Positions 1 to 64,000 of a stretch of DNA of 64,000 bases are shown here, piece after piece. Numbering within the stretch: position 1 is the first letter of the stretch; each line of letters opens with the position of its first letter. The notes under the pieces are model-generated. The model worked only from the letters and a program-made list of their open reading frames with translations. It had not been told where the DNA came from and did no database searches. The position numbers were made by a program, and so were the translations under genes. The DNA is from Chloroflexi bacterium OLB15 (lineage in GTDB: Bacteria; Chloroflexota; Anaerolineae; Aggregatilineales; Phototrophicaceae), in the NCBI GenBank assembly GCA_001567085.1, contig LMZS01000177.1, positions 1 to 64,000 of the forward strand. The letters are read 5' to 3'.

Positions 1-626
1 ACCTGATAGGGCGGAAAGTAGAAGGTAATGCCATCTTCGCTAAGCGAAAAATTCTGGTAATTATCGGGGTTATCGCCTGTCCCCTCAACGATCCATTGTG
101 GATCTGCCGCATCGCCTAACTGTTCAGTGAGCAGCGTTTCGACAATCGGCGCGATCACCGCAAAGGGATCGCTGCCTTCAGCAAATAAATCATCCAGCGT
201 GATCAGCGTGCCGTTCGCCAGATCAAAGGTGAACGTGTGGAAATAGGTGTTTCCATGTGCGCCGCCGGTAAATTCATAGATCGTATAAACCAGACTGGTG
301 ATTTCATCTGAATACTGCGTCGTCTCATAGGTCGCTATAGATTCATAGATGCCGGGCGCAGGGCTAAAAGCCATGCTAACCGCTTCGACAAAACTTAACC
401 GTGTTGTTTCAATGAACGGGTCAAGCGTAGAAGCCACGATGTCGTTTTCCGCCAGTTCCAGCGGGTAATCCATCTGTATAGACATGCTAAGGCTTAAAAC
501 GCACTGTCCCTCATCGTTCAACTGGCCGCCGCGCTGCAAACAGGCATCATCCTGCGCGCTCGCAGCAGATACGCTTAACGCAGCAATGAAAAGTACAGCC
601 ATCATCCAACGCATTTTTGAAACCAT
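1..626 (-). CDS. Secreted DUF3298/RsiV-like protein, partial (3' end outside window)
   Basis: The reading frame is open from an ATG at 626 to the window edge, giving the first 208 residues. An AGAAGAGG ribosome site lies about 8 bases upstream of this ATG; a second in-frame ATG is four codons later. The N-terminus (MVSKMRWMMAVLFIAALSV, then ASA-Q) is a typical cleavable signal peptide, so the protein is exported. The middle holds the GGAHGNTYFHTFTFD motif followed by NGTLITLDDLF, the pattern of the DUF3298 domain found in RsiV-type and PdaC-type extracellular proteins. The sequence then runs into ITFYFPPYQ, also typical of that domain. The C-terminus is missing. Ligand or enzymatic role cannot be told; the family includes lysozyme-binding and deacetylase-associated proteins. 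The family call is by motif recognition only. Confidence 0.75.
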   Translation of the reverse strand, partial: MVSKMRWMMAVLFIAALSVSAASAQDDACLQRGGQLNDEGQCVLSLSMSIQMDYPLELAENDIVASTLDPFIETTRLSFVEAVSMAFSPAPGIYESIATYETTQYSDEITSLVYTIYEFTGGAHGNTYFHTFTFDLANGTLITLDDLFAEGSDPFAVIAPIVETLLTEQLGDAADPQWIVEGTGDNPDNYQNFSLSEDGITFYFPPYQ

Positions 627-816
627 TTGAAACCTCTTCTTAACGATACCAGCGCTCCTTTAGCGCTACGGATTCGATTGTAGCAACATAGATAGCCTTC
701 AACGCGCATCGGCTGATTGGCGTAATTTAGGCATAGGCGGCACGTCAGGAAGCAGTATGTTTTCTCAGAAATCCATCAGAAATTCAGCCCGAACCGCAAA
801 AAATCAGGCGGAATCA

Positions 817-825
817 TGTTATAAT
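817..825 (+). promoter_or_regulatory. Extended -10 promoter element of the tmRNA gene
   Basis: A perfect extended -10 (TG at 817-818, then TATAAT at 820-825) precedes the mature tmRNA 5' end at 840. No good -35 hexamer is seen at the usual spacing, as expected for extended -10 promoters. Transcription would start near 832, leaving a short 5' leader that RNase P would remove. Confidence 0.65.
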
Positions 826-839
826 AATGCTCATAACAC

Positions 840-1221
840 GGGGGTGACCTAGACTCGACGTGGGAGTTTGGGGCCGTGTGGCAGGTCGTGGCGCTCAGCC
901 ACGTTAAAATGAGCAAGGCATTAACTGCCAAGAACAACACACCTGCCTACGCTTACGCCGCCTAATCGCGGTTGAGCTAGGTGTTGGGCCAAAGTAGCCC
1001 AACCGTTCGCCGCTTCCGGCTCTCCCCGGATGCGTAGCGGGCGTCACCAATGGGAGAGTGCGGCAGCGCCACGCCGATACGCGCAGCCAAAGACTCATCG
1101 GCTTAGGCACATGCGTACCGAGTTGGCGGGGCTACATGGGCCGAAAGACAACAGCCGACTAAACCTGTAGAGGCATTGTCTCACCTCTTATCGGACCGCG
1201 GGGCAGTACCGCGCACCTCCA
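840..1221 (+). ncRNA. ssrA: Transfer-messenger RNA (tmRNA)
   Basis: tmRNA rescues stalled ribosomes and tags the unfinished protein for proteolysis. The 5' strand GGGGGTG (840-846) pairs over all seven positions with the 3' strand CACCTCC (1214-1220). The third pair is G-U, the alanine identity element. The conserved 5' motif GACTCGACG follows at about 852. The tag frame runs from GCC at 927 to TAA at 963-965 and encodes AKNNTPAYAYAA, preceded by TAACT, similar to the usual resume-codon context. The 3' part has a five-pair T stem (1197-1201 with 1209-1213) directly next to the acceptor strand. The T-loop reads GGCAGTA instead of the usual TTCRANY type. The discriminator is A1221, and the following CCT means the terminal CCA is completed after transcription. 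Pseudoknots lie between but were not folded in detail. Confidence 0.93.
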
Positions 1222-1225
1222 CCTA

Positions 1226-1264
1226 AGAACGCCGCCAGCATACGCTTGAGCGGCGTTCTCATTT
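1226..1264 (+). terminator. Intrinsic terminator of ssrA
   Basis: AGAACGCCGC (1226-1235) pairs perfectly with GCGGCGTTCT (1250-1259) around a 14-base loop, starting five bases after the tmRNA 3' end. The T-tract is weak (CATTTG), so this may also act as the 3' hairpin for end processing. Confidence 0.7.
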
Positions 1265-1345
1265 GTTCGGGTAGATGGATATTATCGCCTCTGTTACACT
1301 TGGCCCGGTTACAGGCTTAATGCAGGCTGATAAAACAGTTCAGAA

Positions 1346-2185
1346 ATGACCAAACTCCGGAAATATATCCTTATCGCTGGTCTTTTTTTAGCCGGATGTA
1401 ACATGTTCGCGCCGGAAGCCGCCCAGCAAACGCTGCAAATGGAGCGTGATACGCGGGGGACGATGGTTGCCCTTGCCCAGCAAACCGCCACACCACAATC
1501 GCAGCGGCTGGCAATCACAATGGAATCAGCGCTCACCGCCGTAGCCCGCGCTCAGATACAAACCACCCGCATCGCGGCAACGATGCTGGCGCTAGGCACG
1601 CCATTTGTGGATATTCGCTTCATTACCCCGATGCCCGTCGTTGAAGATGGCGGGCAGCAGGTATCGCCAGATACCGGCACGTCAAACGATCTCGGCATCA
1701 CCGTCCCGGTCATTCAGCCAACTATCGTGGGTCAAGGCGGCGCACAGGGAAACAGCGATATCGTCAACCCGGCAGATTTCACGCCGGTGCCAACCGCTAC
1801 CATTGATCCCACACTTCCCGCTTTAACCAATATCGTCACCGCTGCCACCGTTGGCCCCGATGACTGCGCCGCCGGTTTACAAAGCGATTTTACGACCTCA
1901 TCAAGCGGCGTTTATGTGGTCGCAAATGCCGTAAACCTCACTGCTGGCTCCCAGCTTGTGGCACATTTTCTGTGGGAGGGGGCTGAGCAAATTTACTACG
2001 AATGGTCGCCTACCTTTGATATTCCGGCTGGCTGCATCTGGTTCTATATGCCGTCTGGCGATGTGAGTTTTAGTCCCGGAAACTGGTCGGTTCAATTCGA
2101 CCTTAACGGCGTGCCATACGGCTCACCCGTCACTTTCACTGTCTCTGGCTCAGGCGTGGCGGCAGAGGCCACTGAGAGCATGTAA
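1346..2185 (+). CDS. Lipoprotein, function unknown
   Basis: This 279-residue protein begins MTKLRKYILIAGLFLAGC, a basic n-region, a hydrophobic stretch and an LAGC lipobox, so it should be lipid-anchored outside the membrane. Residues about 20-75 look helical (Ala, Gln and Thr rich). Residues about 85-165 form a low-complexity Thr/Pro/Val linker. The last 100 residues look like a compact beta domain with two Cys (in DDCAAG and AGCIWFY) and the pattern WSPTFDIP...WSVQFDLNG. I do not recognise a named family; similar beta domains are common in Chloroflexota lipoproteins. Directly after the stop, another frame encodes a Pro/Thr-rich stretch (EIAPPTEPTPLVV) up to about 2258. It could be a C-terminal extension cut off by a base-length error, but that is uncertain. 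Confidence 0.7.
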   Translation: MTKLRKYILIAGLFLAGCNMFAPEAAQQTLQMERDTRGTMVALAQQTATPQSQRLAITMESALTAVARAQIQTTRIAATMLALGTPFVDIRFITPMPVVEDGGQQVSPDTGTSNDLGITVPVIQPTIVGQGGAQGNSDIVNPADFTPVPTATIDPTLPALTNIVTAATVGPDDCAAGLQSDFTTSSSGVYVVANAVNLTAGSQLVAHFLWEGAEQIYYEWSPTFDIPAGCIWFYMPSGDVSFSPGNWSVQFDLNGVPYGSPVTFTVSGSGVAAEATESM

Positions 2186-2371
2186 TCCTATTGAGATCGC
2201 GCCGCCGACCGAACCGACACCGCTGGTTGTGCGGCGCTATGCCCAAGCACATTGAACTGGCTGAATCTCTGCATCACTTCCCTATCCATTTGACCAGCAG
2301 ACACAACCCCGATCCGCGATTACACTTCACACATTCGCAATCAATCGCATTTAAGATGGTCGAAAATATAG

Positions 2372-4338
2372 ATGAGTAGACATATGTGGCGATACGCATA
2401 TCCCGGTTCAGAAGATGAAGCGAAGGCAAACATTTCGTGGAATCTGGTGCGCAGGGTGCTGGCTTATGCCCGTCCCTATCGCAAACAAATAATCATCATC
2501 CTTGTCCTGATTCTGATCCAAACTTTTATCGGGCTGCTTACGCCGCTCATTTTCCGCCAGTTGATTGACGTGACTCTGCCGGAAGGAAACGCCGATCAGT
2601 TGAACATACTGGCGTTGGGGCTGGTGGCAATCCCCCTGTTTAGCAGCCTGATTGGCATCATCATCCGCCGTCTTGATTCTGCGGTCGGGGAAGGTGTCAT
2701 TTACCGGCTGCGCTTTCAGCTTTACGCACACTTGCAGCGCATGTCGCTGCGTTTCTTCACGCATACCAAATCTGGCGAATTGATGAGCGCCTGAACAACG
2801 ATGTCGTCAACGCGCAAACTGCGATTACCGACACGCTGATCGGCGCGGTCACCAATACGTTCACCGTAATCGCCACTCTCATCGTCATGCTGTCGCTGGA
2901 ATGGCGGCTGACCATTATCGGCGTTGCTGTGCTTCCAGTGCTGATCATCATAGCGCGGCGCGTCGGCAAGCACCTCCGCAGAATCGCCCGTGAACAGATG
3001 GACATCAACGCTGAAATGAACGCGATGGTTGGTGAAACCCTGAATATTAGCGGCACGCTGCTGGTCAAGCTGTTTGGGCGAACTGAATTGGAAACCCAGC
3101 GCTTTGGTGAGCGCGCGGCGCGGGTGCGCGATATCGGCGTTCGTCGCGCCGTTTTAGGCAGTCAATTCTGGGCAATTCTGGGGTTGACCGGCGTGATTGG
3201 CAGCGCGCTGGTGTACTGGATGGGCGGGCATCTGGTACTGGCTGGCGCATTCAGCATCGGCACGATTGTGGCCTTTTCCGCATATCTCGGCCAGTTATAC
3301 GGCCCGCTGCAATACCTGATCAATATTCCGGTAGAGTTTTCCACCTCAATGGTCAGTTTTGAGCGCGTTTTTGAAATCGTCGATCTGCCGGTCGAAATTG
3401 CCGAAAAACCAGATGCGTATGTGCTTACCAACGTGCGCGGCGCGCTCACTTTTGATCATGTTACCTTCAAATACGACAAGGGTGATGAAGGCTTGCTGTC
3501 CGCAGTTAGGCGTTACGGACGCATTGATAACGTAACAACGGTATTATCCGGTAGTTCCGGCGGCGCGGCCAAGCCTGTCGCAGATGACCTTGAAGCCCCT
3601 TCGCCCCATCAGGCACGCGAAACCGCGCTGGAAGACATCTCGTTTGAGATTCATCCCGGCCAACTGGCGGCGCTGGTTGGGCCAAGCGGCGCTGGTAAAA
3701 CGACCATGACCTATTTGATCCCGCGCCTGTATGACCCCACCAGCGGACGCATCTTGATTGACGGGCATGATCTGCGCGATGTACAGCTAGAGGCGCTTTC
3801 CGACAATATCGGCATGGTTACACAGGAAACCTACCTGTTCCATGACACCATACGCACCAACCTGCTGTATGCGCGGCTGAACGCAACCGATGCCGAATTG
3901 ATCGCCGCCGCAAAAGCCGCCAATATCCATGATTTCATCATGGGCATGCCCGATGGCTATAACACTATCGTTGGCGAACGCGGCTACCGCTTAAGCGGCG
4001 GTGAAAAACAGCGGCTCGCTATCGCGCGCGTCATTCTCAAAGACCCGCGCATTCTGGTGCTGGATGAGGCCACCAGCCACCTTGACAGCCAGAGCGAGGC
4101 GCTGATTCAGGAAGCGCTGGAACGCATCATGGCTAACCGTACCAGCATCGTGATCGCCCACCGCCTAAGCACCATTCTCGCCGCTGACCTCATTCTGGTG
4201 ATGGATCGTGGGAGGATTGTTGAGCGCGGAACCCACGCCGAACTACTGGCGCAGGGCGGATTGTATGCCCATTTATATGAAACGCAATTTGAGCGCTCAT
4301 TGGAAATTGAGCGGCCAGCGGATCCGTTTGAAGAATAA
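2372..4338 (+). CDS. ABC exporter, fused permease and ATPase (MsbA/LmrA type), frameshifted
   Basis: The gene encodes a half-transporter of about 655 residues that would dimerise to export lipids, drugs or peptides. The N-terminal part (about residues 30-320) has the six-helix ABC membrane domain. The ATPase part shows Walker A GPSGAGKTT, Q-loop VTQETYLF, signature LSGGEKQR and Walker B ILVLDEATS, then the H-loop IAHRLS. About 50 extra residues, rich in Gly, Ala and Ser, sit early in the ATPase domain after FKYDKG. The frame breaks at about 2788: the first part ends GELMSA-stop, whereas adding one C to the single C at 2788 restores GELMS-RLNNDVV and reads on without a gap. No slippery heptamer is present, so programmed frameshifting is unlikely. 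The substrate cannot be told. Confidence 0.88.
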
Positions 4339-4445
4339 CAGCCCGCGACAGGTACCAATGCATTTCAGGCGATGAGTTCACCCTCAAACATAGTGTAGAG
4401 GCACGGGCTTTCCGGTCTTCACAGTTCAATTCGCCTTTCACTCCC

Positions 4446-4454
4446 TGTTATAAT
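4446..4454 (+). promoter_or_regulatory. Extended -10 promoter of pth
   Basis: TGT followed by TATAAT (4449-4454) lies 24 bases before the pth start. A weak TTCAAT at 4425-4430 stands 18 bases upstream as a possible -35. Confidence 0.55.
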
Positions 4455-4477
4455 GAGGCGGTATCTTCGAGGGAACG

Positions 4478-5113
4478 ATGACCGATCTATACCTGATCGT
4501 CGGGCTGGGCAACCCCGGTTCGCGCTACGAAAACACCCGCCATAATATCGGCTTTCGCGCCGTTGAACGGTTAGCCGCGAAGCACGGTTTAACCTTCGGA
4601 AAAATAGAGCATAAGGCGCAGGTCGCTTCGGGAACGATTGCCGGCCAGCGGGTACTGCTGGCTAAACCACAAACCTTCATGAATGTGAGCGGTGATTCGG
4701 TGGCGCCTATCGCTCATTTCTACAAAATTCCGCCTGACCGCATCCTGATCACCGCCGACGATCTGGATATTCCGCTGGGCACGCTGCGTATTCGTAAAGA
4801 AGGCAGCAGCGGCGGCCAAAACGGCTTGAAGCATATTTTGCAGCGATTGGGCACGCAGGAAGTTGCCCGTGTGCGGCTGGGTATTGGCCGCCCACCGGGG
4901 CGCATGGATCCGGCTGATTATGTGCTGGCGCCGTTCAAAGGTGACGATGAAATTCTGGCGGTGGAAGTGATTGACCGCGCGATACTGGCTATTGAACTAT
5001 GGCTGACTGACGGCATTGATCTGGCGATGTCTCGCTATAACGGCCCGGTTGAAAGCCTGCGCCCACAAAAGCCAGCGAAGCCGGTTACTGCTGCGCCCAC
5101 AGAAGAAAGCTAG
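4478..5113 (+). CDS. pth: Peptidyl-tRNA hydrolase
   Basis: Pth cleaves peptidyl-tRNA released from stalled ribosomes, recycling tRNA in the cytoplasm. The 211-residue length is close to the usual 190-200 plus a short tail. Family motifs are all visible: GLGNPGSRY with Asn12, TRHNIGF with catalytic His22, FMNVSG, DDLDIPLG and GGQNGLKHI. The C-terminal 15-20 residues (KPAKPVTAAPTEES) are an unstructured tail. GAGGGAACG precedes the ATG. The gene lies directly upstream of mfd, a pairing also seen in Bacillus and many other bacteria. Confidence 0.97.
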   Translation: MTDLYLIVGLGNPGSRYENTRHNIGFRAVERLAAKHGLTFGKIEHKAQVASGTIAGQRVLLAKPQTFMNVSGDSVAPIAHFYKIPPDRILITADDLDIPLGTLRIRKEGSSGGQNGLKHILQRLGTQEVARVRLGIGRPPGRMDPADYVLAPFKGDDEILAVEVIDRAILAIELWLTDGIDLAMSRYNGPVESLRPQKPAKPVTAAPTEES

Positions 5114-5263
5114 TTCAACAGCACACTTTTGCCGGTACAATCATTTATGTTTAGGGGCACAGCGAACTGCTGCACCCGCTCAATCAACGCTCAAATTACG
5201 GACGGTATGCTGTACCGCTTCCGCGTTTTGCATGCCTGTAGTCAAACTTGACGGGTTGAATTC

Positions 5264-8200
5264 ATGAATCTCTCCGGCTTGCTCGATCTGCTTTCGGAAA
5301 CCACCGCATACCGCACTTTGCTGCGCCGCCTCAAGAATGGGGATACCCATACTGCGGCCTCTTTAGGGGTGCTGCGGGCTGCGCGTCCGTATGTGCTGGC
5401 GGCGCTCGCCCGTGAATGGCCTGCGCCGGTCATCTACGTGACCGCACGCGTAGATCGCGCCTATAACGCCGCCGAACAACTTCCCGTATGGCAACCGGAT
5501 CGGCGGGTGCTGCGCTTTGCCGAACCTGCGCCCTTGTTCTATGAGCGTTCGGCCTGGGGAGATGCCCCAACCCGCGCACGTATTGAAACGCTAGCCGCCC
5601 TGATGGAAGATTCCCCCTCTCCGCTGTTGGCGGAGCAGGAAGCGGGGGACGAGGTTCTAATCGTCACCTCCGCGCGGGCATTGATGCAGCGCACAATGCC
5701 AGTGAACACTTTTCGCAAAGCCACGCAAACCCTGAAAGTTGGGCAGCGGCAAAATGTCGAAAAGTTGATCACAGGTTGGATACAGGCGGGCTACGAGCCT
5801 GAAACCATGGTGCTGGAATCGGGCACTTTTGCGCGTCGCGGCGGCATTCTGGACGTTTTCCCGCCAGCCATGAACCAGCCCGTTCGCATCGAATTTTTTG
5901 ATGATGAAATTGACAGTCTAAGGCTGTTTGACCCGGCGACACAACGCACTAATGGGCGGGTTGAGCAAGTGGTCATTACCCCTGCCCGCGAAGCGCTGCC
6001 AGAAAATGCGCCCAATATCGCAGCTCACTTGCAAAACTGGTTCGCTGGCCTGTCTGAAGCTGATATGACCAGCCCACGCCCGGATCAACAGTCGCTTGCG
6101 TCAGGAACAGGCTTCCCATTCCTTGAATACTATCTGCCCTACCTGTATCCATATCCGGTCAATTTGCTGGACTATGCGCCGCAAGACTCGCTGATCGTGC
6201 TGGAAGACGGCGGTGAACTGCGGGATACCATCTCTGGTATCGAAGAAGCTGCTGAAAAGGCCAGGCACGACAAGCTTGCTAACGGTTTGCTGCCAGAAGA
6301 TATGCCGCAGCCTTATCTGGGCTGGCCGGTGCTGGAACGCGCGTTGAGCGACCGCCGCGTAGTGTATATGGGTAATGCCCCTGGCGATGAATCGCTGGAA
6401 GGCGAGCTACGCAGCCTGCTTTCGCCGGAAAATCGCTTTGGCGGGCAGTTAAAATCGCTGCTCACCCGTTTACGGGAACTGCGCGGCGCGGGTGATCGTT
6501 CAATTGCCGTGACCGCACAGGCTTCCCGCCTTAGCGAAATCTGGCGGGAACAGGAAAGCGCGCCGGTTGAAGAAACCGACACCCTGCTAACCCCGCCGCC
6601 ATCGCGCTCCATTACCTTTGTGGAAGGCGTGCTGCATGAAGGCTGGCGCTTGCGCACCGGCGATGGCGAAACCCATCTGCTGACCGATGCCGAAATCTTC
6701 GGTTGGAGCCGCCCAGAACCCCGCCGCCGCCAGACTCCGAAGAAAGGCCGCACGCCAGAAAATGCCTATGCTGACCTGCGCGAAGGCGATTTTGTGGTAC
6801 ACAGCGATTACGGCGTGGGGCGATTTGCGGGTATGCGCCGCCGCACACTGGAAGGCGTGGAGCGCGAATATCTGCTGATTGAATACGCAGGAACTGATGC
6901 GCTGTTCGTGCCGATCCATCAAGCTGACCGGCTGACGCGCTACGTGGGGCCAGATGACCGGCCGCCAACGCTGAACAAGCTCGGTCAGGCAGACTGGATT
7001 CGCATCAAGAGCAAGGCGCAGAAGGCGGCTGAAGAAGAAGCGCGCGAACTGCTCGATCTGTACGCCTCGCGCGCGGCGGTGGAACGTCCGCCGTACTCAC
7101 CAGATACGCCCTGGCAGCATGAACTGGAAGCATCTTTCCCCTACGTGGAAACCGAAGACCAGTTAAAAGCGGTGCGCGCGCTTAAAGAAGATATGGAACG
7201 CCCACAACCGATGGATCGCCTGATCTGTGGGGATGTGGGCTATGGCAAGACCGAAGTTGCCCTACGCGCGGCTTTCAAAGCGGTGATGGATGGCAAGCAG
7301 GTGGCGATTCTGGTACCAACCACCATCCTCGCCCAGCAGCATTTTGAGAACTTCAGCCGCCGTCTGGCTGCATTCCCGGTGAAGGTAGAAATGCTTTCGC
7401 GGTTCCGCTCTCCAGAACATCAGCGGCAGATATTGCGCCAGATTCGCGAAGGCGAAGTTGATATCATCGTAGGCACACATCGCCTGCTGGCTGACGACGT
7501 GACTTTCAAAAATCTCGGCATGATCGTAATTGACGAAGAACAGCGCTTCGGGGTGAAGCATAAGGAACATTTCAAGCGCTTACGCACGATGGTGGACGTG
7601 CTCACGCTAACCGCCACACCTATCCCGCGCACGCTTTATATGAGCCTTGGCGGGGTGCGCGATATCAGCATGATCCAGACGCCGCCAGAAGAACGCTTGC
7701 CGGTGATCACCCATGTTGGCGTGATAGATGACCGGTTGATACGACAGGCGGTTTTGCGAGAGATGGAGCGCGGCGGTCAGGTCTTTTTTGTGCATAACCG
7801 TGTGCAGACCATCCAGAGCGTGCGCGAGCATCTGGAAGAAATTGTGCCTGAAGCGCGGGTGGTGATCGGTCATGGGCAGATGGATGAACACCTGCTGGAA
7901 ACGGTGATGGAGCAGTTCGGCAACGGCGAGTTTGATATTCTGCTTTCCACTTCGATCATTGAAAGCGGATTGGATATTCCCAACGCCAACACGCTGATCA
8001 TTGACCGCGCCGATTGGTTTGGGCTGGCGCAGTTATATCAACTTCGCGGGCGCGTGGGGCGCGGCGCGCAGCAGGCTTACGCCTATTTCTTTCATCCGCC
8101 GAACAACCGCCTGACTGAAGAGGCACATCAACGCCTGCAAACGCTGGCTGAATACACCGATCTGGGCAGCGGCTTTCAGATCGCCATGCGCGACCTGGAA

Positions 8201-8809
8201 CTGCGCGGCGCAGGGGACATCTTGAGTACGCGTCAAAGCGGGCAGATCGCGGCGATTGGCTTGCACCTCTACACGCAAATGCTGGCGCAGGCTGTTCGCC
8301 AGTTGAAAAGCCAGCAGAAGCGTGAGGCAAAAGAAGCGCTGCCGCCTGCCCCGCCAATCAGCCAGAGCGTGGTGCTGATTGACCTGCCAATTGCCGCCTA
8401 CTTACCTGCTGACTGGATTCCCGAAATTTCGCTGCGGCTTCAGCTTTACCGGCGCATCGGCGGGCTTTCAGCAGTGGACGAGGTGACGGCATTACGTGCA
8501 GAATTGACAGATCGTTTTGGCGCGCTGCCGGTGGCGGTGGAAGGCCTGCTGTACCAGATTGAGATCAAGCTGCTGGCACAGGAAGCCAACGCAACGGCGG
8601 TGGTCAAGCGCGGCGACAAGTTTGAGATTCGGCTGCCCTATCTCGTGGAGATCAACCGCGAGCGGCTGGAACTACGCTTAGGGGTAGATGTGACTGTCAC
8701 CCGCGTGGCGATAGAGCTGCGCACGACGCCAGAGCTATGGCGCGAACGCCTGCGGGAAATTTTGATCTATCTGGCTGAAAACGTGCAGGCGGCGGTCGGT
8801 GGGGTGTGA
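5264..8809 (+). CDS. mfd: Transcription-repair coupling factor
   Basis: Mfd removes RNA polymerase stalled at DNA lesions and recruits UvrA for strand-specific repair. At 1181 residues it has the usual full length. The N-terminal third is the UvrB-like region, with the motif [12 protein letters not shown]. The RNA-polymerase-interacting domain begins near residue 505 ([18 protein letters not shown]). The RecG-like translocase follows, with Walker [10 protein letters not shown] near residue 655, the DEEQ box (VIDEEQRFG) near 756, and motif [11 protein letters not shown]. The C-terminal TRCF domain covers about residues 1020-1150. The frame is uninterrupted. It follows pth after 150 bases; a possible separate promoter there has TACAAT at 5136-5141. 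Confidence 0.98.
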
Positions 8810-8844
8810 GGGTGACAGCATTACCCCCTCTATAATACGCGATA

Positions 8845-9345
8845 TTACGTATTCTGCTCTCTCACCACATCTCGCAGCTCGCCGCCCGTTGTGCTAACGA
8901 GAACAGCCAACGTTATCGGGAAGATGGCGTTGTGATCGCCCCCGGCGGCATAGAGCTGATCCCAACGGCTGAGCGTCTGGTCAATATAGGTTCTGATAGG
9001 CTGGCGGTGACCGAAAGGCGGCACGCTGCCGGGAGGATAGCCGTAAATCTCGACCAGTTCATCGGCTGTGGCTACTTTCACTTTCTTGCGCCCTACCCCG
9101 TAGAGATCGGCAATTTTGCGATCATCCACTTTTTGATCGCCGCTGGTCAGCACAATAATCGGCTCGCGGCGATCTTCCAGCTCCACCAGAAAGCAGATGC
9201 TTTTCACAATTTGCCCTAGCAGGCAGCCAATGTTATCTGCCGCCTGCTGCGATGTGGCGGTAGTATTCTCAAAAAAAATGATCTGCGTGCCGGGCATCAC
9301 GCGGTCAATAACTGCCTGCACATTTTGCGGGGTGAGCGGCTGCAT
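8845..9345 (-). CDS. YbaK/EbsC-family aminoacyl-tRNA deacylase
   Basis: The 166-residue protein matches the YbaK/ProX editing domain, which hydrolyses mischarged tRNA (for example Cys- or Ala-tRNA-Pro). Diagnostic stretches are TSQQAADNIGCLLGQIVKS, IVLTSGDQKVD, VGRKKVKVATADEL and the GYPPGSVPPFGH loop, which holds the conserved GxxxGxxPP(F/V)G pattern. It is a free-standing editing domain, not part of a synthetase. It is convergent with mfd and divergent from the macrodomain gene, with an 87-base gap holding both starts. The exact misacylated substrate cannot be read from sequence. Confidence 0.9.
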   Translation of the reverse strand: MQPLTPQNVQAVIDRVMPGTQIIFFENTTATSQQAADNIGCLLGQIVKSICFLVELEDRREPIIVLTSGDQKVDDRKIADLYGVGRKKVKVATADELVEIYGYPPGSVPPFGHRQPIRTYIDQTLSRWDQLYAAGGDHNAIFPITLAVLVSTTGGELRDVVREQNT

Positions 9346-9432
9346 AGTTTGTCTTTCCTAACATTAGGCGCGATTTAATCGGGACGCGATATATTTAACA
9401 ACTTCCCACTCAAAGTAAACCTGATTAGCTCT

Positions 9433-10065
9433 ATGCGCGCAAGGCTTTCCAGCACAGTTCTCGAAACATCATTAGGCGACATTACGCTTGAAACTACCGA
9501 CGCCATTGTGAATGCCGCCAACAGCTCACTGCTGGGCGGCGGCGGCGTGGATGGCGCTATTCACCGGGCGGCAGGGGCAAAGCTGCTGGAAGAAACACGC
9601 ACATTAGGCGGCTGCGAGACGGGCGACGCAAAAATTTCAGGCGGGTATAACCTGCCCGCGCGCTACGTCATTCACACGGTAGGTCCAATTTACCAGCACG
9701 GCAATCCAGAATCGCCGCGTTTGCTGGCAAGCGCCTACTGGCGAAGCCTGGAAGTAGCGGCAGAAAATGGGCTGTACAGCATCGCTTTTCCGGCGATCAG
9801 CACTGGCGTATATGGCTATCCTTTAGAGGAAGCCGCCCCGATTGCCATCTCGACTGTATCCGATTTTGTGGAAACCCAGGCGCATCCGCTCACCCTGGTG
9901 CGTTTTATGCTGTTCAGCGAAGGCGCGCTGCACACTTACGATGATCATTTGCGGCGGATTGCGACGCAGCGCGGGTATGTGCTGGAAAACACGCCGGCTC
10001 ATGGAAACAAAAACCGCCGGAAAGCACGTTCGCTCCCCGGCGGTTCTGTCAATTTGACTGATTGA
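9433..10065 (+). CDS. Macrodomain protein, O-acetyl-ADP-ribose deacetylase-like
   Basis: This 210-residue protein carries a macrodomain, which binds ADP-ribose and in the YmdB/MacroD group removes O-acetyl or protein-linked ADP-ribose. Visible motifs are [26 protein letters not shown] with the catalytic Asn-Asp-Gly loops, [15 protein letters not shown], and the second loop [16 protein letters not shown]. The core ends near residue 180. The last 30 residues (basic, KNRRKARS) are extra, and the intrinsic terminator-like hairpin at 10012-10045 falls inside this tail. The tail may therefore be a read-through addition rather than a functional domain. Confidence 0.92.
10012..10045 (+). terminator. 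Hairpin between convergent macrodomain and marR genes
   Basis: AACCGCCGG (10012-10020) pairs perfectly with CCGGCGGTT (10037-10045), loop 16 bases. It lies inside the last codons of the macrodomain gene and 31 bases beyond the marR stop, so it may serve both directions. There is no strong T-tract. Confidence 0.5.
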
Positions 10066-10075
10066 AGGTTACAGC

Positions 10076-10593
10076 TTAATTGCGGCTGTGCCCGTTCATC
10101 GAGGCCACCGTCAGCTTACCCTTATGGTTGGCCGGGGTGATCATTTCATCGCTGTAGTCAGGTTCCAACGTTTGCAGGGTGGTTAGCACACGCAGGAAGG
10201 TTTCAAAATCGTCGCCATTGAACAGCACGCGAATCTGCTTATCAAGCGCGGCGCTGGTTGAAACCACTTCTTCGCGAAGCTTTTCAGCTTCCTTAGTCAG
10301 ATAAATATGCACCGCGCGGCGGTCAGTGGGGTCAGGGCGGCGTTCGATTAAGCCTTCTGCTGCAACTTGTCCAGATTCGGGGTAAAAGAAGTCGCGGCGC
10401 GGCCAACAGCGCGTGCCAGTTCAGAAGCATGCTGCCCATCGCGTTCGTACAGCGCACGCAGGATATACCATTCAATGATGGTCAGACCCTGAGGCTGCGC
10501 CACACTGCCGAACAACTGATCGAGATTGCGCAGGGCGATATCCAGATTGCACCACACGGAACCGTTAAAACGAAGTTGGGTTGTCTGTACCAT
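10076..10593 (-). CDS. MarR-family transcriptional regulator, frameshifted
   Basis: MarR proteins are dimeric winged-helix repressors that usually respond to small phenolic or oxidant signals. The first part reads GLTIIEWYILRALYERDGQHASELARAVGRAATSFTPNLDKL, the MarR helix-turn-helix. After a break the text continues AEGLIERRPDPTDRRAVHIYLT, the family's wing with the DPTDRR signature, then a helical C-terminus. One extra C on the plus strand at the single C at 10363 joins the two frames into about 172 residues. The start at 10593 is preceded, in its own direction, by the tandem repeat GTAAACGGTAAAC, which could be part of an operator. Target genes are unknown; it stands alone next to a 334-base AT-rich gap. 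Confidence 0.85.
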
Positions 10594-10927
10594 TGTGTTT
10601 ACCGTTTACAACTATACACTTCCAGATGATATAATGAATTTTATCACAAGTTGTTTTCTAAATAAAGGTTACTATGAATAATAGCATCTTTACAGTAAAG
10701 AGATCGTAGGTTTTCAGGTAAATAATTAATTTTCAACTTAACGTTGGTTAAATCTCAACTTTCATATTCAATTTATACGTTTATATATTGCCGAATAATA
10801 GAAATGCCAGCCGCCCTACTTACAATGTTCACATTGGCAATAGGATGCACAAAGAACATTAGATTCATATTGAGGGTCGTTTAGCGTTTGCCCAGTGAAA
10901 TTTCGGACAAAGGCTAGCCCCAAACGG
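10594..10927. other. AT-rich intergenic region, no gene seen
   Basis: About 330 bases between marR and the EamA transporter gene. It is clearly more AT-rich than its surroundings, with runs such as AAATAATTAATTTT. I find no convincing coding frame, tRNA or strong hairpin apart from the weak one at 10914-10931. It presumably holds the marR promoter and operator near 10600-10660. Confidence 0.6.
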
Positions 10928-10931
10928 CTAG
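10914..10931 (-). terminator. Weak hairpin after the EamA gene
   Basis: CTAGCC (10914-10919) and GGCTAG (10926-10931) form a six-pair stem with a six-base loop. Read on the minus strand it overlaps the EamA stop codon and is followed by CCTTTG. It is a weak terminator at best. Confidence 0.3.
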
Positions 10932-11848
10932 TCTCCTGCCGGATTAGGGACAACAGATGTGGTCTGCCGCGCTCCCAACGTTTGCAAAAGGATCACGCTG
11001 ATCACAATCACGATGCCGCCAAGCCATTGAATGGTCTGCATGGCCTGGTTCAAGAAAATCATCGCTAACAGCGCGGTCAGCAGCGGTTCAAACGAGCCGA
11101 CCACCGCAGCACGGGACGCCCCCAGCAGTTGAATGCCCTTATTGATGGAAAATACGGGCAGACTGGTGCTAATCACAGCGAGTCCTAACATCGCTAACCA
11201 CGCTGCGGGCGACGGTGGAAGCTGAATACCGCTGAACAGTGCCACTGCCAGCAGCGAAACCAACGCTCCGGTACACGTAAGCGCGCTGGCCGTGATCAAA
11301 GCCGTTTTGCCGCGCAGCAGTTTGCCGCTGAGGATGAAATAGATGGAGACGACAGCGGCGTTGAATATCGCCAGCAGCACGCCAGTAAAATTGTCTCCAG
11401 AAAGGCCAGCGCTGAAATCAGGGGCAGTAAGCCCCACGCCGACGAGCGTAAGCAGAACGGCGAACCAGCCCCAACCAGACAGGCGCTCGCCAAGGATCAG
11501 CATGATCAGCGCAACCATTGCCGGATAGGTGTAGAAAATAACCACATAGGTTCCCGCTGGGATCAGGTCAAGGCCAACAAAGGCGGCAAGCGCAGCAACG
11601 GCTAGCATCGCGCCCATCAGCGCCAGTCTTATGCGCGGCAGGCGGCTGGCAGAAGCATCACCAGCCCCACGCGCTTCCATCGTCCATGCCAGCAGCCAAA
11701 GCAGCGGGGTTGCCAGCACGTAACGCCACAGCGCAATATCCAGCGCGGCAAGGCCAAAATCGAGCAGGATTCCGGTGAAAACTGGCAAGCAGGAATAACC
11801 CGCCACAGCAAGAGCAATAAAAATAAAGCCCCGTTGATTCCGTGTCAT
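10928..11848 (-). CDS. EamA/DMT-superfamily transporter
   Basis: This 306-residue protein has about ten hydrophobic segments arranged as two EamA repeats, the plan of drug/metabolite transporters (RhaT/YdcZ-like permeases). Typical stretches are ALWRYVLATPLLWLLAW in the first repeat, PAGTYVVIFYTYPAMVALIMLILGE before its end, and GASRAAVVGSFEPLLTALLA in the second. It acts in the cytoplasmic membrane; the substrate cannot be predicted. It follows nuoN on the same strand, but the strong terminator at 11861-11886 lies between them, so it is probably separately transcribed or depends on read-through. The ribosome site is weak (AGTAGATAA before the ATG). Confidence 0.9.
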   Translation of the reverse strand: MTRNQRGFIFIALAVAGYSCLPVFTGILLDFGLAALDIALWRYVLATPLLWLLAWTMEARGAGDASASRLPRIRLALMGAMLAVAALAAFVGLDLIPAGTYVVIFYTYPAMVALIMLILGERLSGWGWFAVLLTLVGVGLTAPDFSAGLSGDNFTGVLLAIFNAAVVSIYFILSGKLLRGKTALITASALTCTGALVSLLAVALFSGIQLPPSPAAWLAMLGLAVISTSLPVFSINKGIQLLGASRAAVVGSFEPLLTALLAMIFLNQAMQTIQWLGGIVIVISVILLQTLGARQTTSVVPNPAGD

Positions 11849-11860
11849 TTATCTACTCAT

Positions 11861-11886
11861 GAAAAAGAGGGGCGTTATGCCCCTCT
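11861..11886 (-). terminator. Intrinsic terminator of the nuoJ-N unit
   Basis: On the minus strand AGAGGGGC and GCCCCTCT form a perfect eight-pair stem (11886-11879 with 11873-11866) with a five-base loop, followed by a T-run into 11862. It lies 32 bases after the nuoN stop. Confidence 0.88.
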
Positions 11887-11917
11887 CAAGTATTACGCAG
11901 CAAAATATTTGAAGCTG

Positions 11918-13432
11918 CTAGGGCGCGATAGCCGCCACAAGCGCAACGTGATCGGTCAAACCGATGATCAAGACAGGTAAAATGCCGATCAGCAGGGTTC
12001 CGCCAAAAGCGATAGCAGTTGCCCACTGCACAGACGGCATATAGCCCGGCGCCGGGTCAGCAGGTTCAGTTTCGGCATCTCGCAAGTACATGTTCACGAT
12101 CACGCGCACATAGTAGTATGCGCTGATCACGCTGGTGATCACGCCGATGATTGCCAACCAGACCAGACCGGCATTTAGTGTAGCCGAGAAAACAAACGCC
12201 TTGCCGATGAAACCACTGGTCAGGGGAACACCTGTCAGGCTGAGCATGAAGATCGCCATCATGATCGCCATTGCTGGCCGTGATTTGCCCAGTCCAACAA
12301 AGTCTTCAAGATCAGAGCCGCCGTTCACACGTTCAACCCCTATGGCAACCGCAAACGCGCCGAGATTGGTGAACATGTAGGCAACCAGATAGATTAACGC
12401 GGCGCGGGTCGCCTGATTTTCAACGCCAGGCGTGCCAGCAGCGGCCAGCGCCATCATCACATAACCGGCATTGGCAATCGAAGAATACGCCAGCAGCCGT
12501 TTGATATTATTTTGCGCGACAGCGACGATATTACCGACGATCACCGTAAGCGCGGCAACGATGGCGATGATATTTTGCCAGAGCGCAGGATCGCCCTGCA
12601 CAAAAGTGAGCGAAGACATACCGACGATTAGAATACGCAGCAGGGCGCCAAAACCGCCAATCTTAGCGGCAACGCTCATGAACGCCGTCACCGGTGTGGG
12701 CGCGCCTTCATAAACGTCAGGCGTCCACTCATGAAACGGTACTGCGGCAACTTTGAAGCCCATGCCCACAATCAGCAGGCCTGCGCCGAGCACCAGGAAA
12801 TATTGCAGGCTGTCATTGGCCGCTGCTACCGCGCCAACCGCCGCATAGATCTCATTCAGGTTGGTCGTGCCGGTTGCGCCGTAAACCATCGTCGCGCCAA
12901 AAACGAAGAAGGCGCTGGCGAACGCGCCCAGCAGAAAGTATTTCAAACCAGCCTCTTCCGAGCGGATTTCTGGAGCGCGGAAGGCGGCCATTACGTAAAG
13001 CGGAATGCTGAGCAGTTCAAGCGCCACGAAGATCATGATCAAGTCGTTGGCGGCGACCATGAACATCACGCCGGCAGTTACGAGGAGCAGAAGTATGTAA
13101 TACTCGCCGCGCTCAATCTCAACGCGCTTCAGATAGTCTATGCTAAGCAGCACCGTGATGAAGGCGGTTGCCAGCACAACGAGGTTGAGAAAACCCGTGA
13201 ACTGATCGGCAACGTACATACCCATGAAGCTATCGCCTGTCTGGTTGTATACCAGCAAATTGGCGACGAAAGCAACGGCAAGGCCTGCTGCCGCCAGCCC
13301 TGCGGTTATTATCTTGCGGCTCCGTGGAACCAACAGGTCAACGAGCAGCAGAATACAGGCCCACGCTGCCACGATAATCGCGGGCAGCGCGGCGCCAATA
13401 TTGAGGCTCTCCAGTGAAGGGATTTCAAGCAT
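11918..13432 (-). CDS. nuoN: NADH-quinone oxidoreductase subunit N
   Basis: NuoN is one of three antiporter-like proton-pumping subunits of complex I in the membrane arm. The 504-residue length and about 14 hydrophobic segments are normal. Family motifs include FVALELLSIPLYVMAAF with the key Glu of helix 5, KYFLLGAFASAFFVFGA, FKVAAVPFHEWTPDVYEGAPTPVTAF with its pumping Lys and loop motif, and KRLLAYSSIANAGY. It is the last gene of the nuoJ-N unit, 12 bases after the nuoM stop, and is followed by the terminator at 11861-11886. The frame is intact, unlike nuoL and nuoM beside it. Confidence 0.97.
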   Translation of the reverse strand: MLEIPSLESLNIGAALPAIIVAAWACILLLVDLLVPRSRKIITAGLAAAGLAVAFVANLLVYNQTGDSFMGMYVADQFTGFLNLVVLATAFITVLLSIDYLKRVEIERGEYYILLLLVTAGVMFMVAANDLIMIFVALELLSIPLYVMAAFRAPEIRSEEAGLKYFLLGAFASAFFVFGATMVYGATGTTNLNEIYAAVGAVAAANDSLQYFLVLGAGLLIVGMGFKVAAVPFHEWTPDVYEGAPTPVTAFMSVAAKIGGFGALLRILIVGMSSLTFVQGDPALWQNIIAIVAALTVIVGNIVAVAQNNIKRLLAYSSIANAGYVMMALAAAGTPGVENQATRAALIYLVAYMFTNLGAFAVAIGVERVNGGSDLEDFVGLGKSRPAMAIMMAIFMLSLTGVPLTSGFIGKAFVFSATLNAGLVWLAIIGVITSVISAYYYVRVIVNMYLRDAETEPADPAPGYMPSVQWATAIAFGGTLLIGILPVLIIGLTDHVALVAAIAP

Positions 13433-13444
13433 GGATATGTCCCT

Positions 13445-15018
13445 TTATTCGCCCGTCTGCGCTTCTGGCAGTTGGGCGATGGTGGTTACGGCATTTTCAG
13501 GAGCAACCTGCGCGACAAGATGCTCAACCGTCGTATCCGATGGCTTCATAAAGATGTACGGCTGAATACCGATCAAGACGATCAAGATAAGAATCGGCAC
13601 CATGACCGCGATTTCATTCCATTCCAGCTTCGGCAGGTGCTTATTCTCTTCCTTGCTTAACTCGCCCATGAAGATTTTCTGGAAGAAGTAAAGCATGTAG
13701 ATGGCTGCCAAAATGATGCCCAGCGCAGCAGCAAGCGAGTAGAACAGGCCAAGCACGGTGCTGCCAATTGAGCCTAACAAGATGGTAAATTCGCCAACAA
13801 AGCCGTTCAGGCCGGGCATACCCATACTGCTGAGGACGACCACCAGCGAGATTGCGCCGAGCAGCGGCATTGACTTCCAGAGGCCGCCGAAGGCCGAAAG
13901 TTCCTTTGTGTGACGGCGTTCATAAAGCATACCGACGATCAAGAAGAGGCCGCCTGTGCTGACGCCGTGATTGACCATCTGGATGATAGCGCCCTGAATA
14001 CCGGCGGCGTTCAGCGCAAAGATGCCGAGAACGATAAAGCCCATGTGGCTGACCGATGAGTAAGCCACCAGCTTTTTCATGTCGGTTTGCGCGTAGCTGA
14101 CCCATGCGCCGTAGATAATGCCGATGACCGCCAGAACGGCAATCACTGGCGCCCACCCAACGCTGGCTTCAGGGAACATCGGCAGGCAGAAACGCAGCAT
14201 ACCGTAAGTGCCCATCTTAAGCAGAACTGCCGCCAGAATGACGGAGCCAGCCGTTGGCGCTTGCACGTGCGCATCCGGCAGCCACGAGTGCAGCGGCCAA
14301 ACCGGAACTTTAATCGCAAAAGCGATGAAGAAGCCTAAGAACAGGACGGCCTGCGTACTGAACAAATCGCTGAACGGGAATACGATGGTGCCATTCTGAA
14401 CACCTGCGACGATTTCTGGCACAGCAAACGTGCCTGCGTTCACGCCGACATACAACAAAGCCAGCAGCATGAGCACCGAACCAGCCATCGTATATAAGAA
14501 GAACTTGACGGCTGCGTATACCCGCTTCTCGCCGCCCCAGATACCAATGAGGAAATACATTGGCACCAGCGTCACTTCCCAGAAGATGAAGAAGATGATC
14601 AGGTCTTGCGCCACGAACACGCCGATCATGGCAAATTCGAGCAGCAGCATGAACAGATAGTACAGCTTTTCACGCCCGCGCTCGTGGATAACATGGGCGC
14701 TGAACGATGCTAGTACCCCAATCGGCATCATGAACGTGGTCAGGATGACAAGGATCAGGTTGAGGCCGTCTACACCCACGTAGTAACTGATACCATATTG
14801 GGGCAGCCAGTCTGCGCGCTGAACCATTTGCAGCGCGGGGTTGCCAGAGTCGTAACCTGCCCACAGCAACAGCGAGAGGACAAAGGTGACAAGCGTCGTC
14901 CCCAGCGTCAAATACTTGATGTTGCGGCTCTGTCCGTTTGGCACGAAGAGCAGGATAAAAAACCCGATCAGTGTAGGAACAATACCACTGTTACGAGTGA
15001 CAGACCGGAATTTTCCAT
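13445..15018 (-). CDS. nuoM: NADH-quinone oxidoreductase subunit M, frameshifted near the start
   Basis: NuoM is a proton-pumping antiporter-like subunit of the complex I membrane arm. The long open part (from 14944, 499 residues) lacks the first helix. Reading from the ATG at 15018, which follows GGCGGAGAGAAAG after the nuoL stop, gives MENSGLSLVTVVLFL. Adding one C at the single C (minus strand) at 14973 continues as PLIGFFILLFVPNGQ into the open frame, which is the expected helix 1. Core motifs are FFIFWEVTLVPMYFLIGIWG with the helix 5 Glu, IKVPVWPLHSWLPDAHVQAPTAGSV and KKLVAYSSVSHMGF. The total would be about 524 residues, normal for NuoM. Confidence 0.95.
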
Positions 15019-15036
15019 AACTTTCTCTCCGCCCAG

Positions 15037-17436
15037 TTAGCCGCGTTGCAGCAGCGGCAGCAAAATCACTACAATGACCAGCACCACCCCAATCAGGAAG
15101 GTGAGCGCATAGGTACGAACATAGCCCGTTTGAATTTGTCGCAATTCGACACTAACCCATTTCGTGATGCGCCCTACTCCATTCACTGCCCCATCAATAA
15201 TGCCCAGATCAACCGGATTGCCCAGGAAGCGCGCAACCGCATTGAAGCCCCTTAGCAGCACCTGATCATGGAAGTAATCGTGCAGGAAGCGCCAATCCAC
15301 CACATCTGCCAAAAATTGCGCGGCGAGTTCAAATGGCCGCACGAACACACGCCCATAGAACTGATCCCAGTACATGCGCGCATTGGCAAGCGACCAGAAC
15401 GGCGCGGCAGTAGGCACAAGCTCCAACGGATCACGGCCAGTTTCAACAATCTGGCGATGCTTGTAGATATTGTGCGCAACCAGAAATGCGCCGATTGAAA
15501 CCACAGTAGCGAAAATAGCAATCAACGGCTGAAACTCGCCAACATGCGCGTAGGCAACGGAGTATTCCAACCGGCTTGTAAACAGATGCGCGCCGAACAG
15601 ATTATCCAGCCCCAGTACGTTTGATGGCGTGTTCAGGAAGCCTGCAAAAATGCTGCAAATGGCGAGCAGGATCAAGGGGATAGCGATCAGGCGGCCATTT
15701 TCCGGCGCGTGGGCTGCGGCCTCTGTGCGCGGGTTTCCAAGGAACACCAGCTCAATTTGACGCCACATATAGAAAGCGGTGAACCCCGCGGCAATCAGCA
15801 GCGCGCCAAACACAATGTAGCCAGACAGCTTGTTATCAACCAAACCGGCCAGCCATGCATCTGCCAGCAGCTCATCTTTTGACCAGAAACCGGCCAGCGG
15901 GAAGATGCCTGACAGCGCCAGCGTGGCGATCAGATATGTCCAGAAGGTGATCGGCAGGCGTTTACGCAAGCCGCCCATGTTACGCATGTCCTGCGGGTCG
16001 AACGGTTCTTCTTCATGATCGTGCGCATCATGACCATGATCGTCGTGACCATGAGCATGCGCGTGATGATGGCCGTGTTCAACGGCATGAATGACCGAGC
16101 CGCTGCCGAGAAACAAGAGCGCCTTGAAAAACGCATGCGTAACCAGATGGAACATGGCAGCGGCATACGCGCCGACGCGACCAGCGCCACCATGAAGCCA
16201 AGCTGGCTGACGGTGGAGTATGCCAGCACACGTTTAATGTCCCACTGGCCGATGCCGATGTAACCACCCACCAACGCCGTTGCCGCGCCGATGACCGCCA
16301 CGACGAACGAGGTAAATTCAGCGTGATGGAACATCACATTTGAACGCACCATGATGTAAACGCCAGCCGTGACCATCGTCGCAGCATGGATTAGCGCGCT
16401 CGCAGGGGTTGGGCCGGCCATTGCATCCGGAAGCCATGTAAACAGCGGTATCTGAGCCGATTTACCGGTGACGCCCAGCACCAAGAACAGCGTGATAATC
16501 GTTAGCCATGTCGTAAACGGCATGGTGATTGGGCCGATGGTGATTTCGCGGCCTTCCTCAATAAAAACGCTCGGTCTGGTTGAAAACACCTAGCTGTTCG
16601 GTGATGATATGATCGTTATTGGTGAAAACTGGCTGCGCAACCTCGCCTTCAGCGGCCGCTTCGCCATGTTCCCCTTCCTGAGCAAAACTGACGACGGGCT
16701 TGTGCGCGCCTTCTTCTTCTGCCGCCGCTTCATGATCGGCTTCACCCGTCTCATGCGCGCCAGATTCTGCGAGATGCACATTGACCACTTCCTGCGGGCT
16801 GTAGTAGTCGAGCGTGCCGAATGTCCAGAACATCAGCAGCATGCTCATCACCACGCCAAAGTCACCGACGCGGTTCAGCACCATCGCTTTGCGGGCGGCC
16901 ATACTGTTACGCCAGCCAACACCGTGCGTGCGGGCATACCAGAAACCGATCAACAGGAACGAGCATACGCCCACGCCTTCCCAGCCTACAAACATCATCA
17001 GGAAGTTGTTGGCCGTGACCAGAAGCAGCATAAAGGCGAGGAACATATTGAGATATGCGAAGTAACGGTGAAAATGGTCATCACCGTGCATATAGCTGAT
17101 GGAGTAGATATGAATAAGCGAGCCAATGCTGGTGATGATCAGCATCATGGTGACGCTTAGCGTATCTACCCGGAACTGCCAGGGAACGTGCACATTTCCA
17201 GAAGGCAGCACCAACCAGCCATCAAGCAGCGGGGGGTTGACCACCGCAGCCTGAAAACCACTTTGTTCCAGATAGATTGCCAACAGCACCGCGACGCCGA
17301 AAGCCAACGCGGATGCTACCGTAGCAACCAAACCCACCCATTTTTCGCCCACTTTTGCGCCCCAGGCAACATTGAAGAGCGCGCCCAGAGCGGGGATGAG
17401 AATAATGAGTGGTACGAGCTGAGGATAATGTTCCAT
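15037..17436 (-). CDS. nuoL: NADH-quinone oxidoreductase subunit L, two frameshifts
   Basis: NuoL is the distal proton-pumping subunit of complex I, with the long lateral helix. The gene is read in three frames. The first part (17436-16568) reads to NQTER; removing one A from the five A at 16563-16567 gives [13 protein letters not shown]. The second part holds [34 protein letters not shown] and [18 protein letters not shown]. Adding one G (minus strand) at 16178 continues [33 protein letters not shown]. The third part runs to the stop at 15037. Two insertions stand out: an acidic Glu/Ala/His stretch of about 60 residues (16610-16797) and a His-rich stretch [20 protein letters not shown] (16010-16080) before the usual QDMRNMGGL. 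The joined protein would be about 799 residues, longer than the usual 600-700. Confidence 0.95.
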
Positions 17437-17481
17437 ATTTGTTCCTTCGGCAGCGCGCCCTATATGGCAGGCGGCGTTCCG

Positions 17482-17784
17482 TTATCCTTTCATCTCGTGG
17501 AGTTCGTCAATATTGATGCTGCGTTTGGTGCGGAAAATAGTCACGATCAACGCCAACCCAACAGCAACTTCTGCCGCCGCCACAGTGATGATGAAGAACA
17601 CAAATAATTGACCTGTATCATTCGCCCAGTGCCGGGCAAAGGCCACCAGCGCAAGGTTTGTAGCATTCAGCATCAATTCAATCGCCATAAACACCAAAAT
17701 GGCGTTTCGTCGCAGCAGCACGCCCATTGCCCCGAGCGTGAAGAGAACGATGCTGAGCATGATGTAAGATTCAGTCTGAACCAC
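17482..17784 (-). CDS. nuoK: NADH-quinone oxidoreductase subunit K
   Basis: NuoK is a small three-helix subunit of the proton pathway near the complex I heel. The open frame extends upstream to 17910, but the GTG at 17784 is preferred. It is preceded by GAGAGGG at 6-7 bases and yields exactly 100 residues, the family norm; upstream codons are basic, overlap nuoJ and are not hydrophobic. The protein reads [36 protein letters not shown], with the conserved Glu of helix 2 (AIELMLN), then Glu in helix 3 ([13 protein letters not shown]). The frame is intact. It sits between nuoJ and nuoL as in other bacteria. Confidence 0.95.
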
Positions 17785-17818
17785 AATAACCCTCTCTGTC
17801 AGCGCCCCAACGCCGCCG

Positions 17819-19090
17819 CTAGTTCGCCGGTTCCGCTTCTGTTTCAGGGGTAGATTGCGGAAGCTGTGGTACATCTTCCTCAACCACTTCCTGCCCCACC
17901 TGCGCCGCAATCACGTTCGTCAATGAACGGCTTACCTTGCGCCGCTGCTGCTGCTTACGCTTCGGCTTCAGCTCGCGCTGAACGATCACAATCACCCCAA
18001 CCATCGCCGCCAGCAAGAGCAGGCCTAAAACCTGGAACGGCAGCATGAATTGGGTAAACAGCGAATAGCCGATTGCGCGCGGGCTGCCAAATTCTGCCTG
18101 AGCGGTGGTCGAGACCACGACAGGCAGCACCCGCGAGTCAGTTTCGGACAGCGTTTCATCGGCAAGCACAATCAAGGTATTCTGCTCGCTGCGAAGCGGC
18201 TGATCGGTCAGATCAACCACTGTGACTGAAGCATCATCTCTACGCACGACGCGCCAATTCACATCGCCAGCGGGAACCTCTACGCTGGAAACGGTGTGCG
18301 CCGGAAGATTAGCAATAATGGTATTGACGTAAACATCGGTGTTCGTATCCAGCGAATGCGCATCAACCAGCGTGACCGCCTCTGTGCCGGTAATCGCATT
18401 AAAGATAGTCACGCGCGTATCGCCATCGCGGAACACGGGTGAGAAATCCTGCTCGGCAAGCGCCACTTCAGGCTGTTCGCCAGTGCCATAGGCTATGATA
18501 TTGGTGAATACGCCTTCGGTGGATGTAAAGGCCGCCGTCACTTCGCCGCCAGAGATCGGGCGGACGCTCACGGTGAATTGACCGGATTGAATCTGTGAAA
18601 ACTCAGTCGCCTGACCAAAGGGAAGGTCATCGGCAACCAGCAGGCTGCCTACATAAACATCAATCGGGCCGTTGTTAGCAGCATTTACTACGCGCACTTC
18701 GGCTGGAGCAAGTGCAGGGGTTTTGTCGTCAATATTGCCCTGAATAGTCGCCAGACCGATGGTGAACAGCAGGCCTAAAGCCAACGCCAGCACAACGGGG
18801 GTAAACCAGCGAAAACGGCTTTTTGCAGGGCCAGGATCGGCGGTGCCCAGCTTTTCCGCGCCAAGCAGCATGATCACGAATAAGAACAGCACCATGATCG
18901 CGCCGGCATAGACCGTGATCTGGATCATTGCCAGAAATGGCGAATTCAGCATCAGGAAAAGCAGCGAGATGCCGACCATCGTCACGATCAAAAAGAGCGC
19001 GCTGTGAACAGCATTCTCGCTCAACAGCATCATGACGGCTGCGGCAACTGCCACCGCGCCGACAATGATGAATAGCCACAATTCTGTCAT
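17819..19090 (-). CDS. nuoJ: NADH-quinone oxidoreductase subunit J with a large inserted beta domain
   Basis: NuoJ is a membrane-arm subunit of complex I whose third helix helps gate proton transfer. Standard NuoJ has about 165-200 residues; this one has 423. Helices 1-4 are recognisable at about 3-23, 27-48, 52-76 ([21 protein letters not shown], the family hallmark) and 96-116. Helix 5 ([22 protein letters not shown]) is at 349-371, preceded by the usual GYSLFTQF. Between helices 4 and 5, residues about 118-338 form an extra, helix-poor region. It contains [20 protein letters not shown] and a second similar unit starting DTRVTIFNA with [16 protein letters not shown], resembling tandem DUF4397 domains. 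With known NuoJ topology this insert faces outside, and the basic tail [14 protein letters not shown] is inside. The frame is intact, so the insert is not an error. Confidence 0.93.
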
Positions 19091-19127
19091 TGTCGAACAA
19101 TCCTATCGGGCGCAATCGTCCTTGTGC

Positions 19128-19156
19128 AGTCTAACACAAACCTACCCCAAGTTCAA
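19128..19156 (-). promoter_or_regulatory. Promoter of the nuoJ-N unit
   Basis: Read on the minus strand, TTGAAC (19156-19151), 17 bases, then TAGACT (19133-19128). It lies between the terminator after nuoI and the nuoJ start at 19090, as expected if nuoJKLMN is a separate transcription unit. Confidence 0.6.
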
Positions 19157-19204
19157 AAATCGCGAGCGCCCAAATCAAGCGAAAAACACCAATAAATCTG
19201 CAAA

Positions 19205-19243
19205 GAAAAAGCACCCTGCACAGGCCGCCAAGGGTGCTTTTTC
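19205..19243 (-). terminator. Strong intrinsic terminator between nuoI and nuoJ
   Basis: GAAAAAGCACCCT (19205-19217) and AGGGTGCTTTTTC (19231-19243) form a perfect 13-pair inverted repeat with a 13-base loop. On the minus strand the RNA ends in a T-run right after the GC-rich stem, 12 bases past the nuoI stop. Confidence 0.88.
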
Positions 19244-19254
19244 GAGCCGCGTCA

Positions 19255-19749
19255 TTAACGCGGGTTTTCCATATCCGGTATTGAGCGGGTATAAACACCC
19301 GGCTCTACTTCACGCGGCGTACCTTCCTTGCCTTCCAGCGGTGGATCAATCAACATGTTTTTGGTGAAGATGGCATCATCGCGATCAGTAAAGCTGAGTT
19401 GATGCTCATGACCGAGCTGAATCGCCTGGGTCGGGCATGCATCTTCGCAGTAGCCGCAGAAAATGCAGCGCAGCATATTGATTTCGTAGGTCTTGGCATA
19501 ACGCTCGCCAGGGCTGTAACGCTCTTCATCGGTATTTTCAGCCGCTTCTACCCAGATAGCATCTGCCGGGCAAGCCGCAGCGCACAGCGAGCAGCCAATA
19601 CATTTTTCGAGGCCATTTTCGTAGCGGCGCAGATGATGGCGCCCTTTATAACGCTGGTTGAAGGGCTGAACCTGCTCCGGATACTGGAGCGTAATCGGCT
19701 CTTCGAGAACGTGTTTGAACGTGGTTGCGAAACCCCGCAAAATGTTCAT
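19255..19749 (-). CDS. nuoI: NADH-quinone oxidoreductase subunit I
   Basis: NuoI carries iron-sulfur clusters N6a and N6b, which hand electrons to NuoB. The 164-residue protein has both four-cysteine ferredoxin motifs: CIGCSLCAAACPADAIWV near residue 51 and CIFCGYCEDACPTQAIQLG near residue 94. The N-terminal amphipathic stretch (MNILRGFATTFKHVLEEP) fits membrane-surface binding. It starts four bases after the nuoH stop and is the last gene of the nuoA-I unit, followed at once by the terminator at 19205-19243. Confidence 0.97.
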   Translation of the reverse strand: MNILRGFATTFKHVLEEPITLQYPEQVQPFNQRYKGRHHLRRYENGLEKCIGCSLCAAACPADAIWVEAAENTDEERYSPGERYAKTYEINMLRCIFCGYCEDACPTQAIQLGHEHQLSFTDRDDAIFTKNMLIDPPLEGKEGTPREVEPGVYTRSIPDMENPR

Positions 19750-19752
19750 GGC

Positions 19753-21441
19753 TTAACCTTTGTTAATCATCACAAAGCTGTTACTGTGCTGCGTTGGCGT
19801 TATCAGACGGTACAATGGCCGTCTCTTCGCTAGTTGCTCCGCCGGCTTTTCAGGCGCAAGCTGAGCCAGTTTATCGAGCAATTTTAGCAGACCGTTGTAA
19901 AGCACGAACGGCACCGCCAGCAGCCCGCCTAGCGCCTGTACAAGCGCATAGCCGATTCCCCCACGCTCCCCCGTGATAATCGGGTCAGTGGCAAGGTCTT
20001 CGATTTCAGCGTCAGGCTGATTCTCACTGCTGCGCCGCACCAGCAATCCGCCCACAATCAGCACCGCCAGCAGCACCACCGCCGAGAAGATGCCGTAAGC
20101 AACGGGCGAACCCAGCGCATCGCCAATGAGAATTGAAACCGCCGTCCAGCCCACCGCAACCATCGCCAGCGGCAGCATGACTTTCCAGCCAAGCGCCATC
20201 AGGCGATCATAGCGGATACGCGGCAGGGTGGCGCGGATCCAGACCATGATGAACAGGAAGATCAGGATTTTCCCGACCAGCACAATCGGGCCAAGAATAG
20301 GCACTGCCTGCACCAAACCGAAACCATCGTTATAGCCGCCAAGATACAGCGAAGCGACAACCGCGCTCACGCCGATCATGCTGAGGTATTCAGCCATCAT
20401 AAAGCTGGCGAATTTCATACCGCTGTACTCAGTCATGAAACCCTGCGTCAATTCCTGTTCCGCTTCAGGCAAGTCAAACGGTGAGCGATTAAGCTCTGCC
20501 AGCAGCGCGATGAAGAGGATGACGAAAGCGACAGGATTCTGGAAGATAAACCAGTCATAGAAATAGGTCTGCGCGTTGATGATGTCGCCAACGCTCATGC
20601 TGCCGACCACCATGATCGGCACAGCCATCGTTAAACCAAGGCTCAATTCGTAGCTCAACATCTGCGCAGATGCGCGCAGCGCGCCAAGAGCCGCATATTT
20701 ATTATTGCTAGACCAGCCCGCCAGCACGACGCCATACGTTCCAATGCTGGTGATTGCCAGCAGCCACAGTACGCCAACGTTGGGGTCTGCCAAGCCGAGG
20801 GGAACGCTGTACACGTTACCATCGAACCAGGGGATGAGCAGATCAGGGCCTAACGGCACCACCGCCAGCAGAATGACGGCAGGAACAACTTTGAGAATGG
20901 GGGCGATGCGGTATACCCACTTATCGGCACCCGCAGGCTCAATATCTTCCTTAAAAATCAGTTTCACGCCGTCGGCAGCAGGCTGAAGCAAACCCGCTGG
21001 CCCCACGCGGTTCGGGCCAGTACGCTGCTGAAAGAACGCAATCAAGCGGCGTTCCAACAGCGTTAAGTAGGCAAAACTGGTTAAGAACACGAAGAAAAAT
21101 ATCAGCGAAAAGATGATCGCCTGCACCGTGCTGCATCCCGATTCGGTGCGGCAATCAATCGCCTGCGAATAATCCACGCGATTGTTGTTGAAGATGAAAT
21201 TCAACACATTAGACAGCGCATCACCCAGCGCCTGCTGGTTCGGCTCAAGAATTGACCAGCCCACCAGCGTAAGCACCACCAGAATGACGGTAATGATTCC
21301 GCCGACAAAAAGCAGCGCCAGCAGGTTTGCCCAGGGGTAGAATCGTTCCGGCACAACGTTATCGCGAAACTGAACATACCCGTGAACGAGTTCGTTCAGT
21401 GGGCCGCGACGCTTGCCTGGCGTCGAAGACACCGTCGCCAT
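19753..21441 (-). CDS. nuoH: NADH-quinone oxidoreductase subunit H
   Basis: NuoH forms the quinone chamber and E-channel of complex I. The open frame begins at 21456, but the ATG at 21441 follows GAGAGGTAAAACT and is the better start (about 562 residues). Typical NuoH has 330-450 residues. This one has an extended N-terminus (about 45 soluble residues before helix 1), an extra stretch carrying two Cys (CRTESGCST) after helix 1, and a longer C-terminus. The core is conserved: ERRLIAFFQQRTGPNRVGPAGLLQPAADGVKLIFKED, AELNRSPFDLPEAEQELTQGFMTEYSGMKFA, and WIRATLPRIRYDRLM. The nuoG stop lies four bases upstream. Confidence 0.96.
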   Translation of the reverse strand: MATVSSTPGKRRGPLNELVHGYVQFRDNVVPERFYPWANLLALLFVGGIITVILVVLTLVGWSILEPNQQALGDALSNVLNFIFNNNRVDYSQAIDCRTESGCSTVQAIIFSLIFFFVFLTSFAYLTLLERRLIAFFQQRTGPNRVGPAGLLQPAADGVKLIFKEDIEPAGADKWVYRIAPILKVVPAVILLAVVPLGPDLLIPWFDGNVYSVPLGLADPNVGVLWLLAITSIGTYGVVLAGWSSNNKYAALGALRASAQMLSYELSLGLTMAVPIMVVGSMSVGDIINAQTYFYDWFIFQNPVAFVILFIALLAELNRSPFDLPEAEQELTQGFMTEYSGMKFASFMMAEYLSMIGVSAVVASLYLGGYNDGFGLVQAVPILGPIVLVGKILIFLFIMVWIRATLPRIRYDRLMALGWKVMLPLAMVAVGWTAVSILIGDALGSPVAYGIFSAVVLLAVLIVGGLLVRRSSENQPDAEIEDLATDPIITGERGGIGYALVQALGGLLAVPFVLYNGLLKLLDKLAQLAPEKPAEQLAKRRPLYRLITPTQHSNSFVMINKG

Positions 21442-21445
21442 AGTT

Positions 21446-23950
21446 TTACCTCTCAACCTTCGTTACTGTGCCAGATGTAATGGTTAACGCAGACGCGGCT
21501 TCCTGCAAATTACACGGAAGCAGAACGCTTCCCTTCGGAGCAGCGCCGTTCACATGAGCGCGCACATTCACAGAATGACCGGCACCCACGTCAACTTTTA
21601 CGACATCGCCGTCTTTAAGATTCAGCTTAACGGCATCTTCAGCATTGATCTCTACATAAGGATCGGCGATGCGCGCAGCCATCATATGTGCTTCACTTGG
21701 CTGGAACACACGCTCGCGATTGTACAGGCGGATGGTCGGCACGACCAACAGTTCGCCCTTCGATACCTTGACTGCTTTTTCCGGCTTCACATCGCCGGCT
21801 TCTACTGCCCCGCCTTCATCGGCAGCAGTGGCGATTTGCACCCCCAGACCACCTGTATTGGCGTAGGCGGTGCCACCATAATACAGATCGTCTCCGCCAA
21901 CCAGCGGGAACTGTGGTTCAACCTTCGCCAGTTCAGGGAACTTACAACCGGCGTAAGCGGGAATATTTGCAACAATCTCGTTCATCACCTGCGCAGCAGA
22001 GAGCTTCGCTTTGCCCTGCCCCGACTTTTCAGCAATACGGGCTAGCGCCTGCCATGCGGGCAGCGATTCACCCATCGCCCCCTGCGCCGTGTAGAAACGC
22101 TGAACGCGGCGCTCGGCATTGGTGAACGAACCATCACGCTCGGCAAAGCTTTGAATGGGCAGCACGACCTTTGACTGTTCGGCGGCAACGTCCATAAACA
22201 GGCTCAGGCTGATGACCGATTCAACTTTAGAGAGCCATTCTGCTGCTGCCGGATCGTCAGATACAACATCTGCCTGCGCGAGGATCAAGACTTTTGGCGG
22301 GTTCTGGATGATATCCTGCGTCGCTTCCGGCGAGAAACCGGTGTAGTGCAAGCCCAGCATATTTGAGCCACGGAACACGCCGACCAAGCCGTTATTAACT
22401 TTGCCCGTATGTCCGGTTTCAATCAGGAAATTGGCTGCGGCTTGCATTAGCGCGCGGCTGCCAGCCAGCGTCAAGCCTTCCGCGCCAGCGAAGATGACCA
22501 GATTCTTCGCGCTCGCGAGTTTTTCCGCGATTTCCGCGTTGTCTTTACGAATGTTTGCCAACATATCGGCGGCGTGGCCGGTTTCATAGGTGATTGTTGC
22601 CGAAGCAAAATCATCCATGCGGGTGTGACGGGCATTCGCGACAACCAGATACGCCCCGCGATCCGCCGCCACCTTCGTGCGCAGGCGGAACATCGGCGCT
22701 TCTTCTTCGAGATCAGAAGCGATTACGAGAATAGCATCGCCTGCGCCAAGGCTGCCAAGATTTGAACCTTTGCCAATGCCCACCTGCGCAACCAGATCAG
22801 CGCCAGTATGCGTAGGCGGCCATGCCCCAAGACGCTCACTCCCCAAGCCTTTAAGCAGCTGCGCCAGCGTCCACGCATCTTCATTAGAGAGCGAGGTTCC
22901 GGCGATAGCCGCCACGCTGCCGTTCGCTTCCTGAAGCAGTTTGGCGGCGGCGGCAGTAGCTTCGCTCCAGGTTTCCCGTGAAAGCGAGCCAGCGCCGTTA
23001 CGAATCATCGGCTCAAGCAAGCGCTCATTGCTGCGTGAGAAGTGATGCCCGAAGCGTCCTTTATCGCACATCCAGATTTCATTCACCTGCTCATTCTGGC
23101 GGGGCATCATGCGCTTGATCATCACGCGGCCATCAAATTCACGATCCAACCGCGTGTTGGCGGTTGTGTTGCAGCCGACCGGGCAATGTGGGCAGATGCT
23201 GGGGACGCTGTTCAGCTCCCAGGGGCGCGCGCCAAAACGGAAGTCAACAGTAGTTAGCGCGCCTACAGGGCAAATATCTGTCGTGTTCCCTGAGAAATAG
23301 CTGTCAAAGCCGGGATCGCTGACCGTAATGATTTGCAAATCGCGACCGCGTTCGTGGAAGGCCAACACATCGTCGCCAGCCACTTCTGACTGAAAACGTA
23401 TACAGCGGGCACACTGAATGCAGCGTTCCTCATCAAGCACGATCAAGTCGCCTAACGGCGTGTTCTTGTCGAGGTGCTTTTTATCCTCAAAAGTCATGCG
23501 GCTAGTGCCGGGACCGAATTCCATCGTCTGGTTTTGCAGCGGGCATTCGCCGCCTTTATCGCAAACCGGGCAGTCCAGCGGGTGACTGGTGAGCAGAAAC
23601 TCAAGAATGTTATTGCGACCAGATTCCACCATCTCGGTTGTGGTGCGCAGCACCAGTCCATCAGATGCGGTCATGGTACAGGCAGTTTGCAGCTTGGGCA
23701 TCCAGCGAATTTGCGGGTTGCCGTTTTCATCCAACAACACTTCGCCTGTTGCGCGATCTTTCTGGATAGTTCCTGCTTCAACCAGACACATACGGCACAT
23801 GCCGACTGGTTTCATCTTAGGGTGATAGCAGAAGACAGGAATGATCACGCCGACGTGTTTAGCAGCATCAACCAGATTCATTCCCGGCGGGAATTCAAAT
23901 TCATGTCCGTCAATAATGACTTTTGCCAGCTTCGTCATTGCAGTGACCAT
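21446..23950 (-). CDS. nuoG: NADH-quinone oxidoreductase subunit G
   Basis: NuoG is the largest peripheral-arm subunit and carries several iron-sulfur clusters in a molybdopterin-oxidoreductase-like scaffold. The 834-residue protein starts with a [2Fe-2S] ferredoxin domain (GVIIPVFCYHPKMKPVGMCRMCLVEAG). It continues with the Cys-His ligand region (HPLDCPVCDKGGECPLQNQ), two four-Cys sites (CIQCARCIRFQSE and the TTDICPVGAL group), then CPHCPVGCNTT, probably the N7-type site. The molybdopterin-like body and a beta-rich C-terminal domain follow. No molybdenum cofactor role is expected in complex I. The start at 23950 or the ATG four codons later are both possible. Confidence 0.96.
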   Translation of the reverse strand: MVTAMTKLAKVIIDGHEFEFPPGMNLVDAAKHVGVIIPVFCYHPKMKPVGMCRMCLVEAGTIQKDRATGEVLLDENGNPQIRWMPKLQTACTMTASDGLVLRTTTEMVESGRNNILEFLLTSHPLDCPVCDKGGECPLQNQTMEFGPGTSRMTFEDKKHLDKNTPLGDLIVLDEERCIQCARCIRFQSEVAGDDVLAFHERGRDLQIITVSDPGFDSYFSGNTTDICPVGALTTVDFRFGARPWELNSVPSICPHCPVGCNTTANTRLDREFDGRVMIKRMMPRQNEQVNEIWMCDKGRFGHHFSRSNERLLEPMIRNGAGSLSRETWSEATAAAAKLLQEANGSVAAIAGTSLSNEDAWTLAQLLKGLGSERLGAWPPTHTGADLVAQVGIGKGSNLGSLGAGDAILVIASDLEEEAPMFRLRTKVAADRGAYLVVANARHTRMDDFASATITYETGHAADMLANIRKDNAEIAEKLASAKNLVIFAGAEGLTLAGSRALMQAAANFLIETGHTGKVNNGLVGVFRGSNMLGLHYTGFSPEATQDIIQNPPKVLILAQADVVSDDPAAAEWLSKVESVISLSLFMDVAAEQSKVVLPIQSFAERDGSFTNAERRVQRFYTAQGAMGESLPAWQALARIAEKSGQGKAKLSAAQVMNEIVANIPAYAGCKFPELAKVEPQFPLVGGDDLYYGGTAYANTGGLGVQIATAADEGGAVEAGDVKPEKAVKVSKGELLVVPTIRLYNRERVFQPSEAHMMAARIADPYVEINAEDAVKLNLKDGDVVKVDVGAGHSVNVRAHVNGAAPKGSVLLPCNLQEAASALTITSGTVTKVER

Positions 23951-24043
23951 GCAGTCTTACTCCGGCTTACAACTATGCCGATACTGTAGCGGAAAGCCCG
24001 CCGACTTTCTACGGTAACGCAGGTTAAGCCACGCTCAACCCTC

Positions 24044-24556
24044 TTAAAAACCTTGCTTCTGGCGCGCATCGCGCAAACCCGCGTAAGCGCGGTCTTGCAC
24101 AGTTTGCGCCACGATGCCCCAGCGGCTTTTAGCCACCTGATCTGAGGCCATTTCCAACGCGCGCTGGAAATCTGCTTCGGCAGCGGCGTATTCCTTCAAC
24201 TTAAACAGAAGTTCGCCGCGAAAAACATAATTCACAGCCCCTTCTGGATGGGCATCAATGGCGGCGTTCAGCTCATGTAACGCCTTTTCGTCTTTAGAAA
24301 GCTGCCGGTGAGCCTCTTGCTCTGGAGTCTCGGTACTGGCCTCCGCAGGCTCATCCCAACGCTTGCTAGCGGATTCATCGGCTTCTGCTTCGTGTGCTAA
24401 CGCCACCAGATGTTCCTGCTGAGCAGCTTCGTTTCCTGAAATATCACCGATGTTTGAAAGCCCACCTATTTCAGAAACCAGCAAGTCTTGTTCAGCAGAC
24501 AAGGCATCCAGATTCTGCGCCTGCTCGTCGCCCCCAGACCGCAGTTCGTCCGTCAC
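24044..24556 (-). CDS. TPR-containing protein encoded inside the nuo operon
   Basis: This 170-residue protein sits between nuoF and nuoG, two bases after the nuoF stop, so it is almost certainly cotranscribed with complex I genes. The first 90 residues are acidic and low in hydrophobics (Glu, Ala, Gln rich), probably disordered. Residues about 90-140 form one or two tetratricopeptide repeats: ALHELNAAIDAHPEGAVNYVFRGELL then KEYAAAEADFQRALEMA. TPRs mediate protein-protein contact. No signal peptide or membrane segment is seen, so it is cytoplasmic. It is not a standard complex I subunit; a role in assembly or as an accessory subunit is a guess from position only. Confidence 0.75.
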   Translation of the reverse strand: MTDELRSGGDEQAQNLDALSAEQDLLVSEIGGLSNIGDISGNEAAQQEHLVALAHEAEADESASKRWDEPAEASTETPEQEAHRQLSKDEKALHELNAAIDAHPEGAVNYVFRGELLFKLKEYAAAEADFQRALEMASDQVAKSRWGIVAQTVQDRAYAGLRDARQKQGF

Positions 24557-24558
24557 CC

Positions 24559-25854
24559 CTAATGCCCCGCAACTACGACTGGCGCGGCAGTTCCATCCAG
24601 ACGCGCCTTGAAATCTTCAGGGAAATTCTTGATGGTATAGATGATCGGGTTGGCTGCGAATTCGCCTAGCGCGCACAGGGTCACCCCCTGCATATTACGA
24701 GCGACGCTGGCGATCAGGTCAACATCTTTTTCCTGCCCCTGCCCGCTCATGATGCGATCCAAAGTCTTGTCCAGCCAATAAGTGCCTTCGCGGCAAGGCG
24801 TGCACTTTCCGCAGCTTTCATGCTTAAAGAATTTGGTGATCTTGGCAGCAACCCACGTCATGTCCGTATCTTCATCCATAACGATGATTGAAGCTGAGCC
24901 TAGAATCGAGCCGATTTTAGCGAAATCTTCATAGGTCATCGGCGTATCCAGAAGCGGATCGTCGTTGCCAGCGAAGCGGATAACCGGGCCAGAGCCGCCC
25001 GAAGGCAGCACGCCTTTTAGCTGCTTGCCGTTAGCGATGCCGCCCGCATGGGTAAAGAGCAGTTCGCGCAGCGTCGTTCCAAGCGGAAGCTCATAATTAC
25101 CCGGCTTTTCGACATGCCCGCTAACACAAAACACTTTGGTTCCGGGGCTTTGCTCGGTGCCAATTTTCTTGTATTCGTCGGCGCCGTTGTTGATAATCCA
25201 GGGCACGTTAGTCAGCGTTTCAACGTTGTTGATCACCGACGGTTCGCCATAAAGGCCGCCGCCCTTATTGGCCGGGAATGGTGGGCGCACACGGGGCATG
25301 CCCAATTTACCTTCAAGGCTCTCCAGCAGCGCGCTCTCTTCACCGCAGATATAGGCGCCCGCGCCAAGATGCGTGTACACCATGCAATTCCAGCCGCTAC
25401 CAGCAATGTTATCGCCTACCAGCCCCTTCTTACGCGCATCTTCAATATGTTGATCGAGGCTTTGGGCTAAATCCCAAAATTCGCCGCGCAGATAGATATA
25501 GACCGCTGTAGCCTGAATCGCCCACGCCGCAATCAGCGAGCCTTCGATCAATTGGTGCGGGTTGTTCTCGATGATCTGGCGATCTTTGAAGGTGCCGGTT
25601 TCGCTTTCGTCAGCGTTTACAACCACATATTTAACTGGCTCTGACTGCGGAATAAAGCTCCACTTTACGCCCGTCGGGAAACCAGCGCCGCCGCGCCCAC
25701 GCAGGTTAGAAGCCTTGACGAGATCAATCACTTCCGCAGGCTTCATCTTCAGCGCTTTTTTGAGCGCGTCATAACCGCCATGTTTCAGATACACAGGCAG
25801 TTCGTGGATATTCGGCACATCTTTTTCGCGATAGATAATGTTCAAATTTGCCAT
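24559..25854 (-). CDS. nuoF: NADH-quinone oxidoreductase subunit F
   Basis: NuoF binds NADH and FMN and holds cluster N3, the entry point for electrons. The 431-residue length is normal. Motifs: the glycine-rich NADH/FMN site GRGGAGFPTGVKWSF near residue 53, YVVVNADESETGTFKDR, GAGAYICGEESALLESLEG, and the cluster ligands ESCGKCTPCREG near residue 347. It follows nuoE by 18 bases. The presence of E, F and G shows a full NADH-oxidising complex I rather than the 11-subunit form. Confidence 0.98.
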   Translation of the reverse strand: MANLNIIYREKDVPNIHELPVYLKHGGYDALKKALKMKPAEVIDLVKASNLRGRGGAGFPTGVKWSFIPQSEPVKYVVVNADESETGTFKDRQIIENNPHQLIEGSLIAAWAIQATAVYIYLRGEFWDLAQSLDQHIEDARKKGLVGDNIAGSGWNCMVYTHLGAGAYICGEESALLESLEGKLGMPRVRPPFPANKGGGLYGEPSVINNVETLTNVPWIINNGADEYKKIGTEQSPGTKVFCVSGHVEKPGNYELPLGTTLRELLFTHAGGIANGKQLKGVLPSGGSGPVIRFAGNDDPLLDTPMTYEDFAKIGSILGSASIIVMDEDTDMTWVAAKITKFFKHESCGKCTPCREGTYWLDKTLDRIMSGQGQEKDVDLIASVARNMQGVTLCALGEFAANPIIYTIKNFPEDFKARLDGTAAPVVVAGH

Positions 25855-25872
25855 CTCGTATCCGTCCGGCCT

Positions 25873-26415
25873 TTACGGCTTGGAGTCGCTCTTTTCTTTC
25901 GTCTTTTTGGCTTTAGCCGGCTTAGCAGCTTCATTTGCTTGCGCCGCTTCCTCGCGCCAGTGGTCTAACAGCGGCACCATCTTTTCCATATCCAGATTTT
26001 CGACGAAGTGAAAATTGCACTGCATCATCGGCGCTTTGTCGCAAGCGGCCAGGCACATTACATGTTCAACCGTGAACACCCCGTCTTCGGTGGTGCCGCC
26101 ATCATCAACGCCAAGATATTCTTTCAAATCGGCATAGAATTTGTCAGCGCCGCGTAAAGCACAGGCAAGGTCTGTACACACCTGAAGCCAGTATTTACCC
26201 TTTGGATTCTCAGAATACATGGTGTAGAAGCCGGCAATCGAGCGTACCTGCGTCGGATCCATGTCGCACAGAGCGGCGACTTCGGCTACGCCTTCATCGT
26301 TTACATAGCCGTATTCTTCCTGCGCAATATACAGCAGCGGCATCACAGCCGAGCGCTTAGTCGGATATTTCGAGAAGATATATTCGATTTTGGAGGCGTA
26401 CTTTTCCGCAAGCAT
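25873..26415 (-). CDS. nuoE: NADH-quinone oxidoreductase subunit E
   Basis: NuoE is the 24-kDa type subunit with a thioredoxin-like fold and the [2Fe-2S] cluster N1a. The 180-residue protein shows the helical N-terminus with SAVMPLLYIAQEEYGYVNDE, then the cluster ligands CTDLAC and, about 40 residues on, CLAAC. The C-terminus ends in a Lys/Ala-rich tail (AKPAKAKKTKEK). It is preceded by a 105-base gap after nuoD containing an AT-rich inverted repeat. Confidence 0.97.
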   Translation of the reverse strand: MLAEKYASKIEYIFSKYPTKRSAVMPLLYIAQEEYGYVNDEGVAEVAALCDMDPTQVRSIAGFYTMYSENPKGKYWLQVCTDLACALRGADKFYADLKEYLGVDDGGTTEDGVFTVEHVMCLAACDKAPMMQCNFHFVENLDMEKMVPLLDHWREEAAQANEAAKPAKAKKTKEKSDSKP

Positions 26416-26455
26416 TACGTTTCCTTTGCAGAAACGAGTAAAAGGTTGACAGTAA

Positions 26456-26494
26456 AAAGTTAAAAGTGTTCCCTACATTACGCCTTTTAACTTT
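26456..26494. repeat. AT-rich inverted repeat between nuoD and nuoE
   Basis: AAAGTTAAAAG (26456-26466) and CTTTTAACTTT (26484-26494) are perfect inverted copies, 17 bases apart. A further CTTTTAACCC at 26505-26514 and AAAAGGTTGAC at about 26440 resemble the same motif. There is no T-tract in the right place for a terminator; it may be a small hairpin influencing RNA stability. Confidence 0.6.
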
Positions 26495-26520
26495 CGCCCG
26501 CTATCTTTTAACCCATCTCT

Positions 26521-27822
26521 TTACCTATCGCTATCCCCAAGCACGCAGTCAATGCTGCCCACAATGCCGATCAAGTCTGCAAGCATGTAACCGGAACACA
26601 GTTTGCCGAGCGCGCTAATATGCATAAATGAAGGCGTCTTGAAATGTACTCTGCGGGGCTTGTTGCCGCCTGTACCATGCAGGTAGCAGCCGATTTCACC
26701 GCGCGGGCTTTCAATCGCCACATACACTTCTTCATCTGGTACGGAATAGCCCTCCGTCCACAATTTGAAGTGATGGATTACCGCTTCCATGCTGCGCCCT
26801 AGCTCAGCGCGCGGCGGCGGCACAAACTTACGGTTATTTGAACGGAAGCCGCCCGAAGCTGAAGAGAGTTTCTTGATTGCCTGCTGGATGATCTTCACGC
26901 TTTCGCGCATCTCATGTACACGAATGATGTAACGATCAAACACATCACCATGTTCGCCAAGCGGCACGTTGAAGTCATAATTCTCATAGCCGCTGTACGG
27001 CATGGCTTTGCGAATATCGAAATTGACGCCGCTGCCACGCAGGCACGGGCCAGAGAGCGCCAGCGCAATCGCTTCTTCTGGTTCAATGACGCCAATACCC
27101 TCAGTACGATCCCGCCAGATCGGGTTATTGGTCAGCAGTTTTTCATAATCATCAATGCGATTCGGGAAATAGCCGAGAAATTTCTCAAGCGCAGGCAGGA
27201 AATCTTCGGGCAGATCACGCCACACGCCGCCGGGGCGAATGTAGCTGGTCATCATGCGCTGCCCGCCGAGCTTCTCGAACATATCGAGAATAAATTCACG
27301 CTCGCGGAAACAGTACAGGAAAACGCTCATCGCGCCCATGTCCATCGCATGCGTGCCCAGCCATACAAGGTGGCTGTTCAAGCGGGTAAGCTCAAGGCAA
27401 ATGACGCGGATCACCTGCGCCCGTTCGGGCACATCCAGCCCGGTCAGCTTTTCAACCGCCAGCGAAAAGACGGCGTTATTGCTCATCGGCGCAAGGTAAT
27501 CCATGCGGTCAGTGAGCGTGACGGCCTTTTCGTAGCTTTTACTCTCGATGTTCTTCTCGATGCCGGTATGCAGATAGCCGACATCTGGCAGACAGGTAAC
27601 AATTTCTTCGCCGTCTAATTCGAGCAGCAAGCGCAGCACGCCGTGTGTACTAGGATGATGCGGCCCCAGGTTGAGGAGCATCGTTTCGCCGGTAATTGCG
27701 CGATCAGAAACCAGCCCACGCAAATCTTCGAGGCTGCCTTCCCATGTTTGCCCCTGCCCCAGGGCATTTTCGGTAGCTTCAGGAATTTCAAGCGCCAGAG
27801 GGCGTTTGGATGTTGTCGCCAT
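26521..27822 (-). CDS. nuoD: NADH-quinone oxidoreductase subunit D
   Basis: NuoD, the 49-kDa type subunit, forms the quinone-binding pocket together with NuoB. The 433-residue length is slightly above the usual 400 because of about 45 leading residues with no clear motif. Conserved parts: LNLGPHHPSTHGVLR with the quinone-site His, GYLHTGIEKN, DRMDYLAPMSNN, RGSGVNFDIRKAMPYSGYENYDF, and ESPRGEIGCYLHGTGG near the C-terminus. The end IGSIDCVLGDSDR replaces the usual GS(I/L)D(I/P)V(L/M)GEVDR, a conservative change. It starts 14 bases after the nuoC stop. Confidence 0.98.
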   Translation of the reverse strand: MATTSKRPLALEIPEATENALGQGQTWEGSLEDLRGLVSDRAITGETMLLNLGPHHPSTHGVLRLLLELDGEEIVTCLPDVGYLHTGIEKNIESKSYEKAVTLTDRMDYLAPMSNNAVFSLAVEKLTGLDVPERAQVIRVICLELTRLNSHLVWLGTHAMDMGAMSVFLYCFREREFILDMFEKLGGQRMMTSYIRPGGVWRDLPEDFLPALEKFLGYFPNRIDDYEKLLTNNPIWRDRTEGIGVIEPEEAIALALSGPCLRGSGVNFDIRKAMPYSGYENYDFNVPLGEHGDVFDRYIIRVHEMRESVKIIQQAIKKLSSASGGFRSNNRKFVPPPRAELGRSMEAVIHHFKLWTEGYSVPDEEVYVAIESPRGEIGCYLHGTGGNKPRRVHFKTPSFMHISALGKLCSGYMLADLIGIVGSIDCVLGDSDR

Positions 27823-27836
27823 GAGGTTCTCCGCAC

Positions 27837-28391
27837 CTAATCCTTCGCGTACGGCTTGTGTTTATTAATTTCGTCGGCATTGAACGAGAACATGATGGTT
27901 TCATAGCCGAGCGGGTAATCACGCCGGTGCGGGTGTCCCTCCCAATCCTCAGGCATCAGCACCCGCCGCAGGTTAGGATGCCCTTCAAAAGGAATGCCCA
28001 TCATGTCAAAAATTTCACGCTCAAGCCAGTTTGCGCCGTCCCACAGGGTCGTGATTGTAGGGATCGCTACATCCTCATCAACAAACGTCTTGAGGCGGAT
28101 ACGGCGGTTATAAAGCAGCGAATACAGGTGATAAGATACGCCGAAACGTGCCGGACGATCACCGTAATCGCCATAGCCCTTGATCGGGTCAAAATAGTCA
28201 ACCGCGCTGATATCTGACAGATAGTTAAAGATCAATCCGCGCGTGTCACGAAGGAAACGGACAGCGCGTTCAACGTCAGCCGGATCAACAATGAGCGTTA
28301 GCTCACCGCGAAACTCATGCGTTCCTTTGAGAACGCCAGGCAGCAGTTCTTCAAAGGCGACTGCGGGGGCAAGCGCGTCTGGAATATGCAT
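27837..28391 (-). CDS. nuoC: NADH-quinone oxidoreductase subunit C
   Basis: NuoC is the 30-kDa type peripheral subunit. The 184-residue protein ends with the family signature: DGANWLEREIFDMMGIPFEGHPNLRRVLMPEDWEGHPHRRDYPLGYE, where WxEREx(F/Y)DMxGxxFxxHPxLxRILxP is diagnostic. A central beta domain precedes it. It is separate from nuoD here, not fused as in Escherichia coli. It follows the nuoB stop by three bases. Confidence 0.97.
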   Translation of the reverse strand: MHIPDALAPAVAFEELLPGVLKGTHEFRGELTLIVDPADVERAVRFLRDTRGLIFNYLSDISAVDYFDPIKGYGDYGDRPARFGVSYHLYSLLYNRRIRLKTFVDEDVAIPTITTLWDGANWLEREIFDMMGIPFEGHPNLRRVLMPEDWEGHPHRRDYPLGYETIMFSFNADEINKHKPYAKD

Positions 28392-28394
28392 AAC

Positions 28395-28916
28395 TTACCT
28401 CGCGCCCTCAACAACCCAATTCTTCAAACGTTCACCCTGAACACGTTCGTGCAGGGTCAGAATACCGTGTATCAACTGCTCAGGACGTGGGGGGCAGCCA
28501 GCCACATAGACATCTACAGGGATGATTTCATCAACGCCCTGCACGATGGCATAGTTGTTGTATACGCCTCCACAAGATGCGCAGTCGCCCATCGAAATCA
28601 CATAGCGCGGCGCGGCCATCTGATCGTAAAGCTGGCGAATAACCGGCGCCATCTTACGGGTTACGCGGCCAGCCACGATGATTAAGTCGCTTTGGCGAGG
28701 GCTAGCCCGGTTTAATTCCATGCCGAAGCGCGACAGGTCGTAGTTCCCGGCCTGAGTGCTCATCATTTCAATCGCGCAGCAGGCCAACCCGAACAGCAAC
28801 GGCCACATCGCGCCAGTACGCGCCCAGTTAACCGCCACATCGAGGGTGGTGGTCACGACGCCAAGATCGCCGAGTTTGGATGAAACTACTCCCATTCCAG
28901 CGCCCCTATTCTCCAT
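28395..28916 (-). CDS. nuoB: NADH-quinone oxidoreductase subunit B
   Basis: NuoB carries cluster N2, which reduces quinone. The 173-residue frame has [12 protein letters not shown] with the tandem Cys pair near residue 46, then [33 protein letters not shown] and [14 protein letters not shown], giving the remaining two Cys ligands. The frame opens at 28916, overlapping nuoA by 31 bases; the ATG at 28895 ([10 protein letters not shown]), preceded by AGGGGCG, is an equally good start and shortens the overlap to 10 bases. Overlap implies translational coupling with nuoA. Confidence 0.97.
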
Positions 28917-29248
28917 TCATAAATCAGGCCAATGGTTAGCACAGTGATGAAAATGCCCATCGTGACGAGCGCATACAAACCCATCTCGCGGAACACCACC
29001 GCCCACGGCAGGAAAAAAACAACTTCGATGTCAAACAAGATAAACAGGATAGCAACCAGGAAAAAGCGTATGGAATAGCGCCGGGCAGCAGTGCCAATCG
29101 GCTTCATACCGCTTTCATAGGGAGCAATCTTACGCGATGTCGGCTTCCAGGGACCAAACAGCCGCGAAATTAGCGAAATGATAATGGCGATCACTGTCGC
29201 GATGATCACAAGCACTAATATGGGCGCAAATTCGTTGAGTGCATCCAT
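28886..29248 (-). CDS. nuoA: NADH-quinone oxidoreductase subunit A
   Basis: NuoA is a three-helix subunit at the heel of complex I near the quinone channel. The 120-residue length is standard. It reads [22 protein letters not shown], then the loop [41 protein letters not shown], with the diagnostic YE(S/C)G and FDIE(V/T) motifs and acidic residues. It is the first gene of the nuoA-I unit, about 50 bases after the predicted transcription start. Confidence 0.97.
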
Positions 29249-29303
29249 TGGGTGAACCTAAAATTGAGGTGTTTGTACAATTTGGATCAATCACACGAAA
29301 GGT

Positions 29304-29332
29304 AGTATATCGTAGAGGCTGAGGGGTGTCAA
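29304..29332 (-). promoter_or_regulatory. Consensus promoter of the nuoA-I unit
   Basis: On the minus strand a perfect TTGACA (29332-29327) is followed after 17 bases by TATACT (29309-29304). Transcription would start near 29297, about 50 bases before the nuoA ATG. This is one of the best housekeeping-sigma promoters in the window. Confidence 0.85.
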
Positions 29333-29335
29333 CTT

Positions 29336-29347
29336 AGGTCGTGACCT
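29336..29347. promoter_or_regulatory. Dyad upstream of the nuo -35 element, candidate operator
   Basis: AGGTC (29336-29340) and GACCT (29343-29347) form an inverted repeat with a two-base centre. It lies three bases upstream of the nuoA -35 hexamer, centred near position -44, where class II activators often bind. The binding protein is unknown. Confidence 0.4.
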
Positions 29348-29405
29348 CAGTTTAGACTATTTTCACATATGTTATCTTTACCTGAAATCAGAATGCCCGT
29401 TCTAG

Positions 29406-29442
29406 AAAACAACAAAGACGATAGTATGCCATCGTCTTTGTT
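29406..29442 (-). terminator. Terminator after the ECF sigma operon
   Basis: AACAAAGACGAT (29411-29422) and ATCGTCTTTGTT (29431-29442) pair perfectly over 12 bases with an eight-base loop. Read on the minus strand, the stem ends TTTGTTGTTTTC, giving a fair T-tract. It ends the sigma factor operon before the nuoA promoter. Confidence 0.78.
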
Positions 29443-29469
29443 CAGCGCAGTCCGTTTATTAAGGCGGGT

Positions 29470-29845
29470 TTAGGCGGCGGTATTAGCCTCTGCCAGCGCA
29501 TTACTTTGATGCAGCAGCGCCGCGCGCCCACGCATCAAAACCAGGCCGCCTGCCAGAATAGCGACCACTACAGCCGCCAGATGCACCCGCGCAGGGAGAT
29601 AACGCACCCGCTCAACGACTGTCAGTTCCTGCCCCATCAAATCGTGGCGCAAGCGCGCGGAATAACGCTTAGATGGGCGCGCTGGCACGTATGAAGATCG
29701 CAGCTGCCGGATGAGCGGCAAAAACTGCGCCACTTCACGCAAGTTTTGGGCTGAAAAAGACGCGCGAAAGCGATTCGCCCGAAATTACAGCATCAGTGAC
29801 ATCTGTCAGTATGGTTTCGAGATCGGTGTCGGGGGCATAGCTCAT
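29470..29845 (-). CDS. Small membrane protein, likely partner of the ECF sigma factor, frameshifted
   Basis: The ATG at 29845 overlaps the sigma factor stop in an ATGA arrangement, so the two are translationally coupled. The frame breaks early; removing one C from the three C at 29778-29780 joins MSYAPDTDLETILTDVTDAVIS to ANRFRASFSAQNLREVAQFLP and gives about 124 residues. The N-terminal 80 residues are soluble and basic; one hydrophobic segment (VHLAAVVVAILAGGLVLMRG) lies near residue 95. A gene in this position with a cytoplasmic N-domain and one membrane segment is typical of anti-sigma factors, but I see no zinc-binding HxxxCxxC motif, so the anti-sigma role is inference from position. 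Confidence 0.7.
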
Positions 29846-30483
29846 GACAATTCCTGGCCTCGTTCTGAATGATGACGATTTTCGCCGTTTTGCTCGCTTT
29901 CCAGCGTTTCGCGCAGTGCCAGCAGCGTGCGGTGATATAACGATTTGACCGCGCCTTCGGTGCGATCCATGATGACGCCAATATCCGCGTTGGACATATG
30001 ATCGACAAATTTCAGATTCAGCAAAAGCTGGCGATCTTCAGGCAGTTTACGCACCGCCGCCAGCAGTGCTTCACGTTCTTCTTTGTCTAGCGCCTCATGT
30101 TCGGGCGCATCCAATTCCAGCGTTCCGGCGATGTAATCATCCAGCGGAATAATCTTGCGCCGGTTACGATCACGGTGCCAGTTGGCAACCAGATTATGCG
30201 CGATGCGATATAACCACGCCTGAAACGGGACACCGCGATCCGTATAGGTATCAATGTGCCCCATCGCCCGGAAGAAAACACGCGCCGTTAAATCTTCGGC
30301 ATCGTGGCTGTTGCCGGTGCGATAGTAGATGTAGTTATAAATCTTCTCAACATATCGCTCGTAAAGCTCGCCAAAAGCATCTTTATCGCCGGTCTTAGTT
30401 AAATCAACCAGCTCGGTGTCTTCAAGACGCTTATAGGAAGGACGCTTGTTTCGAGCGCCAATCCGCTTGCGCAGGTTAATCAT
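29842..30483 (-). CDS. ECF-type RNA polymerase sigma factor
   Basis: This group 4 sigma factor has region 2 (DAFGELYERYVEKIYNYIYYRTGNSHDAEDLTARVFFRA, then PFQAWLYRIAHNLVANWHRDR) and region 4 (LPEDRQLLLNLKFVDHMSNADIGVIMDRTEGAVKSLYHRTLLAL). There is no region 1 or 3. The open frame extends upstream to 30636, but the ATG at 30483 (MINLRKRIGARN) gives 213 residues, the usual size, and avoids overlapping the divergent glyQS gene. The ends of the two starts lie only 97 bases apart, so both promoters share this gap. Its regulon is unknown. Confidence 0.93.
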   Translation of the reverse strand: MINLRKRIGARNKRPSYKRLEDTELVDLTKTGDKDAFGELYERYVEKIYNYIYYRTGNSHDAEDLTARVFFRAMGHIDTYTDRGVPFQAWLYRIAHNLVANWHRDRNRRKIIPLDDYIAGTLELDAPEHEALDKEEREALLAAVRKLPEDRQLLLNLKFVDHMSNADIGVIMDRTEGAVKSLYHRTLLALRETLESEQNGENRHHSERGQELS

Positions 30484-30521
30484 GCTTATAACAACCCTGT
30501 CTCGCCCAAAAGGTTGCGGGT

Positions 30522-30527
30522 TATAAT
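30522..30527 (+). promoter_or_regulatory. Candidate -10 of glyQS
   Basis: A perfect TATAAT at 30522-30527 lies 53 bases before the chosen glyQS start, in the gap with the divergent sigma gene. No clear -35 is seen. Confidence 0.45.
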
Positions 30528-30579
30528 GCGTACCGTTTGAGCATATCCCCTGATCTCGTTTACGCAAATGGGCAGGTTC

Positions 30580-33500
30580 ATGACACAACCACTCAATTTC
30601 CAGGAAATTATTATGAAGCTGCACGCATTCTGGCAAACCCAGAACTGTGTGCTATGGCAACCGTACAACATTCAGGTCGGCGCAGGTACGGGTAATCCGG
30701 CTACTCTTTTGAAGGTACTTGGCCCGGAACCCTGGCGCGTGGCCTACGTAGAGCCAAGCGTTCGCCCGGACGACGGGCGCTACGGCGATAACCCGAACCG
30801 TATGCAGTATTACTACCAGTATCAGGTGATCCTGAAGCCTGATCCCGGCAACCCGCAGGAACTGTATCTGCAATCGCTGGAAGCATTAGGCATCAGTGCC
30901 CGCGAGCATGATATCCGCTTCGTGGAAGACAACTGGGAAAGCCCGGCGCTGGGAGCCTGGGGGCTTGGCTGGGAAGTATGGCTGGATGGGCAGGAAATAA
31001 CCCAGTTCACGTACTTCCAGCAGGCAGGCGGCATCGAGCTAAATCCGGTATCCGTAGAAATCACCTACGGTCTGGAACGCATCGCGATTCCGCTGCAAGG
31101 CAAAGATGCGGCATGGGATATTCAGTGGATGGGCGGGGTAGACGAAAGCGATCTGCTCTATAAGGACATCTTCCTGCAAAGCGAAATTGAACACTGCAAG
31201 TATTACTTTGAAGTGGCAGATGTTGAGGGCTTGAAGCAGGTTTTCAATATCTATGAATCGGAAAGCAAGCGGGCGCTGACAGCAGGCCTGGTCATTCCCT
31301 CTTACGACTACGTGCTGAAATGCAGCCACCTGTTTAATGTGCTGGATGCGCGCGGGGCAATCGGCGTTACCGAGCGCGCTTACTTCTTCCGGCGAATGCG
31401 CGACATGACTCGCACCGTTGCGAAGGCCTATGCCGAACAACGGCAAATGCTGGAATACCCGCTGGATAAACTGGAAAAGCTATGGTCACCCGTCAAAACG
31501 GTGGTTGTTCCAGATACCGCGAAACCCGCCGCCGCGCCTGCCGATTTTCTGCTGGAGATTGGCGTTGAAGAACTGCCCGCGCAGGATGTTGATGCGGCGC
31601 TGGCGCAGCTGCAAACAGCGGGGCCAAAATTGTTTGAAACGCTGCGACTGGCAAATGATGGGGTGAAGGTTTACGCCACCCCGCGCCGGTTGGTTATTCA
31701 TGCGGCGAATGTAGTCGCACAGCAGCCAGATCGCGAAATTTCGGCCAAAGGGCCGTCGGCAGATCGCGCCTTTGATGCCAGCGGCGCGCCAACAAAGGCT
31801 GCTGAAGGCTTCGCCCGCAGTCGTGGCATTTCTGTCTCTGATCTGAAAATTGAGGATATTGACGGCGCGAAATATGTGGTCGCGCACATCTCCGAAAAAG
31901 GCCGCCCCGCGCTTGAGGCACTCGCCGAAGAACTGCCCAAACTGATCGCCAGTATCAAGTTCGGCAAAACCATGCGCTGGAACAGCAGCGGCATCGCTTT
32001 CTCGCGCCCGATCCGCTGGTTCGCGGCGCTGCTGGGCGGTGCGGTTGTGCGGTTCACTTATGCGGATACCGAAAGCGATCGTTTTACACGCGGCTTGCGC
32101 CCTTATGGTTCGCTGGAACAGAGCGCCGAGACGCCTGCAAGCTATTTTGATCTGATCCAGAATCAGGGCATTGTGCTGGATAAAGACGCGCGTCGCTCCG
32201 TGATACAGGAACAGATCGCGGCGCTTGCAAAGTCTGTTGGCGGGCGCATCCCGGAAGATGCTGGCTTGCTGGCCGAAGTGACCAATCTGGTTGAAAGCCC
32301 GACCGCGCTGCTCGGCAGCTTTGAAGCCAAATATCTGAAACTGCCCCGTGAAGTGCTGATCACGGTGATGCGCGATAAACAGCGTTATTTCGCGGTTGAA
32401 AATGCGAGCGGTGAACTGCTGCCCTACTTCATCGCTGTACGCAACGGCGATGCCGAACATCTGGATAAGGTGACACACGGCAACGAGCAAGTGCTGCGCG
32501 CTCGTTTCAGCGACGCCGCGTATTTCTTCTCGCAAGACGTGAAGAAGAAGCTGCCTGAATTTCTGCCGCGCCTTTCTACACTCACGTTTCAGGAAAAGCT
32601 CGGCTCAATGCTGGATAAGAACGAGCGCATCACCAAAATCGTGCCGCAGCTTGGCGCGCTGCTGCCCTACGCCACGCCGCAAGATGTGAGCGTTGCGCAA
32701 AATGCCTCGCGCATACTAAAAGCTGATCTCGCCACGCAAATGGTCGTGGAAATGACTTCACTGCAAGGCACGATGGGCAGGGAATATGCGCTGCTTAGCG
32801 GCGAATCGCCAGATGTGGCAAATGCCATCTACGAGCATTGGCTGCCGCGCAACGCTGAAGACGCGCTGCCGGAAAGCGCTGCCGGGACGATTCTGGCGCT
32901 GGCGGATCGGCTGGACAGCCTGACGGGATTGTTCGCAGCAGGTCTGGCGCCGCAATCTACAGCCGATCCATATGGCTTACGCCGCGCAGCATTGGGCATT
33001 GTTCTGATCACGGTAAATAAAGGCTTGAATATCAATCTGCGAGACGCGGTAGATATTGCTGCTGACGCCCAGCCGATCCCGGTTACGCCGGAGGTACGCG
33101 CACAGGTTGTAGAATTTATCGGCGGCAGGCTGCGCTCGTGGCTAGACGATCAAGGCTGGCAACCGGATGTGCTGGCGGCAGTGTTGGCAGAACAGAGCGC
33201 CAACCCACTGCGTGCGGTTGAAGGTGTGCGCGAACTTAGCGCGTGGGTTGGCAAACCAGATTGGACGCAACTTCTGGATGGGTTCGCCCGCTGCGTGCGT
33301 ATCACCCGCGCTGAAAAAGAGATGTTCGCCGTTGTGCCAGATCGGCTGGAAGAAGAAGCCGAACGTGAACTTTATGCCGCCTATCAAACCGCTGGTAGTT
33401 CGCTCAGCGCTGATAGCAACGTGGATGCGTTCCTGAATGCCTTCGCGCCGATGCTGCCCGCCGTAACCCGTTTCTTCGATGAAGTGCTGGTGAATGCGCC

Positions 33501-33597
33501 AGACATGGCGGTACGTCAAAATCGTATCGGCTTATTGCAGGCCATCAGCGCGATGCAAAAAGGCCGCGCCGATTTGAGCTTGCTAAGCGGTTTCTAA
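30580..33597 (+). CDS. glyQS: Glycyl-tRNA synthetase, alpha and beta subunits fused
   Basis: The enzyme charges tRNA-Gly with glycine. Most bacteria with this type have separate GlyQ (about 300 residues) and GlyS (about 690); here they are one chain of about 1005 residues. Residues 1-285 are the alpha catalytic part: [37 protein letters not shown], and [23 protein letters not shown] short Pro/Ala linker ([16 protein letters not shown]) leads to the beta part, starting [18 protein letters not shown]. The beta part includes [30 protein letters not shown], an HD-like region and a C-terminal anticodon-binding region. The ATG at 30580 has GGCAGG upstream; one at 30568 is possible. Fused GlyRS is known in some phyla, for example Chlamydiae. 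Confidence 0.96.
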
Positions 33598-33609
33598 CAA
33601 TGTAGGTGC

Positions 33610-33649
33610 CCCGCTTCCTCTCCAAATTTCGAGAGGGGGCGGGTTTTTT
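33610..33649 (+). terminator. Intrinsic terminator of glyQS
   Basis: The segment 33610-33622 pairs with 33631-33643 (13 pairs including two T-G pairs, eight-base loop), followed by six T at 33644-33649. It lies just after the glyQS stop. Confidence 0.9.
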
Positions 33650-33714
33650 ATGGCGCAGCGTAAAGCTGGCTATCATAGCTATCCATTCCATTGATGGCGG
33701 GGTGAGGGACATAG

Positions 33715-34677
33715 ATGCGCGTTTTCGAGATCAACGATCACGGACTGGAAGAACTTCAAAGCCCAAACATTCCAGACCTCTTGAATCAGGAAACGCCGAA
33801 TCCAATCTGGATTGACATGATCGGCCCCTCACCCGAAGACATCCAATTGATGCGGGATGTTTTCAAATTTCACATGCTTGCCATCGAAGACACGGTGAAT
33901 AAGCGCCAGCGCCCCAAAATTGAAGATTACGGCAATCATTTTTTTCTGATCTTAAACCCGGCATCCCTAAAGCAGCAGGAACTGGACATTCGTGAACTGG
34001 ACGTGTTTTTCGGGCGAAATTTCATCGTCACCGTACACCAGAATGACGAACACATCATTGATAAAGTGATGACAACCTGCCGCAACCGGTGGTCAGCCAG
34101 AAAGCGCCTGAGCCTTGGTGTCGTTTTGTACTCACTGGTGGATCAGGTGGTAGATTTGTACTTCCCGATACTGGATATGCTGGAAGATGAAATTGACAAT
34201 ATCGGTGAGGAAGTAGTCAAAGTTCCAAATCAGGTATATCTGCGCCGCCTGCTGGAGATCAAACGTTCGCTAGCAGAAATGTGGCGTATCACCACCCAGC
34301 AGCGCGACGCGGTCAATCTGCTCTCACGCGAAGATCAGGAACTGATCAAAGACGACTCGCTGCGCTATTTTCTGCGCGACGTTTACGACCATATCATCCG
34401 CCTGAGTGACACGATCAACATCTTGCGGGACACATTGCTAAGCACCGTTGATCTGTACTTTTCTTCACAGTCCAACCGGCTGAACGTGGTGGTGCAGCGG
34501 CTGACCTTCATCACCATTGGCATCGGCGTGCTGACGGTGATCAGCGGCTTTTACGGCATGAACTTTCTGGATACGTGGCCGCCTTTCGGTTCGCCCTACG
34601 GGGTGCTGTTCGTGCTGCTCATCATGGGCATCGGCATCCTGACCGTTCTGTACTTTGCGCGGCGAACAGAGAAATAG
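33715..34677 (+). CDS. corA: CorA-family magnesium/divalent cation transporter
   Basis: CorA forms a pentameric channel for Mg2+ (some members Co2+, Ni2+ or Zn2+ efflux). The 320-residue protein has a large soluble N-terminal domain with long helices (residues about 1-255), then two membrane helices at the C-terminus. The diagnostic GMN motif is present in FYGMNF near the end of helix 1, and the usual basic end follows helix 2 (FARRTEK). The start at 33715 is preceded by GGGGTGAGGGAC. It is a single-gene unit between the glyQS terminator and a convergent gene. Confidence 0.95.
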   Translation: MRVFEINDHGLEELQSPNIPDLLNQETPNPIWIDMIGPSPEDIQLMRDVFKFHMLAIEDTVNKRQRPKIEDYGNHFFLILNPASLKQQELDIRELDVFFGRNFIVTVHQNDEHIIDKVMTTCRNRWSARKRLSLGVVLYSLVDQVVDLYFPILDMLEDEIDNIGEEVVKVPNQVYLRRLLEIKRSLAEMWRITTQQRDAVNLLSREDQELIKDDSLRYFLRDVYDHIIRLSDTINILRDTLLSTVDLYFSSQSNRLNVVVQRLTFITIGIGVLTVISGFYGMNFLDTWPPFGSPYGVLFVLLIMGIGILTVLYFARRTEK

Positions 34678-34679
34678 TC

Positions 34680-35381
34680 TCAGCGTTCGTATTCGCTGCC
34701 AAAAACGTTCTGTAATCCGCCAATCACATTCACCGCCCGTGACCAGCTTGTGCCTTCCTCGCCCACAGGTTTGCCGTCACCCCGTTCCCCCGAACGCGCC
34801 ATGAACAAATCAAGTTCAGCCAGCAGTTTTTTCCAGATGGCACGCTGCGCCTGAACAAACTTCGTTCGCGCGTCCTGCGGCATGGCATGTTCCATCATGC
34901 GCCGTACATGCGTCAAACACAGCCCCTGCGACTGTTGAAAGGCTTGCACAAAGGCGTGATCCGCCAGCCCGTCAGCAAACACCTGCGTATACAGGCGCTC
35001 ACTGGCTTCAACCGTTACGCAGCAAGGACAGCGTTTAGAAGGCTTAAGTTTTTCGCTGATCTGACGGCCTCCGCTGTTGCGACGCAGCTTGTTCACCGGC
35101 AGGCTGCCAGCAGAGTCTAAAACGCTCAGCACTTCGTCAATGGCCGCTTCATAAAGAGTCGCCATAGGCACGCTGTAGCCGCGTGTTTCGCGCAGCAGCT
35201 GGCTGTGTACCGCGCACACGCCGCGACTGGCTCGAAACTTTTGCTGCGATGAAGGATCTACCGACGATTCATACAGCAAACCATCAACGAAGCGGCGCAC
35301 ATCGTTTTGTATCAGGCGGCAAATCGGGCATTCGGGCTGCGCCATCAAAGCGATCAGGTCAAACTGACTGTAGACAGCCAC
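34680..35381 (-). CDS. Cys-rich DUF6062-like protein
   Basis: This 233-residue protein has two similar halves, each with a CPxC pair and a GxCxxH element: CPICRLIQND and GVCAVHSQLL in the first, CPCCVTVEAS and GLCLTHVRRM in the second. The pattern is that of the DUF6062 family, common in Chloroflexota and Firmicutes, whose function is unknown. Paired Cys and His sets suggest metal binding, but that is inference. No signal peptide or membrane segment is seen. It ends two bases after the convergent corA stop and starts two bases before the esterase stop, so it follows the esterase in one unit. Confidence 0.75.
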   Translation of the reverse strand: MAVYSQFDLIALMAQPECPICRLIQNDVRRFVDGLLYESSVDPSSQQKFRASRGVCAVHSQLLRETRGYSVPMATLYEAAIDEVLSVLDSAGSLPVNKLRRNSGGRQISEKLKPSKRCPCCVTVEASERLYTQVFADGLADHAFVQAFQQSQGLCLTHVRRMMEHAMPQDARTKFVQAQRAIWKKLLAELDLFMARSGERGDGKPVGEEGTSWSRAVNVIGGLQNVFGSEYER

Positions 35382-35383
35382 GC

Positions 35384-36361
35384 TTAGGCTAGGAAAAACT
35401 TGGCGTTCAAGTAATCAAGTTTGGACTGCGTTTGAAGGATTCCGCCGCCTTCATGGTTATTGAATTTATACTGGCGGATTTCCTTTCGCGCTGTCACCTG
35501 ATTATAGGCCGCGTAGATCGTTGACGGCGGGCAAATTGTGTCCATCAAAGCCACCGAATACAGGCAATCTGCCTTGCAGCGGGCAGCCAGATTCATGCCG
35601 TCGAAATAACTCAGCGTTTCAAAAACGCGGTCTATATGGCCGCGATGAACCGAAAGGTATCTGCTGATTTCTGTGTATGGCGCATCGGGCGTAATTTCAA
35701 CTGCGCGGCGGAAATGGCATAGAAACGGCACATCGGGCATGCACACGCTGACAGCATCGGGAACCAGGCCAGCCGCAGCAATGCTCAAGCCCCCGCCCTG
35801 GCTGCCACCGGTAACGGCAATCCGCGCGGGATCAACATGGGCGTGATCGCGCATCGTTTCTACCGCGCGAACGGCATCGGCATACACACGACGGTAATAG
35901 TAGGTTTGGGGATCGAGAATGCCCTGCGTCATAAAGCCGGGGAAAAATGGATTCGCGCCATCTGGCAAATCTGGCGTATCGCCAAAAGACCACGCGCTGC
36001 CCTGACCGCGTGTATCCATCACCATGAAGGCATAGCCAGCAGAAGGCCATACGAGATAGCTTAACGGCAGGTTGCGACCGCCGCCGTAGCCGAGAAATTC
36101 TACTACTGCCGGCAATTTGCCATTTGTGCCTACAGGTTCGATATACCAGCCTTTGACCGATTGGCCACCGTAGCCGGAAAACGTGACATCATACACGTCC
36201 AGCGTTTTGAGGCCGCTGTGTACGCGCTCAAACTTTGGCGGGGCGGCTTTACGGCGGGCATCATCCAGCGTTTCTGCCCAGAACGCATCAAAATCGGTAG
36301 GCTCGTCGCGATCAGGACGATAATCAACCAGTTGATCAGGGGAAAGATCAAAAAGCGGCAT
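35384..36361 (-). CDS. Acetylxylan esterase / cephalosporin-C deacetylase family hydrolase
   Basis: The 325-residue length and motifs match carbohydrate esterase family 7 (AXE1), alpha/beta hydrolases that deacetylate xylo-oligosaccharides and other small acetyl esters. Visible: the N-terminal PTDFDAFWAETLDDAR, YDVTFSGYGGQSVKGWYIEP, the RGQG element in MDTRGQGSAW, the nucleophile elbow GGSQGGGLS, the acid region MDTICPPSTIYAAYN, and the final His in FNNHEGGG. No signal peptide is seen, so it is cytoplasmic, suited to taken-up acetylated oligosaccharides. It starts the small unit with the DUF6062-like gene. Confidence 0.93.
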   Translation of the reverse strand: MPLFDLSPDQLVDYRPDRDEPTDFDAFWAETLDDARRKAAPPKFERVHSGLKTLDVYDVTFSGYGGQSVKGWYIEPVGTNGKLPAVVEFLGYGGGRNLPLSYLVWPSAGYAFMVMDTRGQGSAWSFGDTPDLPDGANPFFPGFMTQGILDPQTYYYRRVYADAVRAVETMRDHAHVDPARIAVTGGSQGGGLSIAAAGLVPDAVSVCMPDVPFLCHFRRAVEITPDAPYTEISRYLSVHRGHIDRVFETLSYFDGMNLAARCKADCLYSVALMDTICPPSTIYAAYNQVTARKEIRQYKFNNHEGGGILQTQSKLDYLNAKFFLA

Positions 36362-36415
36362 TCTGAAAATCTCCGGGGTGAAGAAAATATAACTGCGGCA
36401 CTAAACCCATTCGTT

Positions 36416-37390
36416 TTAGCTTTTAAGCTTCAACTGCATATAAGCCTCTTCATCAAACCCAAGCGCCGAATAGAATGCCCGCGCGCGATCATTGGCGCGC
36501 TGCTCATTGATCATCAGCAAATGCAAATTCAGGCGCTCGGCGCGGCGCATAGCCGCTTCCAGCAGGGCTGCGCCTACACCGCGACGCTGATAGGTAGGCA
36601 GCACCGCCATATCGTTGATCAGACCGCGCCCTTCGGTGAGCGCGCGCACAATCGAAAGCGCCACAAAGCCGATAATCAGCGGCGGCTGTTGTTTAGCAAC
36701 GGCCACAAATACCTCAAGCGAATCGGTTTCACGCAGGCGCTGAAACACTTCACGCCAGCTTTCTCGCTCTAGCTCACGATTAGCTGAAATCAGCGCCAGC
36801 AGCGCCATAAGTTCATTCGCATCGCTGGATTCTACCGGACGGATGAAGAAATCAGGCTGTTCATCTTCAGGCGCGGCAGGCACCTTATGCGGCGACTGTG
36901 ATCTTTCAAGCCACTGTGAAATTGCCTCGCGATGCGTGCGGAATGGCAGCAGCGGCAGTTCTTCTGGCTGGAAAACTTTTGCTTCCGATGCATCGTCGCC
37001 ACCGCGCAGTTCTCCGTCAATCGGCTTTGCGCGGTAAAACACCATCAAGCCGCTTATCGGCGGGCCTTCGGGAAACGAATTGACACCCGCCAGCTCAAGC
37101 AGTTCAACGCGCAGGCCCGTTTCTTCAAAAGCCTCACGGACGGCGGCATCTTCGGCGCTTTCATCTGATTCAATATAGCCGCTCGGCAGCGCCCAACGCC
37201 CTTGATGCGGCGGGTTATTGCGGCGAATCAGCACGATGCCGCCATCCATCTCAATCAGGATGCCAACGGCGGGCACCGGATTAACGTAATGCACATAGCC
37301 ACAGTTGCTACAAGCTTGACGAATGCGCCCGCCTTCTTCGCGCTCGCCTAGCTCATGACCACAAACCGGGCAGTAGACAAGCCGCTTCAT
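36416..37390 (-). CDS. Zinc-ribbon Nudix hydrolase fused to a GNAT acetyltransferase
   Basis: The 324-residue protein has three parts. Residues 1-35 are a four-Cys zinc ribbon (YCPVCGHELG and CSNCGYVHY). Residues about 38-155 are a Nudix domain with a full Nudix box: GYIESDESAEDAAVREAFEE followed by TGL. Residues about 175-324 are a GNAT domain with the acetyl-CoA site LPTYQRRGVGAALLEAAM. The ribbon plus Nudix layout recalls NudC-like pyrophosphatases. The linked acetyltransferase suggests a two-step modification of one substrate or coupled regulation, but neither substrate can be predicted. The start overlaps the stop of the downstream LysM gene in ATGA form. Confidence 0.9.
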   Translation of the reverse strand: MKRLVYCPVCGHELGEREEGGRIRQACSNCGYVHYVNPVPAVGILIEMDGGIVLIRRNNPPHQGRWALPSGYIESDESAEDAAVREAFEETGLRVELLELAGVNSFPEGPPISGLMVFYRAKPIDGELRGGDDASEAKVFQPEELPLLPFRTHREAISQWLERSQSPHKVPAAPEDEQPDFFIRPVESSDANELMALLALISANRELERESWREVFQRLRETDSLEVFVAVAKQQPPLIIGFVALSIVRALTEGRGLINDMAVLPTYQRRGVGAALLEAAMRRAERLNLHLLMINEQRANDRARAFYSALGFDEEAYMQLKLKS

Positions 37391-38304
37391 TCGCCGTTTG
37401 GAATAACCAGTTCCTGCCCGATTTGCAGCGCATCCGGGTTAGAGAGGTTATTCGCCTGAACAATTGCATCAACGGTTACGCCATAGCGTTGGGCAATCAC
37501 AAACAGGCTGTCGCCAGAGCGCACGATATGGATGGTTTGCCCGCCCGTCGTCGTTTGAGAGGGTGAATCCCCGGTAAACGGCGCAACCGTCGGGATTCTG
37601 GTGCCAACATTGACACCGTTACCCGTGTTCGCAGCAGAATCATCATCGCAGCCGGGCAAGCGCAGTTGATCGCCAGGGTAAATGATCGGCGGGTCGCCTG
37701 TCAGATCGGGGTTTTCAGCGATGATTTCCTCCACCGTAAAATTATTTGCGCTGGCAATTGCAAACAAGCTGTCACCGGAAGCAACTACATACAAACAGGC
37801 TTCATCAATTTCAAACATTGAAGTTGGCGTGATCAAACCGGAAGGCGTGGCGGTGCGTCCGGTCAGGGGTGCCAACGCTGTTTGTGAACTCTGCGCCGGA
37901 GAAGGTGTATCCGGCGTGGTGAAACCCAGCGGAACGCCGGGGGTAATAAACTGCGGAGTAAGCGTCGCTACACTTGCCGGGTTTGTGGCAATGACCAGCG
38001 TAACCAACTGCGGAGCTGACGCTGATGGCGTACTATTGCCCTCCGATGGTGTTAAAGTAAGCGAAACGGCGGGGCTGCTTAACGGATTTTCAGCAGCAGT
38101 AGGAGTATCATTAATATCTGCTGTTGCTGCTTCAATGTTCTCTACCTCTCCCTCTGGCGTGTTAGCTTGAGGGGTGATCGCCACCGTCAACGGCGCAGTT
38201 GGTATTATCGACTCGCCAGCCGGACGAAAACACCCTGTTAGCGTAACCGCCATCAGCAACAGTAAAAGCAACAATCGAAGCGTAGATCGCACAGGACCCG
38301 GCAT
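37387..38304 (-). CDS. Lipoprotein with two LysM domains
   Basis: The 305-residue protein begins with a basic n-region, a poly-Leu core and the lipobox LTGC, so it is membrane-anchored outside the cell. Residues about 35-165 are a low-complexity Thr/Pro/Ser/Ala stalk. Two LysM domains follow: YVVASGDSLFAIASANNFTVEE with NPDLTGDPPIIYPGDQLRLP, and IHIVRSGDSLFVIAQRYGVTVDAIVQ with NNLSNPDALQIGQELVIP. LysM binds peptidoglycan or chitin-like glycans. It is transcribed ahead of the Nudix-GNAT gene (ATGA overlap) and divergent from the response regulator. Confidence 0.9.
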   Translation of the reverse strand: MPGPVRSTLRLLLLLLLMAVTLTGCFRPAGESIIPTAPLTVAITPQANTPEGEVENIEAATADINDTPTAAENPLSSPAVSLTLTPSEGNSTPSASAPQLVTLVIATNPASVATLTPQFITPGVPLGFTTPDTPSPAQSSQTALAPLTGRTATPSGLITPTSMFEIDEACLYVVASGDSLFAIASANNFTVEEIIAENPDLTGDPPIIYPGDQLRLPGCDDDSAANTGNGVNVGTRIPTVAPFTGDSPSQTTTGGQTIHIVRSGDSLFVIAQRYGVTVDAIVQANNLSNPDALQIGQELVIPNGE

Positions 38305-38448
38305 TTCACTACCCGCCTTCGTATACTCAATGCCGCGATATTACAACACCGTGTTCGATTGCACAAAGACACCGTTTCCGGTAAAAACCGCGAGCGTAGC
38401 TTTTATTACTGTGACGCAAGACGAAACGCTATCAACTAAAAGGAGTAC

Positions 38449-38850
38449 GTGTTGGACTCTACATCGCTTCAAGTTCTGGTAATTGATGATGACCCGGAAC
38501 TTTGTGACCTTGTACAAACTTTACTTGGGCGCATCGGCATTGAAACCACTGCGGCTGGCACTGCCGCGCAGGCCGCTCAACACCTGAAGAAAGCAGAGCT
38601 GCCCGATCTGATCATTCTTGACCTAATGCTGCCCGATGTGGATGGGCTGGCTTTTCTAAAACAGATGCGTTCTCGCGCTATGTTCGATAACATTCCGGTG
38701 TTGGTGCTCTCGGCAATGGTTGATCCTGATCTGATCAAGCAGGCTTTGGATGAGGGCGCGGATCGGTACTTGACCAAGCCATATCTGGCAAATAATCTGG
38801 TGAGCACCGTACAGGAATTGATACGTTCAGGACGGCGAATCCGTTCGTGA
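38449..38850 (+). CDS. Single-domain response regulator
   Basis: A stand-alone receiver domain of 132-133 residues with no output domain. It has the acidic pair DDD (VIDDDPELC), the phospho-acceptor Asp in LIILDLMLPDVDGL, the switch Ser in VLVLSAMVD and the Lys in YLTKPY. Such proteins relay phosphate or act through protein contact. The frame opens at a GTG (38449), but the TTG at 38452 is better spaced (six bases) from AAAGGAG and probably is the true start. No histidine kinase gene is nearby. Confidence 0.92.
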   Translation: MLDSTSLQVLVIDDDPELCDLVQTLLGRIGIETTAAGTAAQAAQHLKKAELPDLIILDLMLPDVDGLAFLKQMRSRAMFDNIPVLVLSAMVDPDLIKQALDEGADRYLTKPYLANNLVSTVQELIRSGRRIRS

Positions 38851-38923
38851 AAATGTTTGCCGTTGAAACAGAATCAGGGCACACTGTTCTTCACCAGCCA
38901 CGCATATGTGATCATCCAGGTTC

Positions 38924-39571
38924 ATGATGCTGACCGATCTCGAAATCACGCTTCTAAGCCTCATCGCCGCCGCGCCCTGCACCCACGCCGATCTTGAACG
39001 CCAGATTGAACAGCGCGCGCTGCGTGATTGGCTGGTGATCGGCTCTTCATCTGTTCCGCTCGTGCTGGGTAAGCTGGAAGATTATCAACTGGTTCGACGG
39101 AACGAGCCGGACAATCGTGAAACCGTTTATGAAATGACCGAAGGCGGGCGCGGCGTACTACAAACGGCGATAACCGAATTGCTGCGCCAGCCAAGCGGTC
39201 TGGGCGAACATTTCGAGCTGGCACTCTCCAATTTGGATGTCTTGACGCCAGCACAGGTTTATCAGGCGGTTTCACAACGCAAAATTGCCCTGCAAAGCCG
39301 GATCACTTTACTGGAGAGCCGCCTGAATCAGGCTAAAAACGCAATCCAGCGTTTGCTGCTGGAGCACGGCCTATCGCTGGCAACAGCGGAACTGGCATGG
39401 TCTGACAACTTTCTGCAACACTGGGCGGCTCGTTTTCCGGCCGTCCGTCTGGAGAGTGAAGGATTGGACGATCAGAGCGACAGCCTGCCTGCAACCATCA
39501 CTCATCGCGCAACCGATGCTAAGTCTCCCGGAAAGCGGCTTCAGTACATACGCCTTCCGCCGGAGCGGTAA
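38924..39571 (+). CDS. PadR-family transcriptional regulator
   Basis: The 215-residue protein has an N-terminal winged helix (LTDLEITLLSLIAAAPCTHADLERQIEQR) and the wing region with VYEMTEGGRGVL, then a helical dimerisation domain like that of larger PadR members. PadR proteins often repress detoxification or transport genes on binding small molecules. Two adjacent ATG codons begin the gene. Its last 53 bases overlap the 3' end of the convergent glycosyltransferase gene. Confidence 0.82.
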   Translation: MMLTDLEITLLSLIAAAPCTHADLERQIEQRALRDWLVIGSSSVPLVLGKLEDYQLVRRNEPDNRETVYEMTEGGRGVLQTAITELLRQPSGLGEHFELALSNLDVLTPAQVYQAVSQRKIALQSRITLLESRLNQAKNAIQRLLLEHGLSLATAELAWSDNFLQHWAARFPAVRLESEGLDDQSDSLPATITHRATDAKSPGKRLQYIRLPPER

Positions 39572-41032
39572 GCGCGTATACCACCCATTGCGCCGGGCGT
39601 AGGTCAACTTCAACGGAGAACCCGGCGGCTTCAAGCGCCTCAATCCAGGGCAGCGGATTTTGATCAGCAGGCATTGGGAAATAGCGCGTTTCACATTCCT
39701 GAAGCGCCAGCGCATCGCGCACTAATGCATCTGGATCGGGGTAATATACGCGCCTTTTGTCTGACCACGCGCCCATATAATAGCCTAGCAGCCAGTTCAT
39801 CCAGTGATCATAAACCACTGCCGCGACATGCTGATCGTTGAGATGAGACGCAACAATTTCGATGCCGCTGTTATCAGGAAAACTGGTATTTATATCGGCA
39901 TAGCCTAGCTTAAAGGCAGTCGCCTCACTTGCTGAAACCAGTATCGCCAATACCGCCACTCCGGCAGCGACTCGCGCTTCGGCTTTGGAGATCATCAGCT
40001 CTAGCCAGCCAAGCGCCCATAACCCTGCATAGCTCGAAAGTAAAACCAGTGGCGGCAGCAGCAGCAGCAAATAACGATCGTACTGGGGGATTTGCAGCGC
40101 CGCCTGAACCAGCAGCACAACCAGCACAAAAAATGACAGGCTAAGGCATAAACTCATGACGCGATCCCGCCTGCCGCCAATGATTGGCACAGCAATAGAC
40201 AGCGGAATCAGTATGATGAAGATCACAGTTGGCGCGCCAAACAGCGCCGGAAGATAGACTAACGTGCTTAATACCCGCGCGCGAAGCTGAGATCATCAGC
40301 TGTGCCCGGCGTGTTATGCGCCAGCGCCAACGACCACAGCGAATCTGATAGGCCGCGCGCCGCGTCCCACAGCGTAATCAGGCCGAATGCGAGCGCCACA
40401 GGCAGGCATAAGGCAAAAAACTGGCGCAGCGTAACGCGGCCAACAGATACGCCAATCAGCAGCGCCAGCGGGATGAAGATAATCCCTTGCGGCTTAGCGG
40501 CAAAAGCCAACGCCATCCACAGGCCTGCCCACCCCCACCGGCCGCAAACGCTGGCATACAACCCCGCCAGCGCGAACGCTAACATCGGCATATCAGTAAA
40601 GGCAGTGGCACTAAACCCTATCGCCAGGGGCGAAAGCGCCATCAAGAATGCCGATACCAACCCGACCGCCGTATTCTCAAACAAGCGGCGGGCTAATGCC
40701 CCCGCCAGCGCAATCTGCAAAATGCCGGCAAGAAGTGCCGGAAGCCGCGCCGCCAATTCCCCCTGACGGTACGGCTGATCCAGCACGTTAGCAGTATTCA
40801 CCTGAACGCCAGTGAACGCCATCGAAAAGGCTTGCAAATACAGGGCAAGCGGCGGCTTATCCAGTTCATCGGGGAACATCCATTCGCCATTTACAGCGGC
40901 GCGGCGGGCGATAGAGGCAAACAGCGCTTCATCACTATGAAAGCGCCGGTCAGCCGCGATTGCATGGATGCGCAGCCCCGCGCCAATCAGCAGAATGAGC
41001 GTCATCCACAGTAACCAGCGGCGGAAACGCAT
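39519..41032 (-). CDS. GT39/ArnT-type membrane glycosyltransferase, frameshifted
   Basis: This membrane enzyme would transfer sugars from a polyprenyl-phosphate carrier to protein or lipid outside the membrane. The first part carries the family elements FHSDEALFASIARRAAVNGEW (catalytic acidic loop) and ELDKPPLALYLQA, then many hydrophobic helices. The frame breaks at about 40277; adding one C (minus strand) there joins LSFAR to RVLSTLVYLPALFGAP and the second half, which ends in a soluble extracytoplasmic domain. The joined length is about 505 residues. The frame is open to 41095, but the ATG at 41032 (MRFRRWLLWMTLIL) places the first helix correctly. Confidence 0.87.
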
Positions 41033-41122
41033 GTCGTTTTGAGGCAAAATATTGTCTCGCTCTCGCGCTGTTGCGCGTGTTTTTCTCTGAAGCATGGCAT
41101 AATCTACGACGATTTTACCTTG

Positions 41123-41941
41123 ATGAAGGACGAAACGACGGTGACTCTCGATTTTCGCAAAATTCGCGGCGTGGTGATGGATGTGGATGGCGTGTTATGG
41201 CGCGGCGATGAGCCAATTTCTGGCGCGGCTGAGTTCATCGCCTTTCTACAAAGCCGGGGCATCCCTTTCGCGCTGGCGACCAACAACAGCAACAAATCGC
41301 CGGAAGATTATCAAATCAAGCTCGAAGCGCTGAAATTAGGGCAGTTGGATGTTGATCAAATCGTGACTTCTGGCAGGGCGACGGCAAGCTATATGAAGCA
41401 GCATTACCCGGCAGGCACGCGGATTCACGTGCTAGGCGGTGATGGGCTGCGGTTACTGATGCAGCGCGCAGGAATGATCCTGACCGACGAACCGCCCTGC
41501 GCCGCCGTCGTCGTGGGCATTGACTTCAGCTTAAATTACGAAAAGGTGCGTAAAGCAAACGCGCTGGTACGTGGGGGCGCAGATTTCATCGGCACGAACG
41601 CAGATGCCACTTTCCCGATGCCAGATGGCCCAGCTCCCGGCGCGGGCAGCATTTTGGCGATGCTGGCGACGGCCAGCGGCAAAAAGCCAGTGGTCATCGG
41701 CAAGCCGAACGCGGCCATGTATCAGGCGGCGCTGGATGTGATTGGGACAACTGCTGACGAAACCTTAATGGTCGGGGATCGTATTGACACAGATATTGAT
41801 GGCGCGCAGGCTTTAGGGCTTAAGGGCGCGCTGGTACTCACCGGCGTATCTACACGTGCCGAAGCGGAAGCAGCCCAAAGGCCGCCTGACATCGTGATCA
41901 ATTCGCTGAATGAGCTGATCAGCCAGTGGCAGCAGGCATAA
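41123..41941 (+). CDS. HAD-superfamily IIA hydrolase (NagD/phosphoglycolate phosphatase-like)
   Basis: HAD IIA enzymes dephosphorylate small phosphate esters. The nucleophile motif is VVMDVDGVLWRGDEP, motif II ATNNSNKSPEDY and motif IV MVGDRIDTDIDGAQALG, with the Lys in PVVIGKPNAAMYQ. The large C2 cap has ADATFPMPDGPAPGAGSILAMLA, characteristic of NagD relatives. The open frame starts at 41039, but the ATG at 41123 (MKDETTVTLDF) gives 272 residues, the usual size. It is divergent from the glycosyltransferase and convergent with endonuclease V. Confidence 0.93.
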   Translation: MKDETTVTLDFRKIRGVVMDVDGVLWRGDEPISGAAEFIAFLQSRGIPFALATNNSNKSPEDYQIKLEALKLGQLDVDQIVTSGRATASYMKQHYPAGTRIHVLGGDGLRLLMQRAGMILTDEPPCAAVVVGIDFSLNYEKVRKANALVRGGADFIGTNADATFPMPDGPAPGAGSILAMLATASGKKPVVIGKPNAAMYQAALDVIGTTADETLMVGDRIDTDIDGAQALGLKGALVLTGVSTRAEAEAAQRPPDIVINSLNELISQWQQA

Positions 41942-41986
41942 ACGTGTTTACCTGAAAAACCATATGTTATTTGACTCGCCGCGTAA

Positions 41987-42670
41987 CTAGCCGAACATCT
42001 TTCCGGCGGCGTTATGGGCGGCACGAATAGGTTCTGGCAGACGATATTTGCCCGTGCAAGCCATCGCCACTTCAAGGCTGGATGTCAGATCGATCAGGTT
42101 ACCAGACGAGATGAATACGGGCTTGGTGAAGGCGCGGGTGCGCAGCGCAGCGCCGATCACCTCATCGTGATGTGTTAAGGGCGACCACGCGCCGCGTTCC
42201 TGTAATGGCTCGTCAAAACGCCCGATTAACAGCGTTTTGCCACAGCCAATTGTCGGCTTGTTCAACCACAGGCCAAGATGTGACGCGATTCCGATGCGGC
42301 GCGGGTGCGCCCTGCCCATACCGTCAAAAATCAGCACATCCGGTTCATTCTCTAGCGCCTTGAAAGCGATCTCCAGCGCTGGCCCCTCGCGGAATGAGAG
42401 CAAGCCGGGAATGTAGGGAAACGGCGTGGGGATGGTTGCCAGTTTAGTTTCAATGATTTGCAATTCAGGGAACGTCATAACCACAATCGCCGCCTGAGAA
42501 TGAGCCACGCCAGCGGCATCCGGCTGCACGCTAACATCAACGCCTGCAACCAGTTTGACTGACGCAAGCTCAAGCGGGCGATCCCAGATGATCTGGCTGG
42601 TAAGCTGGTGTTGAATCGCTATTGCCTCTGCCGGGCTGAGTTTCCAGTCGTGAAGATGTGAAATGTTCAA
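41987..42670 (-). CDS. nfi: Endonuclease V
   Basis: Endonuclease V nicks DNA (or RNA) one base beyond deoxyinosine and so starts deamination repair. The 227-residue length is normal. Motifs: VAGVDVSV with catalytic Asp45, PGLLSFREGPA with the Glu, LIFDGMGRAHPRRIGIASHLG with the second Asp and His, and GCGKTLLIGRF with the Lys. It is on the rpoB strand 117 bases downstream, but a terminator lies between, so it is probably separate or fed by read-through. Confidence 0.95.
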   Translation of the reverse strand: MNISHLHDWKLSPAEAIAIQHQLTSQIIWDRPLELASVKLVAGVDVSVQPDAAGVAHSQAAIVVMTFPELQIIETKLATIPTPFPYIPGLLSFREGPALEIAFKALENEPDVLIFDGMGRAHPRRIGIASHLGLWLNKPTIGCGKTLLIGRFDEPLQERGAWSPLTHHDEVIGAALRTRAFTKPVFISSGNLIDLTSSLEVAMACTGKYRLPEPIRAAHNAAGKMFG

Positions 42671-42714
42671 AATATAGCCCTCTTAACGTTTTCCTTCAGC
42701 GAACACGCGGCGCG

Positions 42715-42759
42715 GAAATAAAATCAGCGCCGTCCTTCCTTTTCAGAAAGCGGCGCTGA
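42715..42759 (-). terminator. Intrinsic terminator of rpoB
   Basis: TCAGCGCCG (42724-42732) pairs perfectly with CGGCGCTGA (42751-42759). On the minus strand it is followed by TTTTATTTC. It lies about 28 bases after the rpoB stop and shows that rpoB is not continued by rpoC. Confidence 0.85.
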
Positions 42760-42787
42760 CGGTCAAACATTTTAACGACAGACGATT

Positions 42788-45700
42788 TTAGATATCGTCA
42801 GGAAGCTGATCGAAGTTGATCGTCGCGCCAATATTGGCGGTAGGCACACGCGGCTTGCGATCTTTATCTTCGTCCTTACCAAACTTGATGATCTCACCTG
42901 TTTCGCTAACAGCCTCTACCGCCAGGCCAAGGCTTTGAAGTTCCTTGACCAACACGCGGAAGGATGTCGGAATGCCCGGTTCTTCAATCGGTGATCCCTT
43001 GATGATTGATTCGTAGGTCTTTACGCGACCCTGAACATCGTCCGACTTGACGGTGAGCATTTCCTGAAGGGTATAAGCCGCGCCATAAGCCTCCAGCGCC
43101 CACACTTCCATTTCACCGAAGCGCTGACCACCAAACTGCGCCTTACCGCCCAACGGTTGTTGGGTGACGAGGCTGTACGGGCCAGTAGAGCGGGCATGTA
43201 CCTTGTCTTCAACAAGGTGTGCCAGCTTCAGCATGTGGATCATGCCGACGGTCACCGGGCGGTCAAACGGCTCGCCTGTACGGCCATCATACAGAATATG
43301 CTTGCCATACTGCGGAACCGGCACGCCGACATTAAACATCACGCGATCTGCATACGCGAAGAGTTCGCGCCCAGTCACATCCGCAGGCACTTCGATTTCA
43401 GGATCGGCATTGGCAATCCACAGCCGCAGCGAAACATCAATGGCGTTCCGGTCACGGCGGCGGCGTTCAGCCACAGCGACACCGGTAGTATCGAACAGCA
43501 GCACATCATCGGGATCGTAGCCCTGTTCGCGTAACCATTCAGCAAGCACGACGCGGCGAGCGTAGATTTCTTCTTCGAGCAGGCGGTTGGCGTCGTACAG
43601 CGTGCTGTTGCCCAGCCATTCATGAATGTACAGACGGCGAACTTCGTCGTCATCTTCCAGTTCTTCAGGGTTGTATTCAAAGCTGTTGAGCCAATCCCAC
43701 GCACGCTGGGTAATCACGCCCCATGCGTGATCGATCATCCATGCGCGGCCAAGTTCAGCCTGAATTTCTTCTTCCTTAGCGCCGTCGAACACTGGCGTAA
43801 TGGCACGGAAGCCGAGACGATCTGCCGACCATCCGAGATGAATTTCCAGCACCTGACCGATGTTCATACGACCGGGAACGCCGAGCGGGTTGAGGATGAT
43901 TTCTACCGAACGACCATCCGCCAGATACGGCATATCTTCAATCGGGACGATCTTGGAGATAACACCCTTGTTTCCATGCCGGCCTGCCATCTTGTCGCCC
44001 ACCGTCAGCTTACGCTTCTGGGCTACGGCGACGCGCACCATCTTCTCTACCCCTGCGGGAAGATCAGGATGCTCATCACGGGTGAAAGTCTTGACATCCA
44101 CCACCTTACCGCGCTCGCCATGCGGCAGGCGCAGTGATGAATCTTTCACTTCACGAGCCTTTTCGCCGAAGATCGCACGCAGCAGTTTTTCTTCAGGGCT
44201 TAGTTCTTTTTCGCCCTTTGGCGTGATCTTGCCGACCAGAATGTCATTCGGGCCAACTTCCGCGCCGATGCGAACGATGCCGAATTCGTCGAGGTCTTTC
44301 AGCGCATCTTCACCGACGTTGGGAATGTCATAGGTGATTTCTTCGGGGCCCAGTTTGGTATCGCGGGCTTCGACTTCGTGCTTCTCAATATGGATGCTGG
44401 TGAACTTGTCGTTACGCAGCATATCTTCGCTGATCAACAGCGCGTCTTCGTAGTTACCGCCCGCCCAGCTCAGGAACGCGCCAAGCACGTCATGGCCAAG
44501 CGCGAGGCTGCCCAGATAAGTCGAAGAGCTGTCGGCAATCACCTGCCCCTTCGTCACCATCTGACCTTTGCTGACGATAGGCCGCTGGTCAACGCAGGTG
44601 GACTGATTAGACCGGTTGTACTTACGCAGGCGATACACCTGCTCATCACCATTCGCCAGGCGAATGACAATGCGATCCCCCTGTGCGCTGATGACCTCGC
44701 CATCAACATCAGATTGCAAGACCTGACCGCTGTCTTTTGCAGCCTGCGACTCCATGCCGGTGCTAACAATCGGCACATCTGGCTGAAGCAGCGGCACCGC
44801 CTGGCGCTGCATGTTGGAACCCATCAACGCACGGTTGGCGTCGTCATGTTCAAGGAACGGGATCAACGCGGCGCTGATACCCACGATCTGACGCGGCGCA
44901 ATATCCATATAGTCAATGCGACGCACCGAGATATTCAGGAATTTCTGATTCAACCGCGCGGAAACACGGTCATCAACAAAGTTACCACGCTCATCCAGCT
45001 TAGCGTTGGCCTGAGCCACCACAAATTCATCTTCACGGTCAGCCGAAAGGTAGATGATCTCGCCAGTCACAAACGGCATCACCGGCACTTTTTCAATGCC
45101 CTTCTTCGCCAGTTTGTCCGCCAGCTTATTGTCAATCACCGCGCCTTCTTCAGCGATGACTTTTTCGTTTTCGTCTTCCACGTCTTCCCGGATGATGCGC
45201 CCGATAATCTCAGGATCATCAGGGGCGAGGAACTTCTCGACCTTGCGATACGGCGTTTCGATAAAACCGTACTGGTTCACACGCGCATAGCTGGCGAGAC
45301 GGCCAATCAAACCGATGTTCGGGCCTTCCGGCGTTTCAATCGGGCAGATACGGCCATAGTGGCTGTGGTGAACGTCACGAACGTCAAAGCCCGCGCGTTC
45401 GCGGCGCAGACCGCCGGGGCCGAGCGCCGAAAGCGTGCGCTTGTGCGTCAGTTCAGCCAGCGGGTTGGTTTGTTCCATGAACTGTGAAAGCTGCGAAGAG
45501 CCAAAGAATTCACGGATAGCCGCCACAATCGGGCGGATATTGACCAGCGCCACAGGCGTTACATTGTCGCTTTCGCGAATAGACATGCGCTCGCGTACCA
45601 CCCGTTCGGTGCGGCGCAGGCCAACGCGCAGCTTGTTCTGGATCAGCTCGCCAACCGTTTTCACGCGGCGGTTGCCCAGATGGTCAATATCGTCTTTGCC

Positions 45701-46729
45701 GACCTGACCGTTATTGATCATGATCATGCGCTCAACCAGCTTGACGATATCTTTCTTCGTCACTGTGCGCACTTCCTGCGGCACACCGCTGTTTAAGCGC
45801 TGATTCAGCTTATAACGGCCTACGCGCTCAAGATCATAACGGCGCTGGTCAAACAACTGGCTGACCAGAAATTCGCGGGCGTTATCAAAAGTTGGCGGGT
45901 CACCGGGGCGCATGCGGCGGTAGAACTCGATCAACGCCGCCTGAGCCAGTGTCTGATCTTTCTTCAGTTCCCACTTCGGCTCATTCTTGATCGTGGTTTC
46001 GATATAGCGGCGATCCGGGTTGTTATCCACTTCAGCGAAGATGGCGAGCAGTTCTTCATCGCTGCCCGTTTGGATCGGCGAGAAAGCATCATCCATCTGG
46101 TCTTTCACTGCCGCCAGCGCGCGCAGCAAAATAGTAACCGGAATGGTACGCTTACGATTAAACTTAATGGTCAGATAGTCGCTTTTGCGGGTTTCAAATT
46201 CCATCCACGCGCCGCGATCAGGGATCAATTTCGAGGTTGAAAGCGCGCGCCCTGTGGTACGCTCTTCCACTGCATCGAAATACACGCCGGGCGAGCGAAT
46301 CAACTGACTGACAACCACACGCTCAGTGCCGTTGATGATGAACGTGCCCTTTTCGGTCATAATGGGGAAATCACCCATGAAGATGTCTGAGGTGATCACC
46401 TCATCGCCAGCTTCGCGATTGACCAGGCCAACGCGAATGTACAGCGGCGCGGCATAAGACATATCCCGCTCAAGGCAAATTTCCTTGCTGTACTTTGGCT
46501 CTTCAAACCAATACTTCAAGCCAAGTTCTTTGGCTTCAGGGCTGTTTCCGGGAAAATACAGCTTCAAATTACCGTTAAAACTGTCAATCGGGCTTACTTC
46601 ATCAAAGAGTTCGCCTAAGCCCTCTTCCAGAAACCATCGAAACGATTCAAGCTGTACTTCAATGAGCGAAGGCAGTTCCTGTACTTCAGATAAACGCGAG
46701 TAATTCTTCGTTTGAGTTAACCGCTGCAA
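42788..46729 (-). CDS. rpoB: DNA-directed RNA polymerase subunit beta
   Basis: RpoB is the beta subunit of RNA polymerase. At 1313 residues it is full length and unbroken. Recognisable stretches: the N-terminal [15 protein letters not shown], the rifampicin region [55 protein letters not shown], and [16 protein letters not shown]. The C-terminal end has [23 protein letters not shown]. The start is a TTG at 46729 preceded by GAGGAG. Unusually there is no rpoC downstream (a terminator and nfi follow) and no rplJ/rplL upstream; the upstream gene is a divergent kinase. It therefore forms a single-gene unit with its own promoter at 46885-46914. Confidence 0.98.
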
Positions 46730-46781
46730 GGCACCGCTCCTCTGCTAAACGAATGCTGCAAATTGATGACCGTGCTAAACG

Positions 46782-46812
46782 AAAAACACAGAACACACAA
46801 CTGCGGTTCTGT
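46782..46812 (-). promoter_or_regulatory. Attenuator-like hairpin in the rpoB leader
   Basis: On the minus strand ACAGAAC (46812-46806) pairs with GTTCTGT (46794-46788), loop 11 bases, followed by G and five T (46786-46782). It lies between the rpoB promoter and the rpoB start and has the layout of a terminator, so it may limit rpoB transcription. The direct repeat TCGTTTAGCA occurs twice just downstream. Confidence 0.5.
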
Positions 46813-46884
46813 AAAAGGCTATTAAGACCGGGGAAGCTTGCTTCATGAATAAAGTTTGGAGGACATGCTTCTACGCAAACGGAG

Positions 46885-46914
46885 ATTATACTGCTATCTG
46901 CTATCGCTTGTCAA
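46885..46914 (-). promoter_or_regulatory. Consensus promoter of rpoB
   Basis: A perfect TTGACA (46914-46909) and perfect TATAAT (46890-46885) with 18 bases between them, on the minus strand. Transcription would start near 46878, giving a leader of about 150 bases. Confidence 0.9.
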
Positions 46915-46943
46915 TCGCGATCCTACATCTGTTTTCGCTTCGT

Positions 46944-46972
46944 TTGCCAATTATCAACCAATATTCTATGCT
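46944..46972 (+). promoter_or_regulatory. Promoter of the kinase gene
   Basis: TTGCCA (46944-46949), 17 bases, TATGCT (46967-46972), about 43 bases before the kinase ATG. It is divergent from the rpoB promoter, with the two -35 boxes about 30 bases apart. Confidence 0.6.
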
Positions 46973-47014
46973 TAAATTTCATATATAGATATACCAGCAG
47001 ATGGAATGTAAGTA

Positions 47015-49780
47015 ATGCTGGATGCTAAATCCGGAAAACAGATGCTCGGCCAATACGAGCTGCGCGAGCTGCTTGGGCAGGGCGGCATGGGGTCAGTTTA
47101 TCGCGCATTTCAGGCAAGCCTCAAGCGCGAAGTCGCCATAAAAGTGCTGCCAGCCCATCTGGTTGCCAGCCCCGGCTATACCGAACGTTTCACCCGCGAA
47201 GCAGAAACTGCCGCCAGTTTAGAACACGCCCACATCGTGCCCGTTTACGATTACGGCACCTCTAAAGAAGCCACATATATCGTTATGCGCCTGCTTAACG
47301 GCGGCACGCTTTCAGAACGCGCACAGCAGCATAAGCTGGCAGGCCATGAAACCATTTCACTGACCGAAATTGCCGACATTCTTAAGCAAATCGCCAGCGC
47401 GCTGGATTACGCCCATAGCCGCGGGGTGATCCACCGGGATATTAAGCCCGGCAATATCATGTTCGACAATCAGGGCAGCGCGTACCTAACCGATTTCGGC
47501 ATCGCGCGGCTGATGGAAGCCAGCACCAAACTGACCAGCACCGGCGCGACACTAGGCACGCCGCTCTATATGTCGCCGGAACAGTGGCGCGGGGACGCAA
47601 TCACCCCGGCATCTGACCAGTACGCTGTAGCGGTGATGATATATCAACTGGTCACAGGGCATACGCCATTTGAGGCAGATACGCCTTATGCCCTGATGAA
47701 CAAGCACATTCACGAGCCGCCCACCCCGCCGCAAGCCTACCGCAGCGACATTCCTGAAGCGGTCACTACCGTATTGAATCGAGCGCTGTCTAAAAACCCC
47801 GCTCAGCGCTTCCCGACAGTGACCTCATTCGCGCAGGCGTTTAGCGCGGCGGTCGCCAGCAATCAGGAAGAATCAACCCAGTTTTTGCTATTCAAGGTCA
47901 CCCATACCCCGCCAAGCATGCCGCTGCCGGTTCAAACGCCAGCCGTTTCCGCAGCGCTTCCGCCCCCTAACAAGCCGTTTTATCGCAGCCCGATGCTGTG
48001 GGTTGCAGGCGTCGCGGTCATTGTGATTGCGGCACTCGCAGCCCTGCTGATTTCGCAGGAACAGCGTGCAGCCGCACTTACCGACTCGCTGACACAAACC
48101 GCGATTGCTTTTGTGCCAACTCAGGGGGCAACCAGCACCCCCACCAACGAACCCGTCACCACAGTCAACACGGAGACGCCTGTAGCAGCGCCAACGCTGA
48201 CGCCAACACAAGTAGAAACAACGGCATTACCGACCGCTGCGCCAACAGAGGCTTTCACTGACACAGCTACCAATGTTCCGCCAACAGCGTCGCCGACGGA
48301 GGCTTTCACTGACACAGCTACCAACGTTCCGCCAACAGCGTCGCCAACAGAGGCTTTTACCGACACAGCTACCAACGTTCCGCCAACAGAAACAGAAACG
48401 CCACCACCCACGCTAACTTTTACGGCTACCCGCGTGCCGCCCAGCCCTACCGATACCCTGCCACCGCCTAGTAATGCGCCCCGCCCGACAAACACGCCGG
48501 TTTCGCCAACGATAAACCCGCTGATAGCGATACAGATCACCTATGAATACATTCAAAGCGCCACAGCCAAGATGTGGACGCCGACGCCAACCAACGATGC
48601 CACCGCTGCTTTCAGCCCCACATTAACCGCCGCATTTGAGGAAGGTTTAACGCAAACGGCGACGCTTTGGACGCATACCCCTGAGCCGGTCACGCCAACC
48701 AACACACCAACCAATACGCCAACCACTTTACCTGCCCCAGTAGCCGCCTTTGAAGCCCATCCAACCAGCGGGACTGTGCCGCTCACCGTGACTTTCACGA
48801 ACCAATCAAGGGGCAATATCGTTAGCTATTACTGGCAGTTTGGCGATAACAGCTCCAGCACAGACGCTAACCCGACCCATACTTACGGGCGGATTGGCAC
48901 TTTCAACGTGCTGTTAATCGTCACTGGCCCCGGCGGAACCAGCGTAGCGCAAACGTCTATTGAAACCAGTGCGCCTACTGCCACGAGCATCCCCGCAGCG
49001 CTAACAACCATCACGCGCAACGACGATTGGACGCCGATTCATCAAACATTTGCCGGCATTGATATGGTGCTGGTACCGGCGGGCTGTTTCAATTTGGGCA
49101 GCAGCGCCATAGAAGTAGATGCGGCGTATGCCCAATGCGAGGCAGATCTTGGCGTGGGCAACTGCCAGCATGTATGGTTCGAGAAAGAAACACCGCAAAC
49201 GCAAATCTGCTTTAATCAACCCTTCTGGATCGCATATTCAGAGACTACCAACGCCCAATATGGCAGCATATCCGCCGCGTTTACAGATACCAGCGCCACT
49301 ATGCCCCGTGACAGCGTAAGCTGGTTCGGCGCGGCTGAATTCTGCGCTGCGCGGGGGATGCGCCTGCCCACCGAAGCCGAATGGGAATATGCCGCGCGCG
49401 GGCCGGACAACCTGATCTACCCCTGGGGTAACACTTTCATCAGCAATAATGCCGCTTATGTAAACAATGTTTCCAGCCCTGAGCATGTCGGCAGCAGGCC
49501 GAGCGGCATCTCGTGGGTTGGCGCGGTAGACATGGCCGGAAACCTGCGCGAATGGACTAGCACCATTTTCACCCCTTATCCGTATACCCCTGGCGACGGG
49601 CGCGAATCGTTGAGCGATACCGTAAGTGATCGAGTCGTTCGCGGCGGCTCGTGGTACGTGATTCCGGTGAGCCTGCGCGCAGCAGACCGCGTGAACGTTC
49701 CGCCGATAACTGTTGACTGGAATATCGGCTTCCGCTGCGTAAGAGATTTTCAATCAAGCGATCTTACGGGGATCGGGTAA
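47015..49780 (+). CDS. Membrane Ser/Thr kinase with extracellular PKD and FGE-sulfatase-like domains
   Basis: A 921-residue multidomain protein. Residues about 8-275 are a Hanks-type kinase: GQGGMGSVYRAF, AIKVLPAHL with the ATP Lys, VIHRDIKPGNIMFD, LTDFGIARL and the activation end GTPLYMSPEQW. One membrane segment (LWVAGVAVIVIAALAALLIS) is at about 328-348. A Thr/Pro-rich stalk to about 570 contains three copies of a 17-residue repeat. Residues about 573-648 are a PKD domain (YWQFGDNSS, THTYGRIGTFNVLL). Residues about 680-921 are an FGE-sulfatase domain (MVLVPAGCFNLGSS, RLPTEAEWEYAARG, GNLREWTS, VVRGGSWY, IGFRCVRD). A sensor or tether role for the outside part is inference; catalysis by it is not shown. 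Confidence 0.93.
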   Translation: MLDAKSGKQMLGQYELRELLGQGGMGSVYRAFQASLKREVAIKVLPAHLVASPGYTERFTREAETAASLEHAHIVPVYDYGTSKEATYIVMRLLNGGTLSERAQQHKLAGHETISLTEIADILKQIASALDYAHSRGVIHRDIKPGNIMFDNQGSAYLTDFGIARLMEASTKLTSTGATLGTPLYMSPEQWRGDAITPASDQYAVAVMIYQLVTGHTPFEADTPYALMNKHIHEPPTPPQAYRSDIPEAVTTVLNRALSKNPAQRFPTVTSFAQAFSAAVASNQEESTQFLLFKVTHTPPSMPLPVQTPAVSAALPPPNKPFYRSPMLWVAGVAVIVIAALAALLISQEQRAAALTDSLTQTAIAFVPTQGATSTPTNEPVTTVNTETPVAAPTLTPTQVETTALPTAAPTEAFTDTATNVPPTASPTEAFTDTATNVPPTASPTEAFTDTATNVPPTETETPPPTLTFTATRVPPSPTDTLPPPSNAPRPTNTPVSPTINPLIAIQITYEYIQSATAKMWTPTPTNDATAAFSPTLTAAFEEGLTQTATLWTHTPEPVTPTNTPTNTPTTLPAPVAAFEAHPTSGTVPLTVTFTNQSRGNIVSYYWQFGDNSSSTDANPTHTYGRIGTFNVLLIVTGPGGTSVAQTSIETSAPTATSIPAALTTITRNDDWTPIHQTFAGIDMVLVPAGCFNLGSSAIEVDAAYAQCEADLGVGNCQHVWFEKETPQTQICFNQPFWIAYSETTNAQYGSISAAFTDTSATMPRDSVSWFGAAEFCAARGMRLPTEAEWEYAARGPDNLIYPWGNTFISNNAAYVNNVSSPEHVGSRPSGISWVGAVDMAGNLREWTSTIFTPYPYTPGDGRESLSDTVSDRVVRGGSWYVIPVSLRAADRVNVPPITVDWNIGFRCVRDFQSSDLTGIG
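48248..48391 (+). repeat. Three tandem 51-base coding repeats in the kinase stalk
   Basis: Units begin at 48248, 48299 and 48350, each encoding EAFTDTATNVPPTASPT or a close variant; the third is cut short. They are nearly identical at base level, which points to recent in-frame expansion. The copy number may vary between strains. Confidence 0.9.
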
Positions 49781-49823
49781 ACAACCGCGTAATCCCATCA
49801 TTACGCTTCACATTTCACGCCGG

Positions 49824-49853
49824 TTGCCAGATATTGCATTCATTCTGTATACT
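49824..49853 (+). promoter_or_regulatory. Promoter of the dnaG-rpoD operon
   Basis: TTGCCA (49824-49829), 18 bases, TATACT (49848-49853), about 28 bases before the dnaG ATG. Confidence 0.65.
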
Positions 49854-49881
49854 TACTGCCTTCAGGCTGGAGAGTTAATTG

Positions 49882-51924
49882 ATGTCTGTTGTAGACGAGA
49901 TCAAAGCAAAACTCGATATCGTCTCGTATATCCAGCGAACGGTACCCCTGAAGCGCGCGGGGCGTATTTATAAAGCCCCTTGCCCCTTCCATAACGAGCG
50001 CACGCCTAGCTTTGTGGTAAATCCAGATACCCAGTCGTGGCGCTGCTTTGGCGCATGTGCTGAAGGTGGCGACATTTTCAAGTTTGCCATGAAGCAGAAT
50101 GGCTGGTCATTCCGTGAAGCGCTAGAGGAACTAGGGCGCATGGCAGGTATCGAAGTGCGCCAGCAAACGCCAGAACAGCGCGCGCATGAGGACGCTAATG
50201 ACCGCCTGCGAGGGATGGTTAAAACTGCCGCTGACTTTTTCCACGAACGCCTTCTTGATGACGCTGACCCCGCCGCTGTGCGGGCGCTAAAATATACGCG
50301 CGAAAAACGTGCGCTGAATGATGACACTATCGCCCGTTTCCAGATCGGCTATGCGCCTGCCAGTTGGGATGCGCTGCTATCTACGCTGACCAATATGGGC
50401 TACAGCGAAAACGATCTGGTGCTGGCCGGGTTGGCGCGGCGTAACGAAGAAGGCCGCGTTTATGATGCCTTCCGCAACCGGCTGATGATCCCGATTCGCG
50501 ACGAGCGCGGGCGCACGGTGGGCTTTGGCGCGCGGGCGCTGGCATCTGAAGACAATCCGAAATATTTGAACTCACCACAATCGCCTATTTTCGATAAAAG
50601 CAAGCTTCTTTTTGCGCTCAATTTCGCCGCCCCAACCATCCGCGAAAGCGAAACGGTGGTGATCGTTGAAGGCTATCTGGACGCGATTCAGGCGCATCAG
50701 GCAGGGTATACCAGCGTGGTTGCCCAGATGGGCACCGCTTTAACTGAACCACAAATCAAACTGGTGGCGCCGCGCTGGGCAAACAAAGTGGTGCTGGCGC
50801 TGGACTCTGACGCGGCAGGGCAAAACGCCACTCGCCGCAGCCTGGAAGTTGCCCGCGAAACCCTACAGGCTGATTATGCTGGCAGGTTGGGCGTTGATTT
50901 CCGCGTTTTGAACGTACCAGGCGCTAAAGACCCCGATGACTTCATCCGTGAAAATGCGTCGGGATGGGCTGAAGTTGTAGAGGCCGCGATCCCCGTCGCT
51001 GATTTCGTGATCGGGATGGAGGCAGATGCGCTGCCAGACAAGCCAAGCATCCAGCAGCGAGAAGCAGCGGTGCGCCGTTTGCTGCCGATTCTTTCCGCGT
51101 CTGAAGACGATCTTTATCGCTCTTCTAACCTGCAAAAGCTGGCGATGCGTTTCAAATTGCAGGAACGTGATCTGCTCATGTGGATGAGCGATCAGCAAAA
51201 GATGCCTGCCCCAAAACCCGCGCCGCGCCCACAGGCCAGCGAGCCGCCGCCCAATTTCCCAGACGACGCGTTCCTGGCTTTGGAACCGCAGCGCGTTGAG
51301 CCTAAAATGCGGGACATTGTTCCTTCTGAGCTTGATATGGAAGCGTACTGCCTGCGCGCGCTGTTCGAGCAGCCAGATGCTTATTACGCCATCAACCGCA
51401 AACTGCGCGAACTGGCATCGGAGCTTCCCAACGGGACGCGTGCCCCGTTGGATGATTTTTCATCTGAAGATTTTTCGCGAACGGCTTACCGCGAATTGAT
51501 GACAAATTTTGAAGAGGCGCTAGCGCAAGATGAGATCGACTTCGTAGAATATCTGCGCCAACATCTGGATGATTCGCTTCTAGGCGAATTGAATGCCATT
51601 ATGTTAGACCAAAATGAGGCGTATGCGCTGCGTGTGGGGCAGCGCCTACCCGGCGACCTTGCAGCAAGCATTAAGACCAATGAGCGCCAGCAGTTGCTCT
51701 TAGACGTAAGCGCTGAGCTAATCGAAATGGCGCTGCGACTGCGCGAACGCCGCCTGGCGCGAGAACGCCAGGAATTGGCGTATCTGGAAATTGAGGGCGA
51801 AACTGCCAGAGTGATGTACGAGTTGGCGGCGGCTTCGCTTCACGCCAAGCACCTTATTGACATGGAGATTAGCAAACAACTTCAGGTATGGCAGTCTGCT
51901 GGCGATCCAAAACGTCAGCATTAG
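49882..51924 (+). CDS. dnaG: DNA primase
   Basis: DnaG makes RNA primers for replication. The frame opens at a TTG (49879), but the ATG at 49882 is the likely start (680 residues). The N-terminal zinc domain reads CPFHNERTPSF then WRCFGACAEGGD, the CHC2 type. The catalytic core has the Toprim elements VIVEGYLDAIQAHQAG and LALDSDAAGQNA. The C-terminal helicase-binding region (about residues 480-680) is long and helical. It is followed by rpoD after 24 bases, the classic macromolecular-synthesis pairing. dnaB lies 3 kb downstream. Confidence 0.97.
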   Translation: MSVVDEIKAKLDIVSYIQRTVPLKRAGRIYKAPCPFHNERTPSFVVNPDTQSWRCFGACAEGGDIFKFAMKQNGWSFREALEELGRMAGIEVRQQTPEQRAHEDANDRLRGMVKTAADFFHERLLDDADPAAVRALKYTREKRALNDDTIARFQIGYAPASWDALLSTLTNMGYSENDLVLAGLARRNEEGRVYDAFRNRLMIPIRDERGRTVGFGARALASEDNPKYLNSPQSPIFDKSKLLFALNFAAPTIRESETVVIVEGYLDAIQAHQAGYTSVVAQMGTALTEPQIKLVAPRWANKVVLALDSDAAGQNATRRSLEVARETLQADYAGRLGVDFRVLNVPGAKDPDDFIRENASGWAEVVEAAIPVADFVIGMEADALPDKPSIQQREAAVRRLLPILSASEDDLYRSSNLQKLAMRFKLQERDLLMWMSDQQKMPAPKPAPRPQASEPPPNFPDDAFLALEPQRVEPKMRDIVPSELDMEAYCLRALFEQPDAYYAINRKLRELASELPNGTRAPLDDFSSEDFSRTAYRELMTNFEEALAQDEIDFVEYLRQHLDDSLLGELNAIMLDQNEAYALRVGQRLPGDLAASIKTNERQQLLLDVSAELIEMALRLRERRLARERQELAYLEIEGETARVMYELAAASLHAKHLIDMEISKQLQVWQSAGDPKRQH

Positions 51925-51948
51925 TAAAGGATATTCCGGAAAACACGA

Positions 51949-53610
51949 ATGCCAAAACGACGGAATAAGACCGAGTTAAACGGAAAACCAGCAGGCTTCT
52001 CGTCACCCGCTGGCGATGATGCCGAAGAATTGGATGGCGGCGATTTCGACTTCGATGATGAGGTTGAAGACGATTTCGGCGAAGAAGACGATGGTCTTTA
52101 TGAGCGCAGAGGCGCTAAAGAAGACGATCTACTCGACATTCAGTTGAACGATGCTGATGATCTCTACGATCTCGATGACGATCACATGTTTGAATCTTCG
52201 CGCGCAGATCGTGAAGTGCTGGCCGATGATCCAGTACGCATGTATCTCAAAGAGATCGGGCAAGTGCCGCTGTTAGATACCAACCGCGAAACGTGGTTAA
52301 GCGCGCAAATCGCAACGGATCGCCTGTTGGAGGAACTAACCGATCAGGAAAGCCGCCCCGACGCGGTCGATACTGATGGTTTGCCGCCGCCCTGGAAGAT
52401 TGCCGAAGCTGCCTACCGCCGCATCATGGAAAGCTGGAAAGAAGCTGTGCGCATGGCGGCAAACTTCGGCGTCACCCCGCCAGACCTGAAAGCTATCATT
52501 GATGAAGTGCAGGCGGTCAACGAAGACTGGAACGTAACCACCCAATCCTATATGCGTGATTATTTGCGCCAGCGCGAATGGGGGCGCGACGAGCCATGGA
52601 ATGAATTGGCGCGGCGGTTGTTTGATGTGTTTCACGGGCTGTGCCTGATCCCCTTTGGCGAGCAAATTAAGCTGCGCCGCTATTTCATTGATCACAACAG
52701 CATCGCCCCTGTTGAGCAGTTTCATGAATGGCTGATGGCCGATTCGCTCGGCCTTGAAGATTTGCCAGAGATGTACGCCAGGATAGACAGGCAGTCATTA
52801 GATGCGGTTGAAGCCCTCACTCGCGCCAATTTAAGGCTGGTCGTTAGCGTTGCGAAACGCTATATGGGGCGCGGAATCAACTTCCTGGACCTGATTCAGG
52901 AAGGCAATATCGGCCTGCTGCGCGCCGTTCAAAAATTTGACCACACACGCGGCTTCAAATTCAGCACGTATGCCACATGGTGGATTCGCCAGGCCATCAG
53001 CCGCGCTATCGCTGATCAGGCGCGCACGATTCGCATCCCCGTGCATATGGTAGAAACCATCAACCGCCTGACTCGTATTCAGCGCCAGCTTACGCAGGAA
53101 TTGGGCGCAGAGCCAACCGCCGAGCAAATAGCGCTGGAAATGGACTTTCTAACGCCTGATGAAACGGAAGCCATCAAGCTGATTCGCCGCGATGGTGCGC
53201 GCATGGATCCCGGCTTACAGCGCAAACTGCGCCGCGCCGCTCAAAAAGTACGCAAGATCATGCGGCTAAGCCAGGAACCGATGAGCCTCGAAACGCCCAT
53301 CGGCCAGGAAGATAACAGCCTGCTAGGCGATTTCATCGAAGATGATAAGGTGCTCGGCCCGGTTGACGCCGCCAGCAAGCAGCTTTTGAAAGAGCAGATC
53401 AAATCCGCGCTAGGCGTTTTGAGCGAGCGCGAACGTGATGTGCTGGTGATGCGCTTTGGCCTGAAGGACGGGCAAGATCACACGCTTGAAGAAGTGGGCA
53501 AAGAGTTTGGCGTCACCCGCGAGCGTATCCGCCAGATCGAAGCCAAAGCCCTGCGTAAACTGCGCCACCCTACCCGCAGCCGCCAGCTACGGGACTATCT
53601 GGAGATGTAG
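51949..53610 (+). CDS. rpoD: Primary RNA polymerase sigma factor
   Basis: This 553-residue protein is a group 1 or 2 sigma-70. It begins with an acidic stretch (about residues 20-85, many Asp/Glu) that could act like region 1.1. Region 1.2 is [17 protein letters not shown], and a non-conserved region follows with a long insertion. Regions 2.1-2.4 read [32 protein letters not shown] and [16 protein letters not shown]. Region 3 starts [14 protein letters not shown]. Region 4.2 is [20 protein letters not shown], ending LRDYLEM. Position after dnaG, size and completeness of all regions make it the likely housekeeping sigma. Confidence 0.96.
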
Positions 53611-53617
53611 GAAAACA

Positions 53618-53658
53618 GCGGGTGAACCATGCTGCCTTACTCATCAGGGTTCACCCGC
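53618..53658. terminator. Hairpin between convergent rpoD and lipoprotein genes
   Basis: GCGGGTGAACC (53618-53628) and GGTTCACCCGC (53648-53658) pair perfectly over 11 bases, loop 19. On the minus strand it is followed by TGTTTTCC. It overlaps the end of the minus-strand lipoprotein gene, so it may work in both directions. Confidence 0.6.
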
Positions 53659-54297
53659 CAACCATGCTTCACGAATGATCAAATCGTCAAACTCCACATC
53701 CACATCGCCACCTTCAGGGACAGCGGCGGCAATGCCAGCAAAACCACGCTGGTAGCGATCATCACGGGTTTCCGCAACGAAGCGCCCGTTTACGTATAAC
53801 GCCAGATAATCATCTATACACACGATCCGGATGCGGTTAATCGCCTGCCCCTGCTGGATCGCGTCTGTTGGCTCCCACTTGATCAGTCCGCGAACCACAT
53901 CGGTTGCGCCACTTCGGATGGTGTAACTGCCATCGCCGCTAATCAGGAAATAGTAGCCATCGCCATTATTGGTCGGCGCGGCGCGGCACATCAGGCCATA
54001 AGCATTATTGGCGTAAGTAGAAAGTTGGCGGGTATCAGCCTGAATCACCACATTCGTATGAGCTTCACTGTTTAACGCCCAGATGAACCCGTGATCCCAC
54101 GCATGGGCGCGGAAAACGCCATCTTCGATACGAAAATCAACATGCTGACCTTCGTTGCTGTATTGTTCCCAATCATAACTGTGGCTGAAATCAACCTCAG
54201 AAAGCACTTCGCCCAGCAGCACTGTTTCTGTAGCTTTGGGCGCACATGAGGCTAGAAGCAAGGCCAGCAATACCAGTAATCCAACATACCAACGCAT
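53644..54297 (-). CDS. Lipoprotein with a laminin-G/concanavalin-like beta domain
   Basis: The 217-residue protein starts MRWYVGLLVLLALLLASC, a lipoprotein signal with LASC lipobox. The rest reads as a beta-sandwich domain: FRIEDGVFRAHAWDHGFIWAL, YGLMCRAAPTNNGDGYYFLIS, NRIRIVCIDDYLALYVNGRFVAETRD and GFAGIAAAVPEGGDVDVEFDDLII. This pattern (dim strands, LYVNG, GxxGI) is that of LamG-like or DUF1080-like carbohydrate-binding folds. Ligand unknown. Confidence 0.75.
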   Translation of the reverse strand: MRWYVGLLVLLALLLASCAPKATETVLLGEVLSEVDFSHSYDWEQYSNEGQHVDFRIEDGVFRAHAWDHGFIWALNSEAHTNVVIQADTRQLSTYANNAYGLMCRAAPTNNGDGYYFLISGDGSYTIRSGATDVVRGLIKWEPTDAIQQGQAINRIRIVCIDDYLALYVNGRFVAETRDDRYQRGFAGIAAAVPEGGDVDVEFDDLIIREAWLAGEP

Positions 54298-54394
54298 ACG
54301 AATATCCCGTAAAATGCTGCCGTAATCATAGTAAGCGCGCCCTTTCTAAGCTATAGGCAGCCCTATCCAACTTCATGAGTGTTATGCGCTCGTA

Positions 54395-54422
54395 TTGCCG
54401 CGTTGCTCATAGCGTGTATAAT
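54395..54422 (+). promoter_or_regulatory. Promoter of the bifunctional-nuclease gene
   Basis: TTGCCG (54395-54400), 16 bases, TATAAT (54417-54422), about 60 bases before the ATG at 54484. It probably also feeds the dnaB-dnaD-dnaC genes downstream. Confidence 0.65.
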
Positions 54423-54483
54423 CGCAAGTAGCGTTGAAATGTAGTTTGCTACAGTTTATCCACTAGTTTTTCAGAAGACACCC

Positions 54484-55002
54484 ATGATAGAAGTTGTTAT
54501 TGACAGTATTCGCATGAGTTTGATGTCGCAGTACCGCGTCGTCATCCTGAAAGACTCAAACAGTGACCGCTATTTGCCAATCTGGATCGGCCCCTGTGAA
54601 GCAGACGCGATCACCATCGAACTGAATGAGATGCCGCCCCAACGCCCCCTCACCCATGATTTGCTCAAGTCAATCATTCGTGAAATGGGTGGCCGAGTCG
54701 TTCACATCTTCATTAGCGACTTGCGCGGCGATGTGTACTACGCCCGCATTGTGGTTGATGTAAACGGCAAAGAGTTGGAAATTGACTCTCGCCCCAGCGA
54801 TGCGCTGGCACTGGCGGTGCGCGTAAAAGCGCCCATTTTCGTCTCAGAATCGGTGATGGAGCACGCCTCTATTGAGCCAGAAGATGACATTGAACGCAGC
54901 GCGCCAGCTTCAACCGAAGAAGTAGCAGATGATCGCCTGAGCGCGTTTAAGGATTTCGTGAACAGCCTCGACCTCGACGATCTGGACGACGAGGAAGAAT
55001 AA
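54484..55002 (+). CDS. Bifunctional nuclease (BFN/DUF151) family protein
   Basis: The 172-residue protein is a BFN/DUF151 member throughout residues 1-130: VVILKDSNSDRYLPIWIGPCEADAI, RPLTHDLLKSII, VHIFISDLRGDVYYARI and IDSRPSDALALAVRVKAPIFV. The family has been linked with DNase/RNase activity in plants, though bacterial roles are uncertain. The C-terminus is an acidic tail ending LDLDDLDDEEE. It sits directly upstream of dnaB, so a replication or nucleic-acid link is plausible by context only. Confidence 0.93.
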   Translation: MIEVVIDSIRMSLMSQYRVVILKDSNSDRYLPIWIGPCEADAITIELNEMPPQRPLTHDLLKSIIREMGGRVVHIFISDLRGDVYYARIVVDVNGKELEIDSRPSDALALAVRVKAPIFVSESVMEHASIEPEDDIERSAPASTEEVADDRLSAFKDFVNSLDLDDLDDEEE

Positions 55003-55109
55003 CCTCCGCGCAACTGCGGCGAACCGCTGCTCTGGCGCGGTTACTCGTCCCTCGACGGCGACTTGCGTAACCTGCGAATCGCCGTTTTGTTTTCTGAAAC
55101 GGGTTATTG

Positions 55110-56471
55110 ATGGACAACGCACCCCAACTGCTGCTGCCCGGTCAAATGCCATTCAGTCAAGAAGCTGAAGAAGCTGTTCTGGGCGCTATCTTCATTAACC
55201 CCGATGTTTTCTTAACCCTCGCTGCCTTTTTAACCGCAGACGATTTCTATATTTTGCGTCACCAGTACATCTGGGAAGCGCTCCAACGCATCAACTTGCG
55301 TAATGAACGTGCCGACTTTGTGACCGTGCGCGAAGAGCTTCACGCCATCGGGCGGCTGAACGATGTAGGCGGCCCCGGCTATTTGCTGCAACTTGCCAAT
55401 AATACGCCGACCTCAGTTCATGCCGAAATCTACGGGCGGTTGGTCGAACGCGCTTCTGTGCGGCGGCGCTTGCTGGCGGCGGCGGATGAAATTCGCGCGG
55501 TGGCATTGCAGGAAGACCAGCCCATCGAGAAGGTGATCAGCGACGCTGAAACCCGCTTATTCAGTGTTACCGAACGCGGTAGCCGCCGCGATCTGACCCC
55601 CATGCGCGATGCTGTAGGCGAATATTTTGAGCGCATCGAATACCTGATGCAGAACCCTGACGCGCCGTTGGGGCTGCCTACTGGCTTCCGCGATCTGGAT
55701 GAGTTATTCGGCGGGTTGCAGCGCTCAGACCTGCTGATCTTCGCAGGCCGTCCGGGTATGGGGAAAACCAGTTTCTTGCTTTCGCTCGCGCTGAACGCGG
55801 CAAAAGTAGGTGCGCGCATTGCCATCTTCACGATGGAAATGGGCACCGATCAGATCGTGCAGCGTTTTATGTCTATGGAAACCGGCATCAATACCCAGAA
55901 ACTGCGCAGCGGTCAGCTTTCGCAGCAGGAATGGGCGAAATTTGTACAGGCGGTCGGGCGCTTAAGCAGCCTGCGAATCTATATTGACGATACGCCCGCC
56001 GTCTCGCCTATTGAGATGCGCACAAAATGCCGCCGCATGATACACGAACACGGGCTTGATCTGGTGATCGTGGATTACATTCAGTTAATGAGCGCGGGCG
56101 GCGGCTACGAAAACAACCGCGTTCAGGAAATCAGCTATATCAGCCGCAGCTTGAAAGAGCTGGCGCGCGAACTGGACGTGCCCATGTTTTCGGCAGCGCA
56201 GCTTTCACGCGCTGTAGAGCAGCGGCAGGATAAGCATCCAGTGCTTAGCGACCTGCGCGAATCCGGCTCGTTGGAGCAGGACGCCGATATTGTCGCCTTC
56301 CTGTACCGCGATTCGGTGTATAACGAAGCCACAGAATTCCCAAACCGCGCAGATGTTATTGTGGCCAAGCATCGCAACGGCCCTACCGGCACCATATCGC
56401 TGCATTTTGAGCGCTCGCTCACTAAATTTACCGACGCCCGCACCCAGTCGGTTGACCTGAGCAGCCTATGA
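55110..56471 (+). CDS. dnaB: Replicative DNA helicase
   Basis: DnaB is the hexameric 5'-3' helicase at the replication fork. The protein is 453 residues from the ATG at 55110 (the frame opens one codon earlier at TTG). The N-terminal domain has FSQEAEEAVLGAIFINPD and the RecA-like domain Walker A GRPGMGKTSFLL near residue 215. Others: FTMEMGTDQIVQRF, LVIVDYIQLMS (Walker B), FSAAQLSRAVEQRQDKHPVLSDLRESGSLEQDAD and AKHRNGPTGTI. No intein is present. Its stop overlaps the dnaD start (ATGA), followed by the loader gene: a complete helicase-loading operon. Confidence 0.98.
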   Translation: MDNAPQLLLPGQMPFSQEAEEAVLGAIFINPDVFLTLAAFLTADDFYILRHQYIWEALQRINLRNERADFVTVREELHAIGRLNDVGGPGYLLQLANNTPTSVHAEIYGRLVERASVRRRLLAAADEIRAVALQEDQPIEKVISDAETRLFSVTERGSRRDLTPMRDAVGEYFERIEYLMQNPDAPLGLPTGFRDLDELFGGLQRSDLLIFAGRPGMGKTSFLLSLALNAAKVGARIAIFTMEMGTDQIVQRFMSMETGINTQKLRSGQLSQQEWAKFVQAVGRLSSLRIYIDDTPAVSPIEMRTKCRRMIHEHGLDLVIVDYIQLMSAGGGYENNRVQEISYISRSLKELARELDVPMFSAAQLSRAVEQRQDKHPVLSDLRESGSLEQDADIVAFLYRDSVYNEATEFPNRADVIVAKHRNGPTGTISLHFERSLTKFTDARTQSVDLSSL

Positions 56472-57202
56472 GCAGGAAATTCGCGGGCTTTCCAGATGGT
56501 AAAACAGGTAGTTTTAGCCTGCCGACAGAGTTCATCGGCAAGCTGCTGCCTTTAATTGACGACTTCGCAGAGCTGCAAGTCACGATCTTTGCCTTTTACG
56601 CCATTCAGCAGCGTGAAGGCCAGAATCGCCATTTGCGGATTCACGATTTCAAAACGCATCTGCCTTTGCTGCGCGCGCTCACGTTAACCGCACCCAAAGT
56701 TAAGCCGGAAACGCTGCTTGAGCAGGCGCTGGCAGCGGCTTGTAATCGCGGAACGCTGCTGCGCGGCGAAATAGAAGACCCGAAAACTGGCGAAGTGCTG
56801 GATACGCTGTATTTTATGAACACTGAGGCCGGGCGTTCAGCAGTAGCGCAAATTGAGCGCGGCGAGTGGAAACCAACCAGATCAGGGGAAGAAATCGAGA
56901 TTCTTCCCGAACGCCCGAACCTTTTCGGGCTGTACGAGCAGCATATCGGGCCGTTAACGCCAATGATTGCCGATTCCTTAAAAGATGCCGAACGGGATTA
57001 TCCGTCTGGTTGGGCTGAAGAAGCGATTGGCATTGCGGTAGAATTAAATGCTAGAAATTGGCGCTTCATTCAGGCAATACTGGAACGATGGAAGCGCGAA
57101 GGCAAACGCGAAGGAAAGCCGGATGAAACCGCTCAGGAATCTGTTGGACGGGATGGGCAGCGATTTGTCGGCGGACAATACTCAGATTTCATCGAACGCT
57201 GA
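56468..57202 (+). CDS. dnaD: DnaD-domain replication protein
   Basis: The 244-residue protein has a winged-helix-like N-terminal half (GSFSLPTEFIGKLLPLIDDFAEL) and a C-terminal DnaD/DnaB2 domain: LFGLYEQHIGPLTPMIADSLKDAE, then WAEEAIGIAVELNARNWRFIQAILERWKREG, with the signature YxxxxG...W...AIxxA and N-x-R-x-W/F. In Firmicutes DnaD helps load the helicase with DnaB2 and DnaI. Here it is translationally coupled to dnaB and overlaps the loader gene by 80 bases. The pairing supports a loading role. The symbol is by domain and context. Confidence 0.85.
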   Translation: MSRKFAGFPDGKTGSFSLPTEFIGKLLPLIDDFAELQVTIFAFYAIQQREGQNRHLRIHDFKTHLPLLRALTLTAPKVKPETLLEQALAAACNRGTLLRGEIEDPKTGEVLDTLYFMNTEAGRSAVAQIERGEWKPTRSGEEIEILPERPNLFGLYEQHIGPLTPMIADSLKDAERDYPSGWAEEAIGIAVELNARNWRFIQAILERWKREGKREGKPDETAQESVGRDGQRFVGGQYSDFIER

Positions 57203-58511
57203 GGCTGAACAGGAAGATTCTCCCACCTGCCCCACCTGTGGATTATCAAATGTTTGCGGCGGTTTGGGCTATGTGCGCTTTGACCTGCCCGTAGGCGATC
57301 CCAATTTTGGGAAACTGTTCCGCTGCCCGAATTATCGCGGCACGGCAAACCCAGATCGCCGCGAGAAGCTGCGTAAACTGGGCAATCTGGAAGTTTTTCG
57401 CGATAAGACGTTAGACAATTTCAATGCCGCGCCAAGAGAAGCATCATCCGCGCAGCAAAACTCGCTGGCACGCGCCGTTGAAGCCGTCCGCCAGTACGCA
57501 GAGGCCCCAGAAGGTTGGCTGCTGTTAGAGGGGCCTTACGGCTGTGGCAAAACCCATCTGGCCGCGGCAGTAGGCAATGTGCGTTTGGATCGCGAAGAAG
57601 GGGTGATCTTTATCACCACGCCAGATTTGCTGGATTACTTGCGCCAAACCTATGGCAGCACAGCAGAATCTGGTTACGATGAACTATTTGATCGCGTAAA
57701 AAATGCGCCCATGTTAATTTTAGACGATCTCGGCTCAGAGAATCCGAGCGGCTGGGCGCAGGAAAAGCTGTTCCAACTCTTGAATCACCGCTACAGCTAT
57801 GCGCTGCCCACCGTGATCACCACCAATACCGAACTGACCGCGCTTGACCCGCGCATCGCCAGCCGTTTACGCGATGTCGGGGTGATCCGCCGCATCGTGA
57901 TCAACGCGCCCGATTATCGTTCGCCCGGTCATAGCAATATTGGCGCGCTGTGGGACTTCTCGGTCTATCGGGAAATGACCTTCGACAGTTTTGACCCTCG
58001 CAGCGGCCTTTCGCTGGACTATCGCCAAAATCTGGAGCGCGTAGGCTCTGCCGCGTGGGAATTTGCCGAAAACCCATCTGGCTGGTTCTTTCTGATGGGT
58101 GAAAGCGGTACCGGAAAAACCCATCTGGCCGCCGCAATCGCCAATGCTTTTCAGGCACGCGGTGGCAGCGCTATTTTTGTGACCGTGCCCGATCTGCTGG
58201 ATCATCTGCGTCTCACCTTCAATCCCGGCTCAAACGTCAGTTTTGACCATCGCTTCACTGAGGTGAAGAATGCGCCGCTGTTAGTGCTGGATGATTTAGG
58301 CACTGAAAGCGCCAGCGCATGGGCAAAAGAAAAATTATTCCAGATTGTGAACCATCGCTATTTAACGCGCATGGCAACTGTTTTCACCACATCGAAGGAA
58401 CTAGAAGCGCTGGATTCACGCATTCGCACTCGCCTTATTGACCGGCGCATCTGCCGAATTTACGCGATCACTGCGCCATCCTATGCGGAGCGCCTGAACC
58501 AGCGAAAGTGA
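57123..58511 (+). CDS. DnaC/DnaI-type helicase loader with two AAA+ ATPase domains
   Basis: From the ATG at 57123 the protein has 462 residues (the frame opens further upstream inside dnaD). Residues about 35-75 are a Cys cluster (CPTCGLSNVCGG and LFRCPNY), like the zinc-binding N-domain of DnaI. Two AAA+ domains follow. Domain 1 has Walker A GPYGCGKTH (Lys143) and Walker B LILDDLG (Asp201). Domain 2 has GESGTGKTH (Lys332) and LVLDDLG (Asp390). Both pairs are exactly 189 residues apart. Other shared stretches are TPDLLDYLRQTYG / VPDLLDHLRLTFN and EKLFQLLNHRY / EKLFQIVNHRY. Known DnaC and DnaI have one ATPase domain. The operon position after dnaB and dnaD supports helicase loading. Confidence 0.92.
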   Translation: MKPLRNLLDGMGSDLSADNTQISSNAEAEQEDSPTCPTCGLSNVCGGLGYVRFDLPVGDPNFGKLFRCPNYRGTANPDRREKLRKLGNLEVFRDKTLDNFNAAPREASSAQQNSLARAVEAVRQYAEAPEGWLLLEGPYGCGKTHLAAAVGNVRLDREEGVIFITTPDLLDYLRQTYGSTAESGYDELFDRVKNAPMLILDDLGSENPSGWAQEKLFQLLNHRYSYALPTVITTNTELTALDPRIASRLRDVGVIRRIVINAPDYRSPGHSNIGALWDFSVYREMTFDSFDPRSGLSLDYRQNLERVGSAAWEFAENPSGWFFLMGESGTGKTHLAAAIANAFQARGGSAIFVTVPDLLDHLRLTFNPGSNVSFDHRFTEVKNAPLLVLDDLGTESASAWAKEKLFQIVNHRYLTRMATVFTTSKELEALDSRIRTRLIDRRICRIYAITAPSYAERLNQRK

Positions 58512-58520
58512 TATGCGGTC

Positions 58521-59411
58521 ATGACGACCACCTTGCCCCCCTACTCTATGCTTACTGTTACGCAGTACAGCAAACGCAGCCGCCATTCGGTGCGCGAGCT
58601 GCTTTCACGCAACTTTTACACCCACGTGCATCTGGACTGGCACGAATCTGATCAATGGATGGAGTCTGAAAAGGCCATCATCCGGTTGGCTTGGCTAAAC
58701 GGCAATCTGGTCGGCATGATGGCGCTGTCTGAGCCGCTGAACAACACCTGCTGGATACGGCTGGCGGCAGTGCTGGATCATACCGACACCAACCAGGTGA
58801 TGCGCGCGTTGTGGCAGGATGTTGAAAGCGATCTGCGCCAGCGCGGCGTGCAAAAAGTGGCGATACTGATGATCCGCGATTGGGCGATCCCGCTGCTGGA
58901 GCCGATGGGCTTCCGCTTTGAAGAAGAGATCGTCACCCTGCGCCGCGCTGAACGGATTGCCCCTGACGCGCCTCAACTGCCGGATAGCATCTCGATTCGC
59001 CCCACACGCGGCGACGATGTTCAGGCTATGGCGGTTGTTGATCACAACGCCTTTGAACCCCCCTGGCAAATGGCGATTGGCGACATCCATCAGGCAGAGC
59101 GTATCGCTGCAAATGCAACCGTCGCTTTTCAAAACATAGACGGCGTGAATCGCGTGGTCGGCTACCAGATCAGCACCCTGTATTTTGACGGCGCGCATCT
59201 GGCGCGGCTGGCAGTAGACCCGCTCGTACAGAATCAAGGCGTCGCTTCAGCGCTGGTATCTGAAATGCTGCGCTATTTCAACCGTCGGGGCGTATATGTG
59301 GTGACGGTCAACACGCAAGCCACCAATACCGTTTCACAGCATCTGTATCGCAAATTTGCATTCTACCCCAACGGCTATGATCTGCCCGTCTGGGTGAAAG
59401 ACTTAGCATAA
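58521..59411 (+). CDS. GNAT-family N-acetyltransferase, two-domain
   Basis: The 296-residue protein has two GNAT-like halves. The N-terminal half (residues about 10-145) has a degenerate fold with GNLVGMMALSE and QDVESDLRQRGVQKVAILM. The C-terminal half (about 155-296) has IRPTRGDDVQAMAVVDHNAF and the acetyl-CoA site LARLAVDPLVQNQGVASALVSEML. It ends with NTQATNTVSQHLYRKFAFYPNG, the usual beta6-beta7 region. The RimI-like C-half could acetylate a protein N-terminus, but this is not determinable. It follows the loader gene by nine bases, so it is probably in the same transcript. Confidence 0.88.
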   Translation: MTTTLPPYSMLTVTQYSKRSRHSVRELLSRNFYTHVHLDWHESDQWMESEKAIIRLAWLNGNLVGMMALSEPLNNTCWIRLAAVLDHTDTNQVMRALWQDVESDLRQRGVQKVAILMIRDWAIPLLEPMGFRFEEEIVTLRRAERIAPDAPQLPDSISIRPTRGDDVQAMAVVDHNAFEPPWQMAIGDIHQAERIAANATVAFQNIDGVNRVVGYQISTLYFDGAHLARLAVDPLVQNQGVASALVSEMLRYFNRRGVYVVTVNTQATNTVSQHLYRKFAFYPNGYDLPVWVKDLA

Positions 59412-59458
59412 ACCATACGCTGGCGGCTTCTATTGCCCGGTTATCCTTCGCAGAATTG

Positions 59459-59899
59459 CTAACCTATTCCCGCCAACGCGGCTTCAAAAGCCTGCGCTTC
59501 CGCTGGCAGCAAATTCGCATTCAACTGCATCAGCACATTACCATTGGTGTATACATAGACAACGTCCCGGCGGGTTTCTGAGTCGGCACGCAACCGGCTT
59601 ATATAACTCAGCCACGACTGCATCTGGGCGTCGCTGGTGAAGAACAGTACCTGCCCGCCGTCAGGCGCGATTCGATCAATCGCGAAGGTATAGCGATCAT
59701 TAAACGTAAGCGGCGCATCGCGCCCTGCCGTCATATCGCGCACCATGCTGGATACAGGCAGTCCGGCCTGAGAGAAGGCGTTACGAACATCTTCAATATT
59801 GAATTGAGCAAAAGGCTGCGGGGTTGGCGTTTGCTGTCCACATCCAGTCAGTACTAATACCGTTGCCAGAAGACCCACGAACAGGTAACGTTTTAACAT
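59459..59899 (-). CDS. Small lipoprotein, function unknown
   Basis: The 146-residue protein begins MLKRYLFVGLLATVLVLTGC, a lipoprotein signal with LTGC lipobox. A short Thr/Pro linker is followed by a compact domain with FNIEDVRNAFSQAGLPV and, later, DVVYVYTNGNVLMQLNANLL. This layout (a helix-turn at the start, a YxNxNVLMQLN end) recurs in small Chloroflexota lipoproteins, but I do not recognise a named family. It is convergent with the GNAT gene and divergent from the KARI-like gene. Confidence 0.8.
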   Translation of the reverse strand: MLKRYLFVGLLATVLVLTGCGQQTPTPQPFAQFNIEDVRNAFSQAGLPVSSMVRDMTAGRDAPLTFNDRYTFAIDRIAPDGGQVLFFTSDAQMQSWLSYISRLRADSETRRDVVYVYTNGNVLMQLNANLLPAEAQAFEAALAGIG

Positions 59900-59960
59900 A
59901 GCGAACGCTCCAGTTTACAAATTGTATTGTAACAGAGCTAAGGATAAAGGTTCTTAAGAT

Positions 59961-60962
59961 ATGACCGTGATTTATCACGAAGAAGACGGCAATCTCGCGG
60001 CGCTTCAGGGCAAGCGCGTGAATATACTGGGCTACGGCAATATGGGGCGACCAATCGCCTTCAATCTGCGCGATAGCGGCGTCAGCGTAATCGTCAGCGA
60101 GCCAAGACCAGAGAAGATTTCTCAGGCCGAACTAGAAGGTTTCCTGGTCAAGCCCATCGAACAAGCCGCCGCCGAATGTGAAATCATCATGCCGCTGCTG
60201 CGCGACGAAGATATGCCCAAAGTATATCTGGAATCGGTATCGCCTCACTTGCGGCGGGGGCAGGCGCTCATCTTCAGCAGTTCCTATAACATCGCGTTCG
60301 GGTTCATTGAAGCGCCGCCGTTCGTTGATGTCGGGCTGGTTTCGGCCAAAACGCTGGGTCATGCGGTGCGCGAACGCTTTGTAGATGGGCAGGGATTTGC
60401 CAGTTTCGTGGCTGTAGCGCAAGATGCCACCCGCACCGCATGGGATACTGTGCTGGCGCTTGCCAAAGCGATGGGCGCGCTGCGCGGTGGCGCGGTTGAA
60501 ATCCGTTTTGAGCAGGAAACTGAACTTGACCTGTTCGTTCAGCAAGCCATTTTGCCAATGTTCCATTCAGCGGTTATTCTGGCCGCGCGGCTGCTCATTG
60601 AAACAGGTTATCCCCCCGAAGCAGTTTTCACCGAACTGTATCTTTCCGGCGAAACCTCAGATTATTTACGGCAGGTTTCACAACAGGGCATGATGAACGC
60701 GCTCCAGCTCAATTCGTTGGTCGCGCAGTTTGGCATGCTCAGCCGCTTTGACCGTTTCAATGATTTGAAGATGGAACGCACGATGGAGCTAACGCTCAAC
60801 GACATTCGCAATGGGCGTTTTGCGCAGGAATGGGCTAAAGAATCCAGCGCTGATTACGCCCGCTTACGGCAAATGTTGAAGCAGCGGCAGGCAATGGATA
60901 TCTGGGAACTTGAGCAGCAAACGCTGGAACTGCTGCGTACCAATGGCTATTCAGGTGGTTAG
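59961..60962 (+). CDS. Ketol-acid reductoisomerase (IlvC)-like protein with an altered metal site
   Basis: The 333-residue protein has the IlvC layout: an N-terminal Rossmann domain with VNILGYGNMGRPIAFNLRDSGV and an all-helical C-terminal domain. The family segment VSAKTLGHAVRERFVDGQGF is present with Lys130. In class I KARI the next segment reads ETETDLFGEQ, with Asp and Glu as Mg2+ ligands; here it is ETELDLFVQQ, so Asp190 stays and the Glu becomes Gln194. The second ligand pair (FECLHE in true KARI) aligns with FTELYL, losing both Glu. The AHGFNIH-type loop is SSSYNIA. The fold is kept, but normal KARI chemistry is doubtful. It overlaps trmB by 20 bases. Confidence 0.8.
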   Translation: MTVIYHEEDGNLAALQGKRVNILGYGNMGRPIAFNLRDSGVSVIVSEPRPEKISQAELEGFLVKPIEQAAAECEIIMPLLRDEDMPKVYLESVSPHLRRGQALIFSSSYNIAFGFIEAPPFVDVGLVSAKTLGHAVRERFVDGQGFASFVAVAQDATRTAWDTVLALAKAMGALRGGAVEIRFEQETELDLFVQQAILPMFHSAVILAARLLIETGYPPEAVFTELYLSGETSDYLRQVSQQGMMNALQLNSLVAQFGMLSRFDRFNDLKMERTMELTLNDIRNGRFAQEWAKESSADYARLRQMLKQRQAMDIWELEQQTLELLRTNGYSGG

Positions 60963-61995
60963 CAGCTTGGAACACAATGCCTTGCGAATACGCGCAGCCC
61001 GAAGTGCTGACGCTGTAATACAAAAGTTGAATGCGCTGTCTCTGCCCTGGCCGGCTAACTGGGCTGAAATTTTTGGGGCAGAGCGCCCGCTAATTCTCGA
61101 AATCGGCTTCGGTACAGGCGTATTCTTGCGGCATCTTGTCCGCCAGCATCCTGAGGCGAACGTGATCGGGCTGGAAATCTCGAATCAATGCCTGCTTAAA
61201 GCCGAGCGCATGATCGCCAGAGAAGGCTTGAATAATCTCCGTGTGATCCACAGCCGCGCTGAAACCGCCTTGTATCATCTTTTTGAGCCATCCACGCTTT
61301 CTGAAGTGGTGATCAATTTTCCCGATCCATGGTTCAAGCGCGATCACGGCCATCGCCGCCTGATGCAGCGCGACACGCTGGATGCGATTGTCAGCCGGAT
61401 GCAGGCCGGCGCCATGCTGTATCTAGCGACGGATATCGTGGAATATGCGGAAATGTCCAGCGAACTGCTGGCCGCCACACCCCAATTGATGAATAGATTG
61501 CCTGGCCAGTGGGCGGATATGCTGCCTGGCCGCGTGGTCACCAAATATGAAGCCAAAGCCCGCGCAGAAGGCCGCGACTGTATGTATTTTGTCTATCAGC
61601 GTAACGCCATCCCTGCACCAGTTATCCCAGTGATCAAAGAGTTAGCCATGCCCCATATCGTGTTTCAATCGCCGCTTTCGCCGGATGAGATTCGCGCCGC
61701 CTTCAGGCCATTTGATGCCCATGAAGGGGATATTTATGTCGGCTTTGGTGAGGTATATCGTGGGCGTAACGGTCTGCTGTTCGAGATTCACGCCGCCGAG
61801 CCGACGATTGACCAACATGCCGCGCTACTGCTCACCCCGCACGGGCATACTGCAAATGAATACACCATCCAGCTTTCGACCATCGGGCATCCACGCCCGA
61901 CGCAGGGGATCCATATCGCGGTGAACGCGCTGCACCAATGGATTGCCGGATTAAGCGAAGCGACGACGGTAATTCAGAAAAAGCTGGCAGAATGA
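60943..61995 (+). CDS. trmB: tRNA (guanine-N7)-methyltransferase with a C-terminal extension
   Basis: TrmB methylates G46 in the variable loop of tRNAs using S-adenosylmethionine. The methyltransferase core shows the SAM site LILEIGFGTGVFLRHL, VIGLEISNQCLLKAE, and the signature VINFPDPWFKRDHGHRRL with catalytic Asp, then ATDIVEYAEM. The core ends near residue 225. An extra 120 residues follow (from MPHIVFQSPLSPDEIRAAFRPFD to the end), with beta strands and no motif I can name. The frame opens at 60910; the ATG at 60943 gives 350 residues and overlaps the KARI-like gene. Confidence 0.92.
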   Translation: MAIQVVSSLEHNALRIRAARSADAVIQKLNALSLPWPANWAEIFGAERPLILEIGFGTGVFLRHLVRQHPEANVIGLEISNQCLLKAERMIAREGLNNLRVIHSRAETALYHLFEPSTLSEVVINFPDPWFKRDHGHRRLMQRDTLDAIVSRMQAGAMLYLATDIVEYAEMSSELLAATPQLMNRLPGQWADMLPGRVVTKYEAKARAEGRDCMYFVYQRNAIPAPVIPVIKELAMPHIVFQSPLSPDEIRAAFRPFDAHEGDIYVGFGEVYRGRNGLLFEIHAAEPTIDQHAALLLTPHGHTANEYTIQLSTIGHPRPTQGIHIAVNALHQWIAGLSEATTVIQKKLAE

Positions 61996-62023
61996 GCCGC
62001 CGCCGCTAATTTTAGATTCAGGC

Positions 62024-62743
62024 TTAGCGGAACAGAAACGGGAAAAGCATTGAAGGCGTAGGCATCGGCGTCGCCGTCGGCTCGCGCAGCATGGACGCCA
62101 GTTCTGCCCCACCTAGCACCGCGGCGATCACGATCCCGAAAAGATAGACCGTCGCTACCACCGTCAGGATATAGCCCAGCACCACAAACACGCCGTCACG
62201 CGTGAGCATGCCAATTGCCAGCAGCAGGATCGCCAACCCCGGAAAGAAATTGGAGAACGGGATGATCGGGAATGGCAAAATCAACACGAATCCAGCCCAT
62301 AGCAGCGCGATGCCGTTGATCCGGTTGATCGTGCCCCGGTGGGTCAGCGCCGGAATGCGGGGGCGTAGAAAACGCTCGATTTTCTTGACCAGGCCAGAGC
62401 CACGCCGCAAGATTGCCCCCAGCGATTTACTGGGGATTGGGCGATCCAGCACAAAGCCCGGAAGCCACGGCAGGCGGTTCAAAATCACGCCAATGCCAAT
62501 CAGCATGATAATCAAACCAAACACGGTGCTTACACCGGGAATTGCCAGCGGCGTCATAAACGGCAGCACCATGATAATGCACAGCAGCAGAATACCCTGC
62601 TCGCCAATTGCCGAAAGCAGGTAACGCACCGAGATATTATCTTCGGGCAAGCTATCGGCCACATCTATTAGGGTTTCGGCAAGCGGTTTAGTGACGTCCT
62701 GAAAACGGACAGCATTCGATTGGGGCTGTTCAGCTTGCATCAT
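62024..62743 (-). CDS. ExoD-family membrane protein
   Basis: The protein matches ExoD (exopolysaccharide synthesis) family: SVRYLLSAIGEQGILLLCIIMVLPFMTPLAIPGVSTVFGLIIM with the PxxxPxxGxS signature, then LPWLPGFVLDRPIPSKSL, and ALLWAGFVLILPFPIIPFSNFFPGLAILLLAIGMLTRDG. Four to five membrane helices are expected. From the tandem ATG at 62743 it has 239 residues; the frame is open to 62785. The family was named from rhizobial mutants with altered exopolysaccharide, and its biochemical role is unknown. It is convergent with trmB. Confidence 0.9.
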   Translation of the reverse strand: MMQAEQPQSNAVRFQDVTKPLAETLIDVADSLPEDNISVRYLLSAIGEQGILLLCIIMVLPFMTPLAIPGVSTVFGLIIMLIGIGVILNRLPWLPGFVLDRPIPSKSLGAILRRGSGLVKKIERFLRPRIPALTHRGTINRINGIALLWAGFVLILPFPIIPFSNFFPGLAILLLAIGMLTRDGVFVVLGYILTVVATVYLFGIVIAAVLGGAELASMLREPTATPMPTPSMLFPFLFR

Positions 62744-62829
62744 ACTCACTTTTGTTTTGTTTCCGGCCAAGGATGTTATACACACATTACGCGGTATAGT
62801 ATCACTACAATATCTATCATAATGGAAAG

Positions 62830-63273
62830 ATGGGGCTGATGCAGCGTCTAAATTCCTTAACGCAAGTCGTCAGCGCGGCCTCTACAGTGGCTGATATTGC
62901 CCGTAAGGCGCTGCATTACAGTTTCATCGTTTCGCCATCCATGACCCTGTATGTGCATATTGCAGGCGGGGCGCTTCAGTTGCAAAGAACGGGCGGCAGT
63001 GTCATCGAAATATCCGCCGCTTTACAGGCGCCGTTTGCATGGCGTACTGCTGCCGAGCAAGATGACGCAGGCGTTTATTTCGTCGCCTTACGCCGCGCTG
63101 TGGTCGGCGGGATTGCCAGAGCCACCTTCACGCTCAGCGTTCCGCAAACCGTCTATGTTATTTTGCGCCTGGAAGATGCAGATTTTACGCTTGGCAGCAT
63201 CACCGGAACGCTTGAACTGCCTCCATCTGCCGCTGGTGAAGTCCGTATCGCATCCAGCGCAGCGGGGTTGTGA
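62830..63273 (+). CDS. Hypothetical protein
   Basis: A 147-residue (or 144 from the ATG at 62839) protein of no recognised family. It is rich in beta-type and Ala-rich stretches: ALHYSFIVSPSMTLYVHIAGGALQLQR, APFAWRTAAEQDDAGVYFVALRR, then RATFTLSVPQTVYVILRLEDADFTLG. No signal peptide or clear membrane segment. The pattern suggests a single beta-sandwich. It is upstream of the metallo-beta-lactamase-fold gene on the same strand, 65 bases away. Confidence 0.7.
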   Translation: MGLMQRLNSLTQVVSAASTVADIARKALHYSFIVSPSMTLYVHIAGGALQLQRTGGSVIEISAALQAPFAWRTAAEQDDAGVYFVALRRAVVGGIARATFTLSVPQTVYVILRLEDADFTLGSITGTLELPPSAAGEVRIASSAAGL

Positions 63274-63338
63274 ACTAAAGAAAATATATCTTTGACGCTT
63301 ATCTTTTATCTATCTTCGCCAGCTCAACAGTGTGACTT

Positions 63339-64000
63339 ATGACGACTTCCGCCGCCCCAGATCGATTTTTGACCAGCACCGGCATCCAGATTTATCGCAT
63401 TCCAGTTGAAGCCTTTCCCGGATTCGGCGCGTATTGTTACCTCATTCTGGGAATGGATCAGCCCACGCTGGTAGATACTGGCTCAGGTTTGGGTTCCAGC
63501 AACGACGATTTGCTCAACGGCTTAAACCAGATTGCCGATTTATTCGGGGTGCCGTTCCAGTTAAGCGATATCCAGCGCATCATCGTCACGCATGGGCATA
63601 TTGATCATTTTGGCGGGCTGGGCTTCATTCAGGAATTGACCGGCGCGGCGGTTGGCATCCACCGCTTAGATCGGCGGGTGCTGGAATCCTATGAAGAACG
63701 GGTGATCGTCGCCACCAAAGATTTGCGCGTCTATCTGGAACGTGCAGGGGTTGACCCACAGTTTCGCGACGGCCTGATGGAAATGTACGGCTTCGCCAAA
63801 CGCTCATTCCGCTCGGTCAAAGTAGATTTCTCTTTACACGATAACCGCGCCATTGATGGCATGACTTTCTACCATACCCCCGGTCACTGCCCCGGTCAGG
63901 TGTGCATCATGATTGATAACATCCTGCTCAGCGCGGATCATATCCTCTCGAAAACTACGCCCCACCAATCGCCAGAAAGCATCACACACTACACAGGGCT
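63339..64000 (+). CDS. Metallo-beta-lactamase-fold hydrolase, partial (3' end outside window)
   Basis: The first 220 residues from the ATG at 63339 are present and the frame is open to the edge. The signature THGHIDHFGG (HxHxDH) lies near residue 87, with the strand LVDTGSG before it. HTPGHCPGQ gives the next His near residue 184 and LLSADHIL the bridging Asp. The family covers many zinc hydrolases (glyoxalase II-like, lactonases, RNases). The insertion between the two metal motifs (LDRRVLESYEERVIVATKDLRVYLER) is helical. The substrate cannot be told, and the C-terminus is missing. Confidence 0.9.
   Translation, partial: MTTSAAPDRFLTSTGIQIYRIPVEAFPGFGAYCYLILGMDQPTLVDTGSGLGSSNDDLLNGLNQIADLFGVPFQLSDIQRIIVTHGHIDHFGGLGFIQELTGAAVGIHRLDRRVLESYEERVIVATKDLRVYLERAGVDPQFRDGLMEMYGFAKRSFRSVKVDFSLHDNRAIDGMTFYHTPGHCPGQVCIMIDNILLSADHILSKTTPHQSPESITHYTG

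Follow-up and report, generated by a model that had tools for sequence, protein, structure and literature searches.

The membrane subunits at the core of complex I are very conserved; where additional mass is familiar on the outer face of the enzyme, it belongs mainly to accessory subunits in mitochondria. NuoJ/ND6 chains retrieved by sequence from the PDB are 145-252 residues long, and the E. coli protein crosses the membrane in five helices, with its N-terminus outside and its C-terminus inside (PMC4604451); with this topology, the loop between helices 4 and 5 lies outside. Lineage-specific insertions in the core subunits of complex I have been described: the 94-residue G-loop of E. coli NuoG stabilises the complex and overlaps supernumerary subunits of other species (PMC8357420). 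In an unrelated host, the transporters PepT1 and PepT2 (SLC15A1/2), a tandem Ig-like insert forms an extracellular domain (ECD); this domain binds trypsin, and transport does not suffer appreciably when it is removed (PMC4597091).

We analysed the nuoJ gene of Chloroflexi bacterium OLB15, which lies between nuoI and nuoK of a complex I operon in a window of 64,000 nucleotides (positions 1 to 64,000 of contig LMZS01000177.1; Table 1). The gene is a single stop-free frame on the minus strand, and hydropathy finds five membrane segments in its product, four before and one after an insert of about 215 residues between helices 4 and 5. Pfam matches Oxidored_q3 (NuoJ/ND6) in two stretches (E = 5.6e-37) with DUF4397 between them. 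The PF00499 score is 127.1 bits against a cut-off of 33.2, which places the protein in the family, and a search of the genome with PF00499 gives two split matches (profile positions 2-99 and 104-146), both in the nuoJ frame. The best NCBIfam score, 120.2 bits, falls below the NuoJ equivalog cut-off of 192; the insert splits the match, the NCBIfam NuoJ cut-offs are set for particular subfamilies, and the Pfam cut-off is the family definition used here. The protein is like other members of NuoJ/ND6 (PF00499) in its five helices, its helix 3 core, its place in the nuoA-N operon, and an FGSP..IG..LF motif just before helix 5 that is common to insert-free NuoJ proteins; it differs from them in the additional residues of the helix 4-5 loop. 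The 20-residue core of helix 3 is near-invariant across insert carriers, and thus NuoJ with the insert still resembles a working NuoJ. The initial annotation, made from the window alone, had recognised the five helices and the intact frame, and its placement of the insert, at 18077-18739 (residues 118-338), is right to within a few residues.

Table 1. Features of the nuoJ locus in window coordinates; residue limits of the membrane helices are approximate.
Feature	Positions	Strand	Basis
nuoA-nuoN operon holding nuoJ, all 14 genes	11918..29248	minus	nuoA at 29248, nuoN at 11918
nuoJ with inserted DUF4397 module, 423 aa	17819..19090	minus	open frame, Pfam, PF00499 genome search
Membrane helix 1, residues 6-24	19019..19075	minus	hydropathy; AF2 helix 2-23
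Membrane helix 2, residues 30-48	18947..19003	minus	hydropathy, AF2
Membrane helix 3, residues 58-76, with the 20-residue core	18863..18919	minus	hydropathy, alignment
Membrane helix 4, residues 98-116	18743..18799	minus	hydropathy, AF2
Inserted module, residues 120-334, two DUF4397-type units	18089..18733	minus	Pfam, alignment, dN/dS
Unit 1, residues 131-216, predicted eight-stranded beta domain	18443..18700	minus	AF2 of insert, Foldseek
Unit 2, residues 225-331, diverged second DUF4397-type unit	18098..18418	minus	HHalign of unit 1 against unit 2
Membrane helix 5, residues 352-370	17981..18037	minus	hydropathy, alignment
Basic cytoplasmic C-terminal tail	17822..17980	minus	17% K+R

The insert itself belongs to a known domain family. 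It matches DUF4397 (PF14344) with E = 8.8e-15 and 55.8 bits against a gathering cut-off of 30.6, and a match at E 0.01 or better is found in all 34 of the insert-bearing NuoJ proteins scanned, which bears out the resemblance first proposed from the letters of the window. The main Pfam stretch covers residues 130-240, and unit 2 is weak by itself. When profiles of the two units (residues ~129-219 and 220-331, from 34 relatives) are aligned with each other by HHalign, they match with a probability of 94.7 (E = 6e-8), and both units start R-V-x-x-N-A; the two similar units with a V(R)VxNA-type start that had been noticed earlier are therefore real. A PHROGs search and a single-sequence PDB search with the insert returned nothing.

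Structure prediction and comparison point to a beta-sandwich. Hydropathy finds no membrane segment inside the insert (largest 19-residue mean 0.96). The AF2 model of the insert, from three sequences, has an eight-stranded beta domain for unit 1 (pLDDT mostly 57-89 by block) and no resolved structure for unit 2; the model of full-length NuoJ, also from three sequences, has a mean pLDDT of 42 and is too poor to use. Foldseek with the insert model retrieves the PepT1 ECD (1.9e-4), Kustc1130 (4.3e-4), and both domains of AlgF (TM-score by target 0.71 and 0.73), and a profile search of PDB sequences, which is independent of the model, retrieves AlgF at 8.4e-5 (best domain alone 0.0041) and the PepT1 ECD marginally, at 0.013. 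Because these two independent methods agree, a beta-sandwich is credible for unit 1, and we infer this fold for both units. AlgF, an alginate biosynthesis protein (PDB 6czt, 6d10), thus resembles the insert in both profile and fold, with its tandem small beta domains, but is no part of a respiratory complex. The initial annotation had looked for a confident beta fold outside the membrane: the beta domain of unit 1 and the lack of a membrane helix agree with it. The opposite outcome, an insert made of membrane helices, is seen neither by hydropathy nor in the AF2 model of the insert.

The composition of the insert is informative about which side of the membrane it occupies. Among 34 relatives, the insert holds 5.5% K+R and 15% D+E, and the helix 3-4 loop and the C-terminal tail, both expected inside, hold 17% K+R. 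This charge bias and the topology of E. coli NuoJ both fit an insert that faces the outside of the membrane, as we infer here and as had been proposed from the known topology. We also considered that the acidic insert might be a proton-collecting antenna and rejected the idea: the DUF4397 proteins that this genome encodes for secretion are just as acidic, which suggests that acidity is a sign of where the domain lies and not of a special role with protons.

Those secreted DUF4397 (PF14344) proteins, which occur alone or with fasciclin-like regions, share domain homology, tandem layout and acidity with the insert; the module of NuoJ is embedded in a core membrane subunit instead. One of this genome's proteins, encoded on contig C67, has two DUF4397 matches in tandem after a region that reads as fasciclin-like, and it aligns with the insert over query residues 123-330 at 30% identity. 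The simplest origin is probably that the tandem module was captured from secreted tandem-DUF4397 proteins of the kind that these bacteria also encode, with both the direction of transfer and the donor putative. The genome also encodes two near-identical secreted DUF4397 proteins (G000:C49:3785 and G000:C169:8379; L075 and L076), and the C49 copy adjoins what reads as an IS3-type transposase.

To place the insert in the order, we relied on a census of 154 genomes, 145 of which have a NuoJ match at 1e-15. The insert is present in 15 of the 15 genomes of the genus and the same architecture is seen again in about 135 of the order's genomes, far beyond chance. In five families (f1, f3, f4, f7 and f8), essentially every nuo-operon NuoJ carries the full insert in frames of about 400-600 aa, a few frames being shorter where they are cut by contig ends; three other families (f2, f5 and f6) have an ordinary short NuoJ with no insert. 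Frames of 271, 314 and 336 aa (G778, G709 and G711) were considered as partial inserts that might represent evolutionary intermediates, but these are cut by contig ends. No carrier was found outside the order in samples of 298 genomes of the class and 400 of the phylum. The presence in relatives and the comparison with other Chloroflexota nuo loci that the initial annotation had called for are thus in its favour; no close relative in the genus lacks the insert, and the locus has no break here. An assembly or sequencing error that joined nuoJ to an unrelated DUF4397 gene might be suspected from the frameshift-like breaks in nuoL on the same contig; yet the nuoJ frame is unbroken, and separate assemblies from the genus, the family and the order show the same architecture, the named MAGs L034 and L035 among them. 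We regard such an artefact as exceedingly improbable and, given so many separate assemblies, effectively ruled out.

In a tree of the NuoJ core, with the insert left out (50 rows, 160 columns), a single branch (support 92/85) has every carrier on the same side, and 90% of bootstraps recover one origin; L060 is among the carriers. In a larger tree, the 12 non-carriers other than G699 group together (84/83). A single gain is the best-supported and most economical history, read from a core alignment that is short.

Several other features of the operon and its surroundings deserve mention. nuoL (15037-17436, minus) runs over three overlapping frames (16558-17436, 15930-16589 and 15037-16155), and in relatives it is one frame (830 aa in G011); its two frameshifts are either sequencing or assembly errors or the mark of a recently broken gene. 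The gene for an ABC transporter, of multidrug/lipid exporter type (2372-4338, plus), is also split, into frames 2372-2794 and 2887-4338, and this speaks for indel errors in the assembly. NuoL has an acidic loop rich in Glu and His, together with a His-rich stretch of 24 residues (~16050-16800, minus), and both are present in G011 too. NuoH (19753-21456, minus, 567 aa) is much extended at its N-terminus, where the added part reads as one more membrane helix and then an outer loop containing CRTESGC. Between nuoF and nuoG there is a gene for a TPR-like protein (24044-24556, minus), with a counterpart there in relatives including G699. Farther away on the plus strand, a 487-aa protein (57048-58511) reads as two tandem DnaC/IstB-like ATPase domains, and a 921-aa protein (47015-49780) reads as a Ser/Thr kinase with Pro/Thr-rich repeats, PKD, and a sulfatase-modifying-factor-like domain. 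A second complex I set elsewhere in the genome (L046, G000:C47:70000-88078; 528-10604) comprises nuoA, H, J, K, L, M, M' and N only, with two NuoM and no B-G or I adjoining; Chloroflexus aurantiacus has a second nuo cluster with duplicated nuoM (PMC3150298). The NuoJ of the second set has no insert, and a special role of the insert linked to that set was rejected for this reason.

One member of family f3, G699, provides a natural deletion. Its genes nuoA to nuoL lie in order on one contig and their proteins match f3 closely, but its NuoJ has about 202 aa: the whole module is gone, and the flanking helices and C-terminal tail are f3-like. G699 nests within the insert-bearing f3 (clade support 93/98 in the larger tree), and this is a clean natural loss of the domain from an otherwise ordinary operon. 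The domain is thus not required for NuoJ to persist in such an operon, which suggests an accessory insert that does not belong to the proton machinery; the role on the proton-exit side that had been entertained earlier gains no support.

Where the insert is kept, it changes quickly under constraint. In eight pairs of relatives, dN/dS is 0.08-0.39 for the insert and 0.02-0.13 for the core, and by dN the insert exceeds the core about 4- to 10-fold or more in six of the pairs and is about equal to it in the two closest, with synonymous sites close to saturation in several. Judged by these substitution patterns, the insert is a real folded part under purifying selection in every pair tested, changing as surface domains do. 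Fast change with retention also fits a well-tolerated passenger, an idle domain that a permissive loop captured and that is kept by constrained folding and low cost, as do the variable length of the insert (which reaches about 310 residues in the aligned region) and its clean loss in one lineage; however, some 135 genomes in five families keep the domain, with one loss seen, and selection is purifying throughout, and we consider this explanation unlikely. Near-universal retention in five families could instead reflect a domain that is packed against the outside of the membrane arm (NuoJ/A/H/K/N) in place of accessory subunits, much as the NuoG loop serves the peripheral arm; lineage-specific ordered insertions that stabilise complex I are a precedent for it (PMC8357420). 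The NuoG G-loop is likewise a lineage-specific insertion in a core subunit, but it lies on the cytoplasmic peripheral arm and belongs to no known domain family. A stabilising role sits poorly with an insert that changes several-fold faster than the core in most pairs, that has few near-invariant residues, unlike a tight interface with conserved neighbours, and that is cleanly lost in G699 with nuoA-L otherwise present; docking agrees better with the rapid change and the natural loss, and we hold a stabiliser to be somewhat unlikely.

The reading that we favour is docking. The canonical NuoJ of a 14-gene complex I would have gained, in an ancestor within one Chloroflexota order, a ready-made tandem DUF4397 module (an immunoglobulin/transthyretin-like beta-sandwich) in its outward helix 4-5 loop. 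Projecting from the outer face, this module would serve as an accessory domain for docking and would hold or tether a cell-envelope or respiratory partner beside complex I, taking no part in proton transfer and leaving a core catalysis that does not need it. We propose docking or tethering because of the analogy with PepT1 and PepT2, in which the ECD likewise consists of tandem Ig-like beta domains set into a single outward loop of a membrane protein that is itself canonical; the PepT1 ECD gives the best structure match to unit 1, and its dispensability agrees with the natural deletion in G699. There are also differences, in that the host protein is unrelated, the sequence match is marginal, and trypsin binding is a feature of PepT. 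By this analogy, we hypothesise that an external Ig-like module docks a partner; that an accessory outward module borrowed from secreted proteins does so in this NuoJ has, in our estimate, about an even chance, and the poor full-length AF2 model and the lack of structure for unit 2 count against it. More tentatively, a built-in docking module of this kind may recruit a partner from the envelope or the respiratory chain, such as alternative complex III, an oxidase or a wall-bound protein, into a lineage-specific supercomplex or an anchored respiratory patch.

A search of the open-access literature for DUF4397 or for inserted domains in NuoJ found nothing relevant. Within that literature, the earlier impression that no such complex I subunit has been described holds, and the combination of this known subunit with this known domain family was not found described. 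These results indicate that a folded external module was added, most likely once, to a core subunit of complex I and that most of the order has kept it. What sits on the outer face of a bacterial complex I thereby becomes directly testable, with the natural deletion in G699 as a ready comparison for its insert-bearing relatives, and DUF4397, a family of unknown function, gains a defined setting beside a known machine.

Follow-up and report, generated by a model that had tools for sequence, protein, structure and literature searches.

The window analysed here is the whole stretch of 64,000 nucleotides at positions 1 to 64,000 of contig LMZS01000177.1 of Chloroflexi bacterium OLB15, a member of the Aggregatilineales. 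Its open reading frame P0001 encodes a protein of 333 amino acids related to ketol-acid reductoisomerase (KARI, the product of ilvC) and is referred to below as the paralog; the genes around it and the residues discussed below are collected in Table 1. A domain profile search recovered both KARI domains complete (KARI_N, 2.2e-44; KARI_C, 3.9e-21), and the first-pass annotation was right in reading an IlvC two-domain layout with a GYGNMG motif. The protein falls short of the two NCBIfam ilvC equivalog cut-offs (239.6 vs 336 bits and 208.8 vs 226.15 bits). An AlphaFold model built from 41 aligned relatives displays the full KARI fold (mean pLDDT 94.0, pTM 0.88). Domain search, model and superposition agree on a Rossmann domain plus a knotted KARI_C domain, and the model superimposes on the KARI 8ep7_C (Z 38.3, rmsd 2.1, 326 residues), on Sso-KARI (6jd2_J, Z 37.1, rmsd 2.2, 325 residues; 6jcv_A, Z 33.6, rmsd 2.3, 322 residues) and on BurG 7pct_A (Z 38.5, rmsd 1.6, 326 residues).

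Table 1. Genes and residues at the P0001 locus (positions in the window; canonical numbering is that of the IlvC of the same genome).
Feature	Position	Strand	Remark
dnaB	55107-56471		upstream of the DnaD-like gene
DnaD-like gene	56468-57202		downstream of dnaB
Tandem IstB/DnaC-type ATPase, 487 aa, two domains	57048-58511	+	between DnaD-like gene and GNAT; conserved in the family
Tandem GNAT acetyltransferase	58521-59411	+	two Acetyltransf_1 stretches; conserved upstream neighbour
Small lipoprotein-like gene	59459-59899	-	between GNAT and P0001; conserved in the genus
KARI-like paralog P0001	59961-60962	+	333 aa; domain matches, clade position, AlphaFold model
Dinucleotide-binding motif GYGNMG, residues 24-29	60030-60047	+	GxGxxG motif read in P0001
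beta2-alphaB cofactor loop SEPRPEKI, residues 46-53	60096-60119	+	acidic, without the canonical last Ser
Ser107 replacing canonical His108	60279-60281	+	alignment
Lys130 (canonical Lys131)	60348-60350	+	kept in the genus; most clade members have Arg or Gln
Glu186 (canonical Glu187)	60516-60518	+	kept; alignment
Asp190 (canonical Asp191, bridges two Mg)	60528-60530	+	kept; 11 of the 91 order paralogs lack it
Gln194 replacing Mg ligand Glu195	60540-60542	+	alignment
Glu225 (canonical Mg ligand Glu227)	60633-60635	+	kept; alignment
Glu231 (canonical Mg ligand Glu231)	60651-60653	+	kept, after a two-residue insertion; alignment
trmB	60910-61995	+	overlaps the 3' end of the P0001 ORF; neighbour in the genus only

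P0001 is not the only KARI-type gene of its genome, as one of the refutations named at first reading would require. The source genome carries a canonical ilvC at a second locus (L001; KARI_C 205 bits), where it belongs to an ilv/leu cluster and adjoins an ilvH-like ORF and leuA, with ilvB on the same contig (C12); ilvD was found in the genome as well. P0001 is 33% identical to this IlvC and, as was observed at first reading, lies outside any ilv operon. Eight genomes of the order have the paralog and no full class I ilvC match, and they were inspected as potential counter-evidence. One of them is G369, from the same genus and 95% complete, in which ilvB, ilvD, leuA and the paralog are present while class I ilvC is absent; this genome encodes a plant-type class II KARI of 502 aa (L239:1108-2616, minus strand; best PDB match rice chloroplast KARI, 5.7e-201), and class I ilvC has thus been replaced by another KARI despite the presence of the paralog. 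The paralog is also kept in G330 (92% complete), where no match for ilvB, ilvD or leuA was found. In G355, a fragment of ilvC was found at the end of a contig, and no ilvD exceeded the cut-off in G326, G338 and G340. Finally, G303 (86% complete) and G349 (75%) have ilvD and ilvB-type matches and no KARI was found in them besides the paralog; since both genomes are incomplete, the missing ilvC is possibly an assembly gap.

The residues of P0001 were compared with those of the canonical IlvC of its own genome, whose numbering is used throughout and equals, at D191, E195, E227 and E231, that given for Sac-KARI and MtKARI in the available portions of PMC8615647 and PMC5940873. Three of these four Mg ligands are retained, and the alignment confirms that Glu195 has become Gln194. 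The change reported for the NIH-type loop is also real: the canonical AHGFNIHF reads SSSYNIAF in P0001. As a result, only one member of the His108 and Lys131 pair, which we take to be active-site residues of KARI, is retained (Ser107 and Lys130). Ser252 is kept as Ser252. On the other hand, the first-pass statement that the C-terminal FECLHE reads FTELYL comes from a shift of register. In the correct register, GYQPEVAYFECLH--E of the canonical protein stands over GYPPEAVFTELYLSGE of P0001: the helix GYPPEAVFTELYLSGE pairs with canonical GYQPEVAYFECLHE, FECLHE pairs with ELYLSGE, and P0001 has two additional residues between E225 and E231. Both C-terminal glutamates are therefore present, which for this pair is the very outcome that the first-pass annotation had named as a refutation, and the alignment leaves P0001 short of one metal ligand, not of several as had been claimed. 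The same two-residue insertion occurs in Sso-KARI (6jcv, LLEFYASGE), in all 91 order paralogs, in 14 distant relatives and in three intermediate sequences.

At first reading, the altered loop had been listed among the changes to catalytic ligands. However, Sso-KARI has the same Ser and, going by the PDB titles, its structures include Mg2+, NAD(P)H and the KARI inhibitor CPD, so that this exchange is not by itself evidence for a lost activity. The position of Glu195 is a different matter. For spinach KARI, the available part of PMC13430628 names D315, E319 and E496 as the residues that coordinate Mg and places E319 near the alkyl group that migrates; we matched E319 to position 195 by the D-x-x-x-E spacing. 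Likewise, the fungal KARI mutants E264A and D260K, altered at homologous metal positions, have lower activity (PMC8471054, as far as its accessible text goes). Because of these two observations, the ligand at position 195 can be said to matter. As for the cofactor, the acidic SEPRPEKI loop without the canonical last Ser suggests that NADH would be favoured over NADPH in P0001, following the rule for the beta2-alphaB loop set out in the consulted part of PMC5940873.

The paralog is found in 84 of 101 Aggregatilineales genomes and canonical class I ilvC in 85 (two of them partial), with both in 76; these counts derive from the best E-value of each genome, with upper limits of 1e-78 for the paralog and 1e-100 for canonical ilvC, to which the partial G316 was added. 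Among the sampled genomes, the paralog occurs in families f1, f2, f4, f5 and f61 and is absent from f3, f6 and f60. Trees were built from 62 of 156 rows, and from 60 rows after removal of the active-site columns, by quick searches without bootstrap. The order paralogs are united in a single clade (SH-aLRT 100). Groups at the level of families can be recognized within it, a pattern indicative of vertical descent, and the clade persists at SH-aLRT 99 when the active-site columns are removed. P0001 falls within the branch of Sso-KARI (a 45-row group including 6jcv, SH-aLRT 88). Anaerolineae proteins that carry an SCP2 domain at the C-terminus make up the sister group of the order paralogs, Sso-KARI being placed in the wider branch.

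Within this clade the metal site is strongly eroded. The analysis covers 91 distinct order paralogs, including two partial rows (L075 and L167). Position 195 is Gln in 74, His in 14, Asp in 2 and Glu in 1; position 191 is Asp in 80, Arg in 5, Ser in 3, Thr in 2 and Ala in 1; position 227 is Asp in 40, Glu in 32, Ser in 17, Gly in 1 and Ala in 1; and position 231 is Glu in 84, Lys in 4 and Arg in 3. All four ligands occur together in none of the 91, and at least two metal positions are without an acidic residue in 30. On the tree built without these columns, changes recur five times at position 191, six times at 195 and nine times at 227. The cofactor-contact positions G24, G26, G29, D83 and G134 are conserved at 93% on average over the same 91 proteins; the glycines of the GYGNMG motif are retained in 88, 82 and 90 of them, and E187 in 90. 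Canonical IlvC, for comparison, is invariant at every listed position in 43 of 43 sequences, and the four metal ligands are complete in each of the 14 distant relatives that have Ser at 108. A stepwise series can be recognized, since L055, L056 and L058 combine the canonical His with Arg131 and the insertion. No new invariant Lys or His that would mark a new catalytic site was found in the order paralogs. The earlier suggestion of a repurposed reductase or a different dehydrogenase thus finds support in the canonical ilvC elsewhere in the genome, the separate clade, the scores below the NCBIfam ilvC cut-offs and the loss of Glu195 in 90 of 91 members; its argument from the C-terminal Glu pair was wrong.

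P0001 and its closest relative (89% identity) differ with a dN/dS of 0.062, against 0.035 for canonical ilvC in the same genome pair. Across the 25 most similar paralog pairs dN/dS ranges from 0.01 to 0.11, values to be read with synonymous sites near saturation in several pairs and partly so in the more distant ones. By these sequence comparisons the paralog gene is under purifying selection. A few relatives have an in-frame stop (TAA, TAG or TGA) inside the matched stretch. A decaying pseudogene was considered and ruled out in view of the reading frame being open in most relatives, the low dN/dS and the presence in 84 of 101 genomes.

The neighbours of P0001 are dnaB, the DnaD-like, IstB/DnaC-like and GNAT genes, trmB and ExoD, with no malleicyprol-type cluster. 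The usual order in the family to which the genus belongs is dnaB, DnaD-like gene, double IstB/DnaC-like ATPase, tandem GNAT and paralog. Of 97 loci that offer 900 bp or more of upstream sequence, 11 of them from outside the order, 50 have a tandem GNAT gene upstream of the paralog, and in several relatives the GNAT stop and the paralog start share four bases. In a separate tally of neighbourhoods, which left the gene unplaced in eight loci, family f2 retains the GNAT-paralog pair with different genes further upstream, whereas the two genes are not side by side in f4 and in most of f5. This linkage, read from gene order, is suggestive of a function shared with the paralog. The coupling to trmB proposed at first reading holds for the source genome and its closest relative, where the ORFs overlap; in a third genome the two genes are 530 bp apart, and no match for trmB was found at any other of the compared loci. 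The link being limited to the genus, trmB was dropped as a conserved partner. Two of these neighbours have features of their own: TrmB, of up to 361 aa, has a long C-terminal part past the methyltransferase domain (the match ends near residue 224), and the 487-aa double IstB/DnaC-type protein may be a duplicated helicase loader.

Of the known systems closest to P0001, Sso-KARI of Saccharolobus solfataricus (PDB 6jcv series, under the name 'Putative ketol-acid reductoisomerase 2') shares its branch of the tree. Papers in JACS in 2019 reportedly describe KARI activity for it. The two proteins have in common the His108 to Ser exchange, the ASGYNxAFG motif, the insertion before the last Glu ligand and the full fold. 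Unlike P0001, with its Gln194 and Lys130, Sso-KARI has Glu195, all four ligands and Arg at 131. With class I IlvC, P0001 shares the two-domain fold, GxGxxG, D190, E225, E231, K130 and E186; it differs in lacking the His and one Glu ligand, in scoring below the NCBIfam ilvC cut-offs and in the absence of an ilv operon. BurG (PDB 7pcc-7pct) is, in the available text of PMC9359912, likewise a repurposed KARI paralog beside a normal ilvC and has the same fold; according to the same text it was solved with two Mg2+, while P0001 is one ligand down by sequence, and its gene neighbours are different.

The Anaerolineae KARI-SCP2 fusions (L047, L049, L052, L053 and L054) resemble the order paralogs, their sister clade, by having Ser and the SGE insertion; they differ from them in having all metal ligands, Arg at 131 and the C-terminal SCP2 domain. 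The SCP2 Pfam match was obtained for L047 (4e-8) and L052 (2.6e-6); L049, L053 and L054 are of like length and alignment. A small SCP2-like gene of its own (6781-7194 in L051) immediately precedes the KARI-like gene in L051 and L065. Other distant KARI-like genes adjoin xylose-isomerase-like TIM barrels (L064:3461-4309, plus strand; L057:7209-8051, minus strand) or, in L056, a creatininase (L056:8801-9586, minus strand), neighbours that hint at a catabolic role of the wider KARI-like branch. Genome G332 encodes a third, separate KARI-like protein on a long branch (L173:3417-4376, minus strand), with APK changed to VPN and the Glu pair replaced (AYAKAIRSLR); judging from these replacements, it is possibly another repurposing.

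With the metal pocket decayed and the cofactor pocket kept, the paralog very likely has a different job from KARI. Indeed, the normal ilvC of the source genome, the erosion of the ligands, the class II KARI of G369 and the persistence in G330 without the pathway lead us to conclude that in vivo it very probably does not act as a KARI. Our best guess from these patterns is an NAD(H)-dependent 2-keto/2-hydroxy-acid oxidoreductase. The full scenario, to which we assign an evenly balanced probability, would be as follows. An ancient and vertically inherited KARI paralog, from the branch that includes Sso-KARI of Sulfolobus, would have exchanged the Mg ligand Glu195 for Gln or His at the base of the clade within the Aggregatilineales. 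Because the two-Mg centre would no longer be intact, the Mg-dependent alkyl migration would become inefficient. What remains would be a stand-alone NAD(P)H-dependent (probably NADH-dependent) 2-keto-acid reductase or 2-hydroxy-acid dehydrogenase, acting on a substrate presumably outside valine and isoleucine synthesis, with either one metal at the D190/E225/E231 site or a metal-free hydride transfer. Tyagi and colleagues are said to have observed in 2005 that several active-site mutants of E. coli KARI lose the isomerase and keep the reductase activity. Against this scenario stand the three metal ligands of four that remain in P0001, which may thus still perform a weak KARI reaction, and the fact that the homologous fungal mutants carry Ala or Lys, not Gln. 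The lack of a new invariant Lys or His, the clade members with a broken D191 or Gly motif, and G303 and G349, with no KARI found besides the paralog, also weigh against it.

The main rival to a repurposed oxidoreductase is a pseudoenzyme, that is a non-catalytic NAD(P)-binding protein with a structural or regulatory role, possibly as partner of the GNAT protein encoded next to it. Variation of the metal ligands is free across the clade, with D191 lost in 11 of 91 members and changes recurring at positions 191 and 227. Among the 90 rows that have a residue at position 26, the Gly is changed in 8; in L050 the Gly motif is broken (DYTELG). Such broken D191 or Gly motifs suggest that some lineages may have no catalysis altogether, and the four-base overlap with the GNAT gene fits a partnership. 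Since no new catalytic signature, in the form of an invariant Lys or His, has appeared, the pseudoenzyme stays a serious rival. The conserved cofactor contacts, the low dN/dS and the near-universal E187 argue against it, as does, for the GNAT variant, the lack of adjacency in f4 and most of f5, and we consider it doubtful, if possible. That P0001 is a second KARI isozyme tolerating Gln at the Glu195 position appears unlikely. Sso-KARI, from the same branch, has structures with Mg2+, NAD(P)H and CPD in spite of its Ser and SGE insertion, and D190, E225, E231, K130 and E186 are retained in P0001; however, Sso-KARI has kept Glu195, which is found in one of the 91 clade members, a class II enzyme stands in for class I in G369 in spite of the paralog, G330 retains the paralog without a detectable pathway, and P0001 is not in an ilv context.

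Two more specific proposals were weighed. The first, a reaction of a new kind, isomerising or cryptic-redox, with a different substrate, would have a precedent in the cyclopropanol synthase BurG, a repurposed KARI fold that retains Mg and NAD according to the accessible part of PMC9359912, and BurG ties as best structural match (Z 38.5, rmsd 1.6-1.7, 326 residues, 29% identity), with ordinary KARIs within 1 Z. The two Mg2+ present in BurG, as that text has it, contrast with the degraded two-metal site of the clade, and P0001 has housekeeping genes as neighbours, so we hold this proposal very improbable. Least probable of all is that P0001 serves as the ketopantoate reductase of the organism. 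The source genome and its congeners have panB and lack panE (TIGR00745) over the cut-off, panE is absent from 8 of 12 tested genomes with panB and the paralog, and the ilvC product of C. glutamicum is the only ketopantoate reductase there, as cited in the consulted portion of PMC4353338. Nevertheless, a DUF2520 Rossmann oxidoreductase, encoded next to panB-panC in G279 and in three genomes of the genus, could supply the missing activity, five genomes have the paralog without panB and four have it together with panE, and G178 has panB with neither panE nor the paralog. It is because of this DUF2520 gene beside panB, and of a distribution that does not fit, that the ketopantoate role is ranked low. 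The DUF2520 gene was located beside panB-panC, in genomes without panE over the cut-off, on L265 (about 3490-4275, plus strand), L267, L268 and L269, and its product is a candidate ketopantoate reductase on the strength of this position.

Our literature search found no paper on this KARI paralog family, nor on KARI-SCP2 proteins. Overall, we consider it rather probable that the Aggregatilineales possess a KARI-fold family, fixed in several families of the order, that has given up the two-metal centre while keeping its pocket for the cofactor, and that now serves outside branched-chain amino-acid synthesis as a new oxidoreductase or a sensor of NAD(P). If the proposal is true, relatives from the Sso-KARI-like to the SCP2-fused forms lay out the intermediate steps. 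A single pocket of KARI joins a Mg-dependent alkyl shift to a reduction by NAD(P)H, and the way in which evolution takes such a bifunctional site apart can be tested here, since living genomes contain canonical enzymes, intermediates with His and Arg, proteins with Ser, Arg and all ligands, and those with Gln or His and eroded ligands. The value of the paralog is that of a clean, testable case, not of a solved one. P0001 is a real and conserved paralog. In practice, an annotation that goes by homology alone could give such proteins the name IlvC, and this would introduce false second isozymes into metabolic models of the Chloroflexota.
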